From Nitratireductor aquimarinus (GTDB lineage Bacteria; Pseudomonadota; Alphaproteobacteria; Rhizobiales; Rhizobiaceae), in the NCBI RefSeq assembly GCF_017255295.1, contig NZ_JAFKDE010000011.1, forward strand, positions 62,001 to 126,000: DNA of 64,000 bases. Direction: 5' to 3'. Position 1 is the first letter of the stretch; each line of letters starts with the position of its first letter. A program made the position numbers and the translations under genes. Of the stretch, positions 1-64,000 are shown one piece after another. The notes under the pieces are model-generated. The model did not search any database and was not told where the DNA came from. It saw only the letters and a list, made by a program, of their open reading frames with translations.

Positions 1-113
1 TCGTCGGGCAGGACCTCGGCTCCTCCGCCGCCCAGTCCGTCATCCTGATGGTTGTCGTGGGCATCCTGACCGTCATCCAGTTCCGCTTCATTGAGCGGCG
101 CGTGCATTACTGA
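1..113 (+). CDS. ugpA: ABC transporter permease, UgpA-like (3' end only)
   Basis: Only the last 36 codons are present; the open frame enters at base 3 and stops with TGA at 111-113. The visible peptide holds one hydrophobic helix and ends in ERRVHY, which resembles the end of UgpA, a permease of the sn-glycerol-3-phosphate importer of the inner membrane. It lies 12 bases before a UgpE-type permease and a UgpC-type ATPase, so it is the upstream permease of the same operon. The identification rests on context and a short C-terminus; another carbohydrate ABC permease of this family is possible. Confidence 0.75.
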
Positions 114-125
114 GGAGGGCGGATC

Positions 126-962
126 ATGGTCGAAAAACGGGGTTTTGGAACCATTCTGATGCATGCGGTGCTGATCATCGGCATCGCCATCGTCTGCTTC
201 CCGATCTATCTCACCTTCGTCGGCTCGACGCTGACGCATTTTGATATCATCCGCCCGCCCATGCCGTTGCTGCCCGGGCCGCATCTCATCGACAATTACA
301 GCGAGGCGCTGGCTTCGGGCGTGACCGCGCCTGTCGGGCGCATGCTGTTCAACTCGTTCATCATGGCCATGGGCATTGCGATCGGCAAAATCGCGATCTC
401 CATCCTGTCGGCCTATGCAATCGTCTATTTCCGCTTCCCCTTCCGCATGCTCGCCTTCTGGGCGATCTTCATGACGCTCATGCTGCCGGTGGAAGTGCGT
501 ATCGTGCCGACCTATGAGGTCGTGGCCTCGCTTGGCCTGCTCAATTCCTATACCGGCCTGATCCTGCCGCTCATCGCCTCGGCAACCGCCACCTTCCTCT
601 TCCGCCAGTTCTTCATGACCGTGCCGGACGAGCTGGTGGAGGCTGCGCGCGTCGATGGCGCGGGGCCGCTGCGCTTCTTCAAGGACATCCTGCTGCCGCT
701 CTCGGTGACGAACATCGCAGCGCTGTTCGTGATCCTCTTCATCTACGGTTGGAACCAGTTCCTCTGGCCATTGCTCATCACCACAAAGCCGGAGATGAAC
801 ACCATCGTGATGGGTCTGAAGCAGATGATGCCGACCGCCGATGACTACGGCAACTGGCCCGTGACCATGGCAGCCGCCATGCTGGCCGTTCTGCCGCCGG
901 TGGCTGTGGTGATCTTCATGCAGCGCCTGTTCGTCAAAGGCCTCGTCGAGACAGAAAAATAG
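126..962 (+). CDS. ugpE: ABC transporter permease, UgpE-like
   Basis: Inner-membrane permease of 278 residues with about six hydrophobic segments (first near residues 10-32). The cytoplasmic EAA loop ([10 protein letters not shown], near residues 172-192) contacts the ATPase. Length and layout fit the MalG/UgpE group of carbohydrate importers. The start is supported by GGAGGGCGG a few bases upstream. It follows the ugpA-like gene by 12 bases and precedes the ATPase gene by 16, which suggests one ugp-type operon importing sn-glycerol-3-phosphate or a related phosphodiester. The substrate is inferred from family resemblance; the binding protein gene lies outside the window. Confidence 0.82.
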
Positions 963-978
963 AAGGACCGAAATCGGC

Positions 979-2052
979 ATGGCGACGATTTCCATTCGCG
1001 ATATCCGCAAATCCTACGCAAAGACCGAGGTCATTCACGGCGTAAGCCTCGATGTGGCCGATGGCGAGTTCATCGTCATTGTCGGCCCCTCCGGTTGCGG
1101 CAAGTCCACGCTTCTGCGCATGGTCGCAGGCCTTGAGCGCATCACCAGCGGCACGATGGAAATCGACGGCCGGCTGGTCAACGATCTGGAACCGCGCGAG
1201 CGCGACATCGCCATGGTGTTCCAGAACTATGCGCTCTATCCGCATATGAGCGTGTTCGACAACATGGCCTATGGCCTGAAGATTGCCGGCAAAACAAAGG
1301 ACGAGATCCGCCAGCGCGTCGACAAGGCCGCCACCATGCTGCAGCTCGAGCCCTATCTCGACCGCAAGCCGCGCGCCCTTTCCGGCGGTCAGCGCCAGCG
1401 TGTCGCCATGGGCCGCGCGCTCGTGCGCAATCCCGCCGTCTTCCTGTTCGACGAGCCGCTTTCCAACCTCGATGCCAAGCTGCGTGTGCAGATGCGTCTT
1501 GAGATCAAGCAGATGCAGCGCTCGGTGGGCACCACCGCGCTTTACGTGACGCATGATCAGGTGGAAGCCATGACGCTGGCCGATCGGCTGGTGGTCATGA
1601 ATGGCGGTATTGCCGAGCAGATCGACACGCCGATGAATGTCTATGAACGTCCGGCCACGCGCTTTGTCGCCGGCTTCATCGGTTCGCCGGCCATGAACAT
1701 TCTGCAGGGCAGCGTCTCGGGCTCGGATTTTGAGCTGGAAGGCGGGGGCAAGCTGGCGCTCGACGCCCAGCCCGCAGAGGCTGGCCGGCCGGTTCTCTTC
1801 GGCGTGCGCCCGGAGCATCTGCAGCTTGTTTCGGCGGATGAGGCCACGCTCAACCTGTCTGTCACCGCAGTGGAAACGCTTGGTGCGGACACGCTTGCTC
1901 ACGGCAAACTGTCCGGCGCCAATGGAGCGGGCGGCGAGCTGATCGCCCGGCTGTCCGGCAGCGCGCAGGTCGCTCCCGGCGACACGCTGCCGCTCGCCAT
2001 CCAGAAGGGCATGACGCATCTCTTCGATGCCGAGACCGGCAAGCGCCTCTGA
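979..2052 (+). CDS. ugpC: ABC transporter ATP-binding protein, UgpC-like
   Basis: Cytoplasmic ATPase of 357 residues that powers the importer formed with the two preceding permeases. Walker [10 protein letters not shown] is at about residues 36-44, the signature LSGGQRQR near 134, Walker B FLFDEP near 155, and the switch histidine is in VTHDQ. The C-terminal 120 residues form the regulatory OB-type domain usual in the MalK/UgpC group, and the length is typical. It is the last gene of the operon. A strong hairpin follows directly after the stop. The glycerol-3-phosphate assignment depends on neighbours, because the ATPase alone does not fix the substrate. Confidence 0.85.
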
Positions 2053-2053
2053 C

Positions 2054-2089
2054 AAAAAGCGCCGCCGGGCGAAAGGCCCGACGGCGCTT
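2054..2089 (-). terminator. Hairpin terminator between convergent genes
   Basis: Arms AAGCGCCGCCGGGC (2057-2070) and GCCCGACGGCGCTT (2076-2089) pair with one mismatch around a GAAAG loop. Read on the minus strand the stem is followed by a run of five T, as in an intrinsic terminator for the NTF2-like gene. On the plus strand the run is missing, so it would terminate the ugp operon less strongly. Confidence 0.75.
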
Positions 2090-2116
2090 GAAAATGTTAG
2101 CGCAAGCTTATGAAAA

Positions 2117-2602
2117 TCAGGTGCAAAGCGGGTTCGGCATGTAACCGACAAAGCCGGTGATCTTCCAGCGCCCGTCGATCTTCGAGCAGAAATAGAGCGT
2201 CTGCCAGTTCAGCCGGTCGACGGTGCCGTCGGCCTTGGCAACCATGCCGTTGAACTTCTTGTGCAGCACCGCGCGGTCGCCATCGATGTCGATGTCGCGC
2301 ATGTTGGTAACACGGAACAGGGCTTCGCGCAGCGGCTCGGCAAACGTAGTGGCCGCCGTCTCCTTGCCCTGACGCAGCCACTCGTCGCGATAGGTCTCGA
2401 CGTTGGGAAACTGAAGCCGCCAGGAATCCGCATCGCTCAGAAAATGCGCGTGCATGCCGAAGAACCGGTCTTCGGCAAAATCCCCTTCCACCATCGACCA
2501 GTCCTGCGAGAGGAACGCGTCGATATCGCGCCGCACCAGCATCTCCCATAAGTAATGACGGTCGGCGTCGCCTTCGGGAAAGGGATTCTTGTCGTAGTTC
2601 AT
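2117..2602 (-). CDS. SnoaL/NTF2-like small protein, function unknown
   Basis: Soluble protein of 161 residues without signal peptide. An alternation of aromatic and charged residues (HFLSDADSWRLQFPNVETY, then RWKITGFVGYMP at the end) suggests the cone-shaped NTF2/SnoaL fold used by many small hydrolases, isomerases and binding proteins. No catalytic motif can be named with certainty. It stands alone on the minus strand between the ugp operon and a repeat element, with its own terminator. Its role cannot be inferred; the fold assignment is tentative. Confidence 0.6.
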   Translation of the reverse strand: MNYDKNPFPEGDADRHYLWEMLVRRDIDAFLSQDWSMVEGDFAEDRFFGMHAHFLSDADSWRLQFPNVETYRDEWLRQGKETAATTFAEPLREALFRVTNMRDIDIDGDRAVLHKKFNGMVAKADGTVDRLNWQTLYFCSKIDGRWKITGFVGYMPNPLCT

Positions 2603-2641
2603 CAGCTCCTCCGTCTTGATGATGGGGTTTGGGGGCAGGGT

Positions 2642-2747
2642 CTAGAGCGTCCCCACTTTTCGTTGAATCGCGAAAACCCTCTAATTCACTGTTCTTGCGC
2701 AATTCCGGACGGAAAACCGGTTCCCACTTTTCCTGGAATTGCTCTAG
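2642..2747. repeat. Rhizobial-type intergenic palindromic repeat
   Basis: A 106-base element bounded by the inverted repeat CTAGAGC (2642-2648) and GCTCTAG (2741-2747). Inside are two direct copies of CCCACTTTTC and a second inverted pair GCAATTCC / GGAATTGC. It resembles the short mosaic repeats scattered between genes in rhizobial chromosomes. Its right end supplies the TAG stop codon of the neighbouring PLP enzyme gene (2744-2746). Confidence 0.65.
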
Positions 2748-3802
2748 GTCAGGCGGCCACGCGCGGCGACCGGAACGGTCTCGGTGACGATGTCGCCATC
2801 GGCAAGGTTCACCTCGTCATAGAGGTTGGACACCGGGCAGACATGGTTGGGAATGATGCGCACTTTCTCGCCGATTTGAGGTTTTTTGGCAGAGCCTGAA
2901 AGATCGATGACGCCGTGCTCCTCGCTGAGCCCGGTAATCACCGCATCGGGATATTCCACGATGTGACCATGGCCGGGCACGGGCGCGAGGTCGGCGGCGA
3001 GCGCCTTGGAGCCGGCATCGATGACCGCGCGGTTTTCCGTCGGGCGGCTCACCACCGTCGCAAGCACCGTGAACGCGCAGTCTTCCAGCGTGCCATGGCC
3101 GAAAGCCACCTGCATCCGGTCTGAATAGATATAGGTTCCGGGCCTGTGCTCGGTCGCGCTCTTCACGCTTCCCGCCTCGTAGAAATCGGGCGAGCCGCCA
3201 CTGGAAACCGTGTTCGCCCTGAGGCCGTTTTTCTCAAGTGCGGCGATGGCCTCGCTCAGCCATTCTTCCACCTCGGCGAGTTTCCCGCGCGGCGGATAGG
3301 TCATCAAGCCTTCGAAGCGCAGGCCAGGTGCTGCGTCGATCTCTTTCGCGAGCGTCACGACCTCTTCCATCGTCTGCACGCCGCAGCGCCCCGCGCCCGT
3401 ATCGCACTCGATGAGAACCGGAAGGGGATGATCGGGATCGGTGAAATGCGCGGCATAGCCTGCCACCGTCACCGCACTGTCGGCGGTGATCGAGAGGGTG
3501 ATGCGCCGGTGCAGCGCCAGAAGCCGGTCGAGCTTGCCCGCGCCCAGAATGTTGTAGGGAATGAAGATGTCGGTAATCCCGGCATCGGCCATCACTTCGG
3601 CCTCACCGATTTTCTGGCAGGTAATGCCCACTGCGCCGAGGTCGCATTGAAGCTTTGCGAACATGGGCAGTTTGTGCGTCTTGATGTGCGGGCGCAGCTT
3701 CAGAGCATGTTCGTCGGCATAGGCCTGGGCACGAACAAGGTTGGCTTTCGCCCTGGCGCGGTCGATGACCACCGCCGGCGTTTCCAGGTCGAGAATGCGC
3801 AC
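2744..3802 (-). CDS. D-serine dehydratase / D-threonine aldolase-like PLP enzyme
   Basis: Fold-type III (alanine-racemase-like) PLP enzyme of 352 residues. The PLP lysine is in LRPHIKTHK near the N-terminus. A C-terminal HVC (in PNHVCPVSN) gives the His-x-Cys metal site known from eukaryotic-type D-serine dehydratase; D-threonine aldolases carry His-x-Asp. I therefore favour a zinc-dependent dehydratase of a D-3-hydroxy amino acid, though annotation as D-threonine aldolase family is equally common. The chosen start is GTG at 3802, placed 4 bases after the rpiR stop; longer readings run into rpiR. The stop codon lies inside a repeat element. Its partner RidA gene across the locus fits an enamine-forming reaction. 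Confidence 0.78.
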   Translation of the reverse strand: MRILDLETPAVVIDRARAKANLVRAQAYADEHALKLRPHIKTHKLPMFAKLQCDLGAVGITCQKIGEAEVMADAGITDIFIPYNILGAGKLDRLLALHRRITLSITADSAVTVAGYAAHFTDPDHPLPVLIECDTGAGRCGVQTMEEVVTLAKEIDAAPGLRFEGLMTYPPRGKLAEVEEWLSEAIAALEKNGLRANTVSSGGSPDFYEAGSVKSATEHRPGTYIYSDRMQVAFGHGTLEDCAFTVLATVVSRPTENRAVIDAGSKALAADLAPVPGHGHIVEYPDAVITGLSEEHGVIDLSGSAKKPQIGEKVRIIPNHVCPVSNLYDEVNLADGDIVTETVPVAARGRLT

Positions 3803-3806
3803 GGCA

Positions 3807-4718
3807 TCAGTCTCCAATGGGCAGTTCGGGATCGCGGATATTCTGGCTGGCAAGGCTATGGCGCACGCGGCGCAGCGGTTCAAGCACCTTCTTGCCGAGC
3901 GTCAGGGCCGTCGCCATGGCGATGATGTCGACGCTCGCCAGCAGCGCATACCGCATGGAGGAAGGTTTGTAGAGATTGCCGTCTTCCTTGAAGGTCAGCG
4001 GCAGAAGCGCGTCGCCGGCCTCGGCCAGCGGCGTGTTGGGCGTCGTCACCACGTAGGCCCGCGCGCCATACTGGCGGGCGATGGTCACCGCATCCATGAC
4101 GGAGGGCGCCTGGCCCGAAACGGAAAACCCGATCACCACCGCTTTCGGCTCCAGAACGGAAGCGCTCATGCGCTGCAATTGCGGATCGGTGTGGGCGGTG
4201 ACGTGCAGGCCAAGGCGAAAGAGCCGGTTCTGCAATTCCACGGCGGCAAAGGACGAGCTGCCGCCAGTGCCATAGATCAGAATCTGGCTTGCCCGGCTGA
4301 TGCTGCGGGCCATCGGCTCCAGATCGATATCGGCCAGCGCCATCGACATGAGGTCGAGCGCGGCATGTGCGCCCGTGGCCACCTTGGCCACCACTTGACC
4401 GGAAAGCGGTAGCTCCTCCACCGGCGCGCTCGGCTCGCGCAGATAGGCCCCGCCAATGGCGAGCGCCTGCGCAAGGTGAAAACGCATGTCGCGCGTGCCG
4501 GGGAAACCGAGCGCCCGCGCCAGCCGCGTGATGGTCGGTTCGCTCACGCCCGCCCGTTCGGCGATCTGCGCAATCGGCGCGTGCGCCGCGAAATGCGGAT
4601 CGGCCAGAATGCTCTCGACCAGACGAATTTCCGCGCCGCGCCCCCGCTCCAGCCGGTCCTGCAGCCGGGCGATGATATCGACCGTACGTTCCGTGTCGTT
4701 GGGCGCGCGTTCGTCCAT
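3807..4718 (-). CDS. RpiR-family transcriptional regulator
   Basis: Regulator of 303 residues. The N-terminal RpiR helix-turn-helix (IAERAGVSEPTITRLARALG, about residues 49-68) binds DNA. The C-terminal SIS domain (about 120-260) senses a phosphosugar or related ligand; GTGGSSSFAAVELQNRLFRL is the SIS glycine-rich segment. It sits in the left arm of a divergent catabolic locus, 2 bases after the ATPase gene and 4 before the PLP enzyme, so it is co-transcribed with the genes it probably controls. A matching palindrome, TGTAAAAAAATTACA, lies at 6729-6743 in the divergent promoter region. The effector is unknown. Confidence 0.88.
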   Translation of the reverse strand: MDERAPNDTERTVDIIARLQDRLERGRGAEIRLVESILADPHFAAHAPIAQIAERAGVSEPTITRLARALGFPGTRDMRFHLAQALAIGGAYLREPSAPVEELPLSGQVVAKVATGAHAALDLMSMALADIDLEPMARSISRASQILIYGTGGSSSFAAVELQNRLFRLGLHVTAHTDPQLQRMSASVLEPKAVVIGFSVSGQAPSVMDAVTIARQYGARAYVVTTPNTPLAEAGDALLPLTFKEDGNLYKPSSMRYALLASVDIIAMATALTLGKKVLEPLRRVRHSLASQNIRDPELPIGD

Positions 4719-4720
4719 TT

Positions 4721-5791
4721 TCAGGCTGCCTTCAGTCGCTGGCCATTGTCGTGGTCGAACAGATGCACGTGCTCGACGGGCACCGCAAGCCGCAATTCCT
4801 CACCGGGCCGCGGCAGATCGCGGTCGCGCAGGACGACGCGCACATCCTCGCCCGCAATCGTTCCGAACACATGGATTTCCGGCCCTGTCGGCTCCACCAC
4901 CGCCACTTTGAGCGCCAGCGGTCCCTGCGGGTCACGCACATAGGATTCAGGCCGGATGCCGATCGTGACCGGGCGTCCGTCGCCCGCGCCGGCGGCGATG
5001 GGCAGTTTGCTGCCATCGCCCAGAACGGCAACCGGCGCGCCATCTGCGCTTTCCGTCCGCGCCTGAAGGAAGCTCATGGCCGGCGAGCCGATGAAGCCGG
5101 CGACAAAGGTGTTTGCGGGGTTGTCATAGAGCTCCAGCGGCGTGCCCACCTGCTCGATATTGCCGCCATTCATGACAACGATCCGGTCGGCCATTGTCAT
5201 GGCTTCGATCTGGTCGTGGGTCACATAGACGATGGTGGTGCCGAGCTTCTGGTGCAGCGCCTTGATCTCGGTGCGCATCTGGATGCGCAGCTTGGCGTCG
5301 AGATTGGATAAGGGCTCGTCGAACAGGAATACTTTCGGATCGCGCACGATGGCGCGGCCCATGGCGACGCGCTGGCGCTGACCGCCGGAAAGCTGTCCCG
5401 GCTTGCGATCCAGATAGTCGCCAAGATTGAGAATTTCAGCTGCCTTTTTGATGCGGCGCTCCGTCTCGTCCTTGGGCTCGCCGCGCACGCGCGGACCGAA
5501 GCTGATATTGTCGCGCACGCTCATATGCGGAAAGAGCGCATAGGACTGGAACACCATGGAGGTGTCCCGCTTCTGTGGCGGGATATCGTTGGCGCGCGCG
5601 CCGCCGATCATGAGGTCGCCGGCGCTGATCGCTTCCAGCCCCGCAATCATGCGCAGAAGCGTGGACTTGCCGCAGCCGGACGGCCCGACCAGAACGACAA
5701 ACTCGCCATCGTCGATGGCCAGAGACAGTTTCTCGATGACTGTCAGAGAGCCGTAGCGTTTGCAGATATCCGTCAGTTTCAACTCAGCCAT
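4721..5791 (-). CDS. ABC transporter ATP-binding protein (MalK/UgpC type)
   Basis: ATPase of 356 residues starting at MAELKL (ATG at 5791). Walker [10 protein letters not shown], signature LSGGQRQR, Walker [14 protein letters not shown] and the VTHDQ histidine are all intact, followed by the MalK-type regulatory domain. It lies in the left arm of the divergent locus, while its presumed binding protein and two permeases form the right arm, which has no ATPase of its own. It therefore most likely energises that importer. An open frame extends further upstream in the SDR gene but has no resemblance to this family there. Confidence 0.88.
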   Translation of the reverse strand: MAELKLTDICKRYGSLTVIEKLSLAIDDGEFVVLVGPSGCGKSTLLRMIAGLEAISAGDLMIGGARANDIPPQKRDTSMVFQSYALFPHMSVRDNISFGPRVRGEPKDETERRIKKAAEILNLGDYLDRKPGQLSGGQRQRVAMGRAIVRDPKVFLFDEPLSNLDAKLRIQMRTEIKALHQKLGTTIVYVTHDQIEAMTMADRIVVMNGGNIEQVGTPLELYDNPANTFVAGFIGSPAMSFLQARTESADGAPVAVLGDGSKLPIAAGAGDGRPVTIGIRPESYVRDPQGPLALKVAVVEPTGPEIHVFGTIAGEDVRVVLRDRDLPRPGEELRLAVPVEHVHLFDHDNGQRLKAA

Positions 5792-5802
5792 GAAGGGGCT
5801 CC

Positions 5803-6561
5803 TTAGCCGGCGATCTGTTCGAGAAAGGGCAGGTTCCCGGCGGAAATGCCTGCATCCACGGGAAGCACCGTGCCGGTGATGCCGCTTGAAAGCGGGGAGG
5901 CGAGGAAAGCGGCGGCGCGCGCCACCTCCGCAGGCTCCACCATGCGGCGCAGCGGATAAAGCGCTCCAACCTTGCCGAGAATCTCCGGGTCGCGCTCGAT
6001 GCGATGATCCCACGCCATGGTGCGAACGGAACCAGGCGTGATCGCATTGGCGCGGATGCCGTGCCGGCCTTCTTCCGTGGCGACAGCGCGCATCCAGGCG
6101 ATCAGCCCCGCCTTGGCAGCCGCATAGGCGGGGTTGCCGTAATGGGAGAGCGCGTTGATCGAGGAGATGAAAACAAAGGCCGCCCCGCCTTCGCGCTGGC
6201 GCAGGGCGGGCAGAAACGCCTGCGAAAGACGCGCCGCGCTGCGCAGATTGAGGTTCAGCTCATGGGTCAGCGCTTCGGGCGTGACATCATCCAGCGTTTC
6301 GGCGCGTGTCCACCCGGCATTGGAGATGATGGCGGAAGGGACCCCGTTTTCGCAGATCCGTTTTGCAGCCGCCTCGACCGCTTTATCGTCCAGCAGGTCG
6401 AAACGCTGCGCCTCTGCGACGCCGGCGAAGGATAAATCGGCCTCATCCAGATCGCACGCGACGACTGAAGCCCCGAAACCCGACAGAACCTCCACCATGG
6501 CCCGGCCAATGCCACCGGCCGCGCCCGTTACGACGATTCTCTGGCCACCAAGATCGATCAT
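5803..6561 (-). CDS. SDR-family NAD(P)-dependent oxidoreductase
   Basis: Classical short-chain dehydrogenase of 252 residues. Cofactor motif TGAAGGIG lies near residues 12-19, NAG in SNAGWT, the catalytic serine in ISSINALS, and the catalytic pair in YAAAK. C-terminal PVDAG is typical. The start is placed at ATG 6561 because GGGAG lies 5 bases before it; an ATG five codons upstream (6576) is possible. It is the first gene of the left arm of the RpiR locus and probably oxidises a hydroxyl group of the imported substrate. The substrate is not evident. Confidence 0.87.
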   Translation of the reverse strand: MIDLGGQRIVVTGAAGGIGRAMVEVLSGFGASVVACDLDEADLSFAGVAEAQRFDLLDDKAVEAAAKRICENGVPSAIISNAGWTRAETLDDVTPEALTHELNLNLRSAARLSQAFLPALRQREGGAAFVFISSINALSHYGNPAYAAAKAGLIAWMRAVATEEGRHGIRANAITPGSVRTMAWDHRIERDPEILGKVGALYPLRRMVEPAEVARAAAFLASPLSSGITGTVLPVDAGISAGNLPFLEQIAG

Positions 6562-6728
6562 TGCACTCCCATTCATTCGCTCGTTTCGTCCGCCGCTTTT
6601 GTGCTCGTGTTTTTCGTTTCACAGGCAGACGGGGCGTCGGCAGTTACACCAGCCGACATCTAAAGCTTGCCGAAAAATCGTAATTTAGCAACATGATTGT
6701 GCGATTTTCCTTGCCAGAAGCTAATTTC

Positions 6729-6743
6729 TGTAAAAAAATTACA
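6729..6743. promoter_or_regulatory. Probable RpiR operator
   Basis: TGTAAAAAAATTACA is a perfect palindrome of TGTAA/TTACA arms with a 5-base A-rich centre. It closely resembles the TGTAAT-N3-ATTACA type of site bound by HexR and other RpiR-family regulators. It lies in the 290-base divergent region between the SDR gene and the binding-protein gene, and rpiR is in the same locus. Confidence 0.6.
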
Positions 6744-6851
6744 TAAAAGATTGCCGCTCACGCCGAGAAGGCAACCGGGAAAACAGGTCAGGCCGCCGCC
6801 TCCCGAACGGGAGATGGAACAGGAACCCAAGAGAGGAACAGGGAGACAGAC

Positions 6852-8084
6852 ATGAAAAGGACTGCACTCAGGACAGCCGTTGCCGGCGCTGCTTTGTTAG
6901 CCGCGATGGGATGGGCGCATGCAGAGACCGTGCGCGTGACCGTTGCGGAATACAGCTCGAAAACCGGCCCGTATTTCGAGGAAGCCGCAAAAGCCTTCGA
7001 GGAAGCCAATCCGGGCTCCGAAATCCAGGTCGAAGTGGTGCCGTGGGATGTGCTTCTGCAAAAGCTGACCACCGATATTTCCGGCGGCGCCAATGCCGAT
7101 CTCTCGATCATCGGCACGCGCTGGCTGATCGACTTTGTGGATCAGGGCATTGCCGCGCCGCTCGATGATTACCTGACTCAGGACTTCAAAGACCGCTTCT
7201 TCCCGGTCTTCCTTGAGCCTTCGGTGATGCAGGAAAAGACCTATGGGCTGCCGGTCGCCGCATCGGCCCGCGCCATGTATTACAACAAGGACCTGTTCGA
7301 GCAGGCCGGCATTACCGAAGTTCCCGACACGTGGGATGAGCTTGCCGAGGCAGCCAGGAAGATCGGCGCGCTGGGCGATGATATTGCCGGCTTCGGACTT
7401 CAGGGCAAGGAAATCGAGACGGACGTCTATTTCTACTATGCGTTCTGGGCCTATGGCGGCGAGCTGGTGGAAGAAGACGGCACGTCCGGCCTCGACAGCG
7501 ACGCCGGCTACAAGGCGGCGGAAATGTACAAGTCGCTGATCGATTCCGGCGCAACGCAGCCGGGCGTCACCTCCTACAATCGCGAGGACGTGCAGAACCT
7601 GTTCAAGCAGGGCAAGGTCGGCATGATGATCACCGCGCCGTTCCTTTCCAACCAGATCAAGGAAGAAGCGCCGGATCTCAAATATGGCGTGGCGGCCATT
7701 CCGGCCGGTCCCGAGGGTGACCGTGGCACCTATGGGGTGACCGATTCCATCATCATGTTCGAGAATTCCGAGAACAAGGATCTGGCCTGGAAGTTCCTCG
7801 ATCAGCTGTTCACCACCGAATGGCGCGCCAAGTTCACCTCCGGCGAGGGCTTCCTGCCGGTCAATCCGGAAGTCGCGGCACAGCCGGCCTTTGCCGACAA
7901 TGCCGATCTGAAGGAGTTCACCGCGCTTCTGCCGGACGCCCGCTTTGCACCGGTCATCGCCGGCTGGGAGGAGATCGCGGCAACCACGTCGGATGCGGTC
8001 CAGACCATCTATCTGGGCAATGGCGAGGCCAAGGCCACGCTTGATGCCGCTGCCGGCGAGATCAACAGCATCCTCGGCAACTGA
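6852..8084 (+). CDS. ABC transporter substrate-binding protein (family 1)
   Basis: Periplasmic binding protein of 410 residues. A Sec signal peptide covers about residues 1-24 (KR, hydrophobic core, cleavage after AHA). The mature part has the usual features of carbohydrate-binding proteins of the MalE/UgpB type, such as AAKAFEEANPG and MYYNKDLFEQAGI. It leads the right arm of the RpiR locus, is followed by a stable hairpin and two permease genes, and uses the ATPase encoded in the left arm. The ligand may be a sugar, sugar acid or amino-sugar derivative; the neighbouring PLP, RidA and M81 enzymes suggest that it carries nitrogen. Confidence 0.88.
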   Translation: MKRTALRTAVAGAALLAAMGWAHAETVRVTVAEYSSKTGPYFEEAAKAFEEANPGSEIQVEVVPWDVLLQKLTTDISGGANADLSIIGTRWLIDFVDQGIAAPLDDYLTQDFKDRFFPVFLEPSVMQEKTYGLPVAASARAMYYNKDLFEQAGITEVPDTWDELAEAARKIGALGDDIAGFGLQGKEIETDVYFYYAFWAYGGELVEEDGTSGLDSDAGYKAAEMYKSLIDSGATQPGVTSYNREDVQNLFKQGKVGMMITAPFLSNQIKEEAPDLKYGVAAIPAGPEGDRGTYGVTDSIIMFENSENKDLAWKFLDQLFTTEWRAKFTSGEGFLPVNPEVAAQPAFADNADLKEFTALLPDARFAPVIAGWEEIAATTSDAVQTIYLGNGEAKATLDAAAGEINSILGN

Positions 8085-8101
8085 TCACGGCCTGACCGAA
8101 C

Positions 8102-8132
8102 CGGCATGCGCGGCCCAGCGCCGCGCATGCCG
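8102..8132 (+). terminator. Intercistronic hairpin after the binding-protein gene
   Basis: A perfect 13-bp stem, CGGCATGCGCGGC (8102-8114) with its complement at 8120-8132, and a 5-base loop. No T run follows, so it probably acts as a partial terminator or mRNA-stabilising end that keeps the binding protein more abundant than the permeases. Confidence 0.6.
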
Positions 8133-8179
8133 ACTTCCAAGTTTCATCCGGCGATGAGCCGGCAAAACGTGACGGGACC

Positions 8180-9055
8180 ATGATCCGCTCGCCTTTGACC
8201 AATCCCTATCTGCTGATCCTGCCGGGGTTCCTGCTCGCCGCGTTCATCATCCTGTGGCCGCTCTACCAGCTCGGCACGATTTCGCTCAATGACGTCAATC
8301 GTTTCGGCCAGTTGCGCGGTTTCAACGGTGTCGAAAACTACGTGGCGGTCTTCACCGATCCGGATTTTCTGGGCGCGCTGTGGCGCACCTTCATCTGGAC
8401 TGGCGCCATCGTCATCGGCACGCTCGTCGTTTCCGTGCCCGTCGCCATGATCCTCAACGAGGATTTTTATGGCCGTGCGATTGCGCGCGTCATCATCATG
8501 CTGCCCTGGGCCGTGTCGCTGACCATGACCGCCATTGTCTGGCGCTGGGCGCTGAACGGCGAAAGCGGCATGCTCAATTCCGGCCTTCATGGTCTCGGTC
8601 TGATCGACCAGAACATCCAGTGGCTCGCCCGCGCCTCCACCGCCTTTCCGGTGCAGATCATGATCGGCATTCTGGTCACGGTGCCCTTCACCACGACGAT
8701 CTTTCTCGGAGGACTCTCCTCCATTCCCGACGATCTTTATGAGGCGGCGAAGCTTGAGGGCGCGTCGCGCTGGCAGACATTCCGCGAGATCACCCTGCCG
8801 CTGATGAAGCCGTTCCTGAACATCTCCATCGTGCTGAACATGATCTATGTGTTCAACTCGTTCCCGATCATCTGGGCCACCACGCAGGGCGGTCCTGCGA
8901 ACTCCACCGACATTCTCGTCACCTATCTCTACAAGCTGGGCTTCCGCTTCGGGAAACTCGGCGAGGCCTCGGCCCTTTCGGTGATGATGTTCGTGCTGCT
9001 GCTTGCCTTCACCGTTCTCTATGTCTCGCTGGCCATGCGGAGGGAGCGCACATGA
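8180..9055 (+). CDS. ABC transporter permease (MalF/UgpA type)
   Basis: Inner-membrane permease of 291 residues with about six hydrophobic segments (first near residues 8-28). The EAA loop is in [19 protein letters not shown], near residues 187-205. It forms the first half of the permease pair for the preceding binding protein and overlaps the next permease gene by 4 bases (ATGA), indicating translational coupling. The distance from the binding-protein gene (95 bases) is occupied by a hairpin. Confidence 0.88.
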
Positions 9056-9876
9056 GCCCGAAGCTGAAGAAATCCTTCCTCTACTGGGCGCTGCTCTCGC
9101 CGCTCATCGTGTTGATCCTGTTCCCGTTCGCCGTGATGTTCATCACCGCGATCAAGCCGGCAAATGAAGTGCTCTCGCCCACCTGGTGGCCGCGCGAGCC
9201 GGCATGGCGCAACTTCATCGACATGTGGGCCGTAACCAATTTCGGCAATGCGTTGTGGAACTCGGTCTATGTTTCGGTTCTGTCGACCGTGCTGGCGCTC
9301 GCCGTCTCCATTCCCGCAGCCTATGCGATGAGCCGTTTCCGTTTCGCGGGACAGGGCTTCTTCCGCCAGTTCCTTCTGGTCACGCAGATGCTGTCGCCCA
9401 TCGTGCTGGTGATCGGCCTGTTCCGACTGGTCGTGTGGCTCGGCCTGCTCGACAATGTGAATTCCATCGTCTTCGTCTATGGCGCGTTCAACGTCGCCTT
9501 CACGGTGTGGATGCTGCAGAGCTATTTTTCCACCATCCCGAAGGATCTGGAGGAAGCCGCCTGGATCGAGGGCGCGAGCCCGGCAAAGGCGCTGGTGATG
9601 GTGTTCCTGCCGCTTGCCCTTCCGGCCATGACGGTCACCGCCATCTTCTCCTTCATCAATGCCTGGAACGAGTTCGTGATCGCACTCACCATGCTGCGGC
9701 GGCAGGAGAGCTACACGCTGCCGATCCAGATCTTCTCGCTGGTTGCCGGCCGCTACACGGTCGAATGGCACCATGTCATGGCGGCCACGTTCGTCGCCAC
9801 AATTCCCGTCGCCATCATCTTTGCCTGGTTGCAGCGCTATCTCGTGCGTGGCCTCGCGATCGGCGCGGTGAAATAG
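9052..9876 (+). CDS. ABC transporter permease (MalG/UgpE type)
   Basis: Second permease, 274 residues, about six membrane segments. The EAA loop reads [20 protein letters not shown] near residues 165-184. The start codon overlaps the stop of the previous permease. Together with the binding protein, the partner permease and the ATPase on the other strand it completes a family-1 carbohydrate-type importer. A RidA gene follows after 21 bases in the same direction. Confidence 0.88.
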
Positions 9877-9897
9877 GTCTCAAAACGGAGTTTATCG

Positions 9898-10263
9898 ATG
9901 ACCAAGCAGTGCTTTGGCACATCCCATGTGCCGCTTTCCCCCGCCGTTCGTGCCGGCGACTTCGTCTACATTTCGGGCCAGGTGCCCGTTGGTGAGGATG
10001 GCGTTGTCGTTCAGGGCGGCATCACCGAGCAGACCCAGCAGGTGATGGCCAACGTCAAGGCCGCGCTGGCGCTCGCCGGCTGCTCGCTGGACGATGTGGT
10101 CAAGACGACCGTCTGGCTGGAAGACGCGCGCGATTTCGGCCCCTTCAACGCCGTCTATGGAAAGCACTTCCCCAAGGATCCGCCGGCGCGCACCACCGTT
10201 GAATCGCGGCTGATGCTCGACATCAAGATCGAGGTCGAGGCCGTCGCCTACAAGCCGCTCTGA
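9898..10263 (+). CDS. RidA/YER057c/UK114-family protein
   Basis: Small soluble protein of 121 residues with the RidA core: VYISGQVPV near the N-terminus and ARTTVES in the last third, where the arginine of the ARTTVE motif binds the carboxylate of an imine. RidA proteins hydrolyse reactive enamine/imine intermediates released by PLP dehydratases to keto acids. Its place in the same locus as a D-serine-dehydratase-like enzyme supports such a role here. It lies between the importer and the M81 gene, all in one direction. Confidence 0.85.
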   Translation: MTKQCFGTSHVPLSPAVRAGDFVYISGQVPVGEDGVVVQGGITEQTQQVMANVKAALALAGCSLDDVVKTTVWLEDARDFGPFNAVYGKHFPKDPPARTTVESRLMLDIKIEVEAVAYKPL

Positions 10264-10288
10264 TCCAGACAAACCGGAATCTCATCGC

Positions 10289-11755
10289 ATGCGTGTCTTC
10301 ACGGCGTCGCTCGCCACCGAAACCAACACCTTTTCGCCCATCCCCACGGATCGCGGGGATTTCGAGATGGCTTTCTACGCCGGACCCGGCGACCATCCCG
10401 AAACCCCCACGCTCTGCTCCGCGCCGATTCCGGTTCTGCGGCGGCGGGCGAAGGAGGAGGGGTTCACCCTGATCGAGGGCACCGCCACCTGGGCGGAGCC
10501 GGGCGGTTATGTCCGTCTCGATGTCTATGAGGCGCTGCGCGATGAGATTCTCGATCAGCTGCGGGCCGCCATGCCGGTGGACTGCGTGGTGCTCGGCCTG
10601 CACGGCGCGATGGTGGCGCGCGGGCTCGACGATTGCGAGGGCGATCTGCTTGCCCGTGTGCGCGAGATCGTCGGCCCCAATGTGATCGTTGCCGCTGAAC
10701 TCGACCCGCACAGCCATCTGACGGCGAAGCGCGTTGCGGCGGCGGACATTCTCGCCGCCTTTCTGGAGTTTCCGCATACGGATTTTCTCGAGCGCGCCGA
10801 GCATGTGGTGGATCTGGCGCTGCGCGCCACGCGCGGCGAAATCCGCCCCGTGATCTCCACCTTCGACTGCCGCATGATCGACGTCTTTCCCACGAGCCGC
10901 GAGCCCATGCGCTCCTTCGTGGACCGCATGAAGGCGCTTCAGGGCAGGGGGGACGTTCTTTCGGCCTCGCTGATCCATGGCTTCATGGGAGGCGACGTGC
11001 CCGAGCTTGGCACCCAGGTCATGGTCGTCACCGACAATGCGCCGGAGGCCGGTGACGCACTGGCCGAAGAACTGGGGCTGGAGGTGCGCGGCATGCGTGG
11101 CATGACCGCGATGAACAGCCTTTCCATCGAAGACGCCATTGCGAAAGCCGGTGCCGGCGGCAGGAGCGGAAAACCCGTCGTGATCGCGGATATGTGGGAC
11201 AATCCCGGTGGCGGAACCGCAGGCGACAACACTGCGCTTTTGCATGCGCTTGTTGAAAGCGGCATCACGCGCGCGGGTGTCGCGACCATCTGGGATCCGC
11301 AGGCCGTCGGCTTTGCCCATGGCGCGGGCGAGGGCACCATTCTCGACATGCGCATCGGCGGCAAGGCGAATGCGGCCAGTGGCACGCCATTTGACGGCAC
11401 ATTCGAAATCCGCAGGCTGGCGGAAGAAGGGTGGCAGACCTTCGGCACCAGCCGCGTCACGCTTGGCCCGGCGGCTGTGGTGCGGCTTGTCGGCACCGAG
11501 ATCGACATCGTGCTCAACACCAACCGCACCCAGACCTTCGAACCGGATATCTTCTCCAATCTCGGGGTCGATCCGTTGGAAAAGCAGGTGCTTCTCATCA
11601 AGTCGACCAACCACTTCCATGCGGGTTTTGCGCCCATCGCGGAAGAGATCATCTACGCGGCGGTGGAAGGGTGCTATCCGAACAATCCGAAGACGGCGGG
11701 ATACACCAAACTCGCCCGCCCAATCTGGCCGATAGACGAGAACGCATTCCAGTAG
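10289..11755 (+). CDS. M81-family metallohydrolase (MlrC-like)
   Basis: Protein of 488 residues of the M81/MlrC family (N-terminal DUF1485 plus C-terminal MlrC domain), starting MRVFTASLATETNTFSPI as these proteins do. Conserved acid-histidine motifs ELDPHSH and EFPHTDF (about residues 137-165) are the probable zinc ligands. The founding member opens linear microcystin; most relatives sit in amino-acid or amide catabolic loci and have unknown substrates. It ends the right arm of the RpiR locus and most likely hydrolyses an amide or related bond of the imported compound. There is no signal peptide, so it is cytoplasmic. Confidence 0.82.
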   Translation: MRVFTASLATETNTFSPIPTDRGDFEMAFYAGPGDHPETPTLCSAPIPVLRRRAKEEGFTLIEGTATWAEPGGYVRLDVYEALRDEILDQLRAAMPVDCVVLGLHGAMVARGLDDCEGDLLARVREIVGPNVIVAAELDPHSHLTAKRVAAADILAAFLEFPHTDFLERAEHVVDLALRATRGEIRPVISTFDCRMIDVFPTSREPMRSFVDRMKALQGRGDVLSASLIHGFMGGDVPELGTQVMVVTDNAPEAGDALAEELGLEVRGMRGMTAMNSLSIEDAIAKAGAGGRSGKPVVIADMWDNPGGGTAGDNTALLHALVESGITRAGVATIWDPQAVGFAHGAGEGTILDMRIGGKANAASGTPFDGTFEIRRLAEEGWQTFGTSRVTLGPAAVVRLVGTEIDIVLNTNRTQTFEPDIFSNLGVDPLEKQVLLIKSTNHFHAGFAPIAEEIIYAAVEGCYPNNPKTAGYTKLARPIWPIDENAFQ

Positions 11756-11869
11756 AAAACCTGCGCTCAAATGCGGCCTGTTTGACCAATCGCAAAGTGT
11801 GCCTCCATGTCGACGGCTAGAAGGAGCCGTCGATATCAAGCGTTCGAAGCCGAACCCAGGAGACCATTC

Positions 11870-12334
11870 ATGAAAGCGATCAAAACCGCCGCCGTGGCAC
11901 TTGTTGCCGGCCTTGCCCTTGGCATCGTCGCAACGCCCGGCTTCGCCGCCGAGTTTGAGATCAGGATGCTCAACAAGGGCGAGAAGGGCGTGATGGTTTT
12001 CGAGCCGGATTTCGTTCGCGCGCAGCCCGGCGACACGATCAATTTCGTCTCGGTCGATCCCGGCCACAATGCCGAGACCATCAAGGGCATGGTTCCTGAG
12101 GGCGCCGAAACATTCCGCAGCAAGGTCAGCAAGGATTTCTCGGTGACGCTGACGGAAGAAGGCATTTACGGCGTCAAATGCACCCCGCATTACGGCATGG
12201 GGATGGTCGCCCTGGTGGTGGTCGGCGAGCCGGGAAATGCCGACGCTGCGGCGAAGGTCAAGCACCCCGGAAAGGCGAAGAAGCACTTTGCCGAACTGTT
12301 TGAAGCGCTGCCGGAAAAACTCGCCGCCAACTGA
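11870..12334 (+). CDS. Pseudoazurin (periplasmic type I copper protein)
   Basis: Cupredoxin of 154 residues with a Sec signal peptide (about 1-24, cleavage after GFAA). The mature part is about 130 residues, the length of pseudoazurins. Copper ligands are visible: a histidine in VDPGHNAE, then Cys, His and Met in KCTPHYGMGM. Pseudoazurins donate electrons to nitrite reductase or nitrous oxide reductase in denitrifiers and accept them from cytochrome bc1. No denitrification gene is adjacent, but an NsrR-globin operon lies head-on behind a shared terminator. The start is at ATG 11870, preceded by AGGAG. Confidence 0.93.
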   Translation: MKAIKTAAVALVAGLALGIVATPGFAAEFEIRMLNKGEKGVMVFEPDFVRAQPGDTINFVSVDPGHNAETIKGMVPEGAETFRSKVSKDFSVTLTEEGIYGVKCTPHYGMGMVALVVVGEPGNADAAAKVKHPGKAKKHFAELFEALPEKLAAN

Positions 12335-12349
12335 TCCGGGCAGGGCTAT

Positions 12350-12375
12350 GCCGGGCGGGTTTCCTGCCCGGCTTT
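12350..12375. terminator. Bidirectional terminator between pseudoazurin and nsrR
   Basis: A 10-bp stem (GCCGGGCGGG at 12350-12359 with its near-complement at 12363-12372, one G-T pair) and a TTT loop, followed by TTTAATT. It lies in the 39-base gap between two converging genes, so it can end transcription from both sides. Confidence 0.75.
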
Positions 12376-12838
12376 AATTCAGGGCCGGGGCCGCGGGAGG
12401 CTCCAGCGCAAGGCCCAGAAGCCCGGCAAGTGCGGAACGCTCGGCCACGAGATCGGCAAGCGAATAGCGGTCGAACACCGCCAGATATGCATCCAGCGCT
12501 TCGGCCACGACGCCCCTCAGGCGACAGGCCGGGTTCAGTGCGCAGCGCGTCTCGCCACCGCCCATGCAGGCGACCAGCGCGAAACTTTCCTCCATCTCCC
12601 GCACGACCGCACCAAGGGTGATTTCCTCCGGCGCACGCGCCAGCGCGATGCCACCGGAGCGGCCGCGCTCCGTGGTCACCACACCCATCTGCGAAAGCCG
12701 ACGCGCGACTTTCAACAGATGGTTGCGCGACAGATCATAGGCATTCGCCACCTCGCTCACCGTGCAACCGGCATCGCCCCGCAGCGCCAGATAAATCAGC
12801 ATCCTGAGCGCATAATCCGTCTGCTGCGTCATACGCAT
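12374..12838 (-). CDS. nsrR: Rrf2-family regulator, NsrR-like
   Basis: Regulator of 154 residues. The N-terminal winged helix (MTQQTDYALRMLIYLALR, VSEVANAYDLSRNHLLKV) is typical of Rrf2 proteins. Three cysteines in CMGGGETRCALNPAC (about residues 92-106) are placed like the [Fe-S] cluster ligands of NsrR, which senses nitric oxide. The gene is the last of a globin - membrane protein - regulator operon, in line with a nitrosative-stress response that controls itself. Two in-frame ATG codons (12838 and 12832) are possible. IscR and RirA are less likely because of the neighbours. Confidence 0.82.
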   Translation of the reverse strand: MRMTQQTDYALRMLIYLALRGDAGCTVSEVANAYDLSRNHLLKVARRLSQMGVVTTERGRSGGIALARAPEEITLGAVVREMEESFALVACMGGGETRCALNPACRLRGVVAEALDAYLAVFDRYSLADLVAERSALAGLLGLALEPPAAPALN

Positions 12839-12842
12839 GGCG

Positions 12843-13325
12843 TCACCCCTGCGCTGCGCCGGAAACCCTGTGGGAGCGCACCAGACCGAACAGGGCGCAG
12901 AGCGATGCGCCAAGCAGGAGGAGCGCTTTAAGGCCCTCGCCGGAAGCGTAGATGAAGTGGTGCATGGAGGCCGGCAGCGGCGAACCGGCAATAACGGCCG
13001 CCATGCGCGTGTCAAGCACGGGCAGAAGCCAGAAGGATTGCACAGCGAGGATCACCACCAGAAGCGCCGTCGCCAGAAGAAGCACGCGTCGCCGATAAAC
13101 GAACACCGTCGCCATCATCAGCAGGACGGCCAGCGCCCATTCAACGCGCGAAAAGGCTGCGAAGGTGACATTGCCGATCTCCAGCGCGACAGGCAGCGAC
13201 ATCGAGCCCGCCTGAAATTTCACCGGTGTGGCCAAAAAGGAAACGCCGCACACCATGCCCAGCCAGATGAGGGCGATGAAGCCATAGGCGGCGAGCGCTG
13301 CGGGGCTGGTTTCGTTCTCACGCAT
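12843..13325 (-). CDS. Four-helix integral membrane protein, function unknown
   Basis: Membrane protein of 160 residues with about four hydrophobic segments (near 13-33, 60-78, 83-105, 130-150). The architecture resembles the DUF4149-like group of small membrane proteins. Its start overlaps the globin stop by 8 bases (ATGCGTGA) and its stop lies 4 bases before nsrR, so the three genes are co-translated. A role in nitric oxide or oxygen stress is inferred from the neighbours only. Confidence 0.75.
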   Translation of the reverse strand: MRENETSPAALAAYGFIALIWLGMVCGVSFLATPVKFQAGSMSLPVALEIGNVTFAAFSRVEWALAVLLMMATVFVYRRRVLLLATALLVVILAVQSFWLLPVLDTRMAAVIAGSPLPASMHHFIYASGEGLKALLLLGASLCALFGLVRSHRVSGAAQG

Positions 13326-13785
13326 TGCCCGCACTCCTCGCACGCGCCGCATCCGGTCCGAGCGCCGCAGGCAGGCGGAAGAACATGGCCAGCCGCAGGC
13401 TCCTTGCAATGCGCTCGGCCCGCTCGACGAAGACCGCCGCGGTGCCCGGCGCGCACAGATCTGCAACCGTCTGCCGGAAGATGCCGAGCCAGATGTCGAA
13501 GTCGGATTCCTCGACGGTGGTGAGCTTCACATGCGCAGGCACGGGTCGGCCGTGATAGCTGCCATCCTTCAGGATCACGGCGCACCAGAAGTCCGTCATC
13601 TTTTCCAGATGCGGTTCCCAGTCGTCCTTGATCTCTCCGGCGAAAATCGGGCCGAGACGCGCATCGCTGCGAACACGGCGATAGAATTCCCGCACCAGAC
13701 GGCCGATGAAAGCGCGGTCCACCGCCGGGTCTTTCAGGGCCTCGTCAGGCTGCGGCCTTGGGCGCGCCGACAATGCATCGCTCAT
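13318..13785 (-). CDS. Group III truncated haemoglobin
   Basis: Globin of 155 residues, within the size of group III truncated haemoglobins. Seen are the FYRRVRSDARLGPIF helix, the KMTDFWCAVILKDGSYHG segment and the proximal histidine in PAHVKL. Such proteins bind O2 or NO in the cytoplasm and are often controlled by NsrR or FNR-type regulators. It is the first gene of the operon with the membrane protein and nsrR. AGGAG stands 8 bases before the start. A palindromic AAAGTG/CACTTT element upstream may be the operator. Confidence 0.88.
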   Translation of the reverse strand: MSDALSARPRPQPDEALKDPAVDRAFIGRLVREFYRRVRSDARLGPIFAGEIKDDWEPHLEKMTDFWCAVILKDGSYHGRPVPAHVKLTTVEESDFDIWLGIFRQTVADLCAPGTAAVFVERAERIARSLRLAMFFRLPAALGPDAARARSAGNA

Positions 13786-13796
13786 GGCATGCTCCT

Positions 13797-13821
13797 AAAG
13801 TGATATATTTGATGCCACTTT
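13797..13821. promoter_or_regulatory. Inverted repeat upstream of the globin operon, NsrR operator candidate
   Basis: AAAGTG (13797-13802) and CACTTT (13816-13821) form 6-bp inverted arms around a 13-base AT-rich centre, 11 bases before the globin start. The position overlaps the expected promoter. Binding by the NsrR-like regulator encoded in the operon is an inference. Confidence 0.45.
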
Positions 13822-13933
13822 TATCATGAAGGCGCGTCCACTCAACAGACGCGATGTCGCAGCGCCGATCTGCCTGGCAGGCGAGGGGGCGGCGGTCTCA
13901 GCCATGGGTTGTGCAGCGCCTCTCATTTAATCT

Positions 13934-13948
13934 TGACAAAGATACTCA
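13934..13948 (+). promoter_or_regulatory. Iron-responsive operator (TGA-N9-TCA) with -35-like TTGACA
   Basis: TGA (13934-13936) and TCA (13946-13948) are separated by exactly nine bases, the form of the IRO motif through which RirA represses iron-uptake genes in rhizobia. The motif overlaps a -35-like TTGACA (13933-13938), so occupancy would block transcription of the siderophore operon that starts about 40 bases downstream. Confidence 0.6.
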
Positions 13949-13989
13949 TATTAATGATGATTGGGAACGAAAACAGCGGATCACTCGTG

Positions 13990-14421
13990 ATGCAGTATCG
14001 TCTCCTTTCGCCAGAAAGCCTGATACCGACCGAAGACGTCGACCCCGACCGGGTTGCCGGGCTTCAGGACGCTATTTTGCGCCATGGCTTCTGGACCGTG
14101 CCCATCGCGGTCGAGAGGAACGCCCTGTTCGTGATGGATGGCCATCATCGTCTCGCCGTCGCCCAGCGCCTGCGTCTTGCCGTCGTTCCGGTTGTGTTGC
14201 GCGACTATTGCGACGTGAAGGTGGAGAGCAGGCGGCCGGGCATGACGATAACGCCAGCGCGCATCTTCGCGATGGCGCGCAGCGGCCGCAAATTCCAGAG
14301 CAAGACCACGCGGCATGTATTCGTAGAGGAACTGCCCGACTGCGCGCTGCCGCTTGGCCATTTGCGTCACCCGGGCATCGCGCCGCGTTTCTTCAGGTCA
14401 GCGCCCGAGGCGCGCCCGTGA
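13990..14421 (+). CDS. SbnI/SerK-like ParB-fold free serine kinase
   Basis: Protein of 143 residues with the ParB/sulfiredoxin-type fold. DGHHR (residues 50-54) and KTTRH (105-109) are the motifs shared by SerK and related free L-serine kinases; staphylococcal SbnI carries the equivalent DGVHR. These enzymes make O-phospho-L-serine, the substrate of SbnA-type synthases, and an SbnA-like gene follows two genes later. It is shorter than SbnI and lacks its long C-terminal part. The start at ATG 13990 begins at the conserved N-terminus; in-frame ATG codons at 13954 and 13957 are alternatives. It is the first gene of the siderophore operon and overlaps the next start by 4 bases. Confidence 0.72.
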
Positions 14422-15860
14422 CGTTTCATGGCCACAAGCCCAATGCCGGGCTCTCCCCCGTCTTAAGCCCGGAAATCGCAAGAGTTCTGGCCGAAGAAAG
14501 CACGCTTCTAATGGAGTGGATCGACCGGCACGGCTCCCCGCTCAACCTGATCTGGCCCGGACAGCTGGCGAAGAACCTTGCCGCGATGGAGGCGGTTTTC
14601 GCGCAGTGTCGCGTCGCCCATGCGGTCTATTATGGCGCCAAGGTCAACAAATCACCGGGCCTCATGGCCACGGCATTGAAAGCCGGTGCCGGGATTGACG
14701 TGTCGAGCCTCTATGAGCTTCAGGACGCCCTGCATCTCGGAGCCGATGGGGGAAAGCTCGTGGCAACGGGACCGGCAAAATCCCGGGCGTTTCACGAAGC
14801 CCTGATCGATTGTCAGGCCCTGATTTCGGTCGATTCACCGGAAGAACTCGATGATCTGATCGCCCGCCTTCCAGACCGGGAGTGCGTGCAGCCGGTGCTT
14901 TTGCGCCTGCAGCCTGCCGGTCATGAAAAGAGCCGTTTCGGCATGCCCGCACCGCGCCTGCGCGCCTGCCTTGCGCGCATTGCCGCCGAAAAGAGACTGC
15001 GCTTCGATGGGCTGCACTTTCATATAAGTGGTTATGCCTGGGAAGAGCGCGCAGAAGCATTGCGTGAAGCCGCTCCGCTGATCGCTGAAGCCCGCGCCAT
15101 GGGGTTCGCCCCGCGCATGATCGACATTGGCGGCGGATTGCCGGCGCAATATGTCGATCCGCACGCCTATCGCGTGCATTTGCAGGCGCAGAGGCCTGAC
15201 GATTATCGAACCGGAAGAGTGCCATCCGCGTTCTATCCCTATGGGGGCGCGCTTTCCGCCGCCGACTGGCTGCGCCATTTGCTCGACGCTCCCATGGGCG
15301 ATGGCCTCAGCGTTGCGGACTATCTGAAGCGCGAAGCGCTGACGCTCGGGCTGGAGCCGGGGCGTGCACTCGCCGATCAGACGGCGCTGACGCTCTTTCG
15401 GATACTGCGGGTCAAGGCGCTCACGGCCGGAGACCATGTGATCTTTGTCGAAGGCAGCAGTTTCAGCGCCTGCGAGACTTGGTTTTCGTCCGAATTTCTG
15501 GTCGATCCGGTCCTTTTGCCGACGGGTCGCTCCGCACGCTTACTCAGGCCCGTTCGTGCCTACATCGCAGGCCACAGCTGCCTGGATGAAGACGTGCTGT
15601 GCAACCGTTGGCTCACCTTTCCGGTTGCTCCACGCGCCGGAGACATTCTGGTCTGCGCCAACACCGGCGGCTACCAGATGGACCTCCTCGAAAACGAATT
15701 TCATCGCCACCCGATGCCGGGCCGCCTTTGCGTGGTTCAGGACTCAAATGGGCAGCCAGCTCTTGTTCCTGACACACTGACGAGAGGCGCACATGCTTTG
15801 CAGCACCATTGGCCAGTTGATCGGTTATACGCCGGTCATGACGATCCCTGTGCCGAATAG
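14418..15860 (+). CDS. Type III PLP decarboxylase of the siderophore operon (SbnH-like)
   Basis: Decarboxylase of 480 residues of the diaminopimelate/ornithine decarboxylase fold. The PLP lysine is K75 in [17 protein letters not shown] near 200, IDIGGGLP near 235, GLEPGR near 311 and the cysteine of CLDED near 388 complete the active site. In staphyloferrin B synthesis the homologue SbnH decarboxylates a diaminopropionate unit to a diaminoethane unit; the same chemistry is likely here. The GTG start (14418) overlaps the preceding stop as GTGA. The last 68 bases overlap the start of the next gene, an unusually long overlap. Confidence 0.83.
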
Positions 15861-16803
15861 CGACGCTACGCTGGCACTCAAAATCGAGAAGAACAATCCA
15901 GGCGGTTCGATGAAAGACCGCATGGCGCGCAGCATGGTCATTGCCGCACTTGAAGACGGAAGGCTTTCCCCCGGCGGGACGATTGTTGAATCCTCTTCCG
16001 GCAATACCGGCATAGGCCTGGCGCTTGCCGCACAGGAGTTCGGTCTGCGCTTTATCGCCGTGGTTGACCACCACGCCGCACCCGACAAGATCCGCACCAT
16101 GCGGGCGCTCGGCGCGGAGATCCGCTTTGTCGAAGGCGATTTTCGCGAAGACGAGGTTGCGGTGGTGGAGCGGCAGCGGCTTGCCGCACAGCTCGGTGCG
16201 CAGCTACCCGGCGCGCTCTTCATGAACCAGTCCGACAACCCGGCGAACCCGGATGGCTATGCCGGCTTTGTCGATGAATTGCTCGTTCAGTTTCCCAGAG
16301 GGATCGACGCCTTTGTGGGCTGTGTCGGTACCGGCGGCTCCATGACCGGCATCGCCCGGCGTCTGAAGCGGCACAATCCGCGGATTCGCACGATCGCGGT
16401 GGAGCCGGCGGGCTCCATCGTTTTCGGCAAGCCGGGGCATGCCTATTATCAGTCTGGCACGGGAACACCGGCCGGCGACGAAGTGGGCAAAGTGCTCGAT
16501 TACACCTGCATCGATGAAGGCGTGCAGGTTACCGACACGCAGGCGTTTGAAACCGCGCGCCATGTCGCCCGCCATCATGGTCTTCTGGTCGGGGGCTCCA
16601 CGGGCGGAACCATCTACAAGGCGCTGGAATTCATCGCGTCCGGCCATCTTTCGGGCACGGTTGTTACCGTGGTGGCCGATGGCGGCGAGAAATATCTGGG
16701 CTCCATCTTCGATGATGACTGGATGCACAAACGCAACCTGCTCGACCCCGCGATTGGCGAGCAGCTCGAGTTCTGGCTCTCCGGCATGGCGTGCGCGGCA
16801 TGA
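15793..16803 (+). CDS. SbnA-like PLP synthase (cysteine-synthase family)
   Basis: Fold-type II PLP enzyme of 336 residues. The PLP lysine is K41 in NNPGGSMKDR, the substrate loop is SSSGNTG (67-73), and the phosphate-binding loop GTGGSMTG starts near 179. Members of the SbnA branch join O-phospho-L-serine to the amino group of an amino acid (glutamate in SbnA) to give an N-(2-amino-2-carboxyethyl) amino acid, rather than making cysteine. The serine-kinase-like gene upstream supports this. GAGAGG precedes the ATG at 15793, inside the end of the decarboxylase gene. The accepting amino acid cannot be read from the sequence. Confidence 0.82.
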   Translation: MLCSTIGQLIGYTPVMTIPVPNSDATLALKIEKNNPGGSMKDRMARSMVIAALEDGRLSPGGTIVESSSGNTGIGLALAAQEFGLRFIAVVDHHAAPDKIRTMRALGAEIRFVEGDFREDEVAVVERQRLAAQLGAQLPGALFMNQSDNPANPDGYAGFVDELLVQFPRGIDAFVGCVGTGGSMTGIARRLKRHNPRIRTIAVEPAGSIVFGKPGHAYYQSGTGTPAGDEVGKVLDYTCIDEGVQVTDTQAFETARHVARHHGLLVGGSTGGTIYKALEFIASGHLSGTVVTVVADGGEKYLGSIFDDDWMHKRNLLDPAIGEQLEFWLSGMACAA

Positions 16804-17939
16804 AGGTCACGATCTGCGGCGCGGGCCGCACCGGACATCTCAACGCAGTGCTTTTCAGGCAGCAGCCGAATGTCAGCGTTTCCGTCTTCACCCGGAACGC
16901 CGAACTGGCTGAACTTTGGGCCTCTGGCGAGAGCCAGTGGGAGGCGCACACCGCTGACGGCGGTGTGCTCTCGGCGCGGCCAGACTATGTGGGCGTGGAT
17001 GCCGAACGGGCGCTCTCGCAGACGGATCTCGTCGTGGTGACCCAGCCCGCACAGGCGCGCGCCGGGCTTCTTGAACAGCTTGCGCCACACCTCCCGCAGG
17101 AGAGGCGCGTCTTTCTCGGCGCGATCCCCGGCTTTTGCGGGTTCGACTGGCTGGCCGCCGAGATTCTGGCTGGACACGACAATGTCGTGATCTGGGGCAT
17201 GAAGGATGTGCCCCACACGGCGTTCGACCTGACGCCTGGAAAGCGCGTGCGCATGGGCGGCGCAAAGGCGCAGCTTTATGCAGCGCTTCACCGCCGCGAG
17301 GATGACGCCCACGGTGCGGAACTGGCTGGCATGCTTGCCACGCTGTTTGCGGCCCCGGTGACGATGCTGCGCGACTATCTGGAAATCACGCTCACCCCCG
17401 GCAATGCACTCATGCACCCCGCCGTGCTCTATGGCCTGATCGGCCCGGACGGGCCATGGCAGGGCAGAGCGTTCGACGCACCCGTCTGCTGGTGGAGCGA
17501 TTGCCCGCAAAAGGGCGCGGATCTCCTTGAGGCGTGTGATGCGGAAAATCAGGCGATCCGCCATGCGGCAGAGGCGAAGCTCGGCATCGATCTCAGCAGC
17601 GTCAAGCCGCTCCGGCAGGAATTGATCGAAGCCTATGGCGACCAGATCGGGGATGCCCGAAGCCTCTATTCGCTCCTGCGCACGAACCGCGCCTATGCCG
17701 GTATCAAAGCCCCCATGACGCCTGATCCGCAGGGGCAGGGGCTGGTGATCGACCGCGAAAGCCGCGCCTTCCACGAGGACATCGGTTTCGGGCAGGCCCT
17801 GCTGGTGGAGATGGCGAAACGGCTCGGCGTGGCGGTTCCCAACATCGCGAAAACCTATCGCTGGGCCTGTGATTATCACGGCGGGTTGGCCGATGCCGCG
17901 CCGGCCTATGTGCCCCGCAACTGGCCGGAGGCTGCGTGA
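16800..17939 (+). CDS. Opine dehydrogenase (octopine dehydrogenase family)
   Basis: NAD(P)-dependent enzyme of 379 residues with an N-terminal Rossmann domain (GAGRTG at residues 7-12) and the all-helical C-terminal octopine-dehydrogenase domain. The catalytic histidine is probably H206 in MHPAVLYG. The family condenses a 2-oxo acid with an amine and reduces the imine, or runs the reverse. In the sbn cluster this position is held by SbnB, an ornithine-cyclodeaminase-like protein of a different family. The enzyme here could either release diaminopropionate or build a carboxyethylamino (opine) unit. Start ATG 16800 overlaps the previous stop (ATGA). Confidence 0.8.
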   Translation: MKVTICGAGRTGHLNAVLFRQQPNVSVSVFTRNAELAELWASGESQWEAHTADGGVLSARPDYVGVDAERALSQTDLVVVTQPAQARAGLLEQLAPHLPQERRVFLGAIPGFCGFDWLAAEILAGHDNVVIWGMKDVPHTAFDLTPGKRVRMGGAKAQLYAALHRREDDAHGAELAGMLATLFAAPVTMLRDYLEITLTPGNALMHPAVLYGLIGPDGPWQGRAFDAPVCWWSDCPQKGADLLEACDAENQAIRHAAEAKLGIDLSSVKPLRQELIEAYGDQIGDARSLYSLLRTNRAYAGIKAPMTPDPQGQGLVIDRESRAFHEDIGFGQALLVEMAKRLGVAVPNIAKTYRWACDYHGGLADAAPAYVPRNWPEAA

Positions 17940-19828
17940 TGGATGACATTCGCCTTTACACCGCCGCCAGTCTCGATGAAGCGCCTTTGCGGGAAAACGC
18001 AGTGCAGAACGCACTGCGAAGGCTCATCCGCTGCCTGTTCGCCGAAGGCCTGCTCGATCCGGCGGCCCTGCAATGGGCCGGGGACAGAAATGAGGCGGAA
18101 CTTCCGCTCTGGCCATCGCGCCGGGTTCTCCATTTCGCTGATCTGCGTCGTGCGCCCGCCGGCACACTGCGCAATTTCGGACCGATGGAGCTTGTCGATG
18201 CGGCAGGCGTTCGCGCCCGCATCGAGCACCCCGTCACGCTGGTGCGGGCGATTGCCCCGAGCCTTGCCATGTCGCCCGCGGCCAATGGCATCACACATCT
18301 CCTGCGCGACATCGAAAACAGCATGGCAAACGACATTCTGGCGCGTCGCTACCGCGCGGATTGGAGCGCGGGGCTGCGACGCCGGATCGATGATGGGAAG
18401 GCCCCCGGCCTCCTTGCCTATCTGCAGGAGACCCTGCCGCCCCATCTGGCGGCGATGTTCCTCGATCAATGGGGCGCGCTTGAAGGGCACCCCTTCTATC
18501 CAACGTGGAAGGCGCGCCCGGGCCTCTCGGCAGAAGACGTGGAAGCGTTCTCGCCCGAGTTCGGCGCGCGGGTGCCGGTGCGTATTGCCGCGCTGCGCAG
18601 GGACTGGGCCCATGTCGAGAGAATGCCTCATGTGGCCGATTATTCCGACTGGTTCGCGCAGAATTTCCCCGATTGCTGGCGGGACTGGTCGCACCGGTTG
18701 GAGGCGTGCGGCCAGGTGGTAACGGAGTGGATACCGCTGCCGATCCATGCCTGGCATCTGACGCATTTCGTGCGCCACGAATTTGCAGACGAGATCGCCC
18801 GTGGCGTGCTCGACCCGGAAGGCCCCGACTTGGTGACGCTGCCTTCCATGTCGTTCCGCACCATGCTGCCGGAGACGCAAACCCCGCGCCCCTTCATCAA
18901 ATTGCCGGTCGCGATCTGGATGACCAGCGAGCAGCGCACCCTGCAGGCCAAGTCCATCCATATGGGGCCGCGCCTCAGCACGATGATCCGCGATATCCTG
19001 ATGCGCGAAGGGGAGGCGCTAACCGACAGGCTCGACATTTTCACCGAGGAGCTGGGCGCGATCCTCCGCGATCCCGAAACGGGCGATGAGCATCCCGGCC
19101 GCTTTCTCTCGGTTGTCTATCGCAACACCGATGTGCTGAAGCTTGCCGACGGTCAGATCGCGGTCGCCGTTGCCGCCCTTCTTGCCGAAAGCCCGCTCGA
19201 TGGCCGGCCTCTCATCTGCGAGCTGATCGCCCGGGGAGACGAGGGCGGCGAGGGCGATGCGGCGGTGGAAGCCTTCTTCCGCTCCTATGCACGCACCATC
19301 ATCGAGCCCGTGCTCACCATGTATCTGCTCTATGGCATTGCCTTCGAGGCGCATCAGCAGAACAGCACCATCCTGTTCGATGCGGCGGGCAGGCCACGAA
19401 AACTGCTGATCCGCGATTTCGGCGATGGCCGCAGCTTCGCACCGCTTTTCGAGGAACGTGGCTTCCGGCTGAAACCCTTTGTGCGGGAGGGCATTCTACC
19501 CACCACGTTCGACGAGGATATCGGCCCGGTGCGGTCCTTCCTCATCGATGCCTGCTTCGTCTGCCATCTGCACGAGATCGCGCTCACCCTCACCGATCAC
19601 TATGAGCTCCGCGACACAGGCCTGTGGCGCATTCTCAGAGAAGAAGCGGAAAGCGTTTTCGACGCGCTGCGCCCGCGCATGCTGAGCGACGCCTTCTGGC
19701 AGCGGGAGCGTGCGGCGTTCCTTGAAGAGCCCTGGCCGACGCGCTCCGTTCTGCGCATGCATCTGGAGCGATACCGCGACTACCGCGCCGAGCACACGCT
19801 GCCCAACCCGCTGGCGGAGGCGCAATGA
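17939..19828 (+). CDS. NRPS-independent siderophore synthetase (IucA/IucC family)
   Basis: Synthetase of 629 residues, the usual size of IucA/IucC proteins. Conserved stretches include [22 protein letters not shown] and [15 protein letters not shown] in the ATP-binding half, and EAHQQNS and RDFGDGR (near 492) in the C-terminal ferric-reductase-like half. The enzyme adenylates a carboxylate such as citrate, a dicarboxylate or 2-oxoglutarate and couples it to an amine. It is the only NIS synthetase of the cluster; staphyloferrin B needs three. The start overlaps the previous stop by one base (TGATG). A-, B- or C-type preference is not assigned. Confidence 0.9.
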
Positions 19829-21045
19829 CGCTCACGGCAACGGTCATTCGCGGCTTCGGGCCGGTCTTTGTTCTGCTCTTTGCGCTGCAATTCGTTTCCA
19901 TGGGCGCGATGGAGATGAGCGGGCCGTTCTGGCCGCTGCACATCGAGGCGCTGAGCGCTTCTGAAAACGCCTTCGCCCTTGCCGGCATCGGCGTCTACGT
20001 GCTTCCCATGCTCGGCATGTCGCTGACCAGCGCTTTCTGGGGGTGGATGGGTGACCGCTACGGCAACCGGTTGATGATGGTGCGCGCGCTTGCGGGGCTG
20101 GCCGTCACGCAATTGCTGGTGGCCTTCGCAACCGATGTGTGGACCATCATGGCCCTGCGCTTTCTGCAGGGGGGATGCGCGGGCTATATCGCCCCGGCGC
20201 AGGCCTATGGGGTTCAGGTCACCGGGGGCAGGGACCGCACAAGCCTGTTCGCCTGGCTCCAGGTGGCCACCAATGTGGGCTCGCTTGGCGGCGCGTTTCT
20301 GGGCGGACTGATCCTCGATGCCTACCCCTTTGCCGTGATCAACCTCACCGCCGGCGCGGTCTGCGCCCTCTGCGCCCTTGTCGCCTGGCTAAGCCTGCCG
20401 ACACCGCAGGGCGAAGCGCCCGCCGTGGGCGCGTGCAGGGTGCAGGCGCGGCCGGCCGAGGCGCCTGTCACCGCGCTCTTTGTTTTGATGGGCACGCTCA
20501 TTGCCAGCCGCATGGTGCTTCAGGTTCCGTTCGCGCTCTACATGACGCAGGTTTTCGGCGCGGCCCACTGGGTTGCCGGCTTCAGCTACGGCCTGCTCGC
20601 TCTCGGTTTCGTGCTTGCCGCGCCGCTGTGGGCGCGGTTCCTCGAAGAGCGGCCCAACGCCTTTGTGCTGGGCTGGAGCGTGCTGATCTCGACTGCGTGC
20701 CTGCTCGTCACGCATCTCGCTGGGGCCACCAGCTCCGTTGCGACATTCACCATGCTCTATTTCCTCTGGGGTGTGCTTCTGGGCGGCACCACGCCCGTTC
20801 TGCTCTCGCTTGTCTCGGCAGCCACGCCGGGCGACCGGCAGGGGCGGGCGCTTGGCCTCGCGCAAAGCTGGCAGCAGGGCGCATCCGTGATCGGCATCAC
20901 CGCCGGCGTCATCGCAACGCGGCTCCTGGGACTGGAAGCCGCGTTCCCACTCGTCTCATCCCTCTACGCCCTCTCCACCTGCATTGCGCTCGGCACATGG
21001 CTGAGGGAGCGACACTCAAACAAACAGGAGATTTCAAATGACTGA
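19825..21045 (+). CDS. MFS transporter, probable siderophore exporter
   Basis: Major-facilitator protein of 406 residues with about 12 membrane segments and a loop-2/3 motif [13 protein letters not shown] near residues 73-85. It starts 4 bases inside the synthetase gene (ATGA) and ends inside the binding-protein gene, so it is part of the siderophore operon. In the same position staphylococcal clusters encode the exporter SbnD. Export of the finished siderophore is the most likely role; import of the ferric complex seems less likely because a complete ABC importer follows. Confidence 0.82.
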
Positions 21046-22213
21046 AAGACGAACCCTGCTTGGCTCCATCGCCATGGCAGTTCTGCTGACCCTGACCGTG
21101 CCATCAGGGTTGGCTCTTGCCAATGACAAGCCGGCGGCTCAGGCGCAGGCACCGCTTGTCGTGACCGATATTGCAGGCCGCGAGGTCACCGTTCAGGCGC
21201 CCGTTCAGCGGATCTTGCTGGGCGAGGGCAGACAGCTTTACCTCATTGCATCGCTCGCCCCGGAAAACCCGCTTTCGCGCATCGTCGCCTGGCGCAACGA
21301 CTTGATTGAGGCGGACCCTGCCACCTATGCGCAGTATCTGATGGCGTTTCCCGAGCTTGCGGACCTCACCACGTTCAAGGGGCAGGAAGACAGTCTGATC
21401 GATATCGAGTCGGCCATCATCCAGAAGCCCGATGTGGTTCTGCTCAACCTCGAGGCCATGCGCGCCAATGAGGACGCCGAATATGTCGAGAAGCTCGCCG
21501 CGCTCGATATTCCGGTTCTCTATGTGGACTTCCGGCACATGCCGCTCGAAAACACCGATCCGACAATCCGCCTTCTCGGCAAGATCATGGGCCGCGAGGA
21601 CAGGGCGGAGGAAATCGTCGCCTTTCGGCGCAAGGCAATGGCCGAGGTGACCGATGTCATCGCCGCGCAGAGGCCTGAACGACCGAACGTGTTCATTGAG
21701 CGCATCGGCGGCTATTCGGAGGAATGCTGCCTCACATTCGGGCCGGAGAATTTTGGCAAATATGCCGAGCTCGCCGGCGGCCACAATATCGGCAGCGATT
21801 TCCTGCCCGCCACCTTCGGCCAGCTCAACCCGGAACAGGTGATCGTCTCCAACCCGGATCATGTGGTCGTTACCAGCGCGGACTGGGAAGCCTATGTTCC
21901 CGGCGGGCGCTGGATACCGGTCGGTCCGGGCGAAGACACCGAAAACGCGCGCGAAAAGCTGGACTGGTACACGACGCGCAACGCCTATGCCGGCACCGAG
22001 GCGCAGGAAAAGCAGAATTTCCACGGCATCTGGCACCAGTTCTACAACAGCCCCTATGATTTCGTGGCCGTGCAGCAGATGGCGAAATGGTTCCATCCCG
22101 AGCTCTTTGCCGATCTGGACCCGGACGAGACATTTGCGGAATATCACCGCCGCTTCCTGCCCGTAGACTATCTGCCGGGCTACGCCGTGAGCCTGTCCGA
22201 CAATCCGTCATGA
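21038..22213 (+). CDS. Ferric-siderophore ABC transporter, substrate-binding protein
   Basis: Periplasmic binding protein of 391 residues with a signal peptide (about 1-28, cleavage near ALA-ND). The body has the two-lobe Peripla_BP_2 (FhuD/FecB type) pattern: [20 protein letters not shown], then PDVVLLN and a central helix region. It overlaps the exporter gene by 8 bases and the permease by 4. No lipobox is visible, so it is probably soluble. It should deliver the ferric siderophore made by this operon to the following permease. Confidence 0.85.
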
Positions 22214-23277
22214 CCGGCATTCGCAGTGAAACAGCGCCCCTTTCGGGGCGCACCTCCTATCAGGCGCTGACCCTGCGGCGAAAGCTCGTTCTCGCCGCTC
22301 TCTCCATCGCTCTCGTTCTGGCGCTGATCGGCGACATCGCAACAGGGCCGGCAAGCTATGGCCTTTGGGATGTGGCGCGCACGCTGATCGCGCCGGCCGA
22401 GGCCGATGCGCAGATGCGTGTCATCGTCTGGTCCATCCGCACGCCGGCCGCCTTAATGGCCATTGTCGTGGGCATGGCGCTCGCCATTGGCGGGGCGCAG
22501 ATGCAGACCATTTTGAACAACCCGCTGGCGAGCCCCTTCACGCTGGGCATTTCAGCCGGCGCGAGCTTCGGCGCGGCGCTGGCCATCGCTTTCGGTGTCG
22601 CCCTCATTCCGGCAGCGGGCGAATATGTGGTTGCGGTCAACGCTTTCGTGGTCGCCATGGCGACGGCCTGTCTCATCCACATGGCGAGCATCAGGCGCGG
22701 GGCGTCCATCCAGACCATCGTTCTGTTCGGCATCGCGCTTGTCTTCAGCTTCAACACCGCGCTGGCCATCACCCAGTATTTCGCCAATCAGGAGGCGGTT
22801 GCTGCCATCGTGTTCTGGACCATGGGGAGCCTCGCCAAGGCCACATGGCCGAAATTCTTCATGACCGCGCTCGCTGTGGCCATCACGCTGCCGATCTTCC
22901 TGCGCCGCCGCTGGCAGCTTTCCGCGCTGCGGCTGGGCGAGGCGAGGGCGGCCAGCTTCGGCATACCGGTGCGCCGCCTGCGGCTTGAAACGCTGATCCT
23001 CGTGTCGCTTCTCTCGGCCATTCCGGTGGCCTTTGTGGGCACGATCGGCTTCGTCGGGCTCGTTGGCCCGCATATCGCGCGCATGATGGTGGGCGAGGAC
23101 CAGCGTTTTCTCCTGCCGGCAAGCGCGCTGACCGGCGCGCTGATCATGTCGCTGAGTTCGATCCTGGCAAAGGTCGCTGTGCCCGGCGTCGTGCTGCCCA
23201 TCGGCATCGTGACCGCGGCCGTTGGCCTGCCGGTCTTCCTCTATCTGATCCTCAAGAACGGGAGAGAGATATGGTAG
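22210..23277 (+). CDS. Ferric-siderophore ABC transporter permease (FecCD family)
   Basis: Permease of 355 residues with 8-10 hydrophobic segments. FecCD marks are GGAQMQTILNNPLASPFTLGIS near residue 95 and GFVGLVGPHIARMMVGED near 280. Only one permease gene is present, so the importer probably uses a homodimer. The start chosen is ATG 22210, overlapping the binding-protein stop as ATGA; a longer open reading upstream lies inside the binding-protein gene and is not credible. It overlaps the ATPase gene by 7 bases. Confidence 0.88.
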   Translation: MTGIRSETAPLSGRTSYQALTLRRKLVLAALSIALVLALIGDIATGPASYGLWDVARTLIAPAEADAQMRVIVWSIRTPAALMAIVVGMALAIGGAQMQTILNNPLASPFTLGISAGASFGAALAIAFGVALIPAAGEYVVAVNAFVVAMATACLIHMASIRRGASIQTIVLFGIALVFSFNTALAITQYFANQEAVAAIVFWTMGSLAKATWPKFFMTALAVAITLPIFLRRRWQLSALRLGEARAASFGIPVRRLRLETLILVSLLSAIPVAFVGTIGFVGLVGPHIARMMVGEDQRFLLPASALTGALIMSLSSILAKVAVPGVVLPIGIVTAAVGLPVFLYLILKNGREIW

Positions 23278-24023
23278 TTTTGAGCACGGATCGCCTGGGT
23301 GTTCGCTTCGGGTCGCGTGATGTGCTGCGCGACATCACGCTGCCGCCCTGCGACGGCGGCAAGGTGGTTGCCATTGTCGGCCCCAACGCGGCGGGCAAGT
23401 CGACCCTCTTCCGCCGCATCGCCGCCCTTCTGCCGGGGCCGGGCTCCTTCAGCATCAGAAATGTGCGCGATCCCGCCCGGGCCATCGCCTACATGCCGCA
23501 GGACCAGAGCGGCAGTGCGGTTCTGACCGTCTTCGAGGCCGTTCTGCTGGCCCGCAAGCAGGTGAGCGGCTGGCGGCTGCGAAACGGTGACCTGATGGCG
23601 GTCGACCAGACGCTTCAAACGCTTGGCATCGACCATCTCGCCGACGAGGTGCTGTCGGAACTGAGTGGCGGGCAGCGCCAGCTTGTCGGGCTTGCCCAGT
23701 GCCTCGTGCGCGATCCGCAGGTGCTGCTTCTGGACGAGCCGACCAGCGCGCTCGACATGAACCGCCAGCTGGAAGCCCTGAGCTGTGTGCGCGGGCTGGC
23801 GCGCGAAAAGGACATGCTCGTCCTGATCGCGCTGCACGACCTCAACCTGGCGCTGAAATTCGCCGACGAGGTGGCGATCCTGTCAAACGGAACGCTTCAT
23901 GCTTTTGGGCCGGCGGCCAATGTGCTGACCCCCGACAACCTCGCCACCAGCTTCCGCGTGCGCGCCCGCGTCGAGCCCTGCTCACGGGGTGAACCGCATC
24001 TCATCGTGGATGAGGCGATCTGA
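23271..24023 (+). CDS. Ferric-siderophore ABC transporter ATP-binding protein
   Basis: ATPase of 250 residues of the FepC/FhuC type. Walker A is GPNAAGKST (about residues 41-49), signature LSGGQRQLVGLAQ near 132, Walker B LLLDEPTSALD near 153 and the switch histidine in ALHDLN. The size is typical. It is the last gene of the ten-kilobase siderophore operon and overlaps the permease stop. No terminator is evident in the following 140 bases. A TonB-dependent outer-membrane receptor, needed for uptake, is not in the window. Confidence 0.88.
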   Translation: MVVLSTDRLGVRFGSRDVLRDITLPPCDGGKVVAIVGPNAAGKSTLFRRIAALLPGPGSFSIRNVRDPARAIAYMPQDQSGSAVLTVFEAVLLARKQVSGWRLRNGDLMAVDQTLQTLGIDHLADEVLSELSGGQRQLVGLAQCLVRDPQVLLLDEPTSALDMNRQLEALSCVRGLAREKDMLVLIALHDLNLALKFADEVAILSNGTLHAFGPAANVLTPDNLATSFRVRARVEPCSRGEPHLIVDEAI

Positions 24024-24166
24024 GGGAGCCATTCGACGTTCAGTCTTGCGCGACCCGCCCGGAAATGCTTCGAACCGGCTGCAATCTTCAACTCTTGTGG
24101 CTGAGTGCATCATGGCTTGCCTGATCGGCGCCTGCGCACATCTCGGCCGATTTCGGGAGCGGCAAC

Positions 24167-24634
24167 ATGCAGGACCCATTCAGGCGCGCCACGCTGGGGG
24201 CGGGCGTCTTCTACCGCGATCCGACCGCCGCGCTGGACTGGCTCGAACGGGCATTCGGTTTTGAGCGTCATACCGTGGTGCGGGACAGGGACGGTGAACT
24301 CGTTCACTCCGAAATGCGCATCGGGGATGCCTGTATCATCGTCGATTCCGAATGGTCTTCCCATGTCGCCAGCCCGGCCTCGGTGGGCGCGAAGAACACG
24401 CAGGCTCTCTACATCAAGCTCAAGGGCGCGCTCGACGATCATTGCGAGCACGCCCGACAGGCCGGCGCAGAGATTTTGCAGGAGCCGGAAGACCAGATCT
24501 ACGGCGACCGCACCTATCGCGCACGCGATCCCGAGGGACATGTCTGGACATTCATCCAGCCTGTCCGATCCGTTTCCCGCGAGGAGGTTCAGAACCTGAC
24601 AGGCTGGTCCATTGAGGGCTGGCACGGGGAGTAG
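24167..24634 (+). CDS. VOC-family protein (glyoxalase/bleomycin-resistance fold)
   Basis: Small soluble protein of 155 residues with two beta-alpha-beta-beta-beta units: GAGVFYRDPTAALDWLERAFGFE at the start and YRARDPEGHVWTF near residue 115. The DPEGHxW motif is typical of VOC proteins. Many close relatives are unassigned enzymes or drug-binding proteins. It stands alone after the siderophore operon, with 143 bases between, so it probably has its own promoter. Substrate unknown. Confidence 0.82.
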   Translation: MQDPFRRATLGAGVFYRDPTAALDWLERAFGFERHTVVRDRDGELVHSEMRIGDACIIVDSEWSSHVASPASVGAKNTQALYIKLKGALDDHCEHARQAGAEILQEPEDQIYGDRTYRARDPEGHVWTFIQPVRSVSREEVQNLTGWSIEGWHGE

Positions 24635-24924
24635 GTGTGTGATGGGAGTAGTGAAGCCAGAGCGATGGCGGAGAGTGAAACGCCGGCGGCTGCATGCTTG
24701 TTACGGAGTTGTATAGTTCGTCCCTGAGGAACCGGAAGTCTGTCATGAGCCGGAGAACTCCACGCTAGCATGGCTCCTTACGCGAATTGGCTCGCCGAAA
24801 ACCAACGTTCCAGCGCCTGCCTGCATCCTCTTGAAATCGATGGTGAGACGGAGCCGCTTGTTTGAAGATTGCAACAAGTGTAGCCTTTTAGGGTGCCAAT
24901 GGGTGGATTTTTGTGAGGTACACG
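24635..24924. other. Intergenic stretch without recognisable feature
   Basis: These 290 bases show a visibly lower G+C content than the flanking operon and no convincing gene, hairpin or operator. A short minus-strand open frame near 24590-24750 resembles nothing known to me. Confidence 0.5.
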
Positions 24925-25176
24925 ATGGTTCGGAATATGCTTGTCGTTGCAGCAGCCGCCTTTGCCATAGCTGGCTGCACCACCACAGAGCGGGACGTTG
25001 GCGTGGGAGCCACAGCAGGTGCTGTTGTCGGCGGATTGGCCGACGGTGGTCGAGGAGCGCTTATTGGCGCCGGCGCAGGGGCGTTGGGCGGGCTTCTCGT
25101 TCGAAACCTTCGCAACGGATATTGCGAATATCGCGGTCGCGACGGTCGGATCTACAGGGCCCGGTGCCGTAAGTAG
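24925..25176 (+). CDS. Small glycine-zipper lipoprotein
   Basis: Precursor of 83 residues. A lipoprotein signal ends in AIAGC (cysteine near residue 17), followed by a glycine-zipper stretch GVGATAGAVVGGLADG and ALIGAGAGALGG that can form a membrane-inserting helix pair, and a basic C-terminus. Such proteins are common, short outer-membrane lipoproteins of rhizobia. The start is ATG 24925 with GAGG eight bases before it; an upstream GTG (24913) is in frame. Function unknown. Confidence 0.75.
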   Translation: MVRNMLVVAAAAFAIAGCTTTERDVGVGATAGAVVGGLADGGRGALIGAGAGALGGLLVRNLRNGYCEYRGRDGRIYRARCRK

Positions 25177-25334
25177 TTCCCGATCCGAATGTGCAGGATT
25201 TTCAAGTGGCGGAATTAGACGTCCGACAGGATTTTCTGCCGGACGCGCCGCAATCCCTGAGGCATTGACAATCGTTCGTGCCCAGGGAGCTGCATTGCTC
25301 GGGCCGGTGACGCTTTCGCGGGGCCTTAGACAGT

Positions 25335-25569
25335 TATGAATTGACGCGCTTCATTTTCGTGATCTTCTGCGGGGATGTTCGGCGTTGCCGTTTTCTCACC
25401 GCAGGCTGATCCCTGCTGGCTTCGCACCATTTCTTCTATCCATAGTCCTCTGGCTTTTACTTTGACAGCCTGATCGTCTCCTTCTGGAGAAGGACAGGTG
25501 GCGGCTCCATCTCTGTCATCCCATGAGTACTGGCGGTTGCCGTCTACGCTGGCGTTCCCAGCGTAGACG
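25335..25569 (-). other. Open frame of unknown origin downstream of a hairpin
   Basis: On the minus strand a frame remains open from the glycosylase remnant through the hairpin to a TAA at 25335-25337. The part after the hairpin has no resemblance to DNA-3-methyladenine glycosylase or to anything I can name. It may be the end of an inserted element or chance coding. The rest of the 25177-25680 stretch shows nothing else. Confidence 0.35.
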
Positions 25570-25576
25570 GCAACCG
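25534..25576. repeat. Perfect 19-bp inverted repeat (hairpin)
   Basis: Arms 25534-25552 and 25558-25576 are fully complementary (core GGTTGCCGTCTACGCTGG) around a 5-base loop. No T run follows on either strand, so it is not a usual terminator. It marks the exact point where similarity of the minus-strand frame to a glycosylase ends, which suggests an element boundary. Confidence 0.8.
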
Positions 25577-25651
25577 GAGAACCCCATTCCTTGTCGTAAT
25601 AGTCGAGGAACTCCGGCGCCGCACCTGACCAGCTACAGCGTGGTTCACCAT
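25570..25651 (-). pseudogene. Remnant of DNA-3-methyladenine glycosylase I (tag)
   Basis: The minus-strand translation reads RCSWSGAAPEFLDYYDKEWG, the characteristic N-terminus of DNA-3-methyladenine glycosylase I (Tag), which removes alkylated adenine from DNA. The initiator ATG-GTG-AAC at 25651 is out of frame with it by two bases, so the start is frameshifted, and the similarity stops at the 19-bp hairpin. About 27 codons survive of a gene that is normally near 190-200 codons long. Confidence 0.65.
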
Positions 25652-25679
25652 CGGCTCATGTGAAGAGCTTTGGCATCGT

Positions 25680-25967
25680 TCAGGCTTTCAAGAAGTCAAG
25701 CGCGGGTGTTGTCTTCTTGACGTCGACTTCGGTGATCTCGGCAATGACGACATTGTGCTCTACGAACGGATCGGTATTGATACGCCTCTCGATCTCTTCG
25801 CGGCTTTCTCCTGTCGCCAGAATCGCGCCGCCGCCTTCCGGTGTCAGAGAGCCCACACATTGAAAGATGCCGTCGCCGAAACCCTGAGCGATCCATTCGT
25901 TGTGGGCCGGCATGAAATCCGAGGCGGCTGATTTGTTTTCGGAGAAGCGGAGATAGATGATGAACAC
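25680..25967 (-). CDS. YciI-family protein
   Basis: Protein of 95 residues with the YciI fold: MFIIYLRFSENK, HNEWIAQGFGDGIFQCVGSL (conserved histidine near 22) and EGGGAILATGES. Family members are small ferredoxin-fold proteins; some have weak hydrolase or dehalogenase activity but most are unassigned. It lies 6 bases after the tetR-type gene on the same strand, so the two probably form an operon controlled by that repressor. Function not known. Confidence 0.8.
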   Translation of the reverse strand: MFIIYLRFSENKSAASDFMPAHNEWIAQGFGDGIFQCVGSLTPEGGGAILATGESREEIERRINTDPFVEHNVVIAEITEVDVKKTTPALDFLKA

Positions 25968-25973
25968 TGTTGT

Positions 25974-26555
25974 CTAGTCTTTCGTTGAGGTTTGAACGGG
26001 AAGTCGGTCAAGCCACGCCTCCAGCGCGGAGACTTCCGCCCTGAGGAATGCCTCATCCTTGAGGGCGGAGACCATCACTGCGATGCCTTGCGAGCGGGCG
26101 AGAACATGCAACGCCAGAGCATCGGCATCGTCCTTATGCCCGAGCGCGCTGAACTGATCCGCAAGCCAGTCGCGAAACAGGCCGAAAATCTCTGCGGCGC
26201 GCGATTCTGCGATGTGATCCAGCTTGGCCAACTCGGTCGTTAGCGTCCCGACCGGGCATCCGAATGCCATGATCTTGGTCCGATTGGTGATGAGGATACG
26301 GATGAAAGACCGTATTCGGTCTTTCGGTGCGGCATCCGTTTCCCAGGACTCGAGCAGTGTCTGTGTTGCTGCCAGGCGACGGTCAATGACCGCGTCGAGA
26401 ATATCGTCCTTGGATTTGAAGTGGTGGTAGAAATTGCCGCGGGAGATGCCGACCGCTCCCGCAATGTCCGCAAAGGATGTCGCCTCGAAACCTGCTTCGT
26501 AGAACAGCGCATCGGCCTTTTCTTCGATACGTTTGCGAGTGGCTGATCGTGACAT
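25974..26555 (-). CDS. TetR/AcrR-family transcriptional regulator
   Basis: Repressor of 193 residues. The N-terminal helix-turn-helix (FADIAGAVGISRGNFYHHFK, about residues 27-46) is a clear TetR domain; the C-terminal part is a helical ligand domain with a TetR_C-like GCPVGTLTTEL segment. A perfect palindrome lies 30 bases upstream of the start. It is followed by the YciI gene 6 bases away. The two VOC genes nearby suggest a response to a reactive small molecule, but the ligand is unknown. Confidence 0.88.
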   Translation of the reverse strand: MSRSATRKRIEEKADALFYEAGFEATSFADIAGAVGISRGNFYHHFKSKDDILDAVIDRRLAATQTLLESWETDAAPKDRIRSFIRILITNRTKIMAFGCPVGTLTTELAKLDHIAESRAAEIFGLFRDWLADQFSALGHKDDADALALHVLARSQGIAVMVSALKDEAFLRAEVSALEAWLDRLPVQTSTKD

Positions 26556-26584
26556 GGAGGCCCCTGAAGAGTCGCTGTAGTCAA

Positions 26585-26606
26585 GATTAGGACGAGCGTC
26601 CTAATC
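26585..26606. promoter_or_regulatory. TetR operator (perfect palindrome)
   Basis: GATTAGGACG (26585-26594), two central bases, and its exact complement (26597-26606). The form, a TAGGACG half-site repeated head to head, is typical of operators of AcrR-type TetR regulators. It sits between the tetR gene (start 26555) and the VOC gene (start 26836), so it can control the repressor itself and possibly the divergent gene. Confidence 0.75.
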
Positions 26607-26835
26607 TGTCAAGCGCGAACTCCGAAAGCGGCTGTCATGCATCGCGCAGCATTCGGTAGCATGGGCTCAGAGCGGTCGCCGGGGCCGTACACCAGCAATC
26701 CGAATGGCTGCTGTCAAAATGGCGGGTTGGAGCCCGGAGTGCGTGATGCTGCGCAGCCGCTGAATGTCGGCTTTCTTCAAGACCGCCGTCCCATCGCGGC
26801 CTATCGTTGTGGTCGCATTGTTGGAGACACCTCAC

Positions 26836-27225
26836 ATGATCTTTCGCTACACGATTCTCTACGTGGATGACGTCTCGTCGTCGCTCGACTTCTTCGTAAA
26901 GGCTTTTGGGTTCGAACGCGGCTTCCTTCACGAAAGCGGCGATTACGGCGAGTTGCTAACAGGGGAAACCAAACTGGCTTTCTCCTCAAGAACCCTCATG
27001 CGTCAGTTGGACAAGGACCCGGCGCTGCCGAGACCGGACGCCCCGACGTTCGAGATAGCATTCGAGACGGAGGATGTGGCTGGCACCCTGCAAAGGGCGC
27101 TCGACGCGGGGGCCACGCTCATTCAGGACGCGCGCGATGAACCATGGGGGCAGACAACGTCATACGTGGCGGACCCGAATGGGTATCTGATCGAAATCTG
27201 CACAGCAGTACAGTTGCCGGGTTGA
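26836..27225 (+). CDS. VOC-family protein
   Basis: Protein of 129 residues with the vicinal-oxygen-chelate fold: ILYVDDVSSSLDFFVKAFGFE at the start and SYVADPNGYLIEI near the end, whose glutamate is a usual metal ligand. It is likely a small metal-dependent lyase/dioxygenase-like enzyme or a binding protein. The start at ATG 26836 begins at the conserved N-terminus. A DUF1801 gene follows 4 bases later, so the two are co-transcribed. It diverges from the tetR-yciI pair. Confidence 0.83.
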   Translation: MIFRYTILYVDDVSSSLDFFVKAFGFERGFLHESGDYGELLTGETKLAFSSRTLMRQLDKDPALPRPDAPTFEIAFETEDVAGTLQRALDAGATLIQDARDEPWGQTTSYVADPNGYLIEICTAVQLPG

Positions 27226-27229
27226 GGCC

Positions 27230-27568
27230 ATGATGGAGGAGTCAGAGAAAGCCAAAATTGTCGCTCAGTTGAAAGCTGTTGTCGCAACGGTCGAGCCGGA
27301 GGCGGCCTTTGTCGCGAAATATGGGGGAACCATGGTCGAGAGCGTTCCCGGGCAGCCCAAATCGCAGTTCTGCGGGATTTTCGCCTACAAGGACCACGTT
27401 TCCCTAGAGTTCACCAACGGCGCGCAGCTGGCTGATCCGGAAAAGGTGCTAGAAGGCGGCGGAAAGCACCGGCGTCACATCAAGCTCGCCAGCCTCGCCG
27501 ACATCGTGGACAAGCGATGCGGGCATTTCCTACGTCAGGCCCGCGATCTCCAAGCCGATTTCCAATGA
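27230..27568 (+). CDS. DUF1801 (YdhG-like) protein
   Basis: Protein of 112 residues. FAYKDHVSLEFTNGAQLADP and EGGGKHRRHIKL form the DUF1801 core, a YdhG/iron-chaperone-like fold of unclear function. It lies 4 bases after the VOC gene. Its last 39 bases overlap the end of the AraC-type gene on the other strand, so the two genes are read towards each other. Confidence 0.78.
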   Translation: MMEESEKAKIVAQLKAVVATVEPEAAFVAKYGGTMVESVPGQPKSQFCGIFAYKDHVSLEFTNGAQLADPEKVLEGGGKHRRHIKLASLADIVDKRCGHFLRQARDLQADFQ

Positions 27569-28222
27569 CCAGTTGCCAAGCCCGGGTTGCGCCAGATCGG
27601 CAATCGCAGCAGGGTTCCGGCGGAGTTGGACGGGCGTCCAGCCGAACCACCGCACGAACTCTCGCGTCATGTGGGCCTGGTCGCTATAGCCGTAGTGCGC
27701 CGCGATCTCGGCAAGCGGAACACGACATGGCAGGGCCTGAACCGCCCGCCGGGCCCGACCCAGCTGACGCCAGAAGGCCGGGGTTGGAAGCGACAGGTGC
27801 CTGAACCGACGTTGCAGGGTTCTTTCCGATACGCCCTGTTGCCGGGCCAGGCGATGAACGCTGTTGCCCGGCAAGCAAAGGGCATCGATGATTTCCGAAA
27901 TCTCTTGGTCATGCCGCGTGAGGGCTTCGATCTCTGTATCAAGGTTCGACACGTCACGGTCCGCGATCTCGAATTCGGCAAGGTCTAGCGTGGTGCCAGG
28001 CCGCAGCCGATATCCAGTCAGGCAGGTTCCTGCGTCGAGCCTGACCAACCTTGGCGCGAAGTCCCAGTCAGTGACTAGAAGAACCTCGCTTCCCGCCCTG
28101 CCGCAGGACAAGACAAGCAGATCGACACAACCATCTGGAAGAACCACCGAGACTTCGTTGGCCCCGACTGCGTAGGTCCAGCGATGAACGCAGGGGGAGG
28201 TAGCTTGGGTCAATGCGGGCAT
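27530..28222 (-). CDS. AraC-family transcriptional regulator
   Basis: Regulator of 230 residues. The N-terminal half resembles the DUF6597 sensor module seen in many AraC proteins (VLPDGCVDLLV near residue 28). The C-terminal half has two helix-turn-helix units: QQGVSERTLQRRFR and EIAAHYGYSDQAHMTREFVR, followed by FGWTPVQLRR. I place the start at ATG 28222; a TTG three codons upstream is possible. It overlaps the end of the DUF1801 gene convergently. Targets unknown. Confidence 0.85.
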   Translation of the reverse strand: MPALTQATSPCVHRWTYAVGANEVSVVLPDGCVDLLVLSCGRAGSEVLLVTDWDFAPRLVRLDAGTCLTGYRLRPGTTLDLAEFEIADRDVSNLDTEIEALTRHDQEISEIIDALCLPGNSVHRLARQQGVSERTLQRRFRHLSLPTPAFWRQLGRARRAVQALPCRVPLAEIAAHYGYSDQAHMTREFVRWFGWTPVQLRRNPAAIADLAQPGLGNWSLEIGLEIAGLT

Positions 28223-28334
28223 GACAGTCAAAGTAAACGAATAGCTGCCGTTGATCCAGAGCGAAGCAACGGCTGGCTCGTCCGCATGACAGTCATTGGG
28301 GGCTGCTGGCAGGTGGCTTTGTCACGAATGCCCG

Positions 28335-28493
28335 CTATTTGACCTCGCGGAAAATCGTTGAACGATGCCGGTCGAGTTTCGCGGCGTTGTGGTCAACGCT
28401 AATGCCGGCTATCCGCCAGCGGGCAATCTTGCGGCGTTCATCCACGCCAATCTGTGAGTAGGTGCGTTTCATGGGGGGCGAGAGATAAGTCAT
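28335..28493 (-). pseudogene. IS30-family transposase remnant (N-terminal fragment)
   Basis: The frame encodes MKRTYSQIGVDERRKIARWR and RHRSTIFREVK, the N-terminal helix-turn-helix of IS30-type transposases, then stops at about 50 residues of the normal 320-380. The DDE catalytic domain is absent, so the fragment cannot move. It lies beside a 7-bp tandem repeat. The remaining sequence between 28223 and 28604 shows no other gene. Confidence 0.7.
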
Positions 28494-28504
28494 TGTTATC
28501 TCCT

Positions 28505-28539
28505 GCAAGTCGCAAGTCGCAAGTCGCAAGTCGCAAGTC
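28505..28539. repeat. Tandem repeat (GCAAGTC)x5
   Basis: Five perfect copies of the heptamer GCAAGTC, followed by a partial copy GCAC. The stretch lies between the IS30 remnant and the end of the DUF5368 gene. Perfect short repeats of this kind can change copy number by slippage. Confidence 0.95.
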
Positions 28540-28604
28540 GCACTTCAAGATAGGACTCACCCTGCTATATCAAATGATCGCATAACATACATTATGGAAC
28601 CAAT

Positions 28605-28964
28605 CTAACCCTCCGAGCGCTCCGGCGGTGCGATGAGTGAACCGGCGGTGTAGACGAGGATCGAAAGTCCCACCGCGCCCAGCGCCGCGATGCCGAGGAA
28701 GATGATCACATCTATCGGCCCGCCGAGATCCGACAGGCTGGATTTCGTCACCCACAGCACCAGCGCCACCGCCGCCACCGCGCCGAACGGCATGGAAAGC
28801 TGCGCCCACAGGAACTTCTTCATGGAAACCGAGCGGTCGCGGATCAGCACATAGATATAGGCCAGCGTGATCACCACGGCCGCCACAACCAGAAACCAGA
28901 ACAGACCGCGTCCGAACATTTCTTCGAACACCGCGATCATCGTGCCAAATGTAAGGTCTTTCAT
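28605..28964 (-). CDS. DUF5368-type small membrane protein
   Basis: Protein of 119 residues with three probable membrane segments (about residues 21-42, 58-74, 85-108) and a short charged tail. The sequence matches the DUF5368 type as I know it. It follows the SQR-like flavoprotein gene by 12 bases on the same strand, so it is probably a membrane partner or quinone-site subunit of that enzyme; this is inference. No catalytic residues can be named. Confidence 0.68.
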   Translation of the reverse strand: MKDLTFGTMIAVFEEMFGRGLFWFLVVAAVVITLAYIYVLIRDRSVSMKKFLWAQLSMPFGAVAAVALVLWVTKSSLSDLGGPIDVIIFLGIAALGAVGLSILVYTAGSLIAPPERSEG

Positions 28965-28976
28965 GATCCTGTCCTC

Positions 28977-30269
28977 TCAGGCTTCGCCGCGCAGCATCGC
29001 GTTGTAGGTCGGCTTGAGCGCCAGCTCCTTCATCAGCCAGCTGATCCATAATTCTTCCAGCGGCGCGATGATGCCCGGGAAGGATGGAACGAGATTGTTC
29101 TGATAGTCGAACTCGACCAGCATCGCCCGGCCTACGCGGGTGATCATCGGGCATGAGGTGTAACCATTGTAGCTTGCCGTGCCTTCGCTCCCCGCAATGG
29201 CCGCCACCAGATGATCTTCTACCACCGGCACCTGCCATTTCACGCTGGCTGCGGTCTTTCCCTTGGGCACGCCGGCCACATCGCCCAGCGCGAAAACATC
29301 GGGATAGCGCAGGTGGCGTAGCGTCTGCATGTCCACCTCGACCCAGCCCTGATCGGTCCATTTGTCCGCCCAGGAAAGGCCCGACTGGCGCACCACATCG
29401 GGCGCGCGCTGCGGCGGGATCACGTGGAGATAGTCGTAACCAAGCTCCTTCTCGCCCTCCGGCGTGTCGAAGGTGGCGATCCGGCGGCCGGCGTCCACAC
29501 GCTTCAGCACATGCGAGAGCGCCGGCGCGATGCCGCGATCCTGAAACAGCATGCGCACCTTCTCGGCCACGATGGGCACACCGAATAGCGCCTGCGAATT
29601 GTTGGCGTAGATGATCTCCGTCTTGCCGGCATTGCCGTTGGTTCTGGCAATGTCGTCGATGAGGAAGGTGTGCTTGAGCGGCGCGCCCGCGCATTTCATT
29701 TCGGTGGCGGGCCGTGTGAACACGCCGACACCGCCCTCCTCGGTGAATTTCGAGGCCGCGGCCCAGGTCCGCGCGGCATGGTCCGGTCCCGCATAAAGCG
29801 CGCCGATGCCGTTTTCGCCGACCATGTCGAGCGAGAACCCCTCGATGGCGTCGTGATCCAGAACCAGGCCCGGTGCCACAACGAGGAAATCATAGCGAAC
29901 CGTCTGGCCGCCGCTGGTCGTGACCGTGCGGGCTTCCGGGTCGATTTCCGTGGCGGCCTCGGCAATCCAGTCGATGCCGTCCGGCAGCCAGTGCGCCGTC
30001 GAGGAGACGACGTAATCTGCCGGTTTCAGCCCGGCTGCAACGAGGGAGAGCCCCGGCTGATAAAGATGCCGCTCGCTTGGATCGACGATGGTGATCTTCG
30101 CGCCATCAAGCCTGCGCACCAGGCGGTTGGCGAGCGATGTGCCGGCGGCCCCTGCGCCGATGATCACGATGGAAGCGGATGTTTTCACGGTCTGGGCCGG
30201 CGCGGTGTGGGCGGATGCGCCAAGAAGGGCGCCGGCGGCGGAAAGAGTGATGAACTGGCGTCTGTTCAA
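28977..30269 (-). CDS. Sulfide:quinone oxidoreductase-like FAD enzyme, exported
   Basis: Flavoprotein of 430 residues. The N-terminus MNRRQFITLSAAGALLG has the double arginine and hydrophobic core of a Tat-type signal. The FAD motif is GAGAAGTSLANRL near 37-49, and the second GALGD-type motif is FALGDVAG. Cysteines in EMKCAGAPLKH and GYTSCPMIT correspond to the redox cysteines of sulfide:quinone reductases. It probably oxidises sulfide or a persulfide and reduces quinone on the periplasmic face. The start is a TTG (30269) with GGGAGG 8 bases upstream. A small membrane protein gene follows; a perfect FNR box lies about 100 bases upstream. Confidence 0.78.
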   Translation of the reverse strand: MNRRQFITLSAAGALLGASAHTAPAQTVKTSASIVIIGAGAAGTSLANRLVRRLDGAKITIVDPSERHLYQPGLSLVAAGLKPADYVVSSTAHWLPDGIDWIAEAATEIDPEARTVTTSGGQTVRYDFLVVAPGLVLDHDAIEGFSLDMVGENGIGALYAGPDHAARTWAAASKFTEEGGVGVFTRPATEMKCAGAPLKHTFLIDDIARTNGNAGKTEIIYANNSQALFGVPIVAEKVRMLFQDRGIAPALSHVLKRVDAGRRIATFDTPEGEKELGYDYLHVIPPQRAPDVVRQSGLSWADKWTDQGWVEVDMQTLRHLRYPDVFALGDVAGVPKGKTAASVKWQVPVVEDHLVAAIAGSEGTASYNGYTSCPMITRVGRAMLVEFDYQNNLVPSFPGIIAPLEELWISWLMKELALKPTYNAMLRGEA

Positions 30270-30361
30270 GGTCAGAGCCTCCCTGCTTGTCGTGGCCTGC
30301 GGGATACTTCATCCGGAGCCACATTCATTATGATGGATAAGACAATAGACGGCTATTTTCC

Positions 30362-30375
30362 TTGATTAAGATCAA
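30362..30375. promoter_or_regulatory. FNR/FixK box
   Basis: TTGATTAAGATCAA matches TTGAT-N4-ATCAA without any deviation, the binding site of FNR, FnrN and FixK regulators of low-oxygen genes. It lies in the 244-base gap between the divergent SQR-like gene and the PNPOx-like gene and could control either or both. Confidence 0.8.
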
Positions 30376-30513
30376 GCGGGGTGATGCAATACTGTCGACG
30401 CGCAGATCTCGCATCCTGTCGACAGGAATGGAATGCCCTTGATCTGCATCAACGACTTTCAGTCGGTTTCGGCTGAAGGTCAGAGGCAATGGCAGCAGCA
30501 GGAAACAGGCTCG

Positions 30514-30963
30514 ATGATCATTCGCTCCCTGACAGAAGAAGAATGCGTCGCGGTGCTGGATCGCAACCGGCTTGGCCGGCTTGCCTGCGCCCGGGATGGC
30601 GAGCCCTATCTGGCGACGATCCACTATGTGCATGCGCAGGGCAGCCTTTATGCCTTCTCGCTTCCCGGTCGCAAGATCGATTTCATGCGCGCCAATCCGC
30701 GTGTTTCGATGCTGATTGAGGAGAAGGACGAGAAGGGCTGGCGCAGCGTGGTCGTCAATGGCCGTTTCGAGGAACTGCCAAACGAGATCGGCCACAAGAA
30801 GCAGCGTGAGCAGGCGTGGCAATTGCTGAGCCAGCACGAAAACTGGTGGCTGCCTGGCGGCCTGAAGCCGGTTCTTCCCGTCACGACGAAACAGCCGCAC
30901 CTGTTCTTCCGCATTGCGGTCGAGGAAATGTCGGGCCGGCTGGCCGACCGTGAGGCGGAATAG
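30514..30963 (+). CDS. Pyridoxamine-5'-phosphate-oxidase-fold protein
   Basis: Protein of 149 residues of the PNPOx-like split-barrel flavin-binding group. Typical segments are LTEEECVAVLDRNRLGRLAC, ATIHYVHAQGSLYAFSLPGRK and the WWLPGGLKP stretch. Relatives of this size bind FMN, F420 or haem; the exact reaction is not known and true PNPOx activity is unlikely. The start is set at ATG 30514, where the conserved part begins. A perfect FNR box lies upstream and a universal stress protein gene downstream, which suggests a role under low oxygen. Confidence 0.78.
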   Translation: MIIRSLTEEECVAVLDRNRLGRLACARDGEPYLATIHYVHAQGSLYAFSLPGRKIDFMRANPRVSMLIEEKDEKGWRSVVVNGRFEELPNEIGHKKQREQAWQLLSQHENWWLPGGLKPVLPVTTKQPHLFFRIAVEEMSGRLADREAE

Positions 30964-31059
30964 AGCCATGGCGCAGCCTTCCGCCTTGATCCAGAACAAG
31001 GCGGATGGGCCGGACAGGGAGCATACTTGATTGCATTCAACGGTTTTGGGAGAGCGACG

Positions 31060-31896
31060 ATGTCTTACAAGACAATACTCTGTGTGATCTCTGCCAGTCA
31101 GGGCGACAATGACCTGAAGCAGGCGCTGACGCTTTGCGAGCAGAACGAGTCTCATCTGGCCGTTCAGGTGCTCGGCATCGCCGCTCCACCGCCGGTTGGC
31201 ACCTATGCCGCCACCGTTTCGGAAACCTGGGCCGTCGAGCGCCAGGCTGATATCGAGCGCCTCAGCCAGCGGGTGAAAGAGGTCAATGATATCATCGCCA
31301 GGGCGCAGGTTTCGGCGGATGTCGACAGTGTTTTCGTGGAGCGGACCGTGGTGGACGATGTGGTCGGCCGCCGGGCGCGCTATGCGGATCTCGCCGTCAT
31401 TGGAGCGGATCTCAGAAACAACGAGGATCTGCGCGGCCCGGTGCTGAACGGCCTGTTCTTCCATGCCCAGATTCCCGCCATGATCTTCCCGGACGACAGG
31501 CCCATGGCGCTTGTCGCGAGCAACATCATGATTGCCTGGGATTGCCGTCTGGAGGCGTCGCGGGCCGTGCATGAGGCAAGGCCCCTGCTCGCGGCTGCCG
31601 GCAATGTCCATGTGGTGATGATCGACCCCGAGGCCGGCGAGCGCGCGGATGGCGAAGAACCGGGCGCGGACCTCGCGACTTATCTGGCCCGCCTGGGTGC
31701 GAAAGTGACCGTGGAGCGCGTCACCAGCTCCGGCCGCAGCGTCGCCGATACGCTTCAGCGTCGCGCGCAGGACATGCAGGCCGATCTTGTGGTCATGGGC
31801 GCTTACGGGCATTCGCGGCTGCGCGAACGCATTTTCGGCGGCGTCACGCGGTCGATGATCGAAGAACCGGCAGTGCCGGTCTTCATGGCGCGCTGA
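31060..31896 (+). CDS. Tandem universal stress protein (UspA family)
   Basis: Protein of 278 residues made of two Usp domains. The second ends with GAYGHSRLRERIFGG, the G-x2-G-x9-G motif that binds ATP; the first lacks a complete copy. Such proteins protect cells under stress or oxygen limitation. The start is ATG 31060 with GGGAGAG before it; an upstream TTG is in frame but unlikely. It follows the PNPOx-like gene by 96 bases and probably belongs to the same FNR-controlled unit. Confidence 0.85.
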   Translation: MSYKTILCVISASQGDNDLKQALTLCEQNESHLAVQVLGIAAPPPVGTYAATVSETWAVERQADIERLSQRVKEVNDIIARAQVSADVDSVFVERTVVDDVVGRRARYADLAVIGADLRNNEDLRGPVLNGLFFHAQIPAMIFPDDRPMALVASNIMIAWDCRLEASRAVHEARPLLAAAGNVHVVMIDPEAGERADGEEPGADLATYLARLGAKVTVERVTSSGRSVADTLQRRAQDMQADLVVMGAYGHSRLRERIFGGVTRSMIEEPAVPVFMAR

Positions 31897-31967
31897 GCGC
31901 GGGGCACGCTGAATGGGGGCACGCTGAACGAGAGGCGCGCCAAACCGACGAAAGGGAAACGTCTGCA

Positions 31968-32273
31968 ATGTCGATCACACCCGAACAGTGCCGCGCGGCG
32001 CGGGCCATGACCCGCGTTTCCAGAGAGGTGCTGGCCAATGCCGCGAATGTGCCGATCTTCGTGATCGAGCAATATGAGCAGATGCTGTCGGAACCGGATG
32101 ATGCGCAGCTTGAAAGCATCGAGACGGCGCTTGAGACGCTTGGCGCGGAATTCATCGATGAAGACAGATATGGCGGCGCAGGTGTGCGCCTTCGGTTCGA
32201 TGCGACCCTTTCCAGAAGCATGTCCGACTGGGAGAGCGAAGGCGGCCGCGCCGCCGACAATGATGTGCCCTGA
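31968..32273 (+). CDS. Small XRE-type helix-turn-helix protein
   Basis: Protein of 101 residues beginning SITPEQCRAARAMTRVSREV, the opening of a family of short rhizobial XRE-like regulators, followed by NVPIFVIEQYEQ where the recognition helix is expected and a segment GVRLRFDA near residue 66. It lies 71 bases after the Usp gene in the same direction and ends 9 bases before the converging lysR gene. DNA binding is inferred from the fold; targets unknown. Confidence 0.72.
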   Translation: MSITPEQCRAARAMTRVSREVLANAANVPIFVIEQYEQMLSEPDDAQLESIETALETLGAEFIDEDRYGGAGVRLRFDATLSRSMSDWESEGGRAADNDVP

Positions 32274-32282
32274 GGGCCTTCT

Positions 32283-33191
32283 TCAGGAGAGAACGCCCTG
32301 CTCGCGCAGCATACCGATCTCGGCGCGGATCGTGTCGATGAAGGCGTTTTCGATGCGGCTCAGCGGGCGGTCTTCGTGATGGAAGATCGCCATTTCCCAT
32401 GGGATGGAGGGCTTTAGCGGCCGCTCGATCACATCGTCGCCCGAAGGCAGAAGACTGCTGAACGGATCGACGATGGCAATGCCGACGCCACGCCGCACGA
32501 GGCCGTGCACCGCGCGCAGGGTGCGCGCCTCCGCCGCGATCTGGCGCTGCGCGCCGGCGGTCTGCATCATGTAGTCGACGCGGGTGCGCAGCGGGCTGCC
32601 GATGGCCAGTTCGACAAACACTTCGCGCCGCAAATCTTCAATCTGCACCACATCCCTGCCCGCCAGCCTGTGCCCTTTCGGGATCAGGCAGCGCGCCTCG
32701 CAGGCCCCCAGGTTAATCAGGCTCGCGCCATAGGGGCTCGCATCCAGCGTGATGCCGACGCCCAGATCGCAGCTTCCCTCGTTGAACATGCGCAGAAGCT
32801 CTTCAAGGCCCGTATCGACGATCTTCACCGCCACGTCCGGGTGCGTCTGTTTGAAGCGCGCCACCACATCCAGCAGGAACGTGTCCACATAGATCGGCTG
32901 TGCAGCCACCACGATGCGCCCCACCTGCCGGTTGGCGATGGCGCGCGCTTCGCGCTCAAGCTCCTGAAACGCGGTCAGTGAACGCGAGACATTTGTGTGG
33001 AACAGGATCGCCTCATGGGTCGGCATGAGCTGGTTGCGTTTGCGCACGAACAGGGGAAAGCCAATCGTCTCCTCCAACTGGCCGAGAAGGCGGCTCACCA
33101 TGGGCTGGCTGATCTTCAGCGCCGCAGCCGCGCGCGTTGCGGAACCATGGCTCATGAAGGCGTCGAACGCCTCGAGCTGCTTCAGGTTCAT
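32283..33191 (-). CDS. LysR-family transcriptional regulator
   Basis: Regulator of 302 residues. The N-terminal winged helix (LEAFDAFMSHGSATRAAAAL, ISQPMVSRLLGQLEE) is followed by a periplasmic-binding-like effector domain (GRIVVAAQPIYVDTFL near residue 92). It is divergent from a TTT transporter gene cluster with 137 bases between; a perfect palindrome lies just upstream of its start. It therefore probably activates tctC-tctB-tctA and the M20 gene in response to their substrate, as is usual for LysR-TTT pairs. Confidence 0.88.
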   Translation of the reverse strand: MNLKQLEAFDAFMSHGSATRAAAALKISQPMVSRLLGQLEETIGFPLFVRKRNQLMPTHEAILFHTNVSRSLTAFQELEREARAIANRQVGRIVVAAQPIYVDTFLLDVVARFKQTHPDVAVKIVDTGLEELLRMFNEGSCDLGVGITLDASPYGASLINLGACEARCLIPKGHRLAGRDVVQIEDLRREVFVELAIGSPLRTRVDYMMQTAGAQRQIAAEARTLRAVHGLVRRGVGIAIVDPFSSLLPSGDDVIERPLKPSIPWEMAIFHHEDRPLSRIENAFIDTIRAEIGMLREQGVLS

Positions 33192-33210
33192 CTGCGCATC
33201 CTCAATAGTC

Positions 33211-33225
33211 ACTATTAATAATAGT
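33211..33225. promoter_or_regulatory. Palindrome in the lysR-tctC divergent promoter
   Basis: ACTATTAATAATAGT has perfect 6-bp arms around AAT, 19 bases upstream of the lysR start. Its position and AT-rich palindromic form fit the site where a LysR regulator represses itself and activates the divergent gene. Confidence 0.55.
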
Positions 33226-33328
33226 AATACTAACAGGCATAATTTGCGAAATAAAGCATACTGTGCAAAAAAAGCGTGCGCTCGGTCCATCCGGGCGAAT
33301 GGCTTCACTCTCCCAGGGAGGACCCTGC

Positions 33329-34306
33329 ATGAAATCTGTACTGAAAAACATTGTGGCTGCTGCCGCTCTCGTTCTCGCAGCCGGCACGGCGCACGCGGGC
33401 GATTATCCGGAAAAGGCCGTGACCATCGTTGCGCCTTATGGCGCAGGCGGCGCTTCGGACATGGCGGCGCGCGCATTGGCCGAGACCGCCCGTGATTATC
33501 TCGGCGACCAGCCGGTTGTCGTGGTCAACAAGCCGGGCAATGGCGGCATGATCGGCGCTCGTTTCGTTTCCGAGATCGAGCCGGACGGTTACACGCTTCT
33601 TCTCGCCCGCGTCGGCATGGCGCTCTACCCGGCGGTTCAGGAAAGCTCCCCGGTCGGTTGGGATGGCTACACCTTCCTCGGTTCGCTCGAAGCAACCCCG
33701 ATGATCCTCGCCGTGGCGGAAAACTCCCCCTACAAGTCGGCTGAAGAGCTCATCGCGGCGATGAAGGCCGAGCCGGGCGCCCTCACCTATGGCGCATCCG
33801 GCGCGACCGCCATTGACGGCTTCACCGTTCAGGCGCTGCTGGCCGACAATGAACTCGACCCGCTGACGGCAGCGACCCTCGTGCCCTACAAGGGCGGCGG
33901 CGCTCTCGCGACCGCGCTTCTGGGCGGCCATGTGGATTTCCTCGCCATCGCGGCCGGTTCGCTGATGCCGCATATCGAGTCCGGCAAGATGCGCGCTCTG
34001 ATGGTCTACGCACCGTCGCGCATGGACACGCTGCCTGACGTCCCGACCGCAGCCGAGCTCGGCTTCGACAAGGCTGGCCAGATCACCGGCTGGAGCGCAC
34101 TCTACGGCCCGAAGGATCTGCCGGAAGAGGTCGTGACCCGCTGGCAGGAAACCCTCAACAAGGTTGGCGAGGACGAGACCTGGCTTGAGCTGGCCAAGCG
34201 CCGCGGCTCCATCTCCACGGCTGGCAAGGAAGACATGCCTGCCTATGCCAAGTCGCAGTACGAGCTGTTCAACGGGCTCGCCCGCGAGTTCGGCTACATT
34301 CAGTAA
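33329..34306 (+). CDS. TTT transporter substrate-binding protein (TctC/Bug family)
   Basis: Periplasmic protein of 325 residues with a signal peptide (about 1-23, cleavage after AHA). The start of the mature chain, YPEKAVTIVAPYGAGGASD, and VVNKPGNGGMIGARFV are the usual Bug/TctC ligand-binding loops. It captures a carboxylate for the following TctB-TctA pair. GGGAGG precedes ATG 33329. It is the first gene of the operon controlled by the divergent LysR protein. The ligand is unknown; the M20 deacylase at the end of the operon hints at an N-acylated or amide-linked acid. Confidence 0.88.
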   Translation: MKSVLKNIVAAAALVLAAGTAHAGDYPEKAVTIVAPYGAGGASDMAARALAETARDYLGDQPVVVVNKPGNGGMIGARFVSEIEPDGYTLLLARVGMALYPAVQESSPVGWDGYTFLGSLEATPMILAVAENSPYKSAEELIAAMKAEPGALTYGASGATAIDGFTVQALLADNELDPLTAATLVPYKGGGALATALLGGHVDFLAIAAGSLMPHIESGKMRALMVYAPSRMDTLPDVPTAAELGFDKAGQITGWSALYGPKDLPEEVVTRWQETLNKVGEDETWLELAKRRGSISTAGKEDMPAYAKSQYELFNGLAREFGYIQ

Positions 34307-34334
34307 GCCAACTTAAGAACCAGGAGGACGCGGC

Positions 34335-34847
34335 ATGCTGAACAAGGGAATGCTCCGGGGCTTTTTGATCGCCCTTTTCTTCGGCGTGGTGCTTTTTGCA
34401 CTGATCCCGATCCACGTGCCGCGTCCTTCCTTCATTCCAGGCTTCGCGCCCCCGCCAGACATGTGGCCGCGCACCGTCTCGATTCTGGGCCTCGCGCTCG
34501 GCATTCTGGCGATGGTGCTTGTGGCTCTCAGCGGCGGGCGCGCAGCTCCGGAAGAGGCGGAATATTCGCCTGCCTCGCCTGCGGAATGGCGCAACCGGCT
34601 GATCCGGCTCGCGCTGGCGCTCGCCGCATTTGCAGGCTTCGTCTTTCTTGCGCCGCGCCTCGGTTTTCTGCCGTCATCGATGCTGCTGGCGCTCGCTGCC
34701 TTCATTCTCGCCGGAGCTTCGTCGCGCTGGGTCGCAGTGCTTGCGCTGGCCGTCCTGCTGCCGCTCGGCCTGCAGCTCTTCTTCGGCAATGTAACGCACA
34801 CGCCCTTCCCTCAGGGGAGCTGGGGCATCTTCCCCACCTTCAACTGA
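34335..34847 (+). CDS. TTT transporter small membrane subunit (TctB family)
   Basis: Protein of 170 residues with four probable membrane segments (near 8-26, 46-64, 92-108, 113-148). The size and the place between TctC and TctA genes identify it as the small subunit of a tripartite tricarboxylate transporter; TctB proteins share little sequence. It lies 28 bases after the binding-protein gene and 25 before tctA. Confidence 0.85.
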   Translation: MLNKGMLRGFLIALFFGVVLFALIPIHVPRPSFIPGFAPPPDMWPRTVSILGLALGILAMVLVALSGGRAAPEEAEYSPASPAEWRNRLIRLALALAAFAGFVFLAPRLGFLPSSMLLALAAFILAGASSRWVAVLALAVLLPLGLQLFFGNVTHTPFPQGSWGIFPTFN

Positions 34848-34872
34848 GAACGCCACCAGGACCGCTCAACAC

Positions 34873-36366
34873 ATGTGGAACGATCTTCTTTTCGCATTCG
34901 AATCCGTCGCCACGCTGGCCAATGTGCTGGCCATGGGCGCAGGCATCCTGGCCGGTGTGATCATCGGCGCCATTCCGGGCATGACCGGCACCATGGCGGT
35001 GACGCTCGCCCTGCCCTTTACCTTCTATCTGTCGCCCGTCACCAGCATTCTGCTGCTCGTTGCGCTCTACAAGGGCAGCACCTATGGCGCGTCGATCTCG
35101 GCGATCCTCATCAAGACGCCGGGCACGGCGTCCGCTGCCTGTACGGTGCTTGATGGCTGGCCGCTCGCCCAGAAGGGCAAGGCCGGCAAGGCGCTCAACA
35201 TGGCGCTCATCTCGTCCTGTATCGGCGATTTCCTGTCCAACATTTCGCTGATCTTCCTCGCGGCCCCGCTGGCGCTTCTGGCGCTGCGCGTTGGTCCGCC
35301 CGAATATTTCATGCTGATGGCCTTCGCGCTGACCATGGTCGCCTCCATTTCCGGCGGCTCGCTGTTGCTCGGCGTCGTGTCGGCCTGTTTCGGTCTGCTT
35401 CTGGCAACCGTCGGCGAGGACATGTACGGCTCGTTCCGCTTCGCCATGACCGAGGACATGAAGGGTGGCCTTTCCGTGGCACCCGTTCTGATCGGTCTGT
35501 TCGCCCTGCCCGAGCTTCTGCGTCTCATCGTTTTCCGCGAGGAAAACCATGGCCAGGCCATGAAACTTGGCGACAACCGGCTGACGCTGGCGGAATTCCG
35601 TGGCTCGGTGAAATCCATCATCCGCGGCAGCTTCATCGGTGTGATTCTGGGCGCCATTCCGGGCATCGGGCCGTCGGCCGCCGCCTTCTTTTCCTATGGT
35701 GAGGCGCGTCGCTCCTCCCCCAACAGCGAGAATTTCGGCAAGGGCGAGCTGGAGGGCATCGCGGCTTCTGAATCGGCCAACAATGGCTGCTGCGGCGCGA
35801 CCATGATCCCGCTTCTGGCGCTCGGCGTTCCCGGCGACGTGATCACCGGCGTCATGCTCGGCGCGTTCATGATCCAGGGCCTCACGCCCGGCCCGCTTCT
35901 GTTCCAGAACAATCTGAACGAGGTCTACATGCTGTTCATCGGCATGATGTTCTCCTCGGTTCTGCTGTTCGGTGCGGGCAAGCTGACGGTGCGCTTCTTC
36001 TCGCACATCGCGTCGATCCCGCAGGTGCTTCTGACGCCTGTGGTCCTGATGCTGTGCGTCTATGGCATCTATTCGATTTCCAGCAACATGTTCGACGTTA
36101 CCGTCCTGCTCATCATGGGCGTGGTCGGCTTCATCATGCTGCTTTTGAACATCCCCCCGGCGCCGTTCCTGATCGCCTTCATTCTGGGGCCGATGTTCGA
36201 GGACAATCTGCGCCGCGCGCTGGCCATTTCGCGCGGTGACCCGTCCGTCTTCTTCCAGTCCGCCATTTCCTGGATTTTCGCAGGTCTGATCGTGTTCTTC
36301 GTCGGCCTGACGATCCGCCGGGAGTGGCAAAAATACCGAGAGAACCGTGCTGCACAGAATGCCTGA
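34873..36366 (+). CDS. TTT transporter large membrane subunit (TctA family)
   Basis: Membrane protein of 497 residues with about 12 segments. The two TctA signature stretches are visible: GAIPGMTGTMAVTLALP near residue 34 and GAIPGIGPSAAAFFSYGEA near 260, with AASESANNG near 300. It forms the transport channel of the sodium- or proton-driven carboxylate importer. It overlaps or abuts the M20 gene, so transport and hydrolysis are coupled. Confidence 0.92.
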   Translation: MWNDLLFAFESVATLANVLAMGAGILAGVIIGAIPGMTGTMAVTLALPFTFYLSPVTSILLLVALYKGSTYGASISAILIKTPGTASAACTVLDGWPLAQKGKAGKALNMALISSCIGDFLSNISLIFLAAPLALLALRVGPPEYFMLMAFALTMVASISGGSLLLGVVSACFGLLLATVGEDMYGSFRFAMTEDMKGGLSVAPVLIGLFALPELLRLIVFREENHGQAMKLGDNRLTLAEFRGSVKSIIRGSFIGVILGAIPGIGPSAAAFFSYGEARRSSPNSENFGKGELEGIAASESANNGCCGATMIPLLALGVPGDVITGVMLGAFMIQGLTPGPLLFQNNLNEVYMLFIGMMFSSVLLFGAGKLTVRFFSHIASIPQVLLTPVVLMLCVYGIYSISSNMFDVTVLLIMGVVGFIMLLLNIPPAPFLIAFILGPMFEDNLRRALAISRGDPSVFFQSAISWIFAGLIVFFVGLTIRREWQKYRENRAAQNA

Positions 36367-36382
36367 GGCCGAAAAGTCCACC

Positions 36383-37549
36383 ATGTCACTGCTTGAGAAT
36401 GCCAAGAGCCACCTGAAGGATCTGGTCGCCTTCGATACGACGAGCCGCTACTCGAACCGGCCGCTCATCGACCACATGGCGGCGTTCCTGCGGGAATACG
36501 GCATCGAGCCGGTCATACTGCTGGACGAGACGGGCGAGAAGGCAAACCTGATCGCCCGCATCGGCCCTGCCGACGTTCCCGGTGTCGTGCTGTCCGGCCA
36601 CACCGATGTGGTGCCGGCGCTGGAAAAGGGCTGGACTTCCGGTCCCTTCGACCTGACCGAGCGCGACGGAAAGCTCTATGGCCGCGGAAGCTGCGACATG
36701 AAGGGCTTTGCCGCCTGTGTCATGGCGATGGTGCCGCAGCTTGCAGCCGCGAAGCTGGAAAGGCCGGTCTGGCTCTGCTTCTCGCATGACGAGGAAGTGG
36801 GCTGCCTCGGTGCACCGGCCATCGCCGAATGGCTGGCCGCGCTCGACGTGCCGCCCATGCTGGCGATCATCGGCGAGCCGACCGACATGACGCTGGTGAC
36901 CGGCCAGAAAGGCAAGATCGCCATGCGCTGCCATGTGCATGGCACGTCCGGCCACTCCTCCTTCGCGCCTGATCACGTCAACGCCATCGACTATGCGGCG
37001 CGCATCGTTTCGATGATCGCCGAACGCGGCGAGCAGATCGGCGAGGAAGGCCCCTTCGACCGCGACTTCACGGTGCCGCATTCGACCATGCTGGCGACCA
37101 TGATTTCCGGCGGCGTCGCCACCAATGTGACGCCGGATCTGTGCAGCTTCACCTTCGAGATTCGCAGCCTGCCGACCCATGATGCGCGGGCCGAACTGGA
37201 ATCTCTGAAAAAGCGCGCAAACGAAGAAATTTTGCCGAAAATGCAGGCGAAATGCGCCGAAACCGGCATCGAATGGGAAGAAATTTTCGCCTATCCGGCG
37301 ATGGGCGACAGCACGTCGACCGACGGCTTCGCCTTCTTCCGCGACATCATGCCGGAGTGGTCGGGCAAGGTGTCCTACGGTTCGGAAGGCGGTGTGTTCG
37401 AGACCATCGGCGGCATCCCGTCGGTAATCGTCGGCCCCGGCTCGATCCGCCAGGCGCACAAGCCCGACGAGTTCGTTGCCATTGAGCAGCTGGACCTTTG
37501 CCTCGATTTCCTGGGCAAGGTCGCCCGGAAGGTCACCGAACCGGCCTGA
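36383..37549 (+). CDS. M20-family deacylase (ArgE/acetylornithine-deacetylase-like)
   Basis: Zinc hydrolase of 388 residues. Metal ligands are visible in SGHTDVVPA (His, Asp), GRGSCDMKG (Asp), SHDEEVGCLGA (Glu pair) and near the C-terminus in HKPDEFV. The pattern and length fit acetylornithine deacetylase and related deacylases. In this position it probably removes an acyl group from an imported N-acyl amino acid, rather than acting in arginine synthesis. I place the start at ATG 36383; ATG 36359 inside the tctA end is also possible. The 37561-37587 GC-rich hairpin may end the operon. Confidence 0.82.
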   Translation: MSLLENAKSHLKDLVAFDTTSRYSNRPLIDHMAAFLREYGIEPVILLDETGEKANLIARIGPADVPGVVLSGHTDVVPALEKGWTSGPFDLTERDGKLYGRGSCDMKGFAACVMAMVPQLAAAKLERPVWLCFSHDEEVGCLGAPAIAEWLAALDVPPMLAIIGEPTDMTLVTGQKGKIAMRCHVHGTSGHSSFAPDHVNAIDYAARIVSMIAERGEQIGEEGPFDRDFTVPHSTMLATMISGGVATNVTPDLCSFTFEIRSLPTHDARAELESLKKRANEEILPKMQAKCAETGIEWEEIFAYPAMGDSTSTDGFAFFRDIMPEWSGKVSYGSEGGVFETIGGIPSVIVGPGSIRQAHKPDEFVAIEQLDLCLDFLGKVARKVTEPA

Positions 37550-37664
37550 CCTAAGCATTCCGGCCCGGCCGCTCATCGCGGCCGGCCCTCCCCTGACGCA
37601 GAGTTCTGCACAACCGCGTCAGCCTGCTTGACAAGCAGCACCGCCTTCGCCCACCCTAACGCCT

Positions 37665-37770
37665 CACCTGGGGGGTCCCGCCAAGGGGCTGAGATTCTGC
37701 TGGCATGGTTTTCCATGCAGCGCAGTGACCCGATGAACCTGATCCAGTTCATACTGGCGTAGGGATGGTG
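37665..37770 (+). ncRNA. TPP riboswitch (THI element)
   Basis: CACC (37665-37668) pairs with GGTG (37767-37770) as P1. Between them are GGGGCTGAGA with a variable stem, ACCCGATGAACCTGATCC and ACTGGCGTAGGGA, the conserved thiamine-pyrophosphate aptamer segments. It lies 126 bases before thiC. Thiamine pyrophosphate binding would reduce expression of the thi operon. Confidence 0.95.
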
Positions 37771-37837
37771 CATGCTTGGCGGGTCACAGGCTTATCGCGG
37801 CCGAAAACCGTTTCCGTACAGGAACGTCACAGCTCTT

Positions 37838-39714
<1,877 letters not shown>

Positions 39715-39717
39715 CCC

Positions 39718-40692
39718 ATGCATGTCCTCATTCGCGGGGCCGGCATTGCCGGCCTCACGCTGGCCCATGAGCTTGTCCGGGCGGGCGCGCAGGTGACTGT
39801 CTGCGACGTTCGCGCCGGACCGGCGGGCAGCGCCTCATGGCTTGCCGGCGGGATGCTTGCGCCCTGGTGCGAGCGCGAGAGCGCGGAGGAGCCGGTTCTG
39901 ACACTGGGACGCCTTGCTGCGGACTGGTGGGACACGGCGCTGCCCGGCCATGTGTTGCGCAATGGAACGCTGGTGGTCGCACCTGCGCGCGATGCAGCGG
40001 AACTCAACCGCTTCGCCACCCGCACGGGCGGCCATGCGTGGCTGGATGGCGACGGCGTGGCCGCACTGGAGCCCGATCTCGCCGGACGGTTTCGGCGTGG
40101 GCTCTTCTTCCGGGACGAAGCGCATCTCGACCCGCGCCGGGCGATGACGGCGCTGATCGCCGGGTTGAAAGCGGCAGGTGTACGCTTCGCTTACGGTAAT
40201 GATACGTCGGTTGAGGCGGACAGGATTGCCTATTGCACCGGCATGGCGGCCGCTGACGACGGGCTGCGCGGGGTACGTGGCGAAATGCTTCTGCTGCGCA
40301 CGAAAGAGATCAGCCTTTCACGCCCGGTGCGTCTGCTTCATCCGCGCATTCCGGTCTACATCGTGCCGCGCGAGGGGCATCACTTCATGGTCGGTGCGAC
40401 GATGATCGAAAGCGATGATGACGGGCCGATCAGCGCCCGCTCGACAATGGAACTCCTGAACGCAGCCTACAGCCTGCACCCGGCCTTTGCGGAAGCGAAG
40501 ATCGTGGAGACGGGCGCCGGCGTGCGCCCGGCCTATGCCGACAATCTGCCGCGGGTGAAGCAGACCCGGGAGGGGATCAGCGTGAACGGTTTTTATCGCC
40601 ATGGCTTTCTGCTCTCGCCCGCAATGGCGCAGGAGGCGGCGGCCCTGATCCTGAACGAACGCGTGGAGGCTCTGAATGAAGCTCACGGTTAA
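39718..40692 (+). CDS. thiO: Glycine oxidase, thiamine synthesis
   Basis: FAD enzyme of 324 residues. The N-terminal FAD site is IRGAGIAGLTLAHEL (about residues 4-18); the D-amino-acid-oxidase-like C-terminus contains GAGVRPAYADNLP and NGFYRHGFLLSP. It oxidises glycine to the imine used for the thiazole ring. It lies in the usual thiC-thiO-thiS-thiG order and overlaps thiS by 17 bases. Confidence 0.92.
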   Translation: MHVLIRGAGIAGLTLAHELVRAGAQVTVCDVRAGPAGSASWLAGGMLAPWCERESAEEPVLTLGRLAADWWDTALPGHVLRNGTLVVAPARDAAELNRFATRTGGHAWLDGDGVAALEPDLAGRFRRGLFFRDEAHLDPRRAMTALIAGLKAAGVRFAYGNDTSVEADRIAYCTGMAAADDGLRGVRGEMLLLRTKEISLSRPVRLLHPRIPVYIVPREGHHFMVGATMIESDDDGPISARSTMELLNAAYSLHPAFAEAKIVETGAGVRPAYADNLPRVKQTREGISVNGFYRHGFLLSPAMAQEAAALILNERVEALNEAHG

Positions 40693-40873
40693 TGGCGAGG
40701 AGCGGCGCGTGACGGCAACGACGCTTGCCGCCCTTCTCGACGAACTCGACTATGCGCCCGACTTTCTCGCCACGGCGCGCAATGGCGAACTGGTGCGGGC
40801 GGGGGAACGCATTCTCTGCACACTTGATGAAGGCGACCGGATCGAAATTCTCTCGCCCATGCAGGGAGGCTGA
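40676..40873 (+). CDS. thiS: Sulfur carrier protein
   Basis: Ubiquitin-like protein of 65 residues ending in the required Gly-Gly (SPMQGG). ThiF-type adenylation and sulfur transfer convert the end to a thiocarboxylate, which donates sulfur to ThiG. Its start lies inside thiO and thiG begins one base after its stop codon, so the three are translationally coupled. Confidence 0.93.
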
Positions 40874-40874
40874 C

Positions 40875-41648
40875 ATGCTGACGCTCTACGGTGAAACACT
40901 GACATCGCGGCTTCTGCTGGGCACTGCGCAATACCCCTCCCCCGCCATCATGGCCGAGGCGGTGCGGGCTTCGGCCTGCGATATCGTGACCGTGTCGCTG
41001 CGACGCGAGACGGCGGGAAACCGCACTGGCGGGCAGTTCTGGGAGCTGATCCGGGAACTGGGCGTGCGGGTTCTGCCCAACACGGCCGGATGCCACTCGG
41101 TGAAGGAAGCGGTGACCACGGCGCAGATGGCGCGCGAGCTTTTCGGCACGGACTGGATCAAGCTCGAAGTGATCGGCCACCATGACACGCTTCAGCCGGA
41201 CGTGTTTGGCCTCGTGGAAGCCGCGCGCATCCTGAGTGCCGAGGGTTTCAGGGTGTTTCCCTACACGACCGACGATCTGGTGGTGGCCGAACGGCTTCTT
41301 GAGGCGGGATGCGAGGTTCTGATGCCCTGGTGCGCGCCCATCGGCTCGGCGCGCGGGCCTGTGAACGTGGACGGATTGCGGGCGATTCGGGCGCATTTCC
41401 CCGACATTCCGCTGATCGTGGATGCGGGACTCGGACGCCCCTCGCATGCGGGCATGGTGATGGAGCTTGGGTTCGATGCGGTTCTTTTGAACACGGCCGT
41501 TGCAAAGGCCGGCGATCCGGCAGCGATGGCGGCAGCCTTTGCCGGGGCGGTCGAGGCCGGCCACGTGGCCTTTCGCGCCGGGCCGCTGGAGCCGCGCGAC
41601 ATGGCCGTTCCCTCAACCCCGATTATTGGCAAGGCCGTTTTCGAATGA
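40875..41648 (+). CDS. thiG: Thiazole synthase
   Basis: TIM-barrel enzyme of 257 residues forming the thiazole phosphate from deoxyxylulose phosphate, the glycine imine and ThiS thiocarboxylate. The substrate lysine lies in WIKLEVIG near residue 96; PNTAGCHS and MPWCAPIGS are further conserved loops. The start is ATG 40875, one base after the thiS stop codon. It overlaps thiE by 4 bases. Confidence 0.95.
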
Positions 41649-42250
41649 AGCTTGATCCCTTTTATCTCATCGTTGACAGCGCGGCGTGGATTGCCCGGCT
41701 TGCGCCTCTGGGCGTGAAGCTGGTGCAGTTGCGCATCAAGGAGATGGATGCGCAAAACCTCAAGGCCGAGATCGCCGAGGCAAAGCGCATCTGCGCCGGT
41801 CACGACTGCCAACTGATCGTCAACGACCACTGGCGGCTTGCCATCGAGACGGGCTGCGATTTCATCCATCTGGGACAGGAAGATCTGGCGGAAGCCGATC
41901 TTGGCGCGATCCGCGCGGCGGGGATGAAGCTTGGCATCAGCACCCATGATGGAGCGGAACTGCGCACGGCGCTCGCCGAAAAACCGGAATATGTGGCGCT
42001 CGGCCCGGTCTATCCAACGATCCTGAAGAAGATGAAATGGGCGCCGCAGGGGCTCGACCGGCTGGCCGACTGGCGAAAGCGTGTCGGCGATGTGCCGCTG
42101 GTGGCGATTGGCGGGCTGAACCCGGAGCGGTTGCCCGGCGTGTTTGAAGCGGGTGCGGACAGCGCCGCCGTGGTGACGGACATCACTTTGAACCCCGATC
42201 CGGAAGCGCGCACCCGCGAATGGCTGGCGGCGACGGAGAAATGGCGATGA
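41645..42250 (+). CDS. thiE: Thiamine-phosphate synthase
   Basis: Protein of 201 residues of the ThiE family, which joins the pyrimidine and thiazole halves to thiamine phosphate. [10 protein letters not shown] and [10 protein letters not shown] hold substrate-binding residues, and [18 protein letters not shown] and IGGLNPERL follow in the usual order. It overlaps thiG and thiD by 4 bases each. It belongs to the rhizobial type that lies between thiG and thiD. Confidence 0.93.
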
Positions 42251-42990
42251 GCGCTGCGCATGTGCTGGTGGTCGCCGGCTCGGATTCCTCCGGCGGGGCC
42301 GGTATTGCGCGCGACATCGAGACGATTTCGGCGTTCGGCGTGAAGACATGCCTTGCCGTGACGGCAGTGACCGTGCAGACGCATGAGGCGGTGAGCCGCG
42401 TCGACCTCTGCGCCCCTGAGATGGTGGAAGCGCAGATGCTTGCCGCCCTTTCGGCCAACCGGGTGACGGCGATCAAGATCGGCATGCTGGGAGCCGGTGA
42501 GACGGTGGAGCGCGTCGCGGCCATTCTGCGCGCAAATGCCGACATTCCGGTGGTGCTCGATCCGGTGATCGCTTCGTCTTCCGGGCGGGCGCTGCTTGCC
42601 GAAGACGCGATTGAAACCATGCGCGAAAAGCTGATGCCGCTTTGCAGCCTTGTGACGCCCAACCTGCCGGAACTGGCGCTTTTGACGCGAGAGGAAGAAG
42701 CGGAATGCGAGGCTGACCGGCATGCCCAGGCAGGCCGGATGCTTGCCGGGGGCGTGCGCGCGCTGCTGGTGAAGGGTGGACATGCGCGTGGTGTTCGCGC
42801 GGTTGACACGCTCTTTCGGGCGGACGGGCCACCGCTTCATTTTGATGGACCGCGCCTGCCCGGCGCAATGCGCGGCACCGGCTGCATGCTGGCGAGCGCC
42901 GTCGCGGCTGACCTTGCCCGGGGCGATGCGCTTGAGGCAAGCGTGCGGACGGCCAAAACCCATCTTTCCGAACGCTGGCTGGCTGCCTGA
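42247..42990 (+). CDS. thiD: Hydroxymethylpyrimidine (phosphate) kinase
   Basis: Ribokinase-fold kinase of 247 residues. VVAGSDSSGGAGIARDIET at the N-terminus and GTGCMLASAVAADLA near the C-terminus, with the anion-hole motif GTGC, are typical of ThiD. It phosphorylates HMP phosphate to the pyrophosphate. It is the last gene of the operon and starts at ATG 42247, overlapping thiE. Confidence 0.93.
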   Translation: MSAAHVLVVAGSDSSGGAGIARDIETISAFGVKTCLAVTAVTVQTHEAVSRVDLCAPEMVEAQMLAALSANRVTAIKIGMLGAGETVERVAAILRANADIPVVLDPVIASSSGRALLAEDAIETMREKLMPLCSLVTPNLPELALLTREEEAECEADRHAQAGRMLAGGVRALLVKGGHARGVRAVDTLFRADGPPLHFDGPRLPGAMRGTGCMLASAVAADLARGDALEASVRTAKTHLSERWLAA

Positions 42991-43127
42991 GGCAGGCTGC
43001 GCCCGGCTGTCACTCAGCGTCAGCCTTGGTGAGACACTAAAACCATTTCAATCCTCGTTCGATGGCGTATAAAACGCCCCGCGCCTGCGGGCGCTTTCCC
43101 TTTCAGATCACAAGTTCAGGCAAAGCC

Positions 43128-43982
43128 ATGACCGAGAAGACGTTTCACATCAATCTTACCTGCGAAGATCGCCCCGGCATCGTGGCGGCAGTGACGACGG
43201 AACTCGCCGGTCTGGGTGCGAACATCGCTGAATCCAACCAGTTCTGGGATCGCCAGAGCAACCGCTTCTTCATGCGCATTGCCGCGACCGCGCCCGAGGG
43301 CGTGGAACGCGACGGGCTGATGCGCGCGCTGGAGCCGGCCATTGCGCGCTTCGACATGAAGACCGCGATGAGCGACTCGACGCGGCGGCCGAAGATCATC
43401 ATCATGGTGTCGAAGTTCGACCACGCGCTGCTGCACCTGCTCTACCAGATCCGTGTCGGCTGGCTGGACGCCGAGGTGGTGGCCATCGTTTCGAACCATG
43501 AGGATTCACGCCGCACGGCGGAGATGGAGGGCATCCCCTATCACTGCTGGAAGGTGAACAAGGAGAACAAGCAGGAGCAGGAAGCAAAGCTGCTTGAGCT
43601 GTTCAAGGAGACGGGCGCGGATCTCGTCATCCTCGCGCGCTATATGCAGGTGCTTTCGAACGAGCTCTCGAACCGTCTCTACGGCAAAGTGATCAACATT
43701 CACCATTCGTTTCTGCCGAGCTTCAAGGGCGCGAAGCCCTATCATCAGGCGCATGAGCGCGGCGTGAAGCTGATCGGCGCGACGGCGCATTATGTGACGC
43801 CGGATCTCGATGAGGGGCCGATCATCGAGCAGGAAACCGAGCGTGTGACGCATGCCATGACGGCAGAGGATTTCGTTGCCACCGGCCGCGACATCGAAAG
43901 CCGGGTTCTGGCCCGCGCCGTGAAGCTGCACCTGGAAAACCGGGTGATGATGAACGGGCACAAGACGGTCGTCTTCGGGTGA
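43128..43982 (+). CDS. purU: Formyltetrahydrofolate deformylase
   Basis: Enzyme of 284 residues that hydrolyses 10-formyltetrahydrofolate to tetrahydrofolate and formate. An N-terminal ACT domain (LTCEDRPGIVAAVTTEL) is followed by the formyltransferase domain with HHSFLPSFKGAKPYHQAHER and THYVTP-like AHYVTPDLDEGPIIEQ, which carry the catalytic Asn-His-Asp set. Length is typical. It stands 137 bases after thiD and before a repeat cluster, with no partner gene. Confidence 0.95.
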   Translation: MTEKTFHINLTCEDRPGIVAAVTTELAGLGANIAESNQFWDRQSNRFFMRIAATAPEGVERDGLMRALEPAIARFDMKTAMSDSTRRPKIIIMVSKFDHALLHLLYQIRVGWLDAEVVAIVSNHEDSRRTAEMEGIPYHCWKVNKENKQEQEAKLLELFKETGADLVILARYMQVLSNELSNRLYGKVINIHHSFLPSFKGAKPYHQAHERGVKLIGATAHYVTPDLDEGPIIEQETERVTHAMTAEDFVATGRDIESRVLARAVKLHLENRVMMNGHKTVVFG

Positions 43983-44030
43983 CACCTGTCAACAGAGTGT
44001 CGTGAAGGGCGCTCGGGTGTTTTGATCCCG

Positions 44031-44672
44031 TTCTCCGGTTTTCGTCATGCCCGGCCCTGAGCGGGGTATCCATGCCGTCGTCGGCGCAAATGATTGCGGT
44101 TCTGGCATGGATCCTCGGGTCAGGCCCGAGGATGACGAAGTGTGGAGGTGGGCTGGGGTTGGTTCGGCCTGTTGTCGCGTGGTTTTGCCTCTGCGCGTGG
44201 AAAGTACGCGTGGAGAGCATGTAGGACGGTGAGGCCTGACATGCGCAGGATTGTTGCCGGTCACGCTGAAGGTTGGGCGTCCCGCCTTGCTCTCCGGTTT
44301 TCGTCATGCCCGGCCTTGAGCCGGGTATCCATGTCGTTGTCGGTGCAGATGATTGCGGTTCTGGCATGGATCCTCGGGTCAGGCCCGAGGATGACGAAGT
44401 GTGGAGGTGGGCTGGGCTGTTTCAGCCCGTTGTCGCGCGGTTTTGTCTGTGTGCGTGGAAAGTGCACGGTACGGCGAGCAGGACGGTGAGGCCCGGCATG
44501 CGGAGGATGTCCCCGTTCACGCTGAGGTTGGGCGTTCCGCCTTTCTTCCCGGTTTTCGTCATGCCCGGCCTTGAGCCGGGTATCCATGCCGTTGTCGGCG
44601 CAACTGGTTGCGGTTCTGGCATGGATTCTCGGGTCAGGCCCGAGGATGACGAGGTGTGGAGGTGGGCTGGGG
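44031..44672. repeat. Tandem 257-bp repeats containing long palindromes (about 2.5 copies)
   Basis: Three copies of a palindromic core begin at 44041, 44300 and 44555 (spacing 259 and 255). Each core starts TTCGTCATGCCCGGCC and ends with a diverged inverted copy, GGCATGGATCCTCGGGTCAG then GCCCGAGGATGACGA; both arms also contain their own small hairpins. The spacer between cores is repeated too. Palindromes of this type occur in many rhizobial genomes. No gene is seen in the 695 bases between purU and the TctA gene. Confidence 0.85.
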
Positions 44673-44677
44673 GTGGT

Positions 44678-46186
44678 TCAGCCCGCCGCAGCGCGGTTTC
44701 GCCTGCGGGCGCGGAAGGCGAGCAGGAAGGCGAGGCCCAGCATGGTTGCGGTGATGGCGTAGAGTGTCAGCGCGATGGGGCTTGAGACCAGAATCTGGAA
44801 GTCGCCATTCGAGATGGAGAGCGCGCGGCGCAGATTGTTTTCCATGTCCGCACCCAGAAGCAGCCCCAGAATGACCGGCACCAGCGAAATGCCCAGCATG
44901 CGCAGGATGTAGCCGATCACGCCGAACCCGACCATGACGAACAGGTCGAAGGTGGAATGGCTGATCGAGTAGACGCCCAGGAAGCTGACCATCACGACGA
45001 AGGGCATCAGCACCCATTGCGGCATTGAAAGCATGCGCGTGAACAGGCCGATCATCGGGATGTTCATGATGAGCAGCGCGACATTGGCCAGGTAGAGCGC
45101 GGCGATGAGGCCCCAGACCAGTTCCGGCTGCCGGTCGAAGAGCAGCGGGCCGGGCTGGATGTTGAGCGAGATGAGCAGCGCCAGCATGACGGCGGTGGTG
45201 CCGCTGCCGGGCACGCCGAGCGTGAGCATGGGGATGAGCGCGCCGCCGGACGCGGCGTTGTTGCCGGCCTCGGGCGCAGCGATGCCGCGCGGGTCGCCCT
45301 GCCCGAATTTGCCGTCCTTGGCGCTCCAGCGCTGTTCGGCGATGTAGGACATGAACGCGCCGAGTGATGCGCCGGCGCCCGGCAGGATGCCGCAGACAAA
45401 GCCGATGACCGAGCCGCGCAGATTGGCCCAGCCGCCGGACATCATGTCCTTGAAGCGCGGCAGCGCACGGCCAAGCGGGACCATTTTGGTTTCGCCCTGA
45501 TGCACCCGCTCCAGATAGACCAGCACTTCGGAGATGGCGAACAGGCCGACAATTGCGACGATGGGGTCGAACCCGTCATAGAGATGGAACGAACCGGCGG
45601 TGTAGCGCGCGGTGCCCGTGGCCGGGTCGAGACCGACCGTCGCGATCATCAGGCCGATGAAGGCCGCGAGCAGCGTCTTGAACGGATTGACCGAGGTGAT
45701 GCCGCCAATGGTGGCGAACGCCATGACATAGAGCGCGAAATAGTCGGCGGGGCCGAAATAGATGGCGGCCTTGGCCAGAAGCGGCGCAAACAGGGTGAGG
45801 CCGATGGTGGCGAAGGTCGCGCCGATGAAGGAGGCGACGGCGGAGATGGCGAGCGCTTCCGACGCCTTGCCGGCGCGCGCCATGGGGTAGCCGTCGAGCG
45901 TTGTCATGATCGCCGGTTCATCGCCGGGGATGTTGAGCATGATCGACGAAATGCGCCCGCCATACATGCAGCCATAATAGATGCATGACAGCATGATGAG
46001 CGCCGAGGTGGGCTCCAGCCCGAGCGAGAAGGCGAGCGGGATGAGAATGGCAACGCCGTTTACCGGACCAAGGCCCGGCAGCGCGCCGATCAGCGTTCCC
46101 GCAAAGCAGCCGAACAGCGCCAGAGCCAGATTGGTCGGCGTGATGGCGACCGCAAAGCCTTGCGCAAGGGCGGAGAGCATATCCAT
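44678..46186 (-). CDS. TTT transporter large membrane subunit (TctA family)
   Basis: Membrane protein of 502 residues with about 12 segments. Signature stretches are GALPGLGPVNGVAILIPLAF near residue 33 and GILPGAGASLGAFMSYIAEQ near 260, with APEAGNNAASGG near 303. It is the channel subunit of the second TTT transporter of the window and the last gene of a GntR-TctC-TctB-TctA set on the minus strand. It stops 6 bases from the repeat cluster. Confidence 0.92.
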   Translation of the reverse strand: MDMLSALAQGFAVAITPTNLALALFGCFAGTLIGALPGLGPVNGVAILIPLAFSLGLEPTSALIMLSCIYYGCMYGGRISSIMLNIPGDEPAIMTTLDGYPMARAGKASEALAISAVASFIGATFATIGLTLFAPLLAKAAIYFGPADYFALYVMAFATIGGITSVNPFKTLLAAFIGLMIATVGLDPATGTARYTAGSFHLYDGFDPIVAIVGLFAISEVLVYLERVHQGETKMVPLGRALPRFKDMMSGGWANLRGSVIGFVCGILPGAGASLGAFMSYIAEQRWSAKDGKFGQGDPRGIAAPEAGNNAASGGALIPMLTLGVPGSGTTAVMLALLISLNIQPGPLLFDRQPELVWGLIAALYLANVALLIMNIPMIGLFTRMLSMPQWVLMPFVVMVSFLGVYSISHSTFDLFVMVGFGVIGYILRMLGISLVPVILGLLLGADMENNLRRALSISNGDFQILVSSPIALTLYAITATMLGLAFLLAFRARRRNRAAAG

Positions 46187-46190
46187 GAAA

Positions 46191-46622
46191 TCAGCTCACG
46201 AATTCTGGGAGAAGCGGCAGCGGCAGGCCGAGCAGCTTGTCGAAGGTGAGGAACAGGAACGCGCTCATGATTGCCGCCGAAGCGATGGATTTCGGCCAGG
46301 AACTGCGCAGAATGCGCCCGAAAAGCGCGACGGCGATGAAGGTGGCAAGCGGAAAACCGAGCACTTCCAGAAAGCCCGCATAGGCAAGCAGCAGCGAGAC
46401 CGCCGCCACCTGCAGCAACAGCGGCTTGCCCGTGACCCAGGCCGGTTCCTCATCGGGCCGGATGATCATGACCAGGCTGAGAATGGCCGCAGGCACGGAC
46501 AGCATGACGGGGAAGGCCGCGGGGCCAAGAGGGTCGCCGAAGCTCGCCTCATAGTCTCCCGCGGTCACGCCGTACCAGATCGAAATGGCCAGAAGAAAAA
46601 GGCCGACGATCCTGTCTGTCAC
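46191..46622 (-). CDS. TTT transporter small membrane subunit (TctB family)
   Basis: Protein of 143 residues with four membrane segments and the TctB opening DRIVGLFLLAISIWYG. The GTG start (46622) overlaps the stop of the binding-protein gene as GTGA, so translation is coupled. tctA follows after 4 bases. Function within the transporter is structural or regulatory. Confidence 0.87.
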   Translation of the reverse strand: MTDRIVGLFLLAISIWYGVTAGDYEASFGDPLGPAAFPVMLSVPAAILSLVMIIRPDEEPAWVTGKPLLLQVAAVSLLLAYAGFLEVLGFPLATFIAVALFGRILRSSWPKSIASAAIMSAFLFLTFDKLLGLPLPLLPEFVS

Positions 46623-47587
46623 TTGATGACTCCGATCTCCTGGGAAATCTTGCGCATCTGCTCGGACTGATCCTTCACATAGGCTTCGAATTCGTCGCCG
46701 CCGCGCCAGACCGGAACAAGGCCGTTGGCCTGCGCCGTCTCTTTCCAGTCATCGGTGTCATAGAGGTTCTGCAGACGGTCGACCCAGGCGCTGTAGCCCT
46801 CGTCGGACACCTCGCCGCCCGTGTAGAAACCGCGCCAGTTGTAGCCGGTCACGTCGAGGCCCTGCTCCTTGGCAGTCGGGGCGTCGGGGAAGGCAGGAAT
46901 GCGGTCGTCGGAAAGGGCTGCGAGAATACGCACATCGCCCGATTCCACAAAACCTGCGATCTCGCCGAGATCGGTGGAGACCGCCTGTACCTGACCGCCG
47001 ATCATCTGCGTGACGGCCGGGCTGCCGCCGTCGAACTGCACCCAGCGGATCTGCTTGTAGTCATCGCCGGAAAGGCCTGCGGCCTGCGCCAGCATGAGAA
47101 GGCGGATGTGGTCCCAGCCGCCCGCACCGGACGAACCGGCGACGGCAAGCGCGCTCGGGTCTTTCTTGAGCGCCGCAACCAGATCGTCGAGCGTCTTGAA
47201 TTCGGAGTCCTTCGGCACGAGAATGACGCCGACATCGGTGCCGAGCATGGCAACCCAGCGCATCACGGATGTGTCTGCCGGATATTTGCCCTGCGCGATC
47301 TGCGTGACGCCCACCGTGGAGGTGGCGACCATCAGATCCGCGTCATCGGCGCGCGAGGACATGACCTTGGCATAGGCAACCGCGCCCACGCCGCCCGGCA
47401 TGTTGGTGACCTGCACCGGGGCGTCCACGCGTTTCTGGTCAAAGAGCATCTTGCCGATGGTGCGGCAGGTGAAGTCCCAGCCGCCGCCGGGGTCGGCGGG
47501 CGCAATGCATTCGGCTGCCGTCGCGCCGGCAACGGAGAGCGACGTCCAAACGACGGCCGCGCCAAAGAGCTTCGATAATTTCCTCAT
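46619..47587 (-). CDS. TTT transporter substrate-binding protein (TctC/Bug family)
   Basis: Periplasmic protein of 322 residues with a signal peptide (about 1-25). The mature chain starts ECIAPADPGGGWDFTCRTIG and has VQVTNMPGGVGAVAYA, typical loops of the tricarboxylate-binding TctC group; PGGGWD is found in the citrate/tricarboxylate type rather than the general Bug type. The start at 47587 has GGGAGGAC before it. With the CoA-transferase and lyase genes across the divergent promoter, a branched di- or tricarboxylate is a likely ligand. Confidence 0.88.
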   Translation of the reverse strand: MRKLSKLFGAAVVWTSLSVAGATAAECIAPADPGGGWDFTCRTIGKMLFDQKRVDAPVQVTNMPGGVGAVAYAKVMSSRADDADLMVATSTVGVTQIAQGKYPADTSVMRWVAMLGTDVGVILVPKDSEFKTLDDLVAALKKDPSALAVAGSSGAGGWDHIRLLMLAQAAGLSGDDYKQIRWVQFDGGSPAVTQMIGGQVQAVSTDLGEIAGFVESGDVRILAALSDDRIPAFPDAPTAKEQGLDVTGYNWRGFYTGGEVSDEGYSAWVDRLQNLYDTDDWKETAQANGLVPVWRGGDEFEAYVKDQSEQMRKISQEIGVIK

Positions 47588-47647
47588 CAAGTCCTCCCTT
47601 GTTGAAACCGAGATGCGAGATCCCGAAACCGGTTTCCCTGACCGGCC

Positions 47648-48340
47648 TCAGCCTCCTTCCACGAATCCGCGCGCGCCAAAAAGACGACGCGAATCCTCCA
47701 GCGCCTGCAGGATCTGCCCACGCACATCCTGCGCATGCCTGCGAATGGCGGCGGCGGCCTCCTCAGTCTTCCGCTGCCTTACAAGCGCTATGATTTCATT
47801 GTGTTCGCGATGGGCAATCGCGCGCGCCTCCGGCGAGCTGGCAACCAGCCAGCGGGCGCGGATCGTGCGGTTGACCGCATCCTGCACCGCGTCGCGCAAA
47901 AAGCGGTTTCCCGAAAGGGCCGCAAGCTGCACGTGAACGTCGAGCCCGGCCTCGAACCAGTCGTCCGGCGTGAAATCGCTTAAGCCCTCATCCACCGTGC
48001 GCAGAATGACGTCGAGCTCTTCGGGCCTGGCGCGTTCACAGGCAAGGCGGATCGCCGCATCCTCTACGATCTCGCGGTATTCGAAGATCTCTTCGAGCTG
48101 CTGGAGGTCGAACGGCGCAATGGCGTAGCCGCGCTCTGCCTTGACCACGAGCCCTTCGCGGATCAGTTCCGCCAGCGCCTGCCGGATGGGCGTGCGCGAC
48201 ACGCCATAGGCTGCCTCCAGCGAACGCTCCGAGACGACCTCGCCCGGCGCTAGCTTGAGCGACAGAACATCGCCGCGAATGCGCGACAGGACGCGCTCGC
48301 CAAGCGGCTGTTCGGACATGTCGCGCGCGGCCTCACCCAT
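47648..48340 (-). CDS. GntR-family transcriptional regulator (FCD domain)
   Basis: Regulator of 230 residues. An N-terminal winged helix (LAPGEVVSERSLEAAYGVSR, TPIRQALAELIREGLV) is followed by a helical FCD ligand domain (IFEYREIVEDAAIRLACERA). FCD proteins bind carboxylic acids, often with a metal. I place the start at ATG 48340; ATG 48319 is possible. Two palindromic sites lie in the divergent region at 48443-48465. It probably represses both the TTT genes and the lyase/CoA-transferase genes. Confidence 0.87.
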   Translation of the reverse strand: MGEAARDMSEQPLGERVLSRIRGDVLSLKLAPGEVVSERSLEAAYGVSRTPIRQALAELIREGLVVKAERGYAIAPFDLQQLEEIFEYREIVEDAAIRLACERARPEELDVILRTVDEGLSDFTPDDWFEAGLDVHVQLAALSGNRFLRDAVQDAVNRTIRARWLVASSPEARAIAHREHNEIIALVRQRKTEEAAAAIRRHAQDVRGQILQALEDSRRLFGARGFVEGG

Positions 48341-48442
48341 GGGTCGTCTGTCTTCCTCCCGGATGCGCAGCCGATGCCCGGGCCGCGCCATTGTTCTTCC
48401 GGTCGCCATTTTCTGAAGGGCCATTGACCGGACTTTGCGAGA

Positions 48443-48465
48443 CGGTATACCAATCCGGTCTACCG
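48443..48465. promoter_or_regulatory. Tandem GntR operators
   Basis: CGGTATACCA (48443-48452) and CGGTCTACCG (48456-48465) are two near-identical palindromes with a centre-to-centre distance of 13 bases. The GGTATACC form fits the sites of FCD-type GntR regulators. They lie 25 bases before the GTG start of the lyase gene and about 100 bases before gntR. Confidence 0.6.
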
Positions 48466-48490
48466 ATGCAATCAGGTGGGAGGAAAAATC

Positions 48491-49456
48491 GTGACAGCAG
48501 CAACCGGCCACCATGTGAAGGGCTTCCCCGAGACCGTCAGCGTCATCGAGGTGGGGCCGCGCGACGGATTGCAATCGGAACCGGAATTCGTGCCGACGGA
48601 CCGGAAAATCGCCCTCGTCAACGGGTTGATCGATGCCGGCATCCGTCATCTGGAGGTGACCTCCTTCGTCTCGCCGCGCGCGGTTCCACAACTGCGCGAT
48701 GCAGCAGACGTTCTGGCCGGGATCGACCGCTCGAAGGGGGCGGTGCTGACTGCGCTGGTGCCCAACGCAAAGGGCGCGGTTCGTGCAGCCGAGGCCGGCA
48801 TCGACGCGATGGTCGTTTTCATGTCGGCGTCGGAGAGCCACAATCTGAAGAATGTGAACCGCACCCGCGCCGAGTCTCTGGAAGGATTTGCGGACATCGT
48901 GCGGATTGCCGGAGAAGCGAACATTCCCGTCTTCGGCGCGATTGCGACGTCGTTTGGCTGCCCGTTTGAGGGCAATGTGCCGGTGAGCGCCATCGTGGAC
49001 ATTGCACGGGCCTATCGGGACATGGGCATCACCACGCTTTCGCTGGGCGACACCACCGGCATGGCCACGCCGCCGCTGGTGCAGGAGCGCTGCCGCGCGC
49101 TTGGCGAGGCGGTGCCGGAAGCCGACATCGCGCTGCATTTTCACAATACGCGCGGTGTGGGGCTGGCCTGCGTCTATGCCGGGCTTCTGGAAGGCGTGAC
49201 CCGCTATGAGGCAAGCATTGGCGGGCTCGGCGGCTGCCCCTTCGCGCCGAATGCGACGGGCAATATCTGCACCGAAGATCTGGTTTACATGCTGGATGAA
49301 TGCGGCGTGGAAAGCGGCGTCGATCTCGACAGGCTGATCAGGGTTTCGCGGGAGGCGGAAGCGGTGATCGGGCGCACCCTGCCCGGCCAGGTTATGAAGG
49401 CGGGGCCACGGCTTCAAACCTACGGCATGGACAGTGTTGCGACGGCCAATGGCTGA
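48491..49456 (+). CDS. Hydroxymethylglutaryl-CoA lyase family enzyme
   Basis: TIM-barrel lyase of 321 residues. EVGPRDGLQSE carries the metal and acid residues, SFGCPFEGNV is the family loop, and GGLGGCPFAPNATGN near residue 248 holds the catalytic cysteine of the HMG-CoA lyase signature. It cleaves HMG-CoA to acetyl-CoA and acetoacetate, or a similar 3-hydroxy-acyl-CoA such as citramalyl-CoA. The GTG start at 48491 has GGGAGG 7 bases before it. It overlaps the CoA-transferase region and is divergent from gntR and the TTT transporter. Confidence 0.9.
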   Translation: MTAATGHHVKGFPETVSVIEVGPRDGLQSEPEFVPTDRKIALVNGLIDAGIRHLEVTSFVSPRAVPQLRDAADVLAGIDRSKGAVLTALVPNAKGAVRAAEAGIDAMVVFMSASESHNLKNVNRTRAESLEGFADIVRIAGEANIPVFGAIATSFGCPFEGNVPVSAIVDIARAYRDMGITTLSLGDTTGMATPPLVQERCRALGEAVPEADIALHFHNTRGVGLACVYAGLLEGVTRYEASIGGLGGCPFAPNATGNICTEDLVYMLDECGVESGVDLDRLIRVSREAEAVIGRTLPGQVMKAGPRLQTYGMDSVATANG

Positions 49457-49460
49457 CGGG

Positions 49461-50660
49461 ATGACCGACATGAAAGCGCCTCTCGACGGTATTCGCGTCA
49501 TCGACCTGACCCGCGTTCTCTCCGGCCCCTTCTGCACCATGATGCTGGGCGACATGGGCGCGGAAATCATCAAGGTGGAGCCCGCAAAGGGCGATCCTAT
49601 CCGCGAACAGGGCACGCTGCGGGATGGGTTTTCCGCCTATTATGCGAGCTTCAACCGCAACAAGAAGTCGGTCGTCATCGATCTTTACAGCGATAGCGGT
49701 CGGCAGGTTCTGGAACGCCTGATCGCCGGCGCGGATGTGCTGGTCGACAATTTTCGTCCCGGCGTGATGGCCAGGATGGGTTTTGGCGAAGAGCGCCTGA
49801 AGGCGCTGAACCCGAAGCTGGTGACCGCCAATGTGAACGGCTACGGCTCGACCGGCCCTTATGTGGAGCGCCCGGCTTTCGACTTCATCGCACAGGCGAT
49901 GAGCGGGCTGATGGGCGTGAACGGTGCGGAAGGCGGGGAACCCATGCGGGTTGCGCAGCCGATCACCGATCTGGTGGCCGGGCTCTACTGCGCTTTCGGC
50001 ATCGTCAACGCACTGCGCGCCCGCGATCTTAATGGCACGGGACAGCATGTGGAAACCGCCATGATGAATGGCGCAATCAGCATGATGGCCTATCTGGCGT
50101 CCGAATATTTCACCACTGGGGAACTGCCGGCCCGCACCGGAAACGACCACCCGCTGGTCGCCCCTTACGGGCTGTTCCGGGCGAGCGATGGCGAAATTGC
50201 GGTGGCTCCATCGAATGATGTGATCCTGAAGCGCTTTCTCGATGTGCTGGGGCTTGGCCATCTGCTTGAGGACGCGCGCTATGACACGAATGAAAAGCGT
50301 TTCGGCCGACGCGCCGAACTGAACGAGATGATCAACGGCGCGGTCGGCGGCGACACGCAGGAGGCCTGGATTGCGCGCCTGAACGCAGCCGGTGTGCCCT
50401 GCGGCAAGGTGCAGAACCTGGCCGAGGCGCTGAATGACCCGCAGACGCGCGCGCAGAAAATGGTTATCGAGGTGGATCAGCCGAACCATGGGCCGATCCG
50501 GATGCTGGGTTTCCCGGTGAAGCTGAGTGGAACGCCATGCCGATTACGCCACCCCGCCCCCGCACTGGGGGAAGACACCAGGGCGGTTCTGGAAACGAGT
50601 GGTTTCTCTGCAGACGAGATTGAGGCGCTGGCAAGAGAAGGTGCCATCGGTAGAAATTAG
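49461..50660 (+). CDS. CaiB/BaiF-family CoA-transferase
   Basis: Class III CoA-transferase of 399 residues. [20 protein letters not shown] at the start and [15 protein letters not shown] are family marks; the catalytic aspartate is D170 in [12 protein letters not shown]. These enzymes move CoA between carboxylic acids, for example succinyl-CoA to hydroxymethylglutarate or citramalate. Together with the preceding HMG-CoA-lyase-like gene it would activate and then cleave an imported acid. I place the start at ATG 49461; ATG 49449 within the lyase end is possible. Confidence 0.9.
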
Positions 50661-50746
50661 GCTGTGGCATTCAACGCGCCACCCTTGGATCGGCGTTGAA
50701 CGGCACCCATATGCCGGGGAGTGTCCTGCCCCTCCGGAGTTTCCCC

Positions 50747-51751
50747 ATGGTTCCGTTTTCCGTTCTCGATCTGGCTCCCGTTCCCGACGGTTCGAGTGTT
50801 GGAGACGCCCTGCGCAATACGCTTGATCTGGCGCGCCACACCGAGAGCTGGGGTTATCGCCGTTTCTGGCTGGCCGAACACCACAATATGAGCGGCATTG
50901 CCAGTGCGGCCACCGCAGTGCTGATCGGCCAGGTGGCGGCGGCGACACAGTCGATCCGCGTTGGCGCGGGCGGCGTGATGCTGCCGAACCATGCGCCGCT
51001 GGTCATCGCAGAACAGTTCGGCACGCTCGCGACGCTTTATCCCGACCGCATCGACCTCGGTCTTGGTCGCGCGCCCGGCACCGACATGGCGACGGCGCGG
51101 GCGCTGCGGCGCGGGCTGGAAGATGGCGACGGCTTTCCGCGCGACGTGATGGAACTGATGGCCTATCTCGGCGACGGGCAGCCCGGCCAGCAAGTGCGCG
51201 CCATTCCCGGCGCGGGCACGCATGTGCCGATCTGGATTCTCGGTTCAAGCCTTTATGGCGCGCAGCTTGCGGCGCATCTGGGCCTGCCCTACGCCTTCGC
51301 CTCGCATTTTGCACCCGCGGCGCTGGAACAGGCGAGCGAGATCTATCGCCAGACCTTCCGTCCTTCGGAGCACCTGGAGAAGCCGTATTTCATGATGGCG
51401 CTGAACGTTTTTGCAGCCGATACGGACGCGGAAGGCATGTTCCTGAAGTCCTCCATGCAGCAGGCTTTTGCCAATCTGCGCCTCGGGCGGCCAGGCCCCC
51501 TGCCCCGGCCGATGGAGAATGTGGAAGCAACATTCGACCCGGCAATCGCGGCAGGTGTGGCGCAGGCGCTGGCCTGCACGGCGGCGGGCAGCCCGGATAC
51601 GGTGCGCGATGCGCTGCATGGTTTCATCACCCGCTACGGGCCGGATGAAATCATCATCACCGGCCAGATCCACGACCCTGAGGCGCGCCTCAAATCCTTC
51701 CGGATCGCGGCGGAAATTCTTTCTGAAACCCGGGCTTCGCAGGAGGCCTGA
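50747..51751 (+). CDS. LLM-class flavin-dependent oxidoreductase
   Basis: Luciferase-like monooxygenase of 334 residues. [34 protein letters not shown] and [11 protein letters not shown] are marks of the MsnO8/YhbW-type subgroup, most of which have unknown substrates. It uses reduced FMN. CCGGAG precedes ATG 50747. It follows the CoA-transferase by 86 bases in the same direction, so it may belong to that pathway or be independent. Confidence 0.85.
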
Positions 51752-51826
51752 GGTCACAGGATGACCCCATAACAGCTCTGTTAGAGATATGCTTTAAGCC
51801 TGAACTGATCCAAGGATTTTGGAAAA

Positions 51827-51867
51827 TTTGGTCTGATCGACCTTGAAATCGGCAAATTAAGACCAAA
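51827..51867. promoter_or_regulatory. Inverted repeat upstream of nhaC
   Basis: TTTGGTCT (51827-51834) and AGACCAAA (51860-51867) are perfect 8-bp inverted arms separated by 25 bases, within the AT-rich 198-base region before nhaC. It may be a regulator binding site or a leader RNA structure. No regulator gene is adjacent. Confidence 0.4.
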
Positions 51868-51949
51868 CGAGTTTTTGCTCCTGTTATCGTCAAGTGAACA
51901 AGAGCGCGGGGAAAACGCGCCTTTCTTCGAACGATAATGGGAGAGAGAC

Positions 51950-53461
51950 ATGTCGTCCTCGCAAAAGGCATTGCCGAGCTTACCGCTTGCGCTCACGCCG
52001 GTGCTGCTCACGCTCATCGTGCTTGGCGTACAGCTATTCTACTTCGACGATTTCACCCCGCATGTGCCATTGGCCATAGGGCTGGCGATTACCGGCCTTG
52101 TCGGCGTCAAGCTGGGGTTTGACTGGGAAGACATCGAAAAGGGCGTGTTCCACGTCATCCACGTGTCACTGCCTTCCGTTTCGGTTCTGATCACGGTTGG
52201 CATGATCATCGGCGTGTGGATCGCGAGCGGCACGGTGCCGACGCTGATCTATTACGGTCTCACCATCCTGTCTCCGCAGATATTCCTCGCCGCCGCCATG
52301 CTTTTGTGCGCGGTCGTTTCGCTGTCGCTGGGAACCTCGTGGGGCACGGTCGGCACGGTCGGCCTGGCGCTGATGGGCATTGGCGCGGGATTCGGCATAC
52401 CCGTCTACTGGACGGCAGGCGCGGTGGTTTCCGGCGCGTTCTTCGGCGACAAGGTTTCGCCGCTCTCCGACACGACGAACCTTGCTCCGGCGGTGACGGG
52501 TGTCGACGTGTTCTCGCATATCAAGAACATGATGCCGACGACTATCCCCTCCATGCTGATTGCGCTCGGTATCTACCTTTTCGCCGGCTATGCGCTGATC
52601 GAGTCCGGCGGTGCATCCTTTGACAAGATCACCGCGATCACCTCGTCGCTGCAGGACAATTTCGTGATTTCGCCCTGGCTGCTTCTGCCGGCCATTCTGG
52701 TGATCGCGCTGGCCGTGAAGCGCATGCCGCCTATCCCCTCTCTTTTTGCAGGCGTTCTGGCTGGCGGCCTGACGGCGATGCTCGTGCAGGGCGTCGGGCT
52801 GCATGATGTCTTCACCTACGCCAATAGCGGCTACAAGATCGACACGGGTGTGAGCGAAATCGACTCGCTGCTCAATCGCGGCGGCATCCAGTCGATGATG
52901 TGGACGATCTCACTGGTGCTGATCGCGCTCGGCTTTGGCGGGGCTCTGGAGAAGACCGGCTGCCTGGAGACGATCATCCGCGCCATCATGATGAAGGTGA
53001 AGAGCTTCGCCGGCATCCAGACGGCTGCCGTCGGCACCTCCATGGCGACCAATCTGGTAGCAGGCGATCCCTATCTTTCCATCGCGCTGCCAGGCCGCAT
53101 GTATGCGCCGGTCTATCGCGGCATGGGCTATTCCACGCTCAACCTGTCGCGGGCGATCGAGGAAGGCGGTACGCTGATTTCGCCGCTGGTTCCGTGGAAT
53201 GCTGGCGGCGCATTCGTCATCAGCGCGCTGGCGCTCGGCGTCTCGGACGGGCATCTGGAGAACCTGCTCTACATTCCGCTCGCCTTTGCCTGCTGGCTCT
53301 CACCGGTGATCGGGCTCGTCTATGCCTATACGGGGCTTTTCTCGCCACGGGCGAGCGAGGCGGAGATACAGGGCTGGCACGATAGCGGTGAGACCATCGC
53401 TGACCTGAGCGACCATGGCTGGGAGACACCCGCCATACCGAGCACGACACCGGCGGAATAA
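51950..53461 (+). CDS. nhaC: Na+/H+ antiporter, NhaC family
   Basis: Membrane protein of 503 residues with about 12-13 segments. SLGTSWGTVGTVGLALMGIG, GAFFGDKVSPLSDTTNLAPA and GGTLISPLVPWNAGGAF are the conserved NhaC blocks that carry the transport aspartates and the half-helices. It exchanges sodium (or an organic ion) for protons. GGGAGAGA precedes the ATG. It appears to be a single-gene unit; some NhaC relatives exchange carboxylates, so another substrate is possible. Confidence 0.92.
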   Translation: MSSSQKALPSLPLALTPVLLTLIVLGVQLFYFDDFTPHVPLAIGLAITGLVGVKLGFDWEDIEKGVFHVIHVSLPSVSVLITVGMIIGVWIASGTVPTLIYYGLTILSPQIFLAAAMLLCAVVSLSLGTSWGTVGTVGLALMGIGAGFGIPVYWTAGAVVSGAFFGDKVSPLSDTTNLAPAVTGVDVFSHIKNMMPTTIPSMLIALGIYLFAGYALIESGGASFDKITAITSSLQDNFVISPWLLLPAILVIALAVKRMPPIPSLFAGVLAGGLTAMLVQGVGLHDVFTYANSGYKIDTGVSEIDSLLNRGGIQSMMWTISLVLIALGFGGALEKTGCLETIIRAIMMKVKSFAGIQTAAVGTSMATNLVAGDPYLSIALPGRMYAPVYRGMGYSTLNLSRAIEEGGTLISPLVPWNAGGAFVISALALGVSDGHLENLLYIPLAFACWLSPVIGLVYAYTGLFSPRASEAEIQGWHDSGETIADLSDHGWETPAIPSTTPAE

Positions 53462-53525
53462 GCCGCTGTGACACGGACAGGCCCCTTGGATGGACGCGCG
53501 GCGATCTACGGGGCCTGTTTCACAT

Positions 53526-54032
53526 TCAGCGGGCGGGGTAGTGAAACGGCTCGCCCGCAAAAGCTTCTGCGCCACGGCCGATCTGGTGGATCGCGCGGAT
53601 CATCCGGCCTTCGCGCTCAAGGAGCCGGTCGCCCAGTGCGACGATGCGCCGGTTGGGCGTGGCGCTCGGGGCGCGCTCGCGCAGCATCTGCGCAAGGGCG
53701 AATTCGTCCATCTCGCGGGCGAAGGCGTTGGCGATGACATAGGCGGCGGCCGTGGAGCGGCTGATGCCCGCATAGCAATGCACGACCATTGGCGAGCGCC
53801 AGTCCCAGTCCTGTGCGAAATCGAGCAGGCGTTCGACATGATCGAGTTCCGGCGCGATGAGGCCGGGACGCAGATCCGCGATGTCGTGCATGGCGAGATG
53901 CAGGCGGTTCGGCACGGCGCTGGCATCATCCAGAGCCGGGGGCTCGCCGTTCGAGGTGAGCGAAATCATGTGCTGTGCGCCGGTGGCCTTGAGCATGCGC
54001 TGTAGATGCGCGCCGGGGCAGACATAAAGCAT
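53526..54032 (-). CDS. Dual-specificity/tyrosine-phosphatase-like protein
   Basis: Protein of 168 residues with the cysteine-phosphatase loop HCYAGISRS (about residues 85-93; catalytic Cys and Arg present) and an upstream conserved aspartate region (DASAVPNRLHLAMHDIAD). Such enzymes remove phosphate from proteins, nucleotides or small molecules. The start overlaps the stop of cobC by one base (TAATG), so it is translated with a cobalamin gene. Whether it acts in cobalamin synthesis, for instance on a phosphate of the nucleotide loop, is an open inference. Confidence 0.83.
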   Translation of the reverse strand: MLYVCPGAHLQRMLKATGAQHMISLTSNGEPPALDDASAVPNRLHLAMHDIADLRPGLIAPELDHVERLLDFAQDWDWRSPMVVHCYAGISRSTAAAYVIANAFAREMDEFALAQMLRERAPSATPNRRIVALGDRLLEREGRMIRAIHQIGRGAEAFAGEPFHYPAR

Positions 54033-55078
54033 TATGCCCCTCCCCCGTCCCGGCTTTGAAGTGCGGCGCGCACGCGCTCGAAAGCCTCATCATCGCCCGG
54101 CAGGCCGATGCGCAGGCAATCCGGCCGTCCGGCGAAGCGCCGAACGAGAATGCCGCTGCGGCCAAGATGATCGAAAAGATCCGCCGCGCGCGGATGGCGC
54201 AGGAAGCGGAAGAGATCCGTTCCGCCTGCGATGGTCAGACCCTTTTCGTGAAAGAGCGCGTCGAGACGTAAGCGCTCTGCTTCGAGCCTCTGGCGCATGG
54301 CGCTTTGCCAGCCATGGTCTGCAAGCGCCTCGAGCCCGGCGTGGAGGGCCGGCCCTGCAACAGCCCACGGACCGAGCCAGCCTGAGAGTTTTTGGGCGCG
54401 TTCAATGGAGGTGAGCGCGAACCCCAGGCGCAGGCCTGCGAGACCGAAGAACTTTCCGAACGAGCGCAGCACGAGGATGTTGCCGGCTTCCAGATCGCCG
54501 GCGAGGCTTTCGGCCTGCGGGCCGACATCCATGAAGGCCTCATCGACCACCAGAACGCCGCCATTGCCGCGCAGGCTTGCGGCGAGATCGAGAAGGTCGC
54601 TTCGACCGATCAGCCGCCCGTCGGGATTGTTTGGATTGACCACCACGGCGAGCCGCGCGCCACGAAGCGCATCGAAGCTCTCCACCTCTTCGACCGCATG
54701 CCCGGCCAGTGCGGCTGCGCGCGCGTGTTCGGCATAGGTGGGGCCGAGAATGCGGGCCGGGCCGGGTGCCAGAAGCGATGCGACCAGCGGGAGAAGAAGC
54801 TGCGTTCCGGGCGCGGCGATGACGTTTGCCGCAGACGGCGCGCCGTAATGCCGGGCCGCGTGCCCGGTCAGCGCGGCAATGTCGGCTTCTTCGGGCAGGC
54901 GCTCGACGGCGCTGGCAGGCAGGGGCGAAAAAGGATAGGGGTGCGGGTTGATGCCGGTGGACAGGTCGAGCCAGGGCGTCGGCGCGTCTGGAAACTGCGC
55001 CGAAGCCCGAACGAGACTGCCGCCGTGATCGGTTACCTTCTCCGCCGCCCGGTCAGCCAGTCGAGGCCTGATGTCCAT
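54032..55078 (-). CDS. cobC: Threonine-phosphate decarboxylase, cobalamin synthesis
   Basis: PLP-dependent fold-type I aminotransferase-like enzyme of 348 residues. DLSTGINPHPYPFSPLP and the PLP lysine in LRSFGKFFGLAGLRLGFA are typical of CobC/CobD decarboxylases that make the (R)-1-aminopropan-2-ol linker from threonine phosphate. I place the start at ATG 55078 (MDIRP); this lies inside the divergent cobD gene, and ATG 55099 would overlap even more. The phosphatase gene follows at its stop codon. Confidence 0.9.
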   Translation of the reverse strand: MDIRPRLADRAAEKVTDHGGSLVRASAQFPDAPTPWLDLSTGINPHPYPFSPLPASAVERLPEEADIAALTGHAARHYGAPSAANVIAAPGTQLLLPLVASLLAPGPARILGPTYAEHARAAALAGHAVEEVESFDALRGARLAVVVNPNNPDGRLIGRSDLLDLAASLRGNGGVLVVDEAFMDVGPQAESLAGDLEAGNILVLRSFGKFFGLAGLRLGFALTSIERAQKLSGWLGPWAVAGPALHAGLEALADHGWQSAMRQRLEAERLRLDALFHEKGLTIAGGTDLFRFLRHPRAADLFDHLGRSGILVRRFAGRPDCLRIGLPGDDEAFERVRAALQSRDGGGA

Positions 55079-56039
55079 TCTGATCGCCCTTTCATCCATG
55101 CTGGTCGAGCTCGCCATCGGTTATCCGCAGCAGCTCTTTCGCCTGATCGGTCATCCCGTCACCTGGATTGGCCGTCTTATCGCGCTGGCGGACGCGCGAT
55201 GCAATGTTGAAACCCTTTCTCCCGGTGCGCGCCGCCTGAATGGCGCGCTTGCGCTGGTCGGCATTCTGATGCTCGCAGGTCTGGCCGGCTGGTTCATCCA
55301 GACGGCCCTTTCCGGCTGGGCCGGGCTGCTGGTCGCCGCTCTTGCCGGCAGTTCGCTGATCGCCCAGCGGAGCCTTGCAAGCCATGTGAAAGCGGTGGCG
55401 GACGGGCTGGACGCCGGCGGGCTTCCGGAAGGCCGAAAAGCGGTTTCGCAGATCGTTGGCCGGGACCCCGAAAGCCTTGATGAGGCCGGGGTTTCGCGCG
55501 CGGCCATCGAGAGCCTTGCCGAAAACTGCTCCGACGGCGTGGTTGCGCCGGTGTTCTGGCTGGCGGTTGGCGGACTGGCGGGCGGCGCGCTCTACAAGGC
55601 TGCGAACACGGCCGATTCCATGATCGGCCACAAGACCGCGCGGCATCTTCATTTCGGCTGGGCGGCGGCGCGTTTCGACGATCTGATCAACCTCCCCGCT
55701 TCGCGCCTGACGGCGTTTCTCTTCATTGCCGCCGCGTTCTTCATGCGTGATGCCTCGGCCGGAGCGGCATGGCGCGCGGTGCGCCGCGATGCGCGCCATC
55801 ATCGCTCGCCCAATGCGGGCTGGCCGGAAGCGGCGATGGCGGGCGCGCTGGGCCTCGCCCTTGCCGGCCCGCGCCGCTATGGTGGCGAGGTGGTGGATGA
55901 CGCGGTGATGGGCGATGGCGGCCGCCGCGCCGCCAATGCCGGCGACATCCGCCGGGCGCTCACGCTCTATCGGATTGCAGACGGGCTTTTGATCGGGCTT
56001 GTGGCGCTTGCCGCCGGGCTCTGGCATCTGGCTTTCTGA
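55071..56039 (+). CDS. cobD: Adenosylcobinamide-phosphate synthase (CbiB/CobD)
   Basis: Membrane enzyme of 322 residues with 4-5 hydrophobic segments, which attaches aminopropanol or its phosphate to adenosylcobyric acid. LVELAIGYPQ, HPVTWIGRLIA, SLAENCSDGVVAPVFW, NTADSMIGHK and SPNAGWPEAAMAGALG are the CbiB blocks in order. Its first codons overlap the first codons of the divergent cobC gene (8 bases). A later start at 55098 would remove the overlap but cut the first helix. Confidence 0.92.
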   Translation: MSILIALSSMLVELAIGYPQQLFRLIGHPVTWIGRLIALADARCNVETLSPGARRLNGALALVGILMLAGLAGWFIQTALSGWAGLLVAALAGSSLIAQRSLASHVKAVADGLDAGGLPEGRKAVSQIVGRDPESLDEAGVSRAAIESLAENCSDGVVAPVFWLAVGGLAGGALYKAANTADSMIGHKTARHLHFGWAAARFDDLINLPASRLTAFLFIAAAFFMRDASAGAAWRAVRRDARHHRSPNAGWPEAAMAGALGLALAGPRRYGGEVVDDAVMGDGGRRAANAGDIRRALTLYRIADGLLIGLVALAAGLWHLAF

Positions 56040-56104
56040 GATTGGCGGATTGGGGCGGAGGCGTGGGGGCCGATTGCCACGCTCTCTGATCTTCTGGCAA
56101 CTAC

Positions 56105-56244
56105 GTGGTGCGTGGTTCGACAGGCTCACCATGAGGGAGGGGGAGGCGCTGCAACTCCGTTCTCCATGTTGATGAACAGGCTTTCAGGACACCACCTCCC
56201 TCATGGGAGCCTCCTGAGCCTGTCGAAGGCGAACCACGCACCAC
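56105..56244. repeat. Palindromic intergenic repeat element
   Basis: Terminal arms GTGGTGCGTGGTTCG (56105-56119) and its exact complement (56230-56244) enclose inner inverted parts with GACAGGCTCA and CATGAGGGAGG. The repeated TTCGACAGGCTCA...CCTCATG theme is a known intergenic palindrome of proteobacteria. It fills the gap between the converging cobD and cobO genes. Confidence 0.8.
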
Positions 56245-56260
56245 CTCAAAGCAGGGCGAT

Positions 56261-56875
56261 CTAAAACTCGATGCCCTTCTGCGCTTTCACACCAGCGGCG
56301 AAGTGGTGTTTTACCTGCCCCATTTCGGTGACGAGATCGGCGGCCTCGGTGAGTGCTGGCTTGGCGTTGCGGCCGGTCACGACCACATGAAGGTCGTCAC
56401 GCCGGTTGGTCAGCGTGGTCACGACGCGTTCAAGATCGAGATAGTCGTAGCGCAGTGCGATGTTCAGCTCGTCGAGAACGACAAGACCGATCGTCGGATC
56501 GGCCATCAGTTCCTCGGCCTTTTCCCACGCCCGCTCGGCGGCGGCGATGTCGCGCTGGAGATCCTGTGTTTCCCAGGTGAAGCCCTCGCCCATTGTGTGC
56601 CAGGAGACCTGATCGCCAAAGGCGGCGAAGGCATCCTTCTCACCGCAATGCCATGCGCCCTTGATGAACTGCACGACACCGACGCGGCGGCCATGGCCGA
56701 GCATGCGCAGCGCAAGACCGAAGGCAGCGGTGGACTTGCCCTTGCCCGGCCCCGTATTGACGATCAGAAGCCCCTTTTCGACCGTCTTGTCGCGCACCTC
56801 GGCATCCTGAACGGCCTTACGTTTGGCCATTTTTGCCTTGTGGCGCCCGGCTTCGTTTGCGTCGATCTCTCGCAT
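56261..56875 (-). CDS. cobO: Cob(I)yrinic acid a,c-diamide adenosyltransferase
   Basis: CobO/BtuR-type enzyme of 204 residues. The phosphate loop NTGPGKGKSTAAFG is near residues 40-53, EGFTWETQD near 97 and LDELNIALRYDYLD near 134. It transfers the adenosyl group of ATP to cobalt. It begins one base before the cobP stop on the minus strand and is the last gene of the hupE-cobP-cobO operon under the minus-strand cobalamin riboswitch. Confidence 0.95.
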   Translation of the reverse strand: MREIDANEAGRHKAKMAKRKAVQDAEVRDKTVEKGLLIVNTGPGKGKSTAAFGLALRMLGHGRRVGVVQFIKGAWHCGEKDAFAAFGDQVSWHTMGEGFTWETQDLQRDIAAAERAWEKAEELMADPTIGLVVLDELNIALRYDYLDLERVVTTLTNRRDDLHVVVTGRNAKPALTEAADLVTEMGQVKHHFAAGVKAQKGIEF

Positions 56876-56876
56876 G

Positions 56877-57389
56877 TCACTTCACTTTCATGGGCAGGCC
56901 GGCAACCACCAGCGTGACGCTGTCGGCAGCGGCGGCGACTTTCTGGTTCAGGAACCCCGCCTCATCGCGGAAACGGCGTCCGAGCGGGGTTTCGGGCACG
57001 ATGCCGAAGCCGACTTCATTGGAAACGAGAACCGTGGTTCCCTCTCTTGCGGCAAGAGCTGCAAGCAGTCGCTCGGCGGCAGGTTTTAGCTCTTGGTCGT
57101 TGAGCATGAGATTGCTGAGCCACAGGGTGAGGCAATCGACCAGAACCGTTTCGCGGGCAGGCAGGGTTTGAAGCACGCCCGGCAGGTCGAGCGGGGCGTC
57201 GTGCGTCTGCCACGCCCCCGCCCCTTTGCGCCGCGCGCGGTGAATGGCGATGCGCTCGCGCATCTCGTCATCGAAGGCCTGGGCCGTGGCGATGTAGTGC
57301 CAGGGCGCGGGCGCGGCTTCGATCAGCGTTTCGGCATGGCGGCTCTTGCCGGAGCGCGCGCCGCCCAGAACGAAATGAAGTGAACGCAT
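56877..57389 (-). CDS. cobP: Adenosylcobinamide kinase / guanylyltransferase
   Basis: CobU/CobP enzyme of 170 residues. HFVLGGARSGKSRHAE holds the phosphate loop near residue 8; YIATAQAFDDEM, VDCLTLWLSNLM and VSNEVGFGIVPE follow in the usual order. It phosphorylates adenosylcobinamide and adds GMP. The start is MRSLHF (57389). It lies between hupE and cobO with gaps of 16 and 1 bases. Confidence 0.94.
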   Translation of the reverse strand: MRSLHFVLGGARSGKSRHAETLIEAAPAPWHYIATAQAFDDEMRERIAIHRARRKGAGAWQTHDAPLDLPGVLQTLPARETVLVDCLTLWLSNLMLNDQELKPAAERLLAALAAREGTTVLVSNEVGFGIVPETPLGRRFRDEAGFLNQKVAAAADSVTLVVAGLPMKVK

Positions 57390-57405
57390 CGTCAGATCCG
57401 CTGGC

Positions 57406-58026
57406 TCAGCCGAGAAGTTGTCCGGCAAGGAAGGTTATGCCGACACCGACAATGGCGGCGCCAGCAAGCCGGGGCTGCATGGCCTCAACCGCCCAGCCGC
57501 GCGAGCGGACGAGAAAATAGACGCCAAGCGCGATGGCGCTCTGTATTGCGGCAAGGCCTGCGAGATAGGCGATGAGCGGCGTCTGCTCGCTGCCGACAAT
57601 GGCTTCGCCGAAGGCATAGCCATGGAACACGCCGACCACCAGGAACAGGGCGAAGACGAGCATGTGGCTTTCCACGGCCCGACCGCGCGCCAGAAGCCAG
57701 CCGCCAGCAAGAACGCTTGCCGCGATGACGATTTCGGCTGCCGGAAGATCGAGCAGCATCAGGTGCAGGCCGACGCCGACAAGCGAGCCGGCAACAAAGA
57801 GAAGCGGCGCGAAAAGGCTCATGCCGGCGACGGCGGCAAACAGGCCGGCAGCGACGATGAAGGCCAGGTGATCAAGCCCGATCACGGGATGGGCGAGCCC
57901 TGAGACCAGCCCTTCGTAAAGGGTCGTGGGCGTCTGCCCGTCCATGGCGTGATGGGCGTGGGCGCTGGTTGCGAAGAGCGATGCAAATGCGAATGCGGAA
58001 AAAGTGCGCAGGAAATGCGTGTTCAT
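57406..58026 (-). CDS. HupE/UreJ-family protein, probable cobalt importer
   Basis: Membrane protein of 206 residues with an N-terminal signal-like helix (cleavage near SAHA), a histidine-rich start of the mature chain (HAHHAMDG) and about six further segments. GLAHPVIGLDHLAFIVAAG is the HupE/UreJ metal-binding motif. Members move nickel or cobalt. The gene stands directly behind a cobalamin riboswitch and before cobP and cobO, which argues strongly for cobalt. Stop and start distances place the three in one operon. Confidence 0.83.
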   Translation of the reverse strand: MNTHFLRTFSAFAFASLFATSAHAHHAMDGQTPTTLYEGLVSGLAHPVIGLDHLAFIVAAGLFAAVAGMSLFAPLLFVAGSLVGVGLHLMLLDLPAAEIVIAASVLAGGWLLARGRAVESHMLVFALFLVVGVFHGYAFGEAIVGSEQTPLIAYLAGLAAIQSAIALGVYFLVRSRGWAVEAMQPRLAGAAIVGVGITFLAGQLLG

Positions 58027-58073
58027 GTCCGGTCCTTTCCCCTCCACCCGAGGGTTACGGTGTTTCTTTCAGG

Positions 58074-58248
58074 CCGTCGGCAGGTTTCCTGGCTCACGGG
58101 TCGATGCGCTTTCCAGCCTTCCCAAGGCGTCATGCCTCAGTGGCGATCAGGAAAACGCTCTCCGCTTACAGTTGCGGGGGCAGCCGTGGTTTTGGCGCGA
58201 TTGCGCCGCACCACGTTCCCTCTGGGTCCGCTTCAGCGGAACCGACAG
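58074..58248 (-). ncRNA. Cobalamin riboswitch upstream of hupE-cobP-cobO
   Basis: Read on the minus strand: CTGTCGG closes P1 with CCGACGG; then AGAGGGAACGTGGTG, GCCCCCGCAACTGTAAGCGG, GCCACTG, GGGAAGGC and the B12 box GAGCCAGGAAACCTGCC follow in order. All conserved parts of the AdoCbl aptamer are present. It ends 48 bases before the hupE start, so it may act on translation. Confidence 0.95.
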
Positions 58249-58334
58249 CGGGCGGAGCATACAAGAATCGCCACGCCCCGCAAACGCTTTGTTGCCCGCA
58301 TTGACAGACGTGGCGGGCGAGCCGTAAATGCGCA

Positions 58335-58512
58335 GCAGACGGTCCTTCTCCCGCAATGGAGAGGGCTAAGAGGGAATGCGGTGCGGGCCTTGCCCAATGC
58401 CGCAGCTGTCCCCGCAACTGTAAGCGGAGAGCGCACCTGACACGCCACTGGGGTTTGCCCTGGGAAGGCTGGAAAGCGCATCGACCCGTGAGCCAGGAAA
58501 CCTGCCGTCTGC
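58335..58512 (+). ncRNA. Cobalamin riboswitch upstream of cobW-cobN-cobG
   Basis: P1 is GCAGACGG (58335-58342) with CCGTCTGC (58505-58512). Between them are AAGAGGGAATGCGGTGCG, CCCCGCAACTGTAAGCGG, GCCACTG, GGGAAGGC and GAGCCAGGAAACCTGCCG. It is 188 bases before cobW. A 47-base block (58461-58507) is identical to the minus-strand riboswitch (58078-58124). Confidence 0.95.
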
Positions 58513-58699
58513 GAATGAAATCCTGACCGCCTGGCGGGTGTCCCGGGCAAGGAGTGTGCATTGTGACTGCTGACAGCGCCGCTGCGCGCCTTCTCCCGAC
58601 CATTCATGGTGTCTCTGCCAGTACGCGGCCGCAAAAGGCCCGTGCGCCCCTCACCCGCGTCTTATCGTTCTCCACACTCCATCACCTGAAGGATATCCC

Positions 58700-59737
58700 A
58701 TGACCACGAGTTTCGACCGGGTTCCCTGCACCGTCGTGACCGGCTTTCTCGGCGCCGGCAAGACGACGCTGATCCGCAATGTTCTGGAAGGCGCGCATGG
58801 CAAGCGGCTGGCGATCATCGTCAATGAATTCGGCGATGCCGGCATCGATGGCGAGGTGCTGAAGAGCTGCGGGCTGGACAATTGCCCCGAGGAAAACGTT
58901 CTCGAACTGGCCAATGGCTGCATCTGCTGCACGGTTGCCGATGATTTCGTGCCGGCGCTCGACCAGATCCTCGCACGTGAGCCGAAGGTCGATCACATTC
59001 TGATCGAGACGTCCGGTCTGGCGCTGCCAAAGCCGCTGGTGCAGGCCTTTCAGTGGCCGGCAATCAAGAACCGTGTGACGGTCGATGGCGTGATTGCCGT
59101 GGTGGACGGACCGGCGCTTGCCGACGGTCAGGTGGCTGCGGACATGGACGCGCTGGATGCACAGCGCGCAGCCGACGATTCGCTCGACCATGATGATCCG
59201 ATCGAAGAAGTGTTCGACGACCAGGTGGCCTGCGCTGACCTGATCGTTCTGTCGAAGAACGATCTTCTGGATGAGGAAGCCGCCGGGCGCGCCCGCGCGC
59301 GGATCGCGGGGCATCTGTCGCGCAATGTGCAGATCGTGCCGAGCGCGCATGGCAAGGTGGACCCTGCCCTGCTGCTGGGTCTCGGGCTTGCCGTCGAGGA
59401 CGACATCGAGAACCGCAAGACGCATCACGACGATGCGCATGACCACGAGCACGACGATTTCGATACATTCGTTGTCGATCTGCCATCGGTTCTGCGGCCC
59501 GAAGATCTGGAAGCGCGTGTCAATGCGGCGGTGGAGACCGGCGAGGTTCTGCGCCTCAAGGGCTTTGCGCATGTGAAGGGCAAGCCGATGCGCCTGCAGG
59601 TGCAGGCGGTTGGTCCGCGCGTGTCGCACCATTACGACCGCCCGTGGAAGGCCGGCGAAGCCGCCGAGACGCGGCTCGTGGTGATCGGCCTCAAGGGCAT
59701 CGACCGCGCGCGTATCGAAAGCCTTCTCTCGGCCTGA
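58700..59737 (+). CDS. cobW: CobW GTPase
   Basis: COG0523 GTPase of 345 residues. The phosphate loop is GFLGAGKTT (about 15-23), the metal-binding CxCC motif is in NGCICCTVAD near 74, the guanine motif is in SKNDL near 180, and a histidine/aspartate-rich stretch (HHDDAHDHEHDDFD) lies near 240. CobW is thought to deliver or handle cobalt for CobN-type chelatase. It is the first gene after the plus-strand riboswitch and stands 4 bases before cobN. Confidence 0.95.
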   Translation: MTTSFDRVPCTVVTGFLGAGKTTLIRNVLEGAHGKRLAIIVNEFGDAGIDGEVLKSCGLDNCPEENVLELANGCICCTVADDFVPALDQILAREPKVDHILIETSGLALPKPLVQAFQWPAIKNRVTVDGVIAVVDGPALADGQVAADMDALDAQRAADDSLDHDDPIEEVFDDQVACADLIVLSKNDLLDEEAAGRARARIAGHLSRNVQIVPSAHGKVDPALLLGLGLAVEDDIENRKTHHDDAHDHEHDDFDTFVVDLPSVLRPEDLEARVNAAVETGEVLRLKGFAHVKGKPMRLQVQAVGPRVSHHYDRPWKAGEAAETRLVVIGLKGIDRARIESLLSA

Positions 59738-59741
59738 TCCG

Positions 59742-62700
59742 ATGCACATCCTCGCCACCACCAGTGCCTCACTCGACGATCTGATCGAGCCTGTCGATCT
59801 GCAGCAGTCGCCGGCGGACATGGTGGCGCTGTCGTTCACCGACAGCGATCTGGCGGGGATCGCTTCTGCATGGCAGGCGCAGCGCGAGGCCCTGCCCTCG
59901 CTGCGCCTCGCCGCACTGCGCGACCTGAGACACCCCATGTCGGTCGATCTGTGGATCGACAACACGGCGGCGCATGCCCGCGTCATTCTGGTGCGGGTGC
60001 TGGGCGGCTATGAGTGGTGGCGCTATGGCTGCGACCGGCTTTCCGCACTGGCCCGGCAAAAGGGCATCGCGCTGGCGCTGCTTCCCGGCGAATGCCATCA
60101 GGACGACCCGCGCCTGGCCGAGCGCTCCACCGTTTCGCCGGAAGCGCGCGCGGCGCTGCTCGCCTGCTTCCGCGAAGGCGGACCGGACAATATGCGCGCG
60201 CTGACCATGCAGCTTGCGTGCCTTGCGGGGCGGGACATTGAAGCGCCGGAGGCGGAACCGGTGGCCAAGGCCGGTTTCTATGCGCCGGGCCATGGCATTG
60301 TCGAAGCGTCGTTCTTCCCGGCCAGTGCGAATGCCGACCGGCCTGTCGTGCCGATCCTCTTTTATCGCTCCATGCTGCTGGCAAGCGATGTTGCGCCCAT
60401 CGACGCGCTGGTGGAGGCGCTTGAGGAACAGGGGCTGTGTGCGGTTCCCGTTTTCGTTTCCAGCCTGCGTGACCCGGTTGCCGTCGATCTCGTGCGCAAC
60501 GCCGTGGAGGCGTTGAAGCCGCAGGCGCTCATCACCGCGACGGCCTTTTCGAGCGGCGCGGAACCCGGCGAAAAAACGCTGTTCGACCGCTTCGGCGTGC
60601 CGGTTTTTCAGGTGGTCACCGCCACCACGCGGCGCGAAGCGTGGCAGGAAGGGCAGCGCGGTCTCGCGCCTGCGGACCTCGCCATGCATGTGGTGCTGCC
60701 GGAACTCGATGGCCGGCTGATGGCCGGCGCGATTTCCTTCAAGGATGAGGCGGCGCTGGATGAAGGGCTTTCCTTTGGCGTTCAGCGCAACCGGCCCGAA
60801 CCCGCGCGCATCCGGCAGGTTGCGGCGAGGATCGCCGCCTTTCTGAAGCTCGGTGGCACTCCGGTGGCTGAGCGCCGCATTGTCGTTCTCATCCCGGACT
60901 ATCCAAGCGCGCCCGGCCGCACCGGCTATGCGGTGGGGCTCGACGTGCCATCGAGCGTGCTCGCCATGCTGCATGACCTTGATGAAGCGGGTTATGCGGT
61001 TTCTGGTGTTCCGGAGACCCCAAGGGCGCTGATGCAGCAGCTTGAAGAGCCGTCGGAAGCGCTTTCGCTGGATGAATACCGGTGCGCTTTTGATGCGCTG
61101 CCCGAAGAGGCGCGTGAAACGCTGCTCGCCACCTGGGGACCGGCGGAAGGCGATGCGGAAGATGGCGTCTTTCCGTTCCGCGCGGCGCGGTTCGGCAATG
61201 TCACCGTGGCGCTTGCGCCGGATCGCGGGCGCTCGGCAGACCGACGCGTGGACTATCATGACCCGACGCTTGCACCGCGCCATGCGCTCGTCGCCTTCGG
61301 CCACTGGATGCGGGAGGGGCTCGATGCCCATGCGCTGATCCATGTGGGTGCGCATGGCACGCTGGAATGGCTGCCGGGCAAGACCGTGGCGCTGACGGAA
61401 ACCTGCTTTCCGGAGATCGTGGCTGGTGCGCTGCCGGTGGTCTATCCCTTCATCGTCAGCAATCCGGGTGAAGCGGCGCAGGCCAAGCGCCGGATCGGCG
61501 CTGTGACGCTTGGGCATCTGACGCCGCCGCTGGCGGGCGCAGGGCTCTCGCAGGACCAGCAGGAGTTGGAACGGCTGGTGGACGAATATGCGCAGGCCGA
61601 CGGGCTGGACCGCCGCCGCCGCGACCGGCTGGCGCAGCTGATCGTGGAAACCGCCGAGCGCACCGGTCTGACCCGTGATGCCGGCGTTGAGGACACGGGC
61701 GACACGGATGCGGCGCTGATGCAGATCGACGCCTGGCTCTGTGATCTGAAAGATTTCGCCATCAAGGACGGGCTACACATCTATGGCCGGGGCAGCGGCA
61801 TGGATGAAGGGCCTGAACGCAGCGCCTGCGCGGAGAGCGAAAAGCGCGCGCTTCTGGCCGCACTCGATGCCCGACACATCGCGCCCGGCCCCTCCGGCGC
61901 GCCGGCGCGGGGGCGTACCGATGTGTTGCCGACCGGCCGCAACATCTTCACCGCCGATCCGCGCACCCTGCCGACGCCGACCGCAACCGCACTGGGCAGG
62001 ATGGCGGCGGATGAGGCCGTGCGCGGCTATCTGCAGGAGCATGGCGACTGGCCGCGCTCGCTCGTCATCGACCTGTGGGGCAGCGCCAGCCTGCGCACTG
62101 GCGGCGAGGAGATCGCACAGGGTCTGGCGCTGATGGGCTGCCGGCCGCAATGGGATCAGGCGACGGGGCGCGTGACGGGCATTGAAGTGCTGCCGCCGGC
62201 CAGCCTTGGCCGTCCGCGTATTGACGTGACGTGGCGCATCTCAGGCCTGTTTCGCGACATGTTCCCGACCCAAATCGCGTTGCTCGACACTGCGGTCGCC
62301 GCCGTGGCCGCGCGCGACGAAGACGAGAGCGAAAACCCGCTTGCCGCTGCTGCGCGCGTGGCCGGCAAGGCTCCGGCGCGCATTTTCGGTTCTGCGCCGG
62401 GCACCTATGGCGCGGGACCGGAAGAAAAGCTGGCGCGCGGAGACTGGCAGGAACGCGCCGAACTCGGGCAGGCCTATCTGGACGCCGGCGCGTTTGCCTT
62501 CGGCGGTGCGGAGGGCGAAGGCCGGCGGGAAGATGGCGCGTTTGCGCGGCAGGTGGCGGATGCCGATATGCTTCTCCACACAGGCGACGATGCCGGGCGG
62601 GACATTCTCGAAGGCTCGGCGGATGTGGCCTTTATCGGCGGGTTCGCGGCGGCGGTGGAAGCGCTGGGCGGCAAGGCTGATCTGGTGGTGCTCGACACAA

Positions 62701-63080
62701 CCGATCCGGAGCGCCCGCGCGCCCGCTCGCTGGCGCAGGCCATTGCCCGCACGGTGCGCGCCCGTGCGGTCAATCCGCGCTTTATCGAAGGGCAGTTGCG
62801 CCATGGCCCGCGCGGCGCGGCGGAACTGACGGAAACGGTCGACCGGCTGATCGGCTTCGCCGAGACCACGGATGCGGTTTCAGGCAGCCTGATCGATGCC
62901 GTGTTCGATGCCTATCTCGGCGATGAGCGTGTGCGCGATTTCCTGCTTGCAGAGAATCCGGCGGCGGCCCGGGCGATGGCGGAACGGTTTCACGCTGCGC
63001 GCAGGCGTGGCCTCTGGCACCCGCGGCGCAACTCTGTCGATGACGATCTGGCGGCACTACTCGCGGAGGCGACGGCATGA
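59742..63080 (+). CDS. cobN: Cobaltochelatase subunit CobN
   Basis: Large chelatase subunit of 1112 residues that inserts cobalt into hydrogenobyrinic acid a,c-diamide together with CobS and CobT. VHVGAHGTLEWLPGKTVALT near 540, YPFIVSNPGEAAQAKRR near 570 and IDVTWRISGLFRDMFPTQ near 830 are the CobN/BchH marks. It is somewhat shorter than the roughly 1250-1280 residues common in rhizobia, mainly in the first third, but has no broken domain. It overlaps cobG by 4 bases. Confidence 0.95.
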   Translation: MHILATTSASLDDLIEPVDLQQSPADMVALSFTDSDLAGIASAWQAQREALPSLRLAALRDLRHPMSVDLWIDNTAAHARVILVRVLGGYEWWRYGCDRLSALARQKGIALALLPGECHQDDPRLAERSTVSPEARAALLACFREGGPDNMRALTMQLACLAGRDIEAPEAEPVAKAGFYAPGHGIVEASFFPASANADRPVVPILFYRSMLLASDVAPIDALVEALEEQGLCAVPVFVSSLRDPVAVDLVRNAVEALKPQALITATAFSSGAEPGEKTLFDRFGVPVFQVVTATTRREAWQEGQRGLAPADLAMHVVLPELDGRLMAGAISFKDEAALDEGLSFGVQRNRPEPARIRQVAARIAAFLKLGGTPVAERRIVVLIPDYPSAPGRTGYAVGLDVPSSVLAMLHDLDEAGYAVSGVPETPRALMQQLEEPSEALSLDEYRCAFDALPEEARETLLATWGPAEGDAEDGVFPFRAARFGNVTVALAPDRGRSADRRVDYHDPTLAPRHALVAFGHWMREGLDAHALIHVGAHGTLEWLPGKTVALTETCFPEIVAGALPVVYPFIVSNPGEAAQAKRRIGAVTLGHLTPPLAGAGLSQDQQELERLVDEYAQADGLDRRRRDRLAQLIVETAERTGLTRDAGVEDTGDTDAALMQIDAWLCDLKDFAIKDGLHIYGRGSGMDEGPERSACAESEKRALLAALDARHIAPGPSGAPARGRTDVLPTGRNIFTADPRTLPTPTATALGRMAADEAVRGYLQEHGDWPRSLVIDLWGSASLRTGGEEIAQGLALMGCRPQWDQATGRVTGIEVLPPASLGRPRIDVTWRISGLFRDMFPTQIALLDTAVAAVAARDEDESENPLAAAARVAGKAPARIFGSAPGTYGAGPEEKLARGDWQERAELGQAYLDAGAFAFGGAEGEGRREDGAFARQVADADMLLHTGDDAGRDILEGSADVAFIGGFAAAVEALGGKADLVVLDTTDPERPRARSLAQAIARTVRARAVNPRFIEGQLRHGPRGAAELTETVDRLIGFAETTDAVSGSLIDAVFDAYLGDERVRDFLLAENPAAARAMAERFHAARRRGLWHPRRNSVDDDLAALLAEATA

Positions 63081-64000
63081 CGATGCGGCGCGGCGCATGC
63101 CCCACACTCTCCGCCCCCATGAAAACCGGTGACGGGCTGCTCGCGCGGATTGCGCCGGCTCATGGCGCACTGACGCCTGTGAAGCTGGCGGGCATCGCGC
63201 GGGCCGCGCGCCGCCACGGCAATGGCATTCTGGAAGTGACCGCGCGTGGAAAGTTGCAGATCCGGGGCCTGACCGCTGAGAGCACGCCTTTGCTCGGGGC
63301 GGAAATCAACGCGCTCGATCTTGGGGCCGTGGATGGCTTCGCGGTGGAGACGGGAGCGCTTGATGGTCTGGCGCAGGATGCGCTGGGTGACCCGATGGCG
63401 CTTGCCCGGCGGCTCGATGAATATGCGGCAGCGCACTGCCTTGCCCCGCGCCTTGCGCCCAAGGTCTCGGTGACGGTCGATGGTGGCGGGACGCTGCATC
63501 TCGACGCCATCGGAGCCGACATCAAGCTTGTGGCGCTGGGTGACGGTCTCTGGCAGATCGGCGTCGGCGGCAATGGCGCGACGGCGGACTGGTTAGGCCA
63601 GGGCGATGAGCAGGCGGTGGGCGGTGCAGCGCTTGCGGTTCTTGATCTGCTGGCGCAGACCGGCGGCCGCGCCCGTGATTTCACACAGGCGCAGAAGGAT
63701 GCGCTCCGGGCCGGGCTTGAGCCAGCCGTGCAACATCCCGCACGGGCTGACAGTGCGCCGGTTGGTCTGTTTGCGCTGAAAGACGGGGATAGCGCGCTCG
63801 GGATCGCCCTGCCCTTCGGTCAGATCGCTGCGGAGGCGCTGGTCGCGCTTTGCGAGGCCGCCTCGGATGCAAGGGAAATTCGTCTTGCGCCGCGCAGCGG
63901 CCTGCTGCTGATCGGGCTCGATGAGCCCCGGCAGGATGCGCTGTCGCGGGGGGCTGAGGCTCTTGGCTTTGTCACGGACGGGCATGATCCGCGTCTTTCC
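63077..64000 (+). CDS. cobG: Precorrin-3B synthase (5' part, runs off the window)
   Basis: At least 308 codons are open from ATG 63077 to the end of the window, without a stop. The sequence (RRGACPTLSAPMKTGDGLLA, then AARRHGNGILEVTARGKLQ) is the opening of CobG, a nitrite/sulfite-reductase-like iron-sulfur enzyme that uses oxygen to make precorrin-3B in the aerobic cobalamin route. The start overlaps the cobN stop as ATGA. The cluster-binding cysteines lie beyond the window. Confidence 0.88.
   Translation, partial: MTMRRGACPTLSAPMKTGDGLLARIAPAHGALTPVKLAGIARAARRHGNGILEVTARGKLQIRGLTAESTPLLGAEINALDLGAVDGFAVETGALDGLAQDALGDPMALARRLDEYAAAHCLAPRLAPKVSVTVDGGGTLHLDAIGADIKLVALGDGLWQIGVGGNGATADWLGQGDEQAVGGAALAVLDLLAQTGGRARDFTQAQKDALRAGLEPAVQHPARADSAPVGLFALKDGDSALGIALPFGQIAAEALVALCEAASDAREIRLAPRSGLLLIGLDEPRQDALSRGAEALGFVTDGHDPRLS

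Follow-up and report, generated by a model that had tools for sequence, protein, structure and literature searches.

We found that a nine-gene operon of Nitratireductor aquimarinus is very probably an iron-repressed set for the synthesis, export and re-import of the siderophore rhizobactin. The operon lies in a window of 64,000 nucleotides, the whole stretch of DNA analysed (contig NZ_JAFKDE010000011.1, positions 62,001 to 126,000 of the forward strand), and rhizobactin itself is its most likely product. Rhizobactin has been known since 1985 and came from S. meliloti DM4; the cluster described here most likely provides its missing genes. The gene set has already been described in outline, as pbt and as y4yB-y4xM, so that the description "undescribed or poorly described" in an earlier note on this DNA was right only in its second half: the product is unassigned in the accessible literature. 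We found no paper there that connects rhizobactin to this cluster, to proteobactin or to the y4x genes, and such an assignment may exist in subscription journals, which mostly lay outside the search.

The operon (13990-24023) consists of nine co-directional genes, most of which overlap by a few bases, as annotated with Pfam and NCBIfam profiles (Table 1). The earlier note had proposed four biosynthetic enzymes following a serine-kinase-like protein, and all of these genes are present at their positions and in that order. A family search of the whole genome returned one PF04183 (IucA/IucC) gene, the operon's own. Gene by gene, the operon is 97-100% identical to a cluster on an 858 kb plasmid of Nitratireductor sp. 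OM-1. In that strain the exporter gene is broken, the one exception to an otherwise matching cluster.

Table 1. Features of the operon and its upstream region (positions in the window)
Feature	Position	Strand	Basis or remark
RirA-type iron-responsive operator (candidate), TGA-N9-TCA (TGACAAAGATACTCA)	13934..13948	+	56 bases upstream of first gene
ParB/SerK/SbnI-like protein (y4yB), probably a serine kinase that makes O-phosphoserine	13990..14421	+	weak SerK match; gene in nearly all loci
Fold-III (type III) PLP decarboxylase, Y4yA family	14418..15860	+	PF02784, E 3e-24
SbnA/cysteine-synthase-like beta-substitution synthase (y4xP)	15793..16803	+	PF00291, E 4e-68
Octopine/opine dehydrogenase (y4xO)	16800..17939	+	Octopine_DH PF02317, E 8e-29
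IucA/IucC-FhuF NIS synthetase (y4xN/PbtA)	17939..19828	+	PF04183, E 1.5e-46
MFS exporter (y4xM), FslB-like, probable siderophore exporter	19825..21045	+	profiles; in cluster in nearly all relatives
Periplasmic ferric-siderophore binding protein (SBP)	21038..22213	+	Pfam/NCBIfam profiles and relatives
FecCD-type ferric-siderophore permease	22210..23277	+	profiles; start taken from 98%-identical annotated relative
Ferric-siderophore ABC ATPase	23271..24023	+	Pfam/NCBIfam profiles

Relatives were collected by a scan with the dehydrogenase; the 80 loci found are distributed over Rhizobiales, Leisingera, Thalassospira, Burkholderiales, Pseudomonas, Pectobacterium and Proteus. The decarboxylase, SbnA-like enzyme, dehydrogenase, synthetase and exporter form a conserved group, the ParB-like gene accompanies them in nearly all loci, and most loci also carry a TonB receptor. 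With about 80 loci sharing this gene set, the grouping is far beyond chance. The dehydrogenase was found in one of ten genomes of the genus (that of the window itself) and in 3/100 genomes overall, which marks the cluster as accessory; in S. meliloti it sits on accessory plasmids.

With its SbnA-like synthase, octopine-dehydrogenase-family enzyme, Y4yA decarboxylase, single IucA/IucC synthetase, MFS protein and ParB-like protein clustered, the window operon belongs to the y4y-y4x / pbt kind. On pNGR234a of Sinorhizobium fredii NGR234, the six shared genes y4yB-y4yA-y4xP-y4xO-y4xN-y4xM stand in identical order at 59-85% identity to the window. Unlike the window operon, this copy is part of the type III secretion locus, where nopX and nopL flank it, and it lacks both the iron operator and adjacent importer genes. 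A review describes the S. fredii set as curious and its role as enigmatic, with flavonoid-dependent expression of y4xP (PMC3973906). The pbt (proteobactin) genes of Proteus mirabilis, PMI0229-0239, comprise the same biosynthetic set, MFS protein, SBP and ParB-like gene, mostly at 45-65% identity (ParB-like, 38%), but they are rearranged and include their own TonB receptor and a CitE/RipC-like gene, PbtI. According to PMC11026637, which cites Himpsl 2010, pbt is iron-repressed, a hydroxycarboxylate siderophore is its predicted product, and iron chelation by P. mirabilis is lost only in a mutant without both pbt and nrp. No structure of proteobactin was found in the accessible literature.

The strongest evidence for the rhizobactin reading is a match between genotype and chemotype in Pseudomonas sp. 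FEN, one of the 80 loci; the match is an association. This strain releases rhizobactin (C15H27N3O8) together with rhizobactin B, in which citramalate takes the place of malate, as established by HR-MS and MS/MS, with NMR for rhizobactin B, and no pyoverdine was found in it (PMC7676072). Its draft genome holds exactly one PF04183 gene and one PF02317 gene, which are neighbours in the cluster with their domains about 600 bases apart. Rhizobactin needs one hydroxy-acid amide bond and one reductive N-alkylation, the kinds of bond that the IucA/IucC and dehydrogenase families form. Like the window, the FEN cluster has the exporter and the full set of five biosynthetic genes, among them the kinase-like gene; beyond the window it carries a PbtI-like gene, a class V aminotransferase-like gene, a sigma factor/FecR pair and a TonB receptor. 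Against a role for the cluster, the authors of the FEN study pointed to two rhizobactin-1021-type genes (rhbAB homologues) and left the biosynthesis open (PMC7676072).

For the window strain, we infer the following enzymatic steps, their order and malate as the donor. The ParB/SerK-like kinase would provide O-phosphoserine, which the SbnA-like enzyme would join to the alpha-amine of lysine, giving N2-(2-amino-2-carboxyethyl)lysine. The Y4yA decarboxylase would then strip the carboxyl group from the serine-derived (Dap) end to yield N2-(2-aminoethyl)lysine, and the dehydrogenase would couple pyruvate to the free ethylamine by reductive condensation. The single IucA/IucC synthetase would attach malate to lysine N6, or citramalate where a PbtI gene is in the cluster. 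Finally, the MFS protein would send the product out, and the SBP-FecCD-ATPase set would bring the ferric complex in. The sum of this route (lysine + phosphoserine - phosphate - CO2 + pyruvate + 2H - water + malate - water) is C15H27N3O8. The computed [M+H]+ values agree with those measured: 378.1871 against 378.1866 for the malate form, and 392.2027 against 392.2020 for the citramalate form.

The catalytic residues of the enzymes are conserved. In the dehydrogenase, H209, R325 and D330 align with the catalytic His/Arg/Asp of octopine dehydrogenase and are retained in 98% or more of the 84 sequences aligned; the glycine-rich start (nucleotide-binding Rossmann domain) is invariant, and the protein has the features of an opine dehydrogenase. 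Its structural model (pLDDT 92.6) has as best PDB matches octopine and norvaline opine dehydrogenases, both pyruvate users, with the staphylopine type ranking after them. In the decarboxylase, K74 (the PLP lysine), EPGR, C351 (the catalytic Cys) and Y418 are invariant in the alignment; its AlphaFold model, partly of low confidence in the C-terminal half, is about as similar to D-Orn/D-Lys as to DAP decarboxylases and so does not single out one substrate class. Together with the FEN link and the mass balance, this conservation supports the earlier note's proposal of a rhizobactin-type product, the individual reactions being those predicted above.

By profile, the first gene product resembles a serine kinase weakly (30 bits; cut-off, 380), and RefSeq annotates its relative as ParB N-terminal. 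Its residues E15, D50, H53 and R54 and the motif KTTRH are invariant among relatives. PMC12414870 describes three residues as setting O-phosphoserine selectivity in SbnA. In the SbnA-like synthase of the operon, R132 of these is kept, and Y152 and S185 are replaced by invariant S and G. That makes both lysine as the acceptor and O-phosphoserine as the donor tentative assignments; between O-phosphoserine and O-acetylserine, the ParB/SerK-like gene in the cluster speaks for the former. A report that y4xP encodes a cysteine synthase counts against the rhizobactin route (PMC3973906).

We considered other products and routes for the same genes. The earlier note had also raised a siderophore of the staphyloferrin B kind. 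For such a product, or one like rhizoferrin, the dehydrogenase would act oxidatively like SbnB and free diaminopropionate from an adduct of O-phosphoserine and glutamate, the decarboxylase would convert this to diaminoethane, and one synthetase would add two hydroxy acids. Staphyloferrin B (sbn) clusters do share an SbnA-like enzyme, an SbnI-like protein, a decarboxylase and IucA/IucC with the window; the best NCBIfam matches of the synthetase and exporter are the rhizoferrin synthetase FslA and FslB, and rhizoferrin can be built by one synthetase alone, as stated in PMC7857480. However, the SbnA-like synthase scores 239.9 bits against the SbnA equivalog, below the cut-off of 349.95, and is 35% identical to true SbnA; the operon has no SbnB but an opine dehydrogenase instead, and one synthetase where sbn has several. 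Moreover, FEN, with a single synthetase and a single dehydrogenase, makes rhizobactins containing alanine and lysine, and the predicted bis-acyl-ethylenediamines (m/z 293, 321, 409) are not among its reported chelators. We therefore regard this kind of product as very improbable. Two further metallophore systems differ from the operon in gene content. In staphylopine-type cnt metallophore clusters an opine dehydrogenase likewise makes part of the metal-binding unit, but the nine window genes include an NIS synthetase and no nicotianamine-synthase-like gene, and their dehydrogenase is nearer to octopine dehydrogenase. Rhizobactin 1021 (rhbABCDEF) uses two synthetases, a lysine-type monooxygenase and an aminotransferase; no such monooxygenase or aminotransferase is among the nine genes, and the window's genome has one synthetase.

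Rhizobactin could also be assembled from the opposite end, with the SbnA-like enzyme taking alanine and the dehydrogenase joining the 2-oxo acid of (N6-acylated) lysine to N-(2-aminoethyl)alanine by reductive condensation. The same atoms would result, and rhizobactin would be pseudo-symmetric about its ethylenediamine, but the closest solved dehydrogenases use pyruvate and lysine's 2-oxo acid, when free, cyclises, and we regard this order of assembly as very improbable too. A different acyl group on an otherwise identical product is unlikely but deserves more weight: the synthetase would draw citramalate or citrate from general metabolism and make rhizobactin B or another variant. FEN makes both forms, which suggests a tolerant enzyme, and FslA uses citrate. 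On the other side, rhizobial rhizobactin has been described with malate, and a PbtI-like gene is absent beside the window operon and every rhizobial copy.

The distribution of PbtI bears on the choice between malate and citramalate. Every copy seen in Pseudomonas, Pectobacterium, Serratia and Proteus has the gene, as does one in Bosea; none of the copies from rhizobia, Burkholderiales or Thalassospira does. Its best NCBIfam match, below the cut-off, is RipC (a C-C lyase of itaconate degradation), which ranks above CitE; RipC is a citramalyl-CoA lyase. This pattern fits a role of the PbtI-like gene in citramalate supply for rhizobactin B in FEN, and malate, hence rhizobactin, where the gene is absent. 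By the same pattern proteobactin is predicted to be rhizobactin B, and the window product rhizobactin. On the synthetase tree PbtI clusters by taxonomy, with few events, one chemically known member and outgroup branches too long for rooting, so the pattern is not independent evidence. Other HpcH/HpaI-family genes occur elsewhere in the window's genome, at most 37% identical to the PbtI of FEN. Himpsl's proposal here, as reviewed in PMC11026637, was oxaloacetate.

Regarding regulation, the box upstream of the operon has the form TGA-N9-TCA, which is the consensus site of RirA, an iron regulator of rhizobia, and it is a putative RirA site on that basis. In 22/33 rhizobial loci, where 0.22 would be expected, such a box precedes the first gene by 53-67 bases, and across these copies the arms are constant and the spacer letters variable. 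The copies without it are those of Bradyrhizobium, which is not known to have RirA, of Leisingera, of one Rhizobium and of the type III island of NGR234. We infer that the operon is under iron repression.

A further observation counts against the proposed function: the TonB receptor that goes with most copies of the cluster has no relative in the window genome. The S. meliloti receptor finds its closest match there at 30% identity over 124 residues, and of the four plug receptors of this genome one resembles a catecholate receptor, two resemble haem receptors and one a B12 receptor. The gap in the window strain concerns passage of the ferric complex across the outer membrane.

The name rhizobactin calls for care in S. 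meliloti. Strain 1021 produces rhizobactin 1021, a different compound, and no such dehydrogenase was found on its pSymA; with the cluster on accessory plasmids of the species that yielded rhizobactin, this favours the rhizobactin reading. Strain AK83 was described as lacking "the rhizobactin operon" (PMC3164228), but it carries the y4y-y4x / pbt-type cluster. Taken together, we see about an even chance that a single cluster unites the rhizobactin genes, proteobactin as rhizobactin B, and the S. fredii y4y-y4x genes as making rhizobactin under flavonoid rather than iron control, with PbtI switching malate to citramalate. If true, this would give a forty-year-old siderophore its genes, proteobactin a structure prediction and the rhizobial type III island genes a function. 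It would also place an NIS synthetase and an opine dehydrogenase in one pathway, and it would correct the frequent mix-up, as for AK83, of rhizobactin with the unrelated rhizobactin 1021.

The copies in Pseudomonas and Serratia carry an additional gene (tabulated below), and a sigma factor and FecR are further additions in the Pseudomonas copy. In Nitratireductor sp. OM-1, a close relative of the window, the MFS exporter gene was found broken across two frames and was left unannotated, reflecting either a frameshift or a sequencing error. We also identified a partial copy on S. meliloti M270 pSymA, in which the SbnA-like gene (81% identical) and a ParB-like gene stand with an adjacent transposase, and the remaining cluster genes are absent beside this pair.

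The iron operator of other copies was not found in the type III-island copy of NGR234 pNGR234a. This absence is in line with symbiotic control, not iron control. In the window genome, an iron-operator-like box was located 75 bases upstream of the catecholate-type receptor; with its SstD-like binding protein, this is a separate locus for xeno-siderophore uptake.

Coordinates of features in the related copies and the window genome
Locus	Source	Position	Feature
L063	Pseudomonas sp. FEN	13843-17083	putative class V aminotransferase/SufS-like gene, sigma factor, FecR
L101	Serratia	12495-13679	putative class V aminotransferase/SufS-like gene
L081	Nitratireductor sp. OM-1	13890-15106	split MFS exporter gene
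L100	S. meliloti M270 pSymA	5648-8017	partial copy
L083	NGR234 pNGR234a	3999-11044	type III-island copy
L103	window genome	G000:C2:44000-56000	catecholate-type (IreA/FepA-like) receptor, SstD-like binding protein

Sister clusters were found on Agrobacterium pAt2 (L095), Rhodococcus opacus plasmid 8 (L096) and Aureimonas pAU20b (L097), the last adjoining a MATE exporter as well as an iron importer of the ABC type. All encode an ornithine-cyclodeaminase-like protein, a Y4yA-like decarboxylase and an SbnA-like enzyme 46-50% identical to that of the window, and two of the three include a ParB-like gene. Neither IucA/IucC nor opine dehydrogenase was found near any of them (0/3). The sister clusters possibly direct the synthesis of another ethylenediamine-type chelator.
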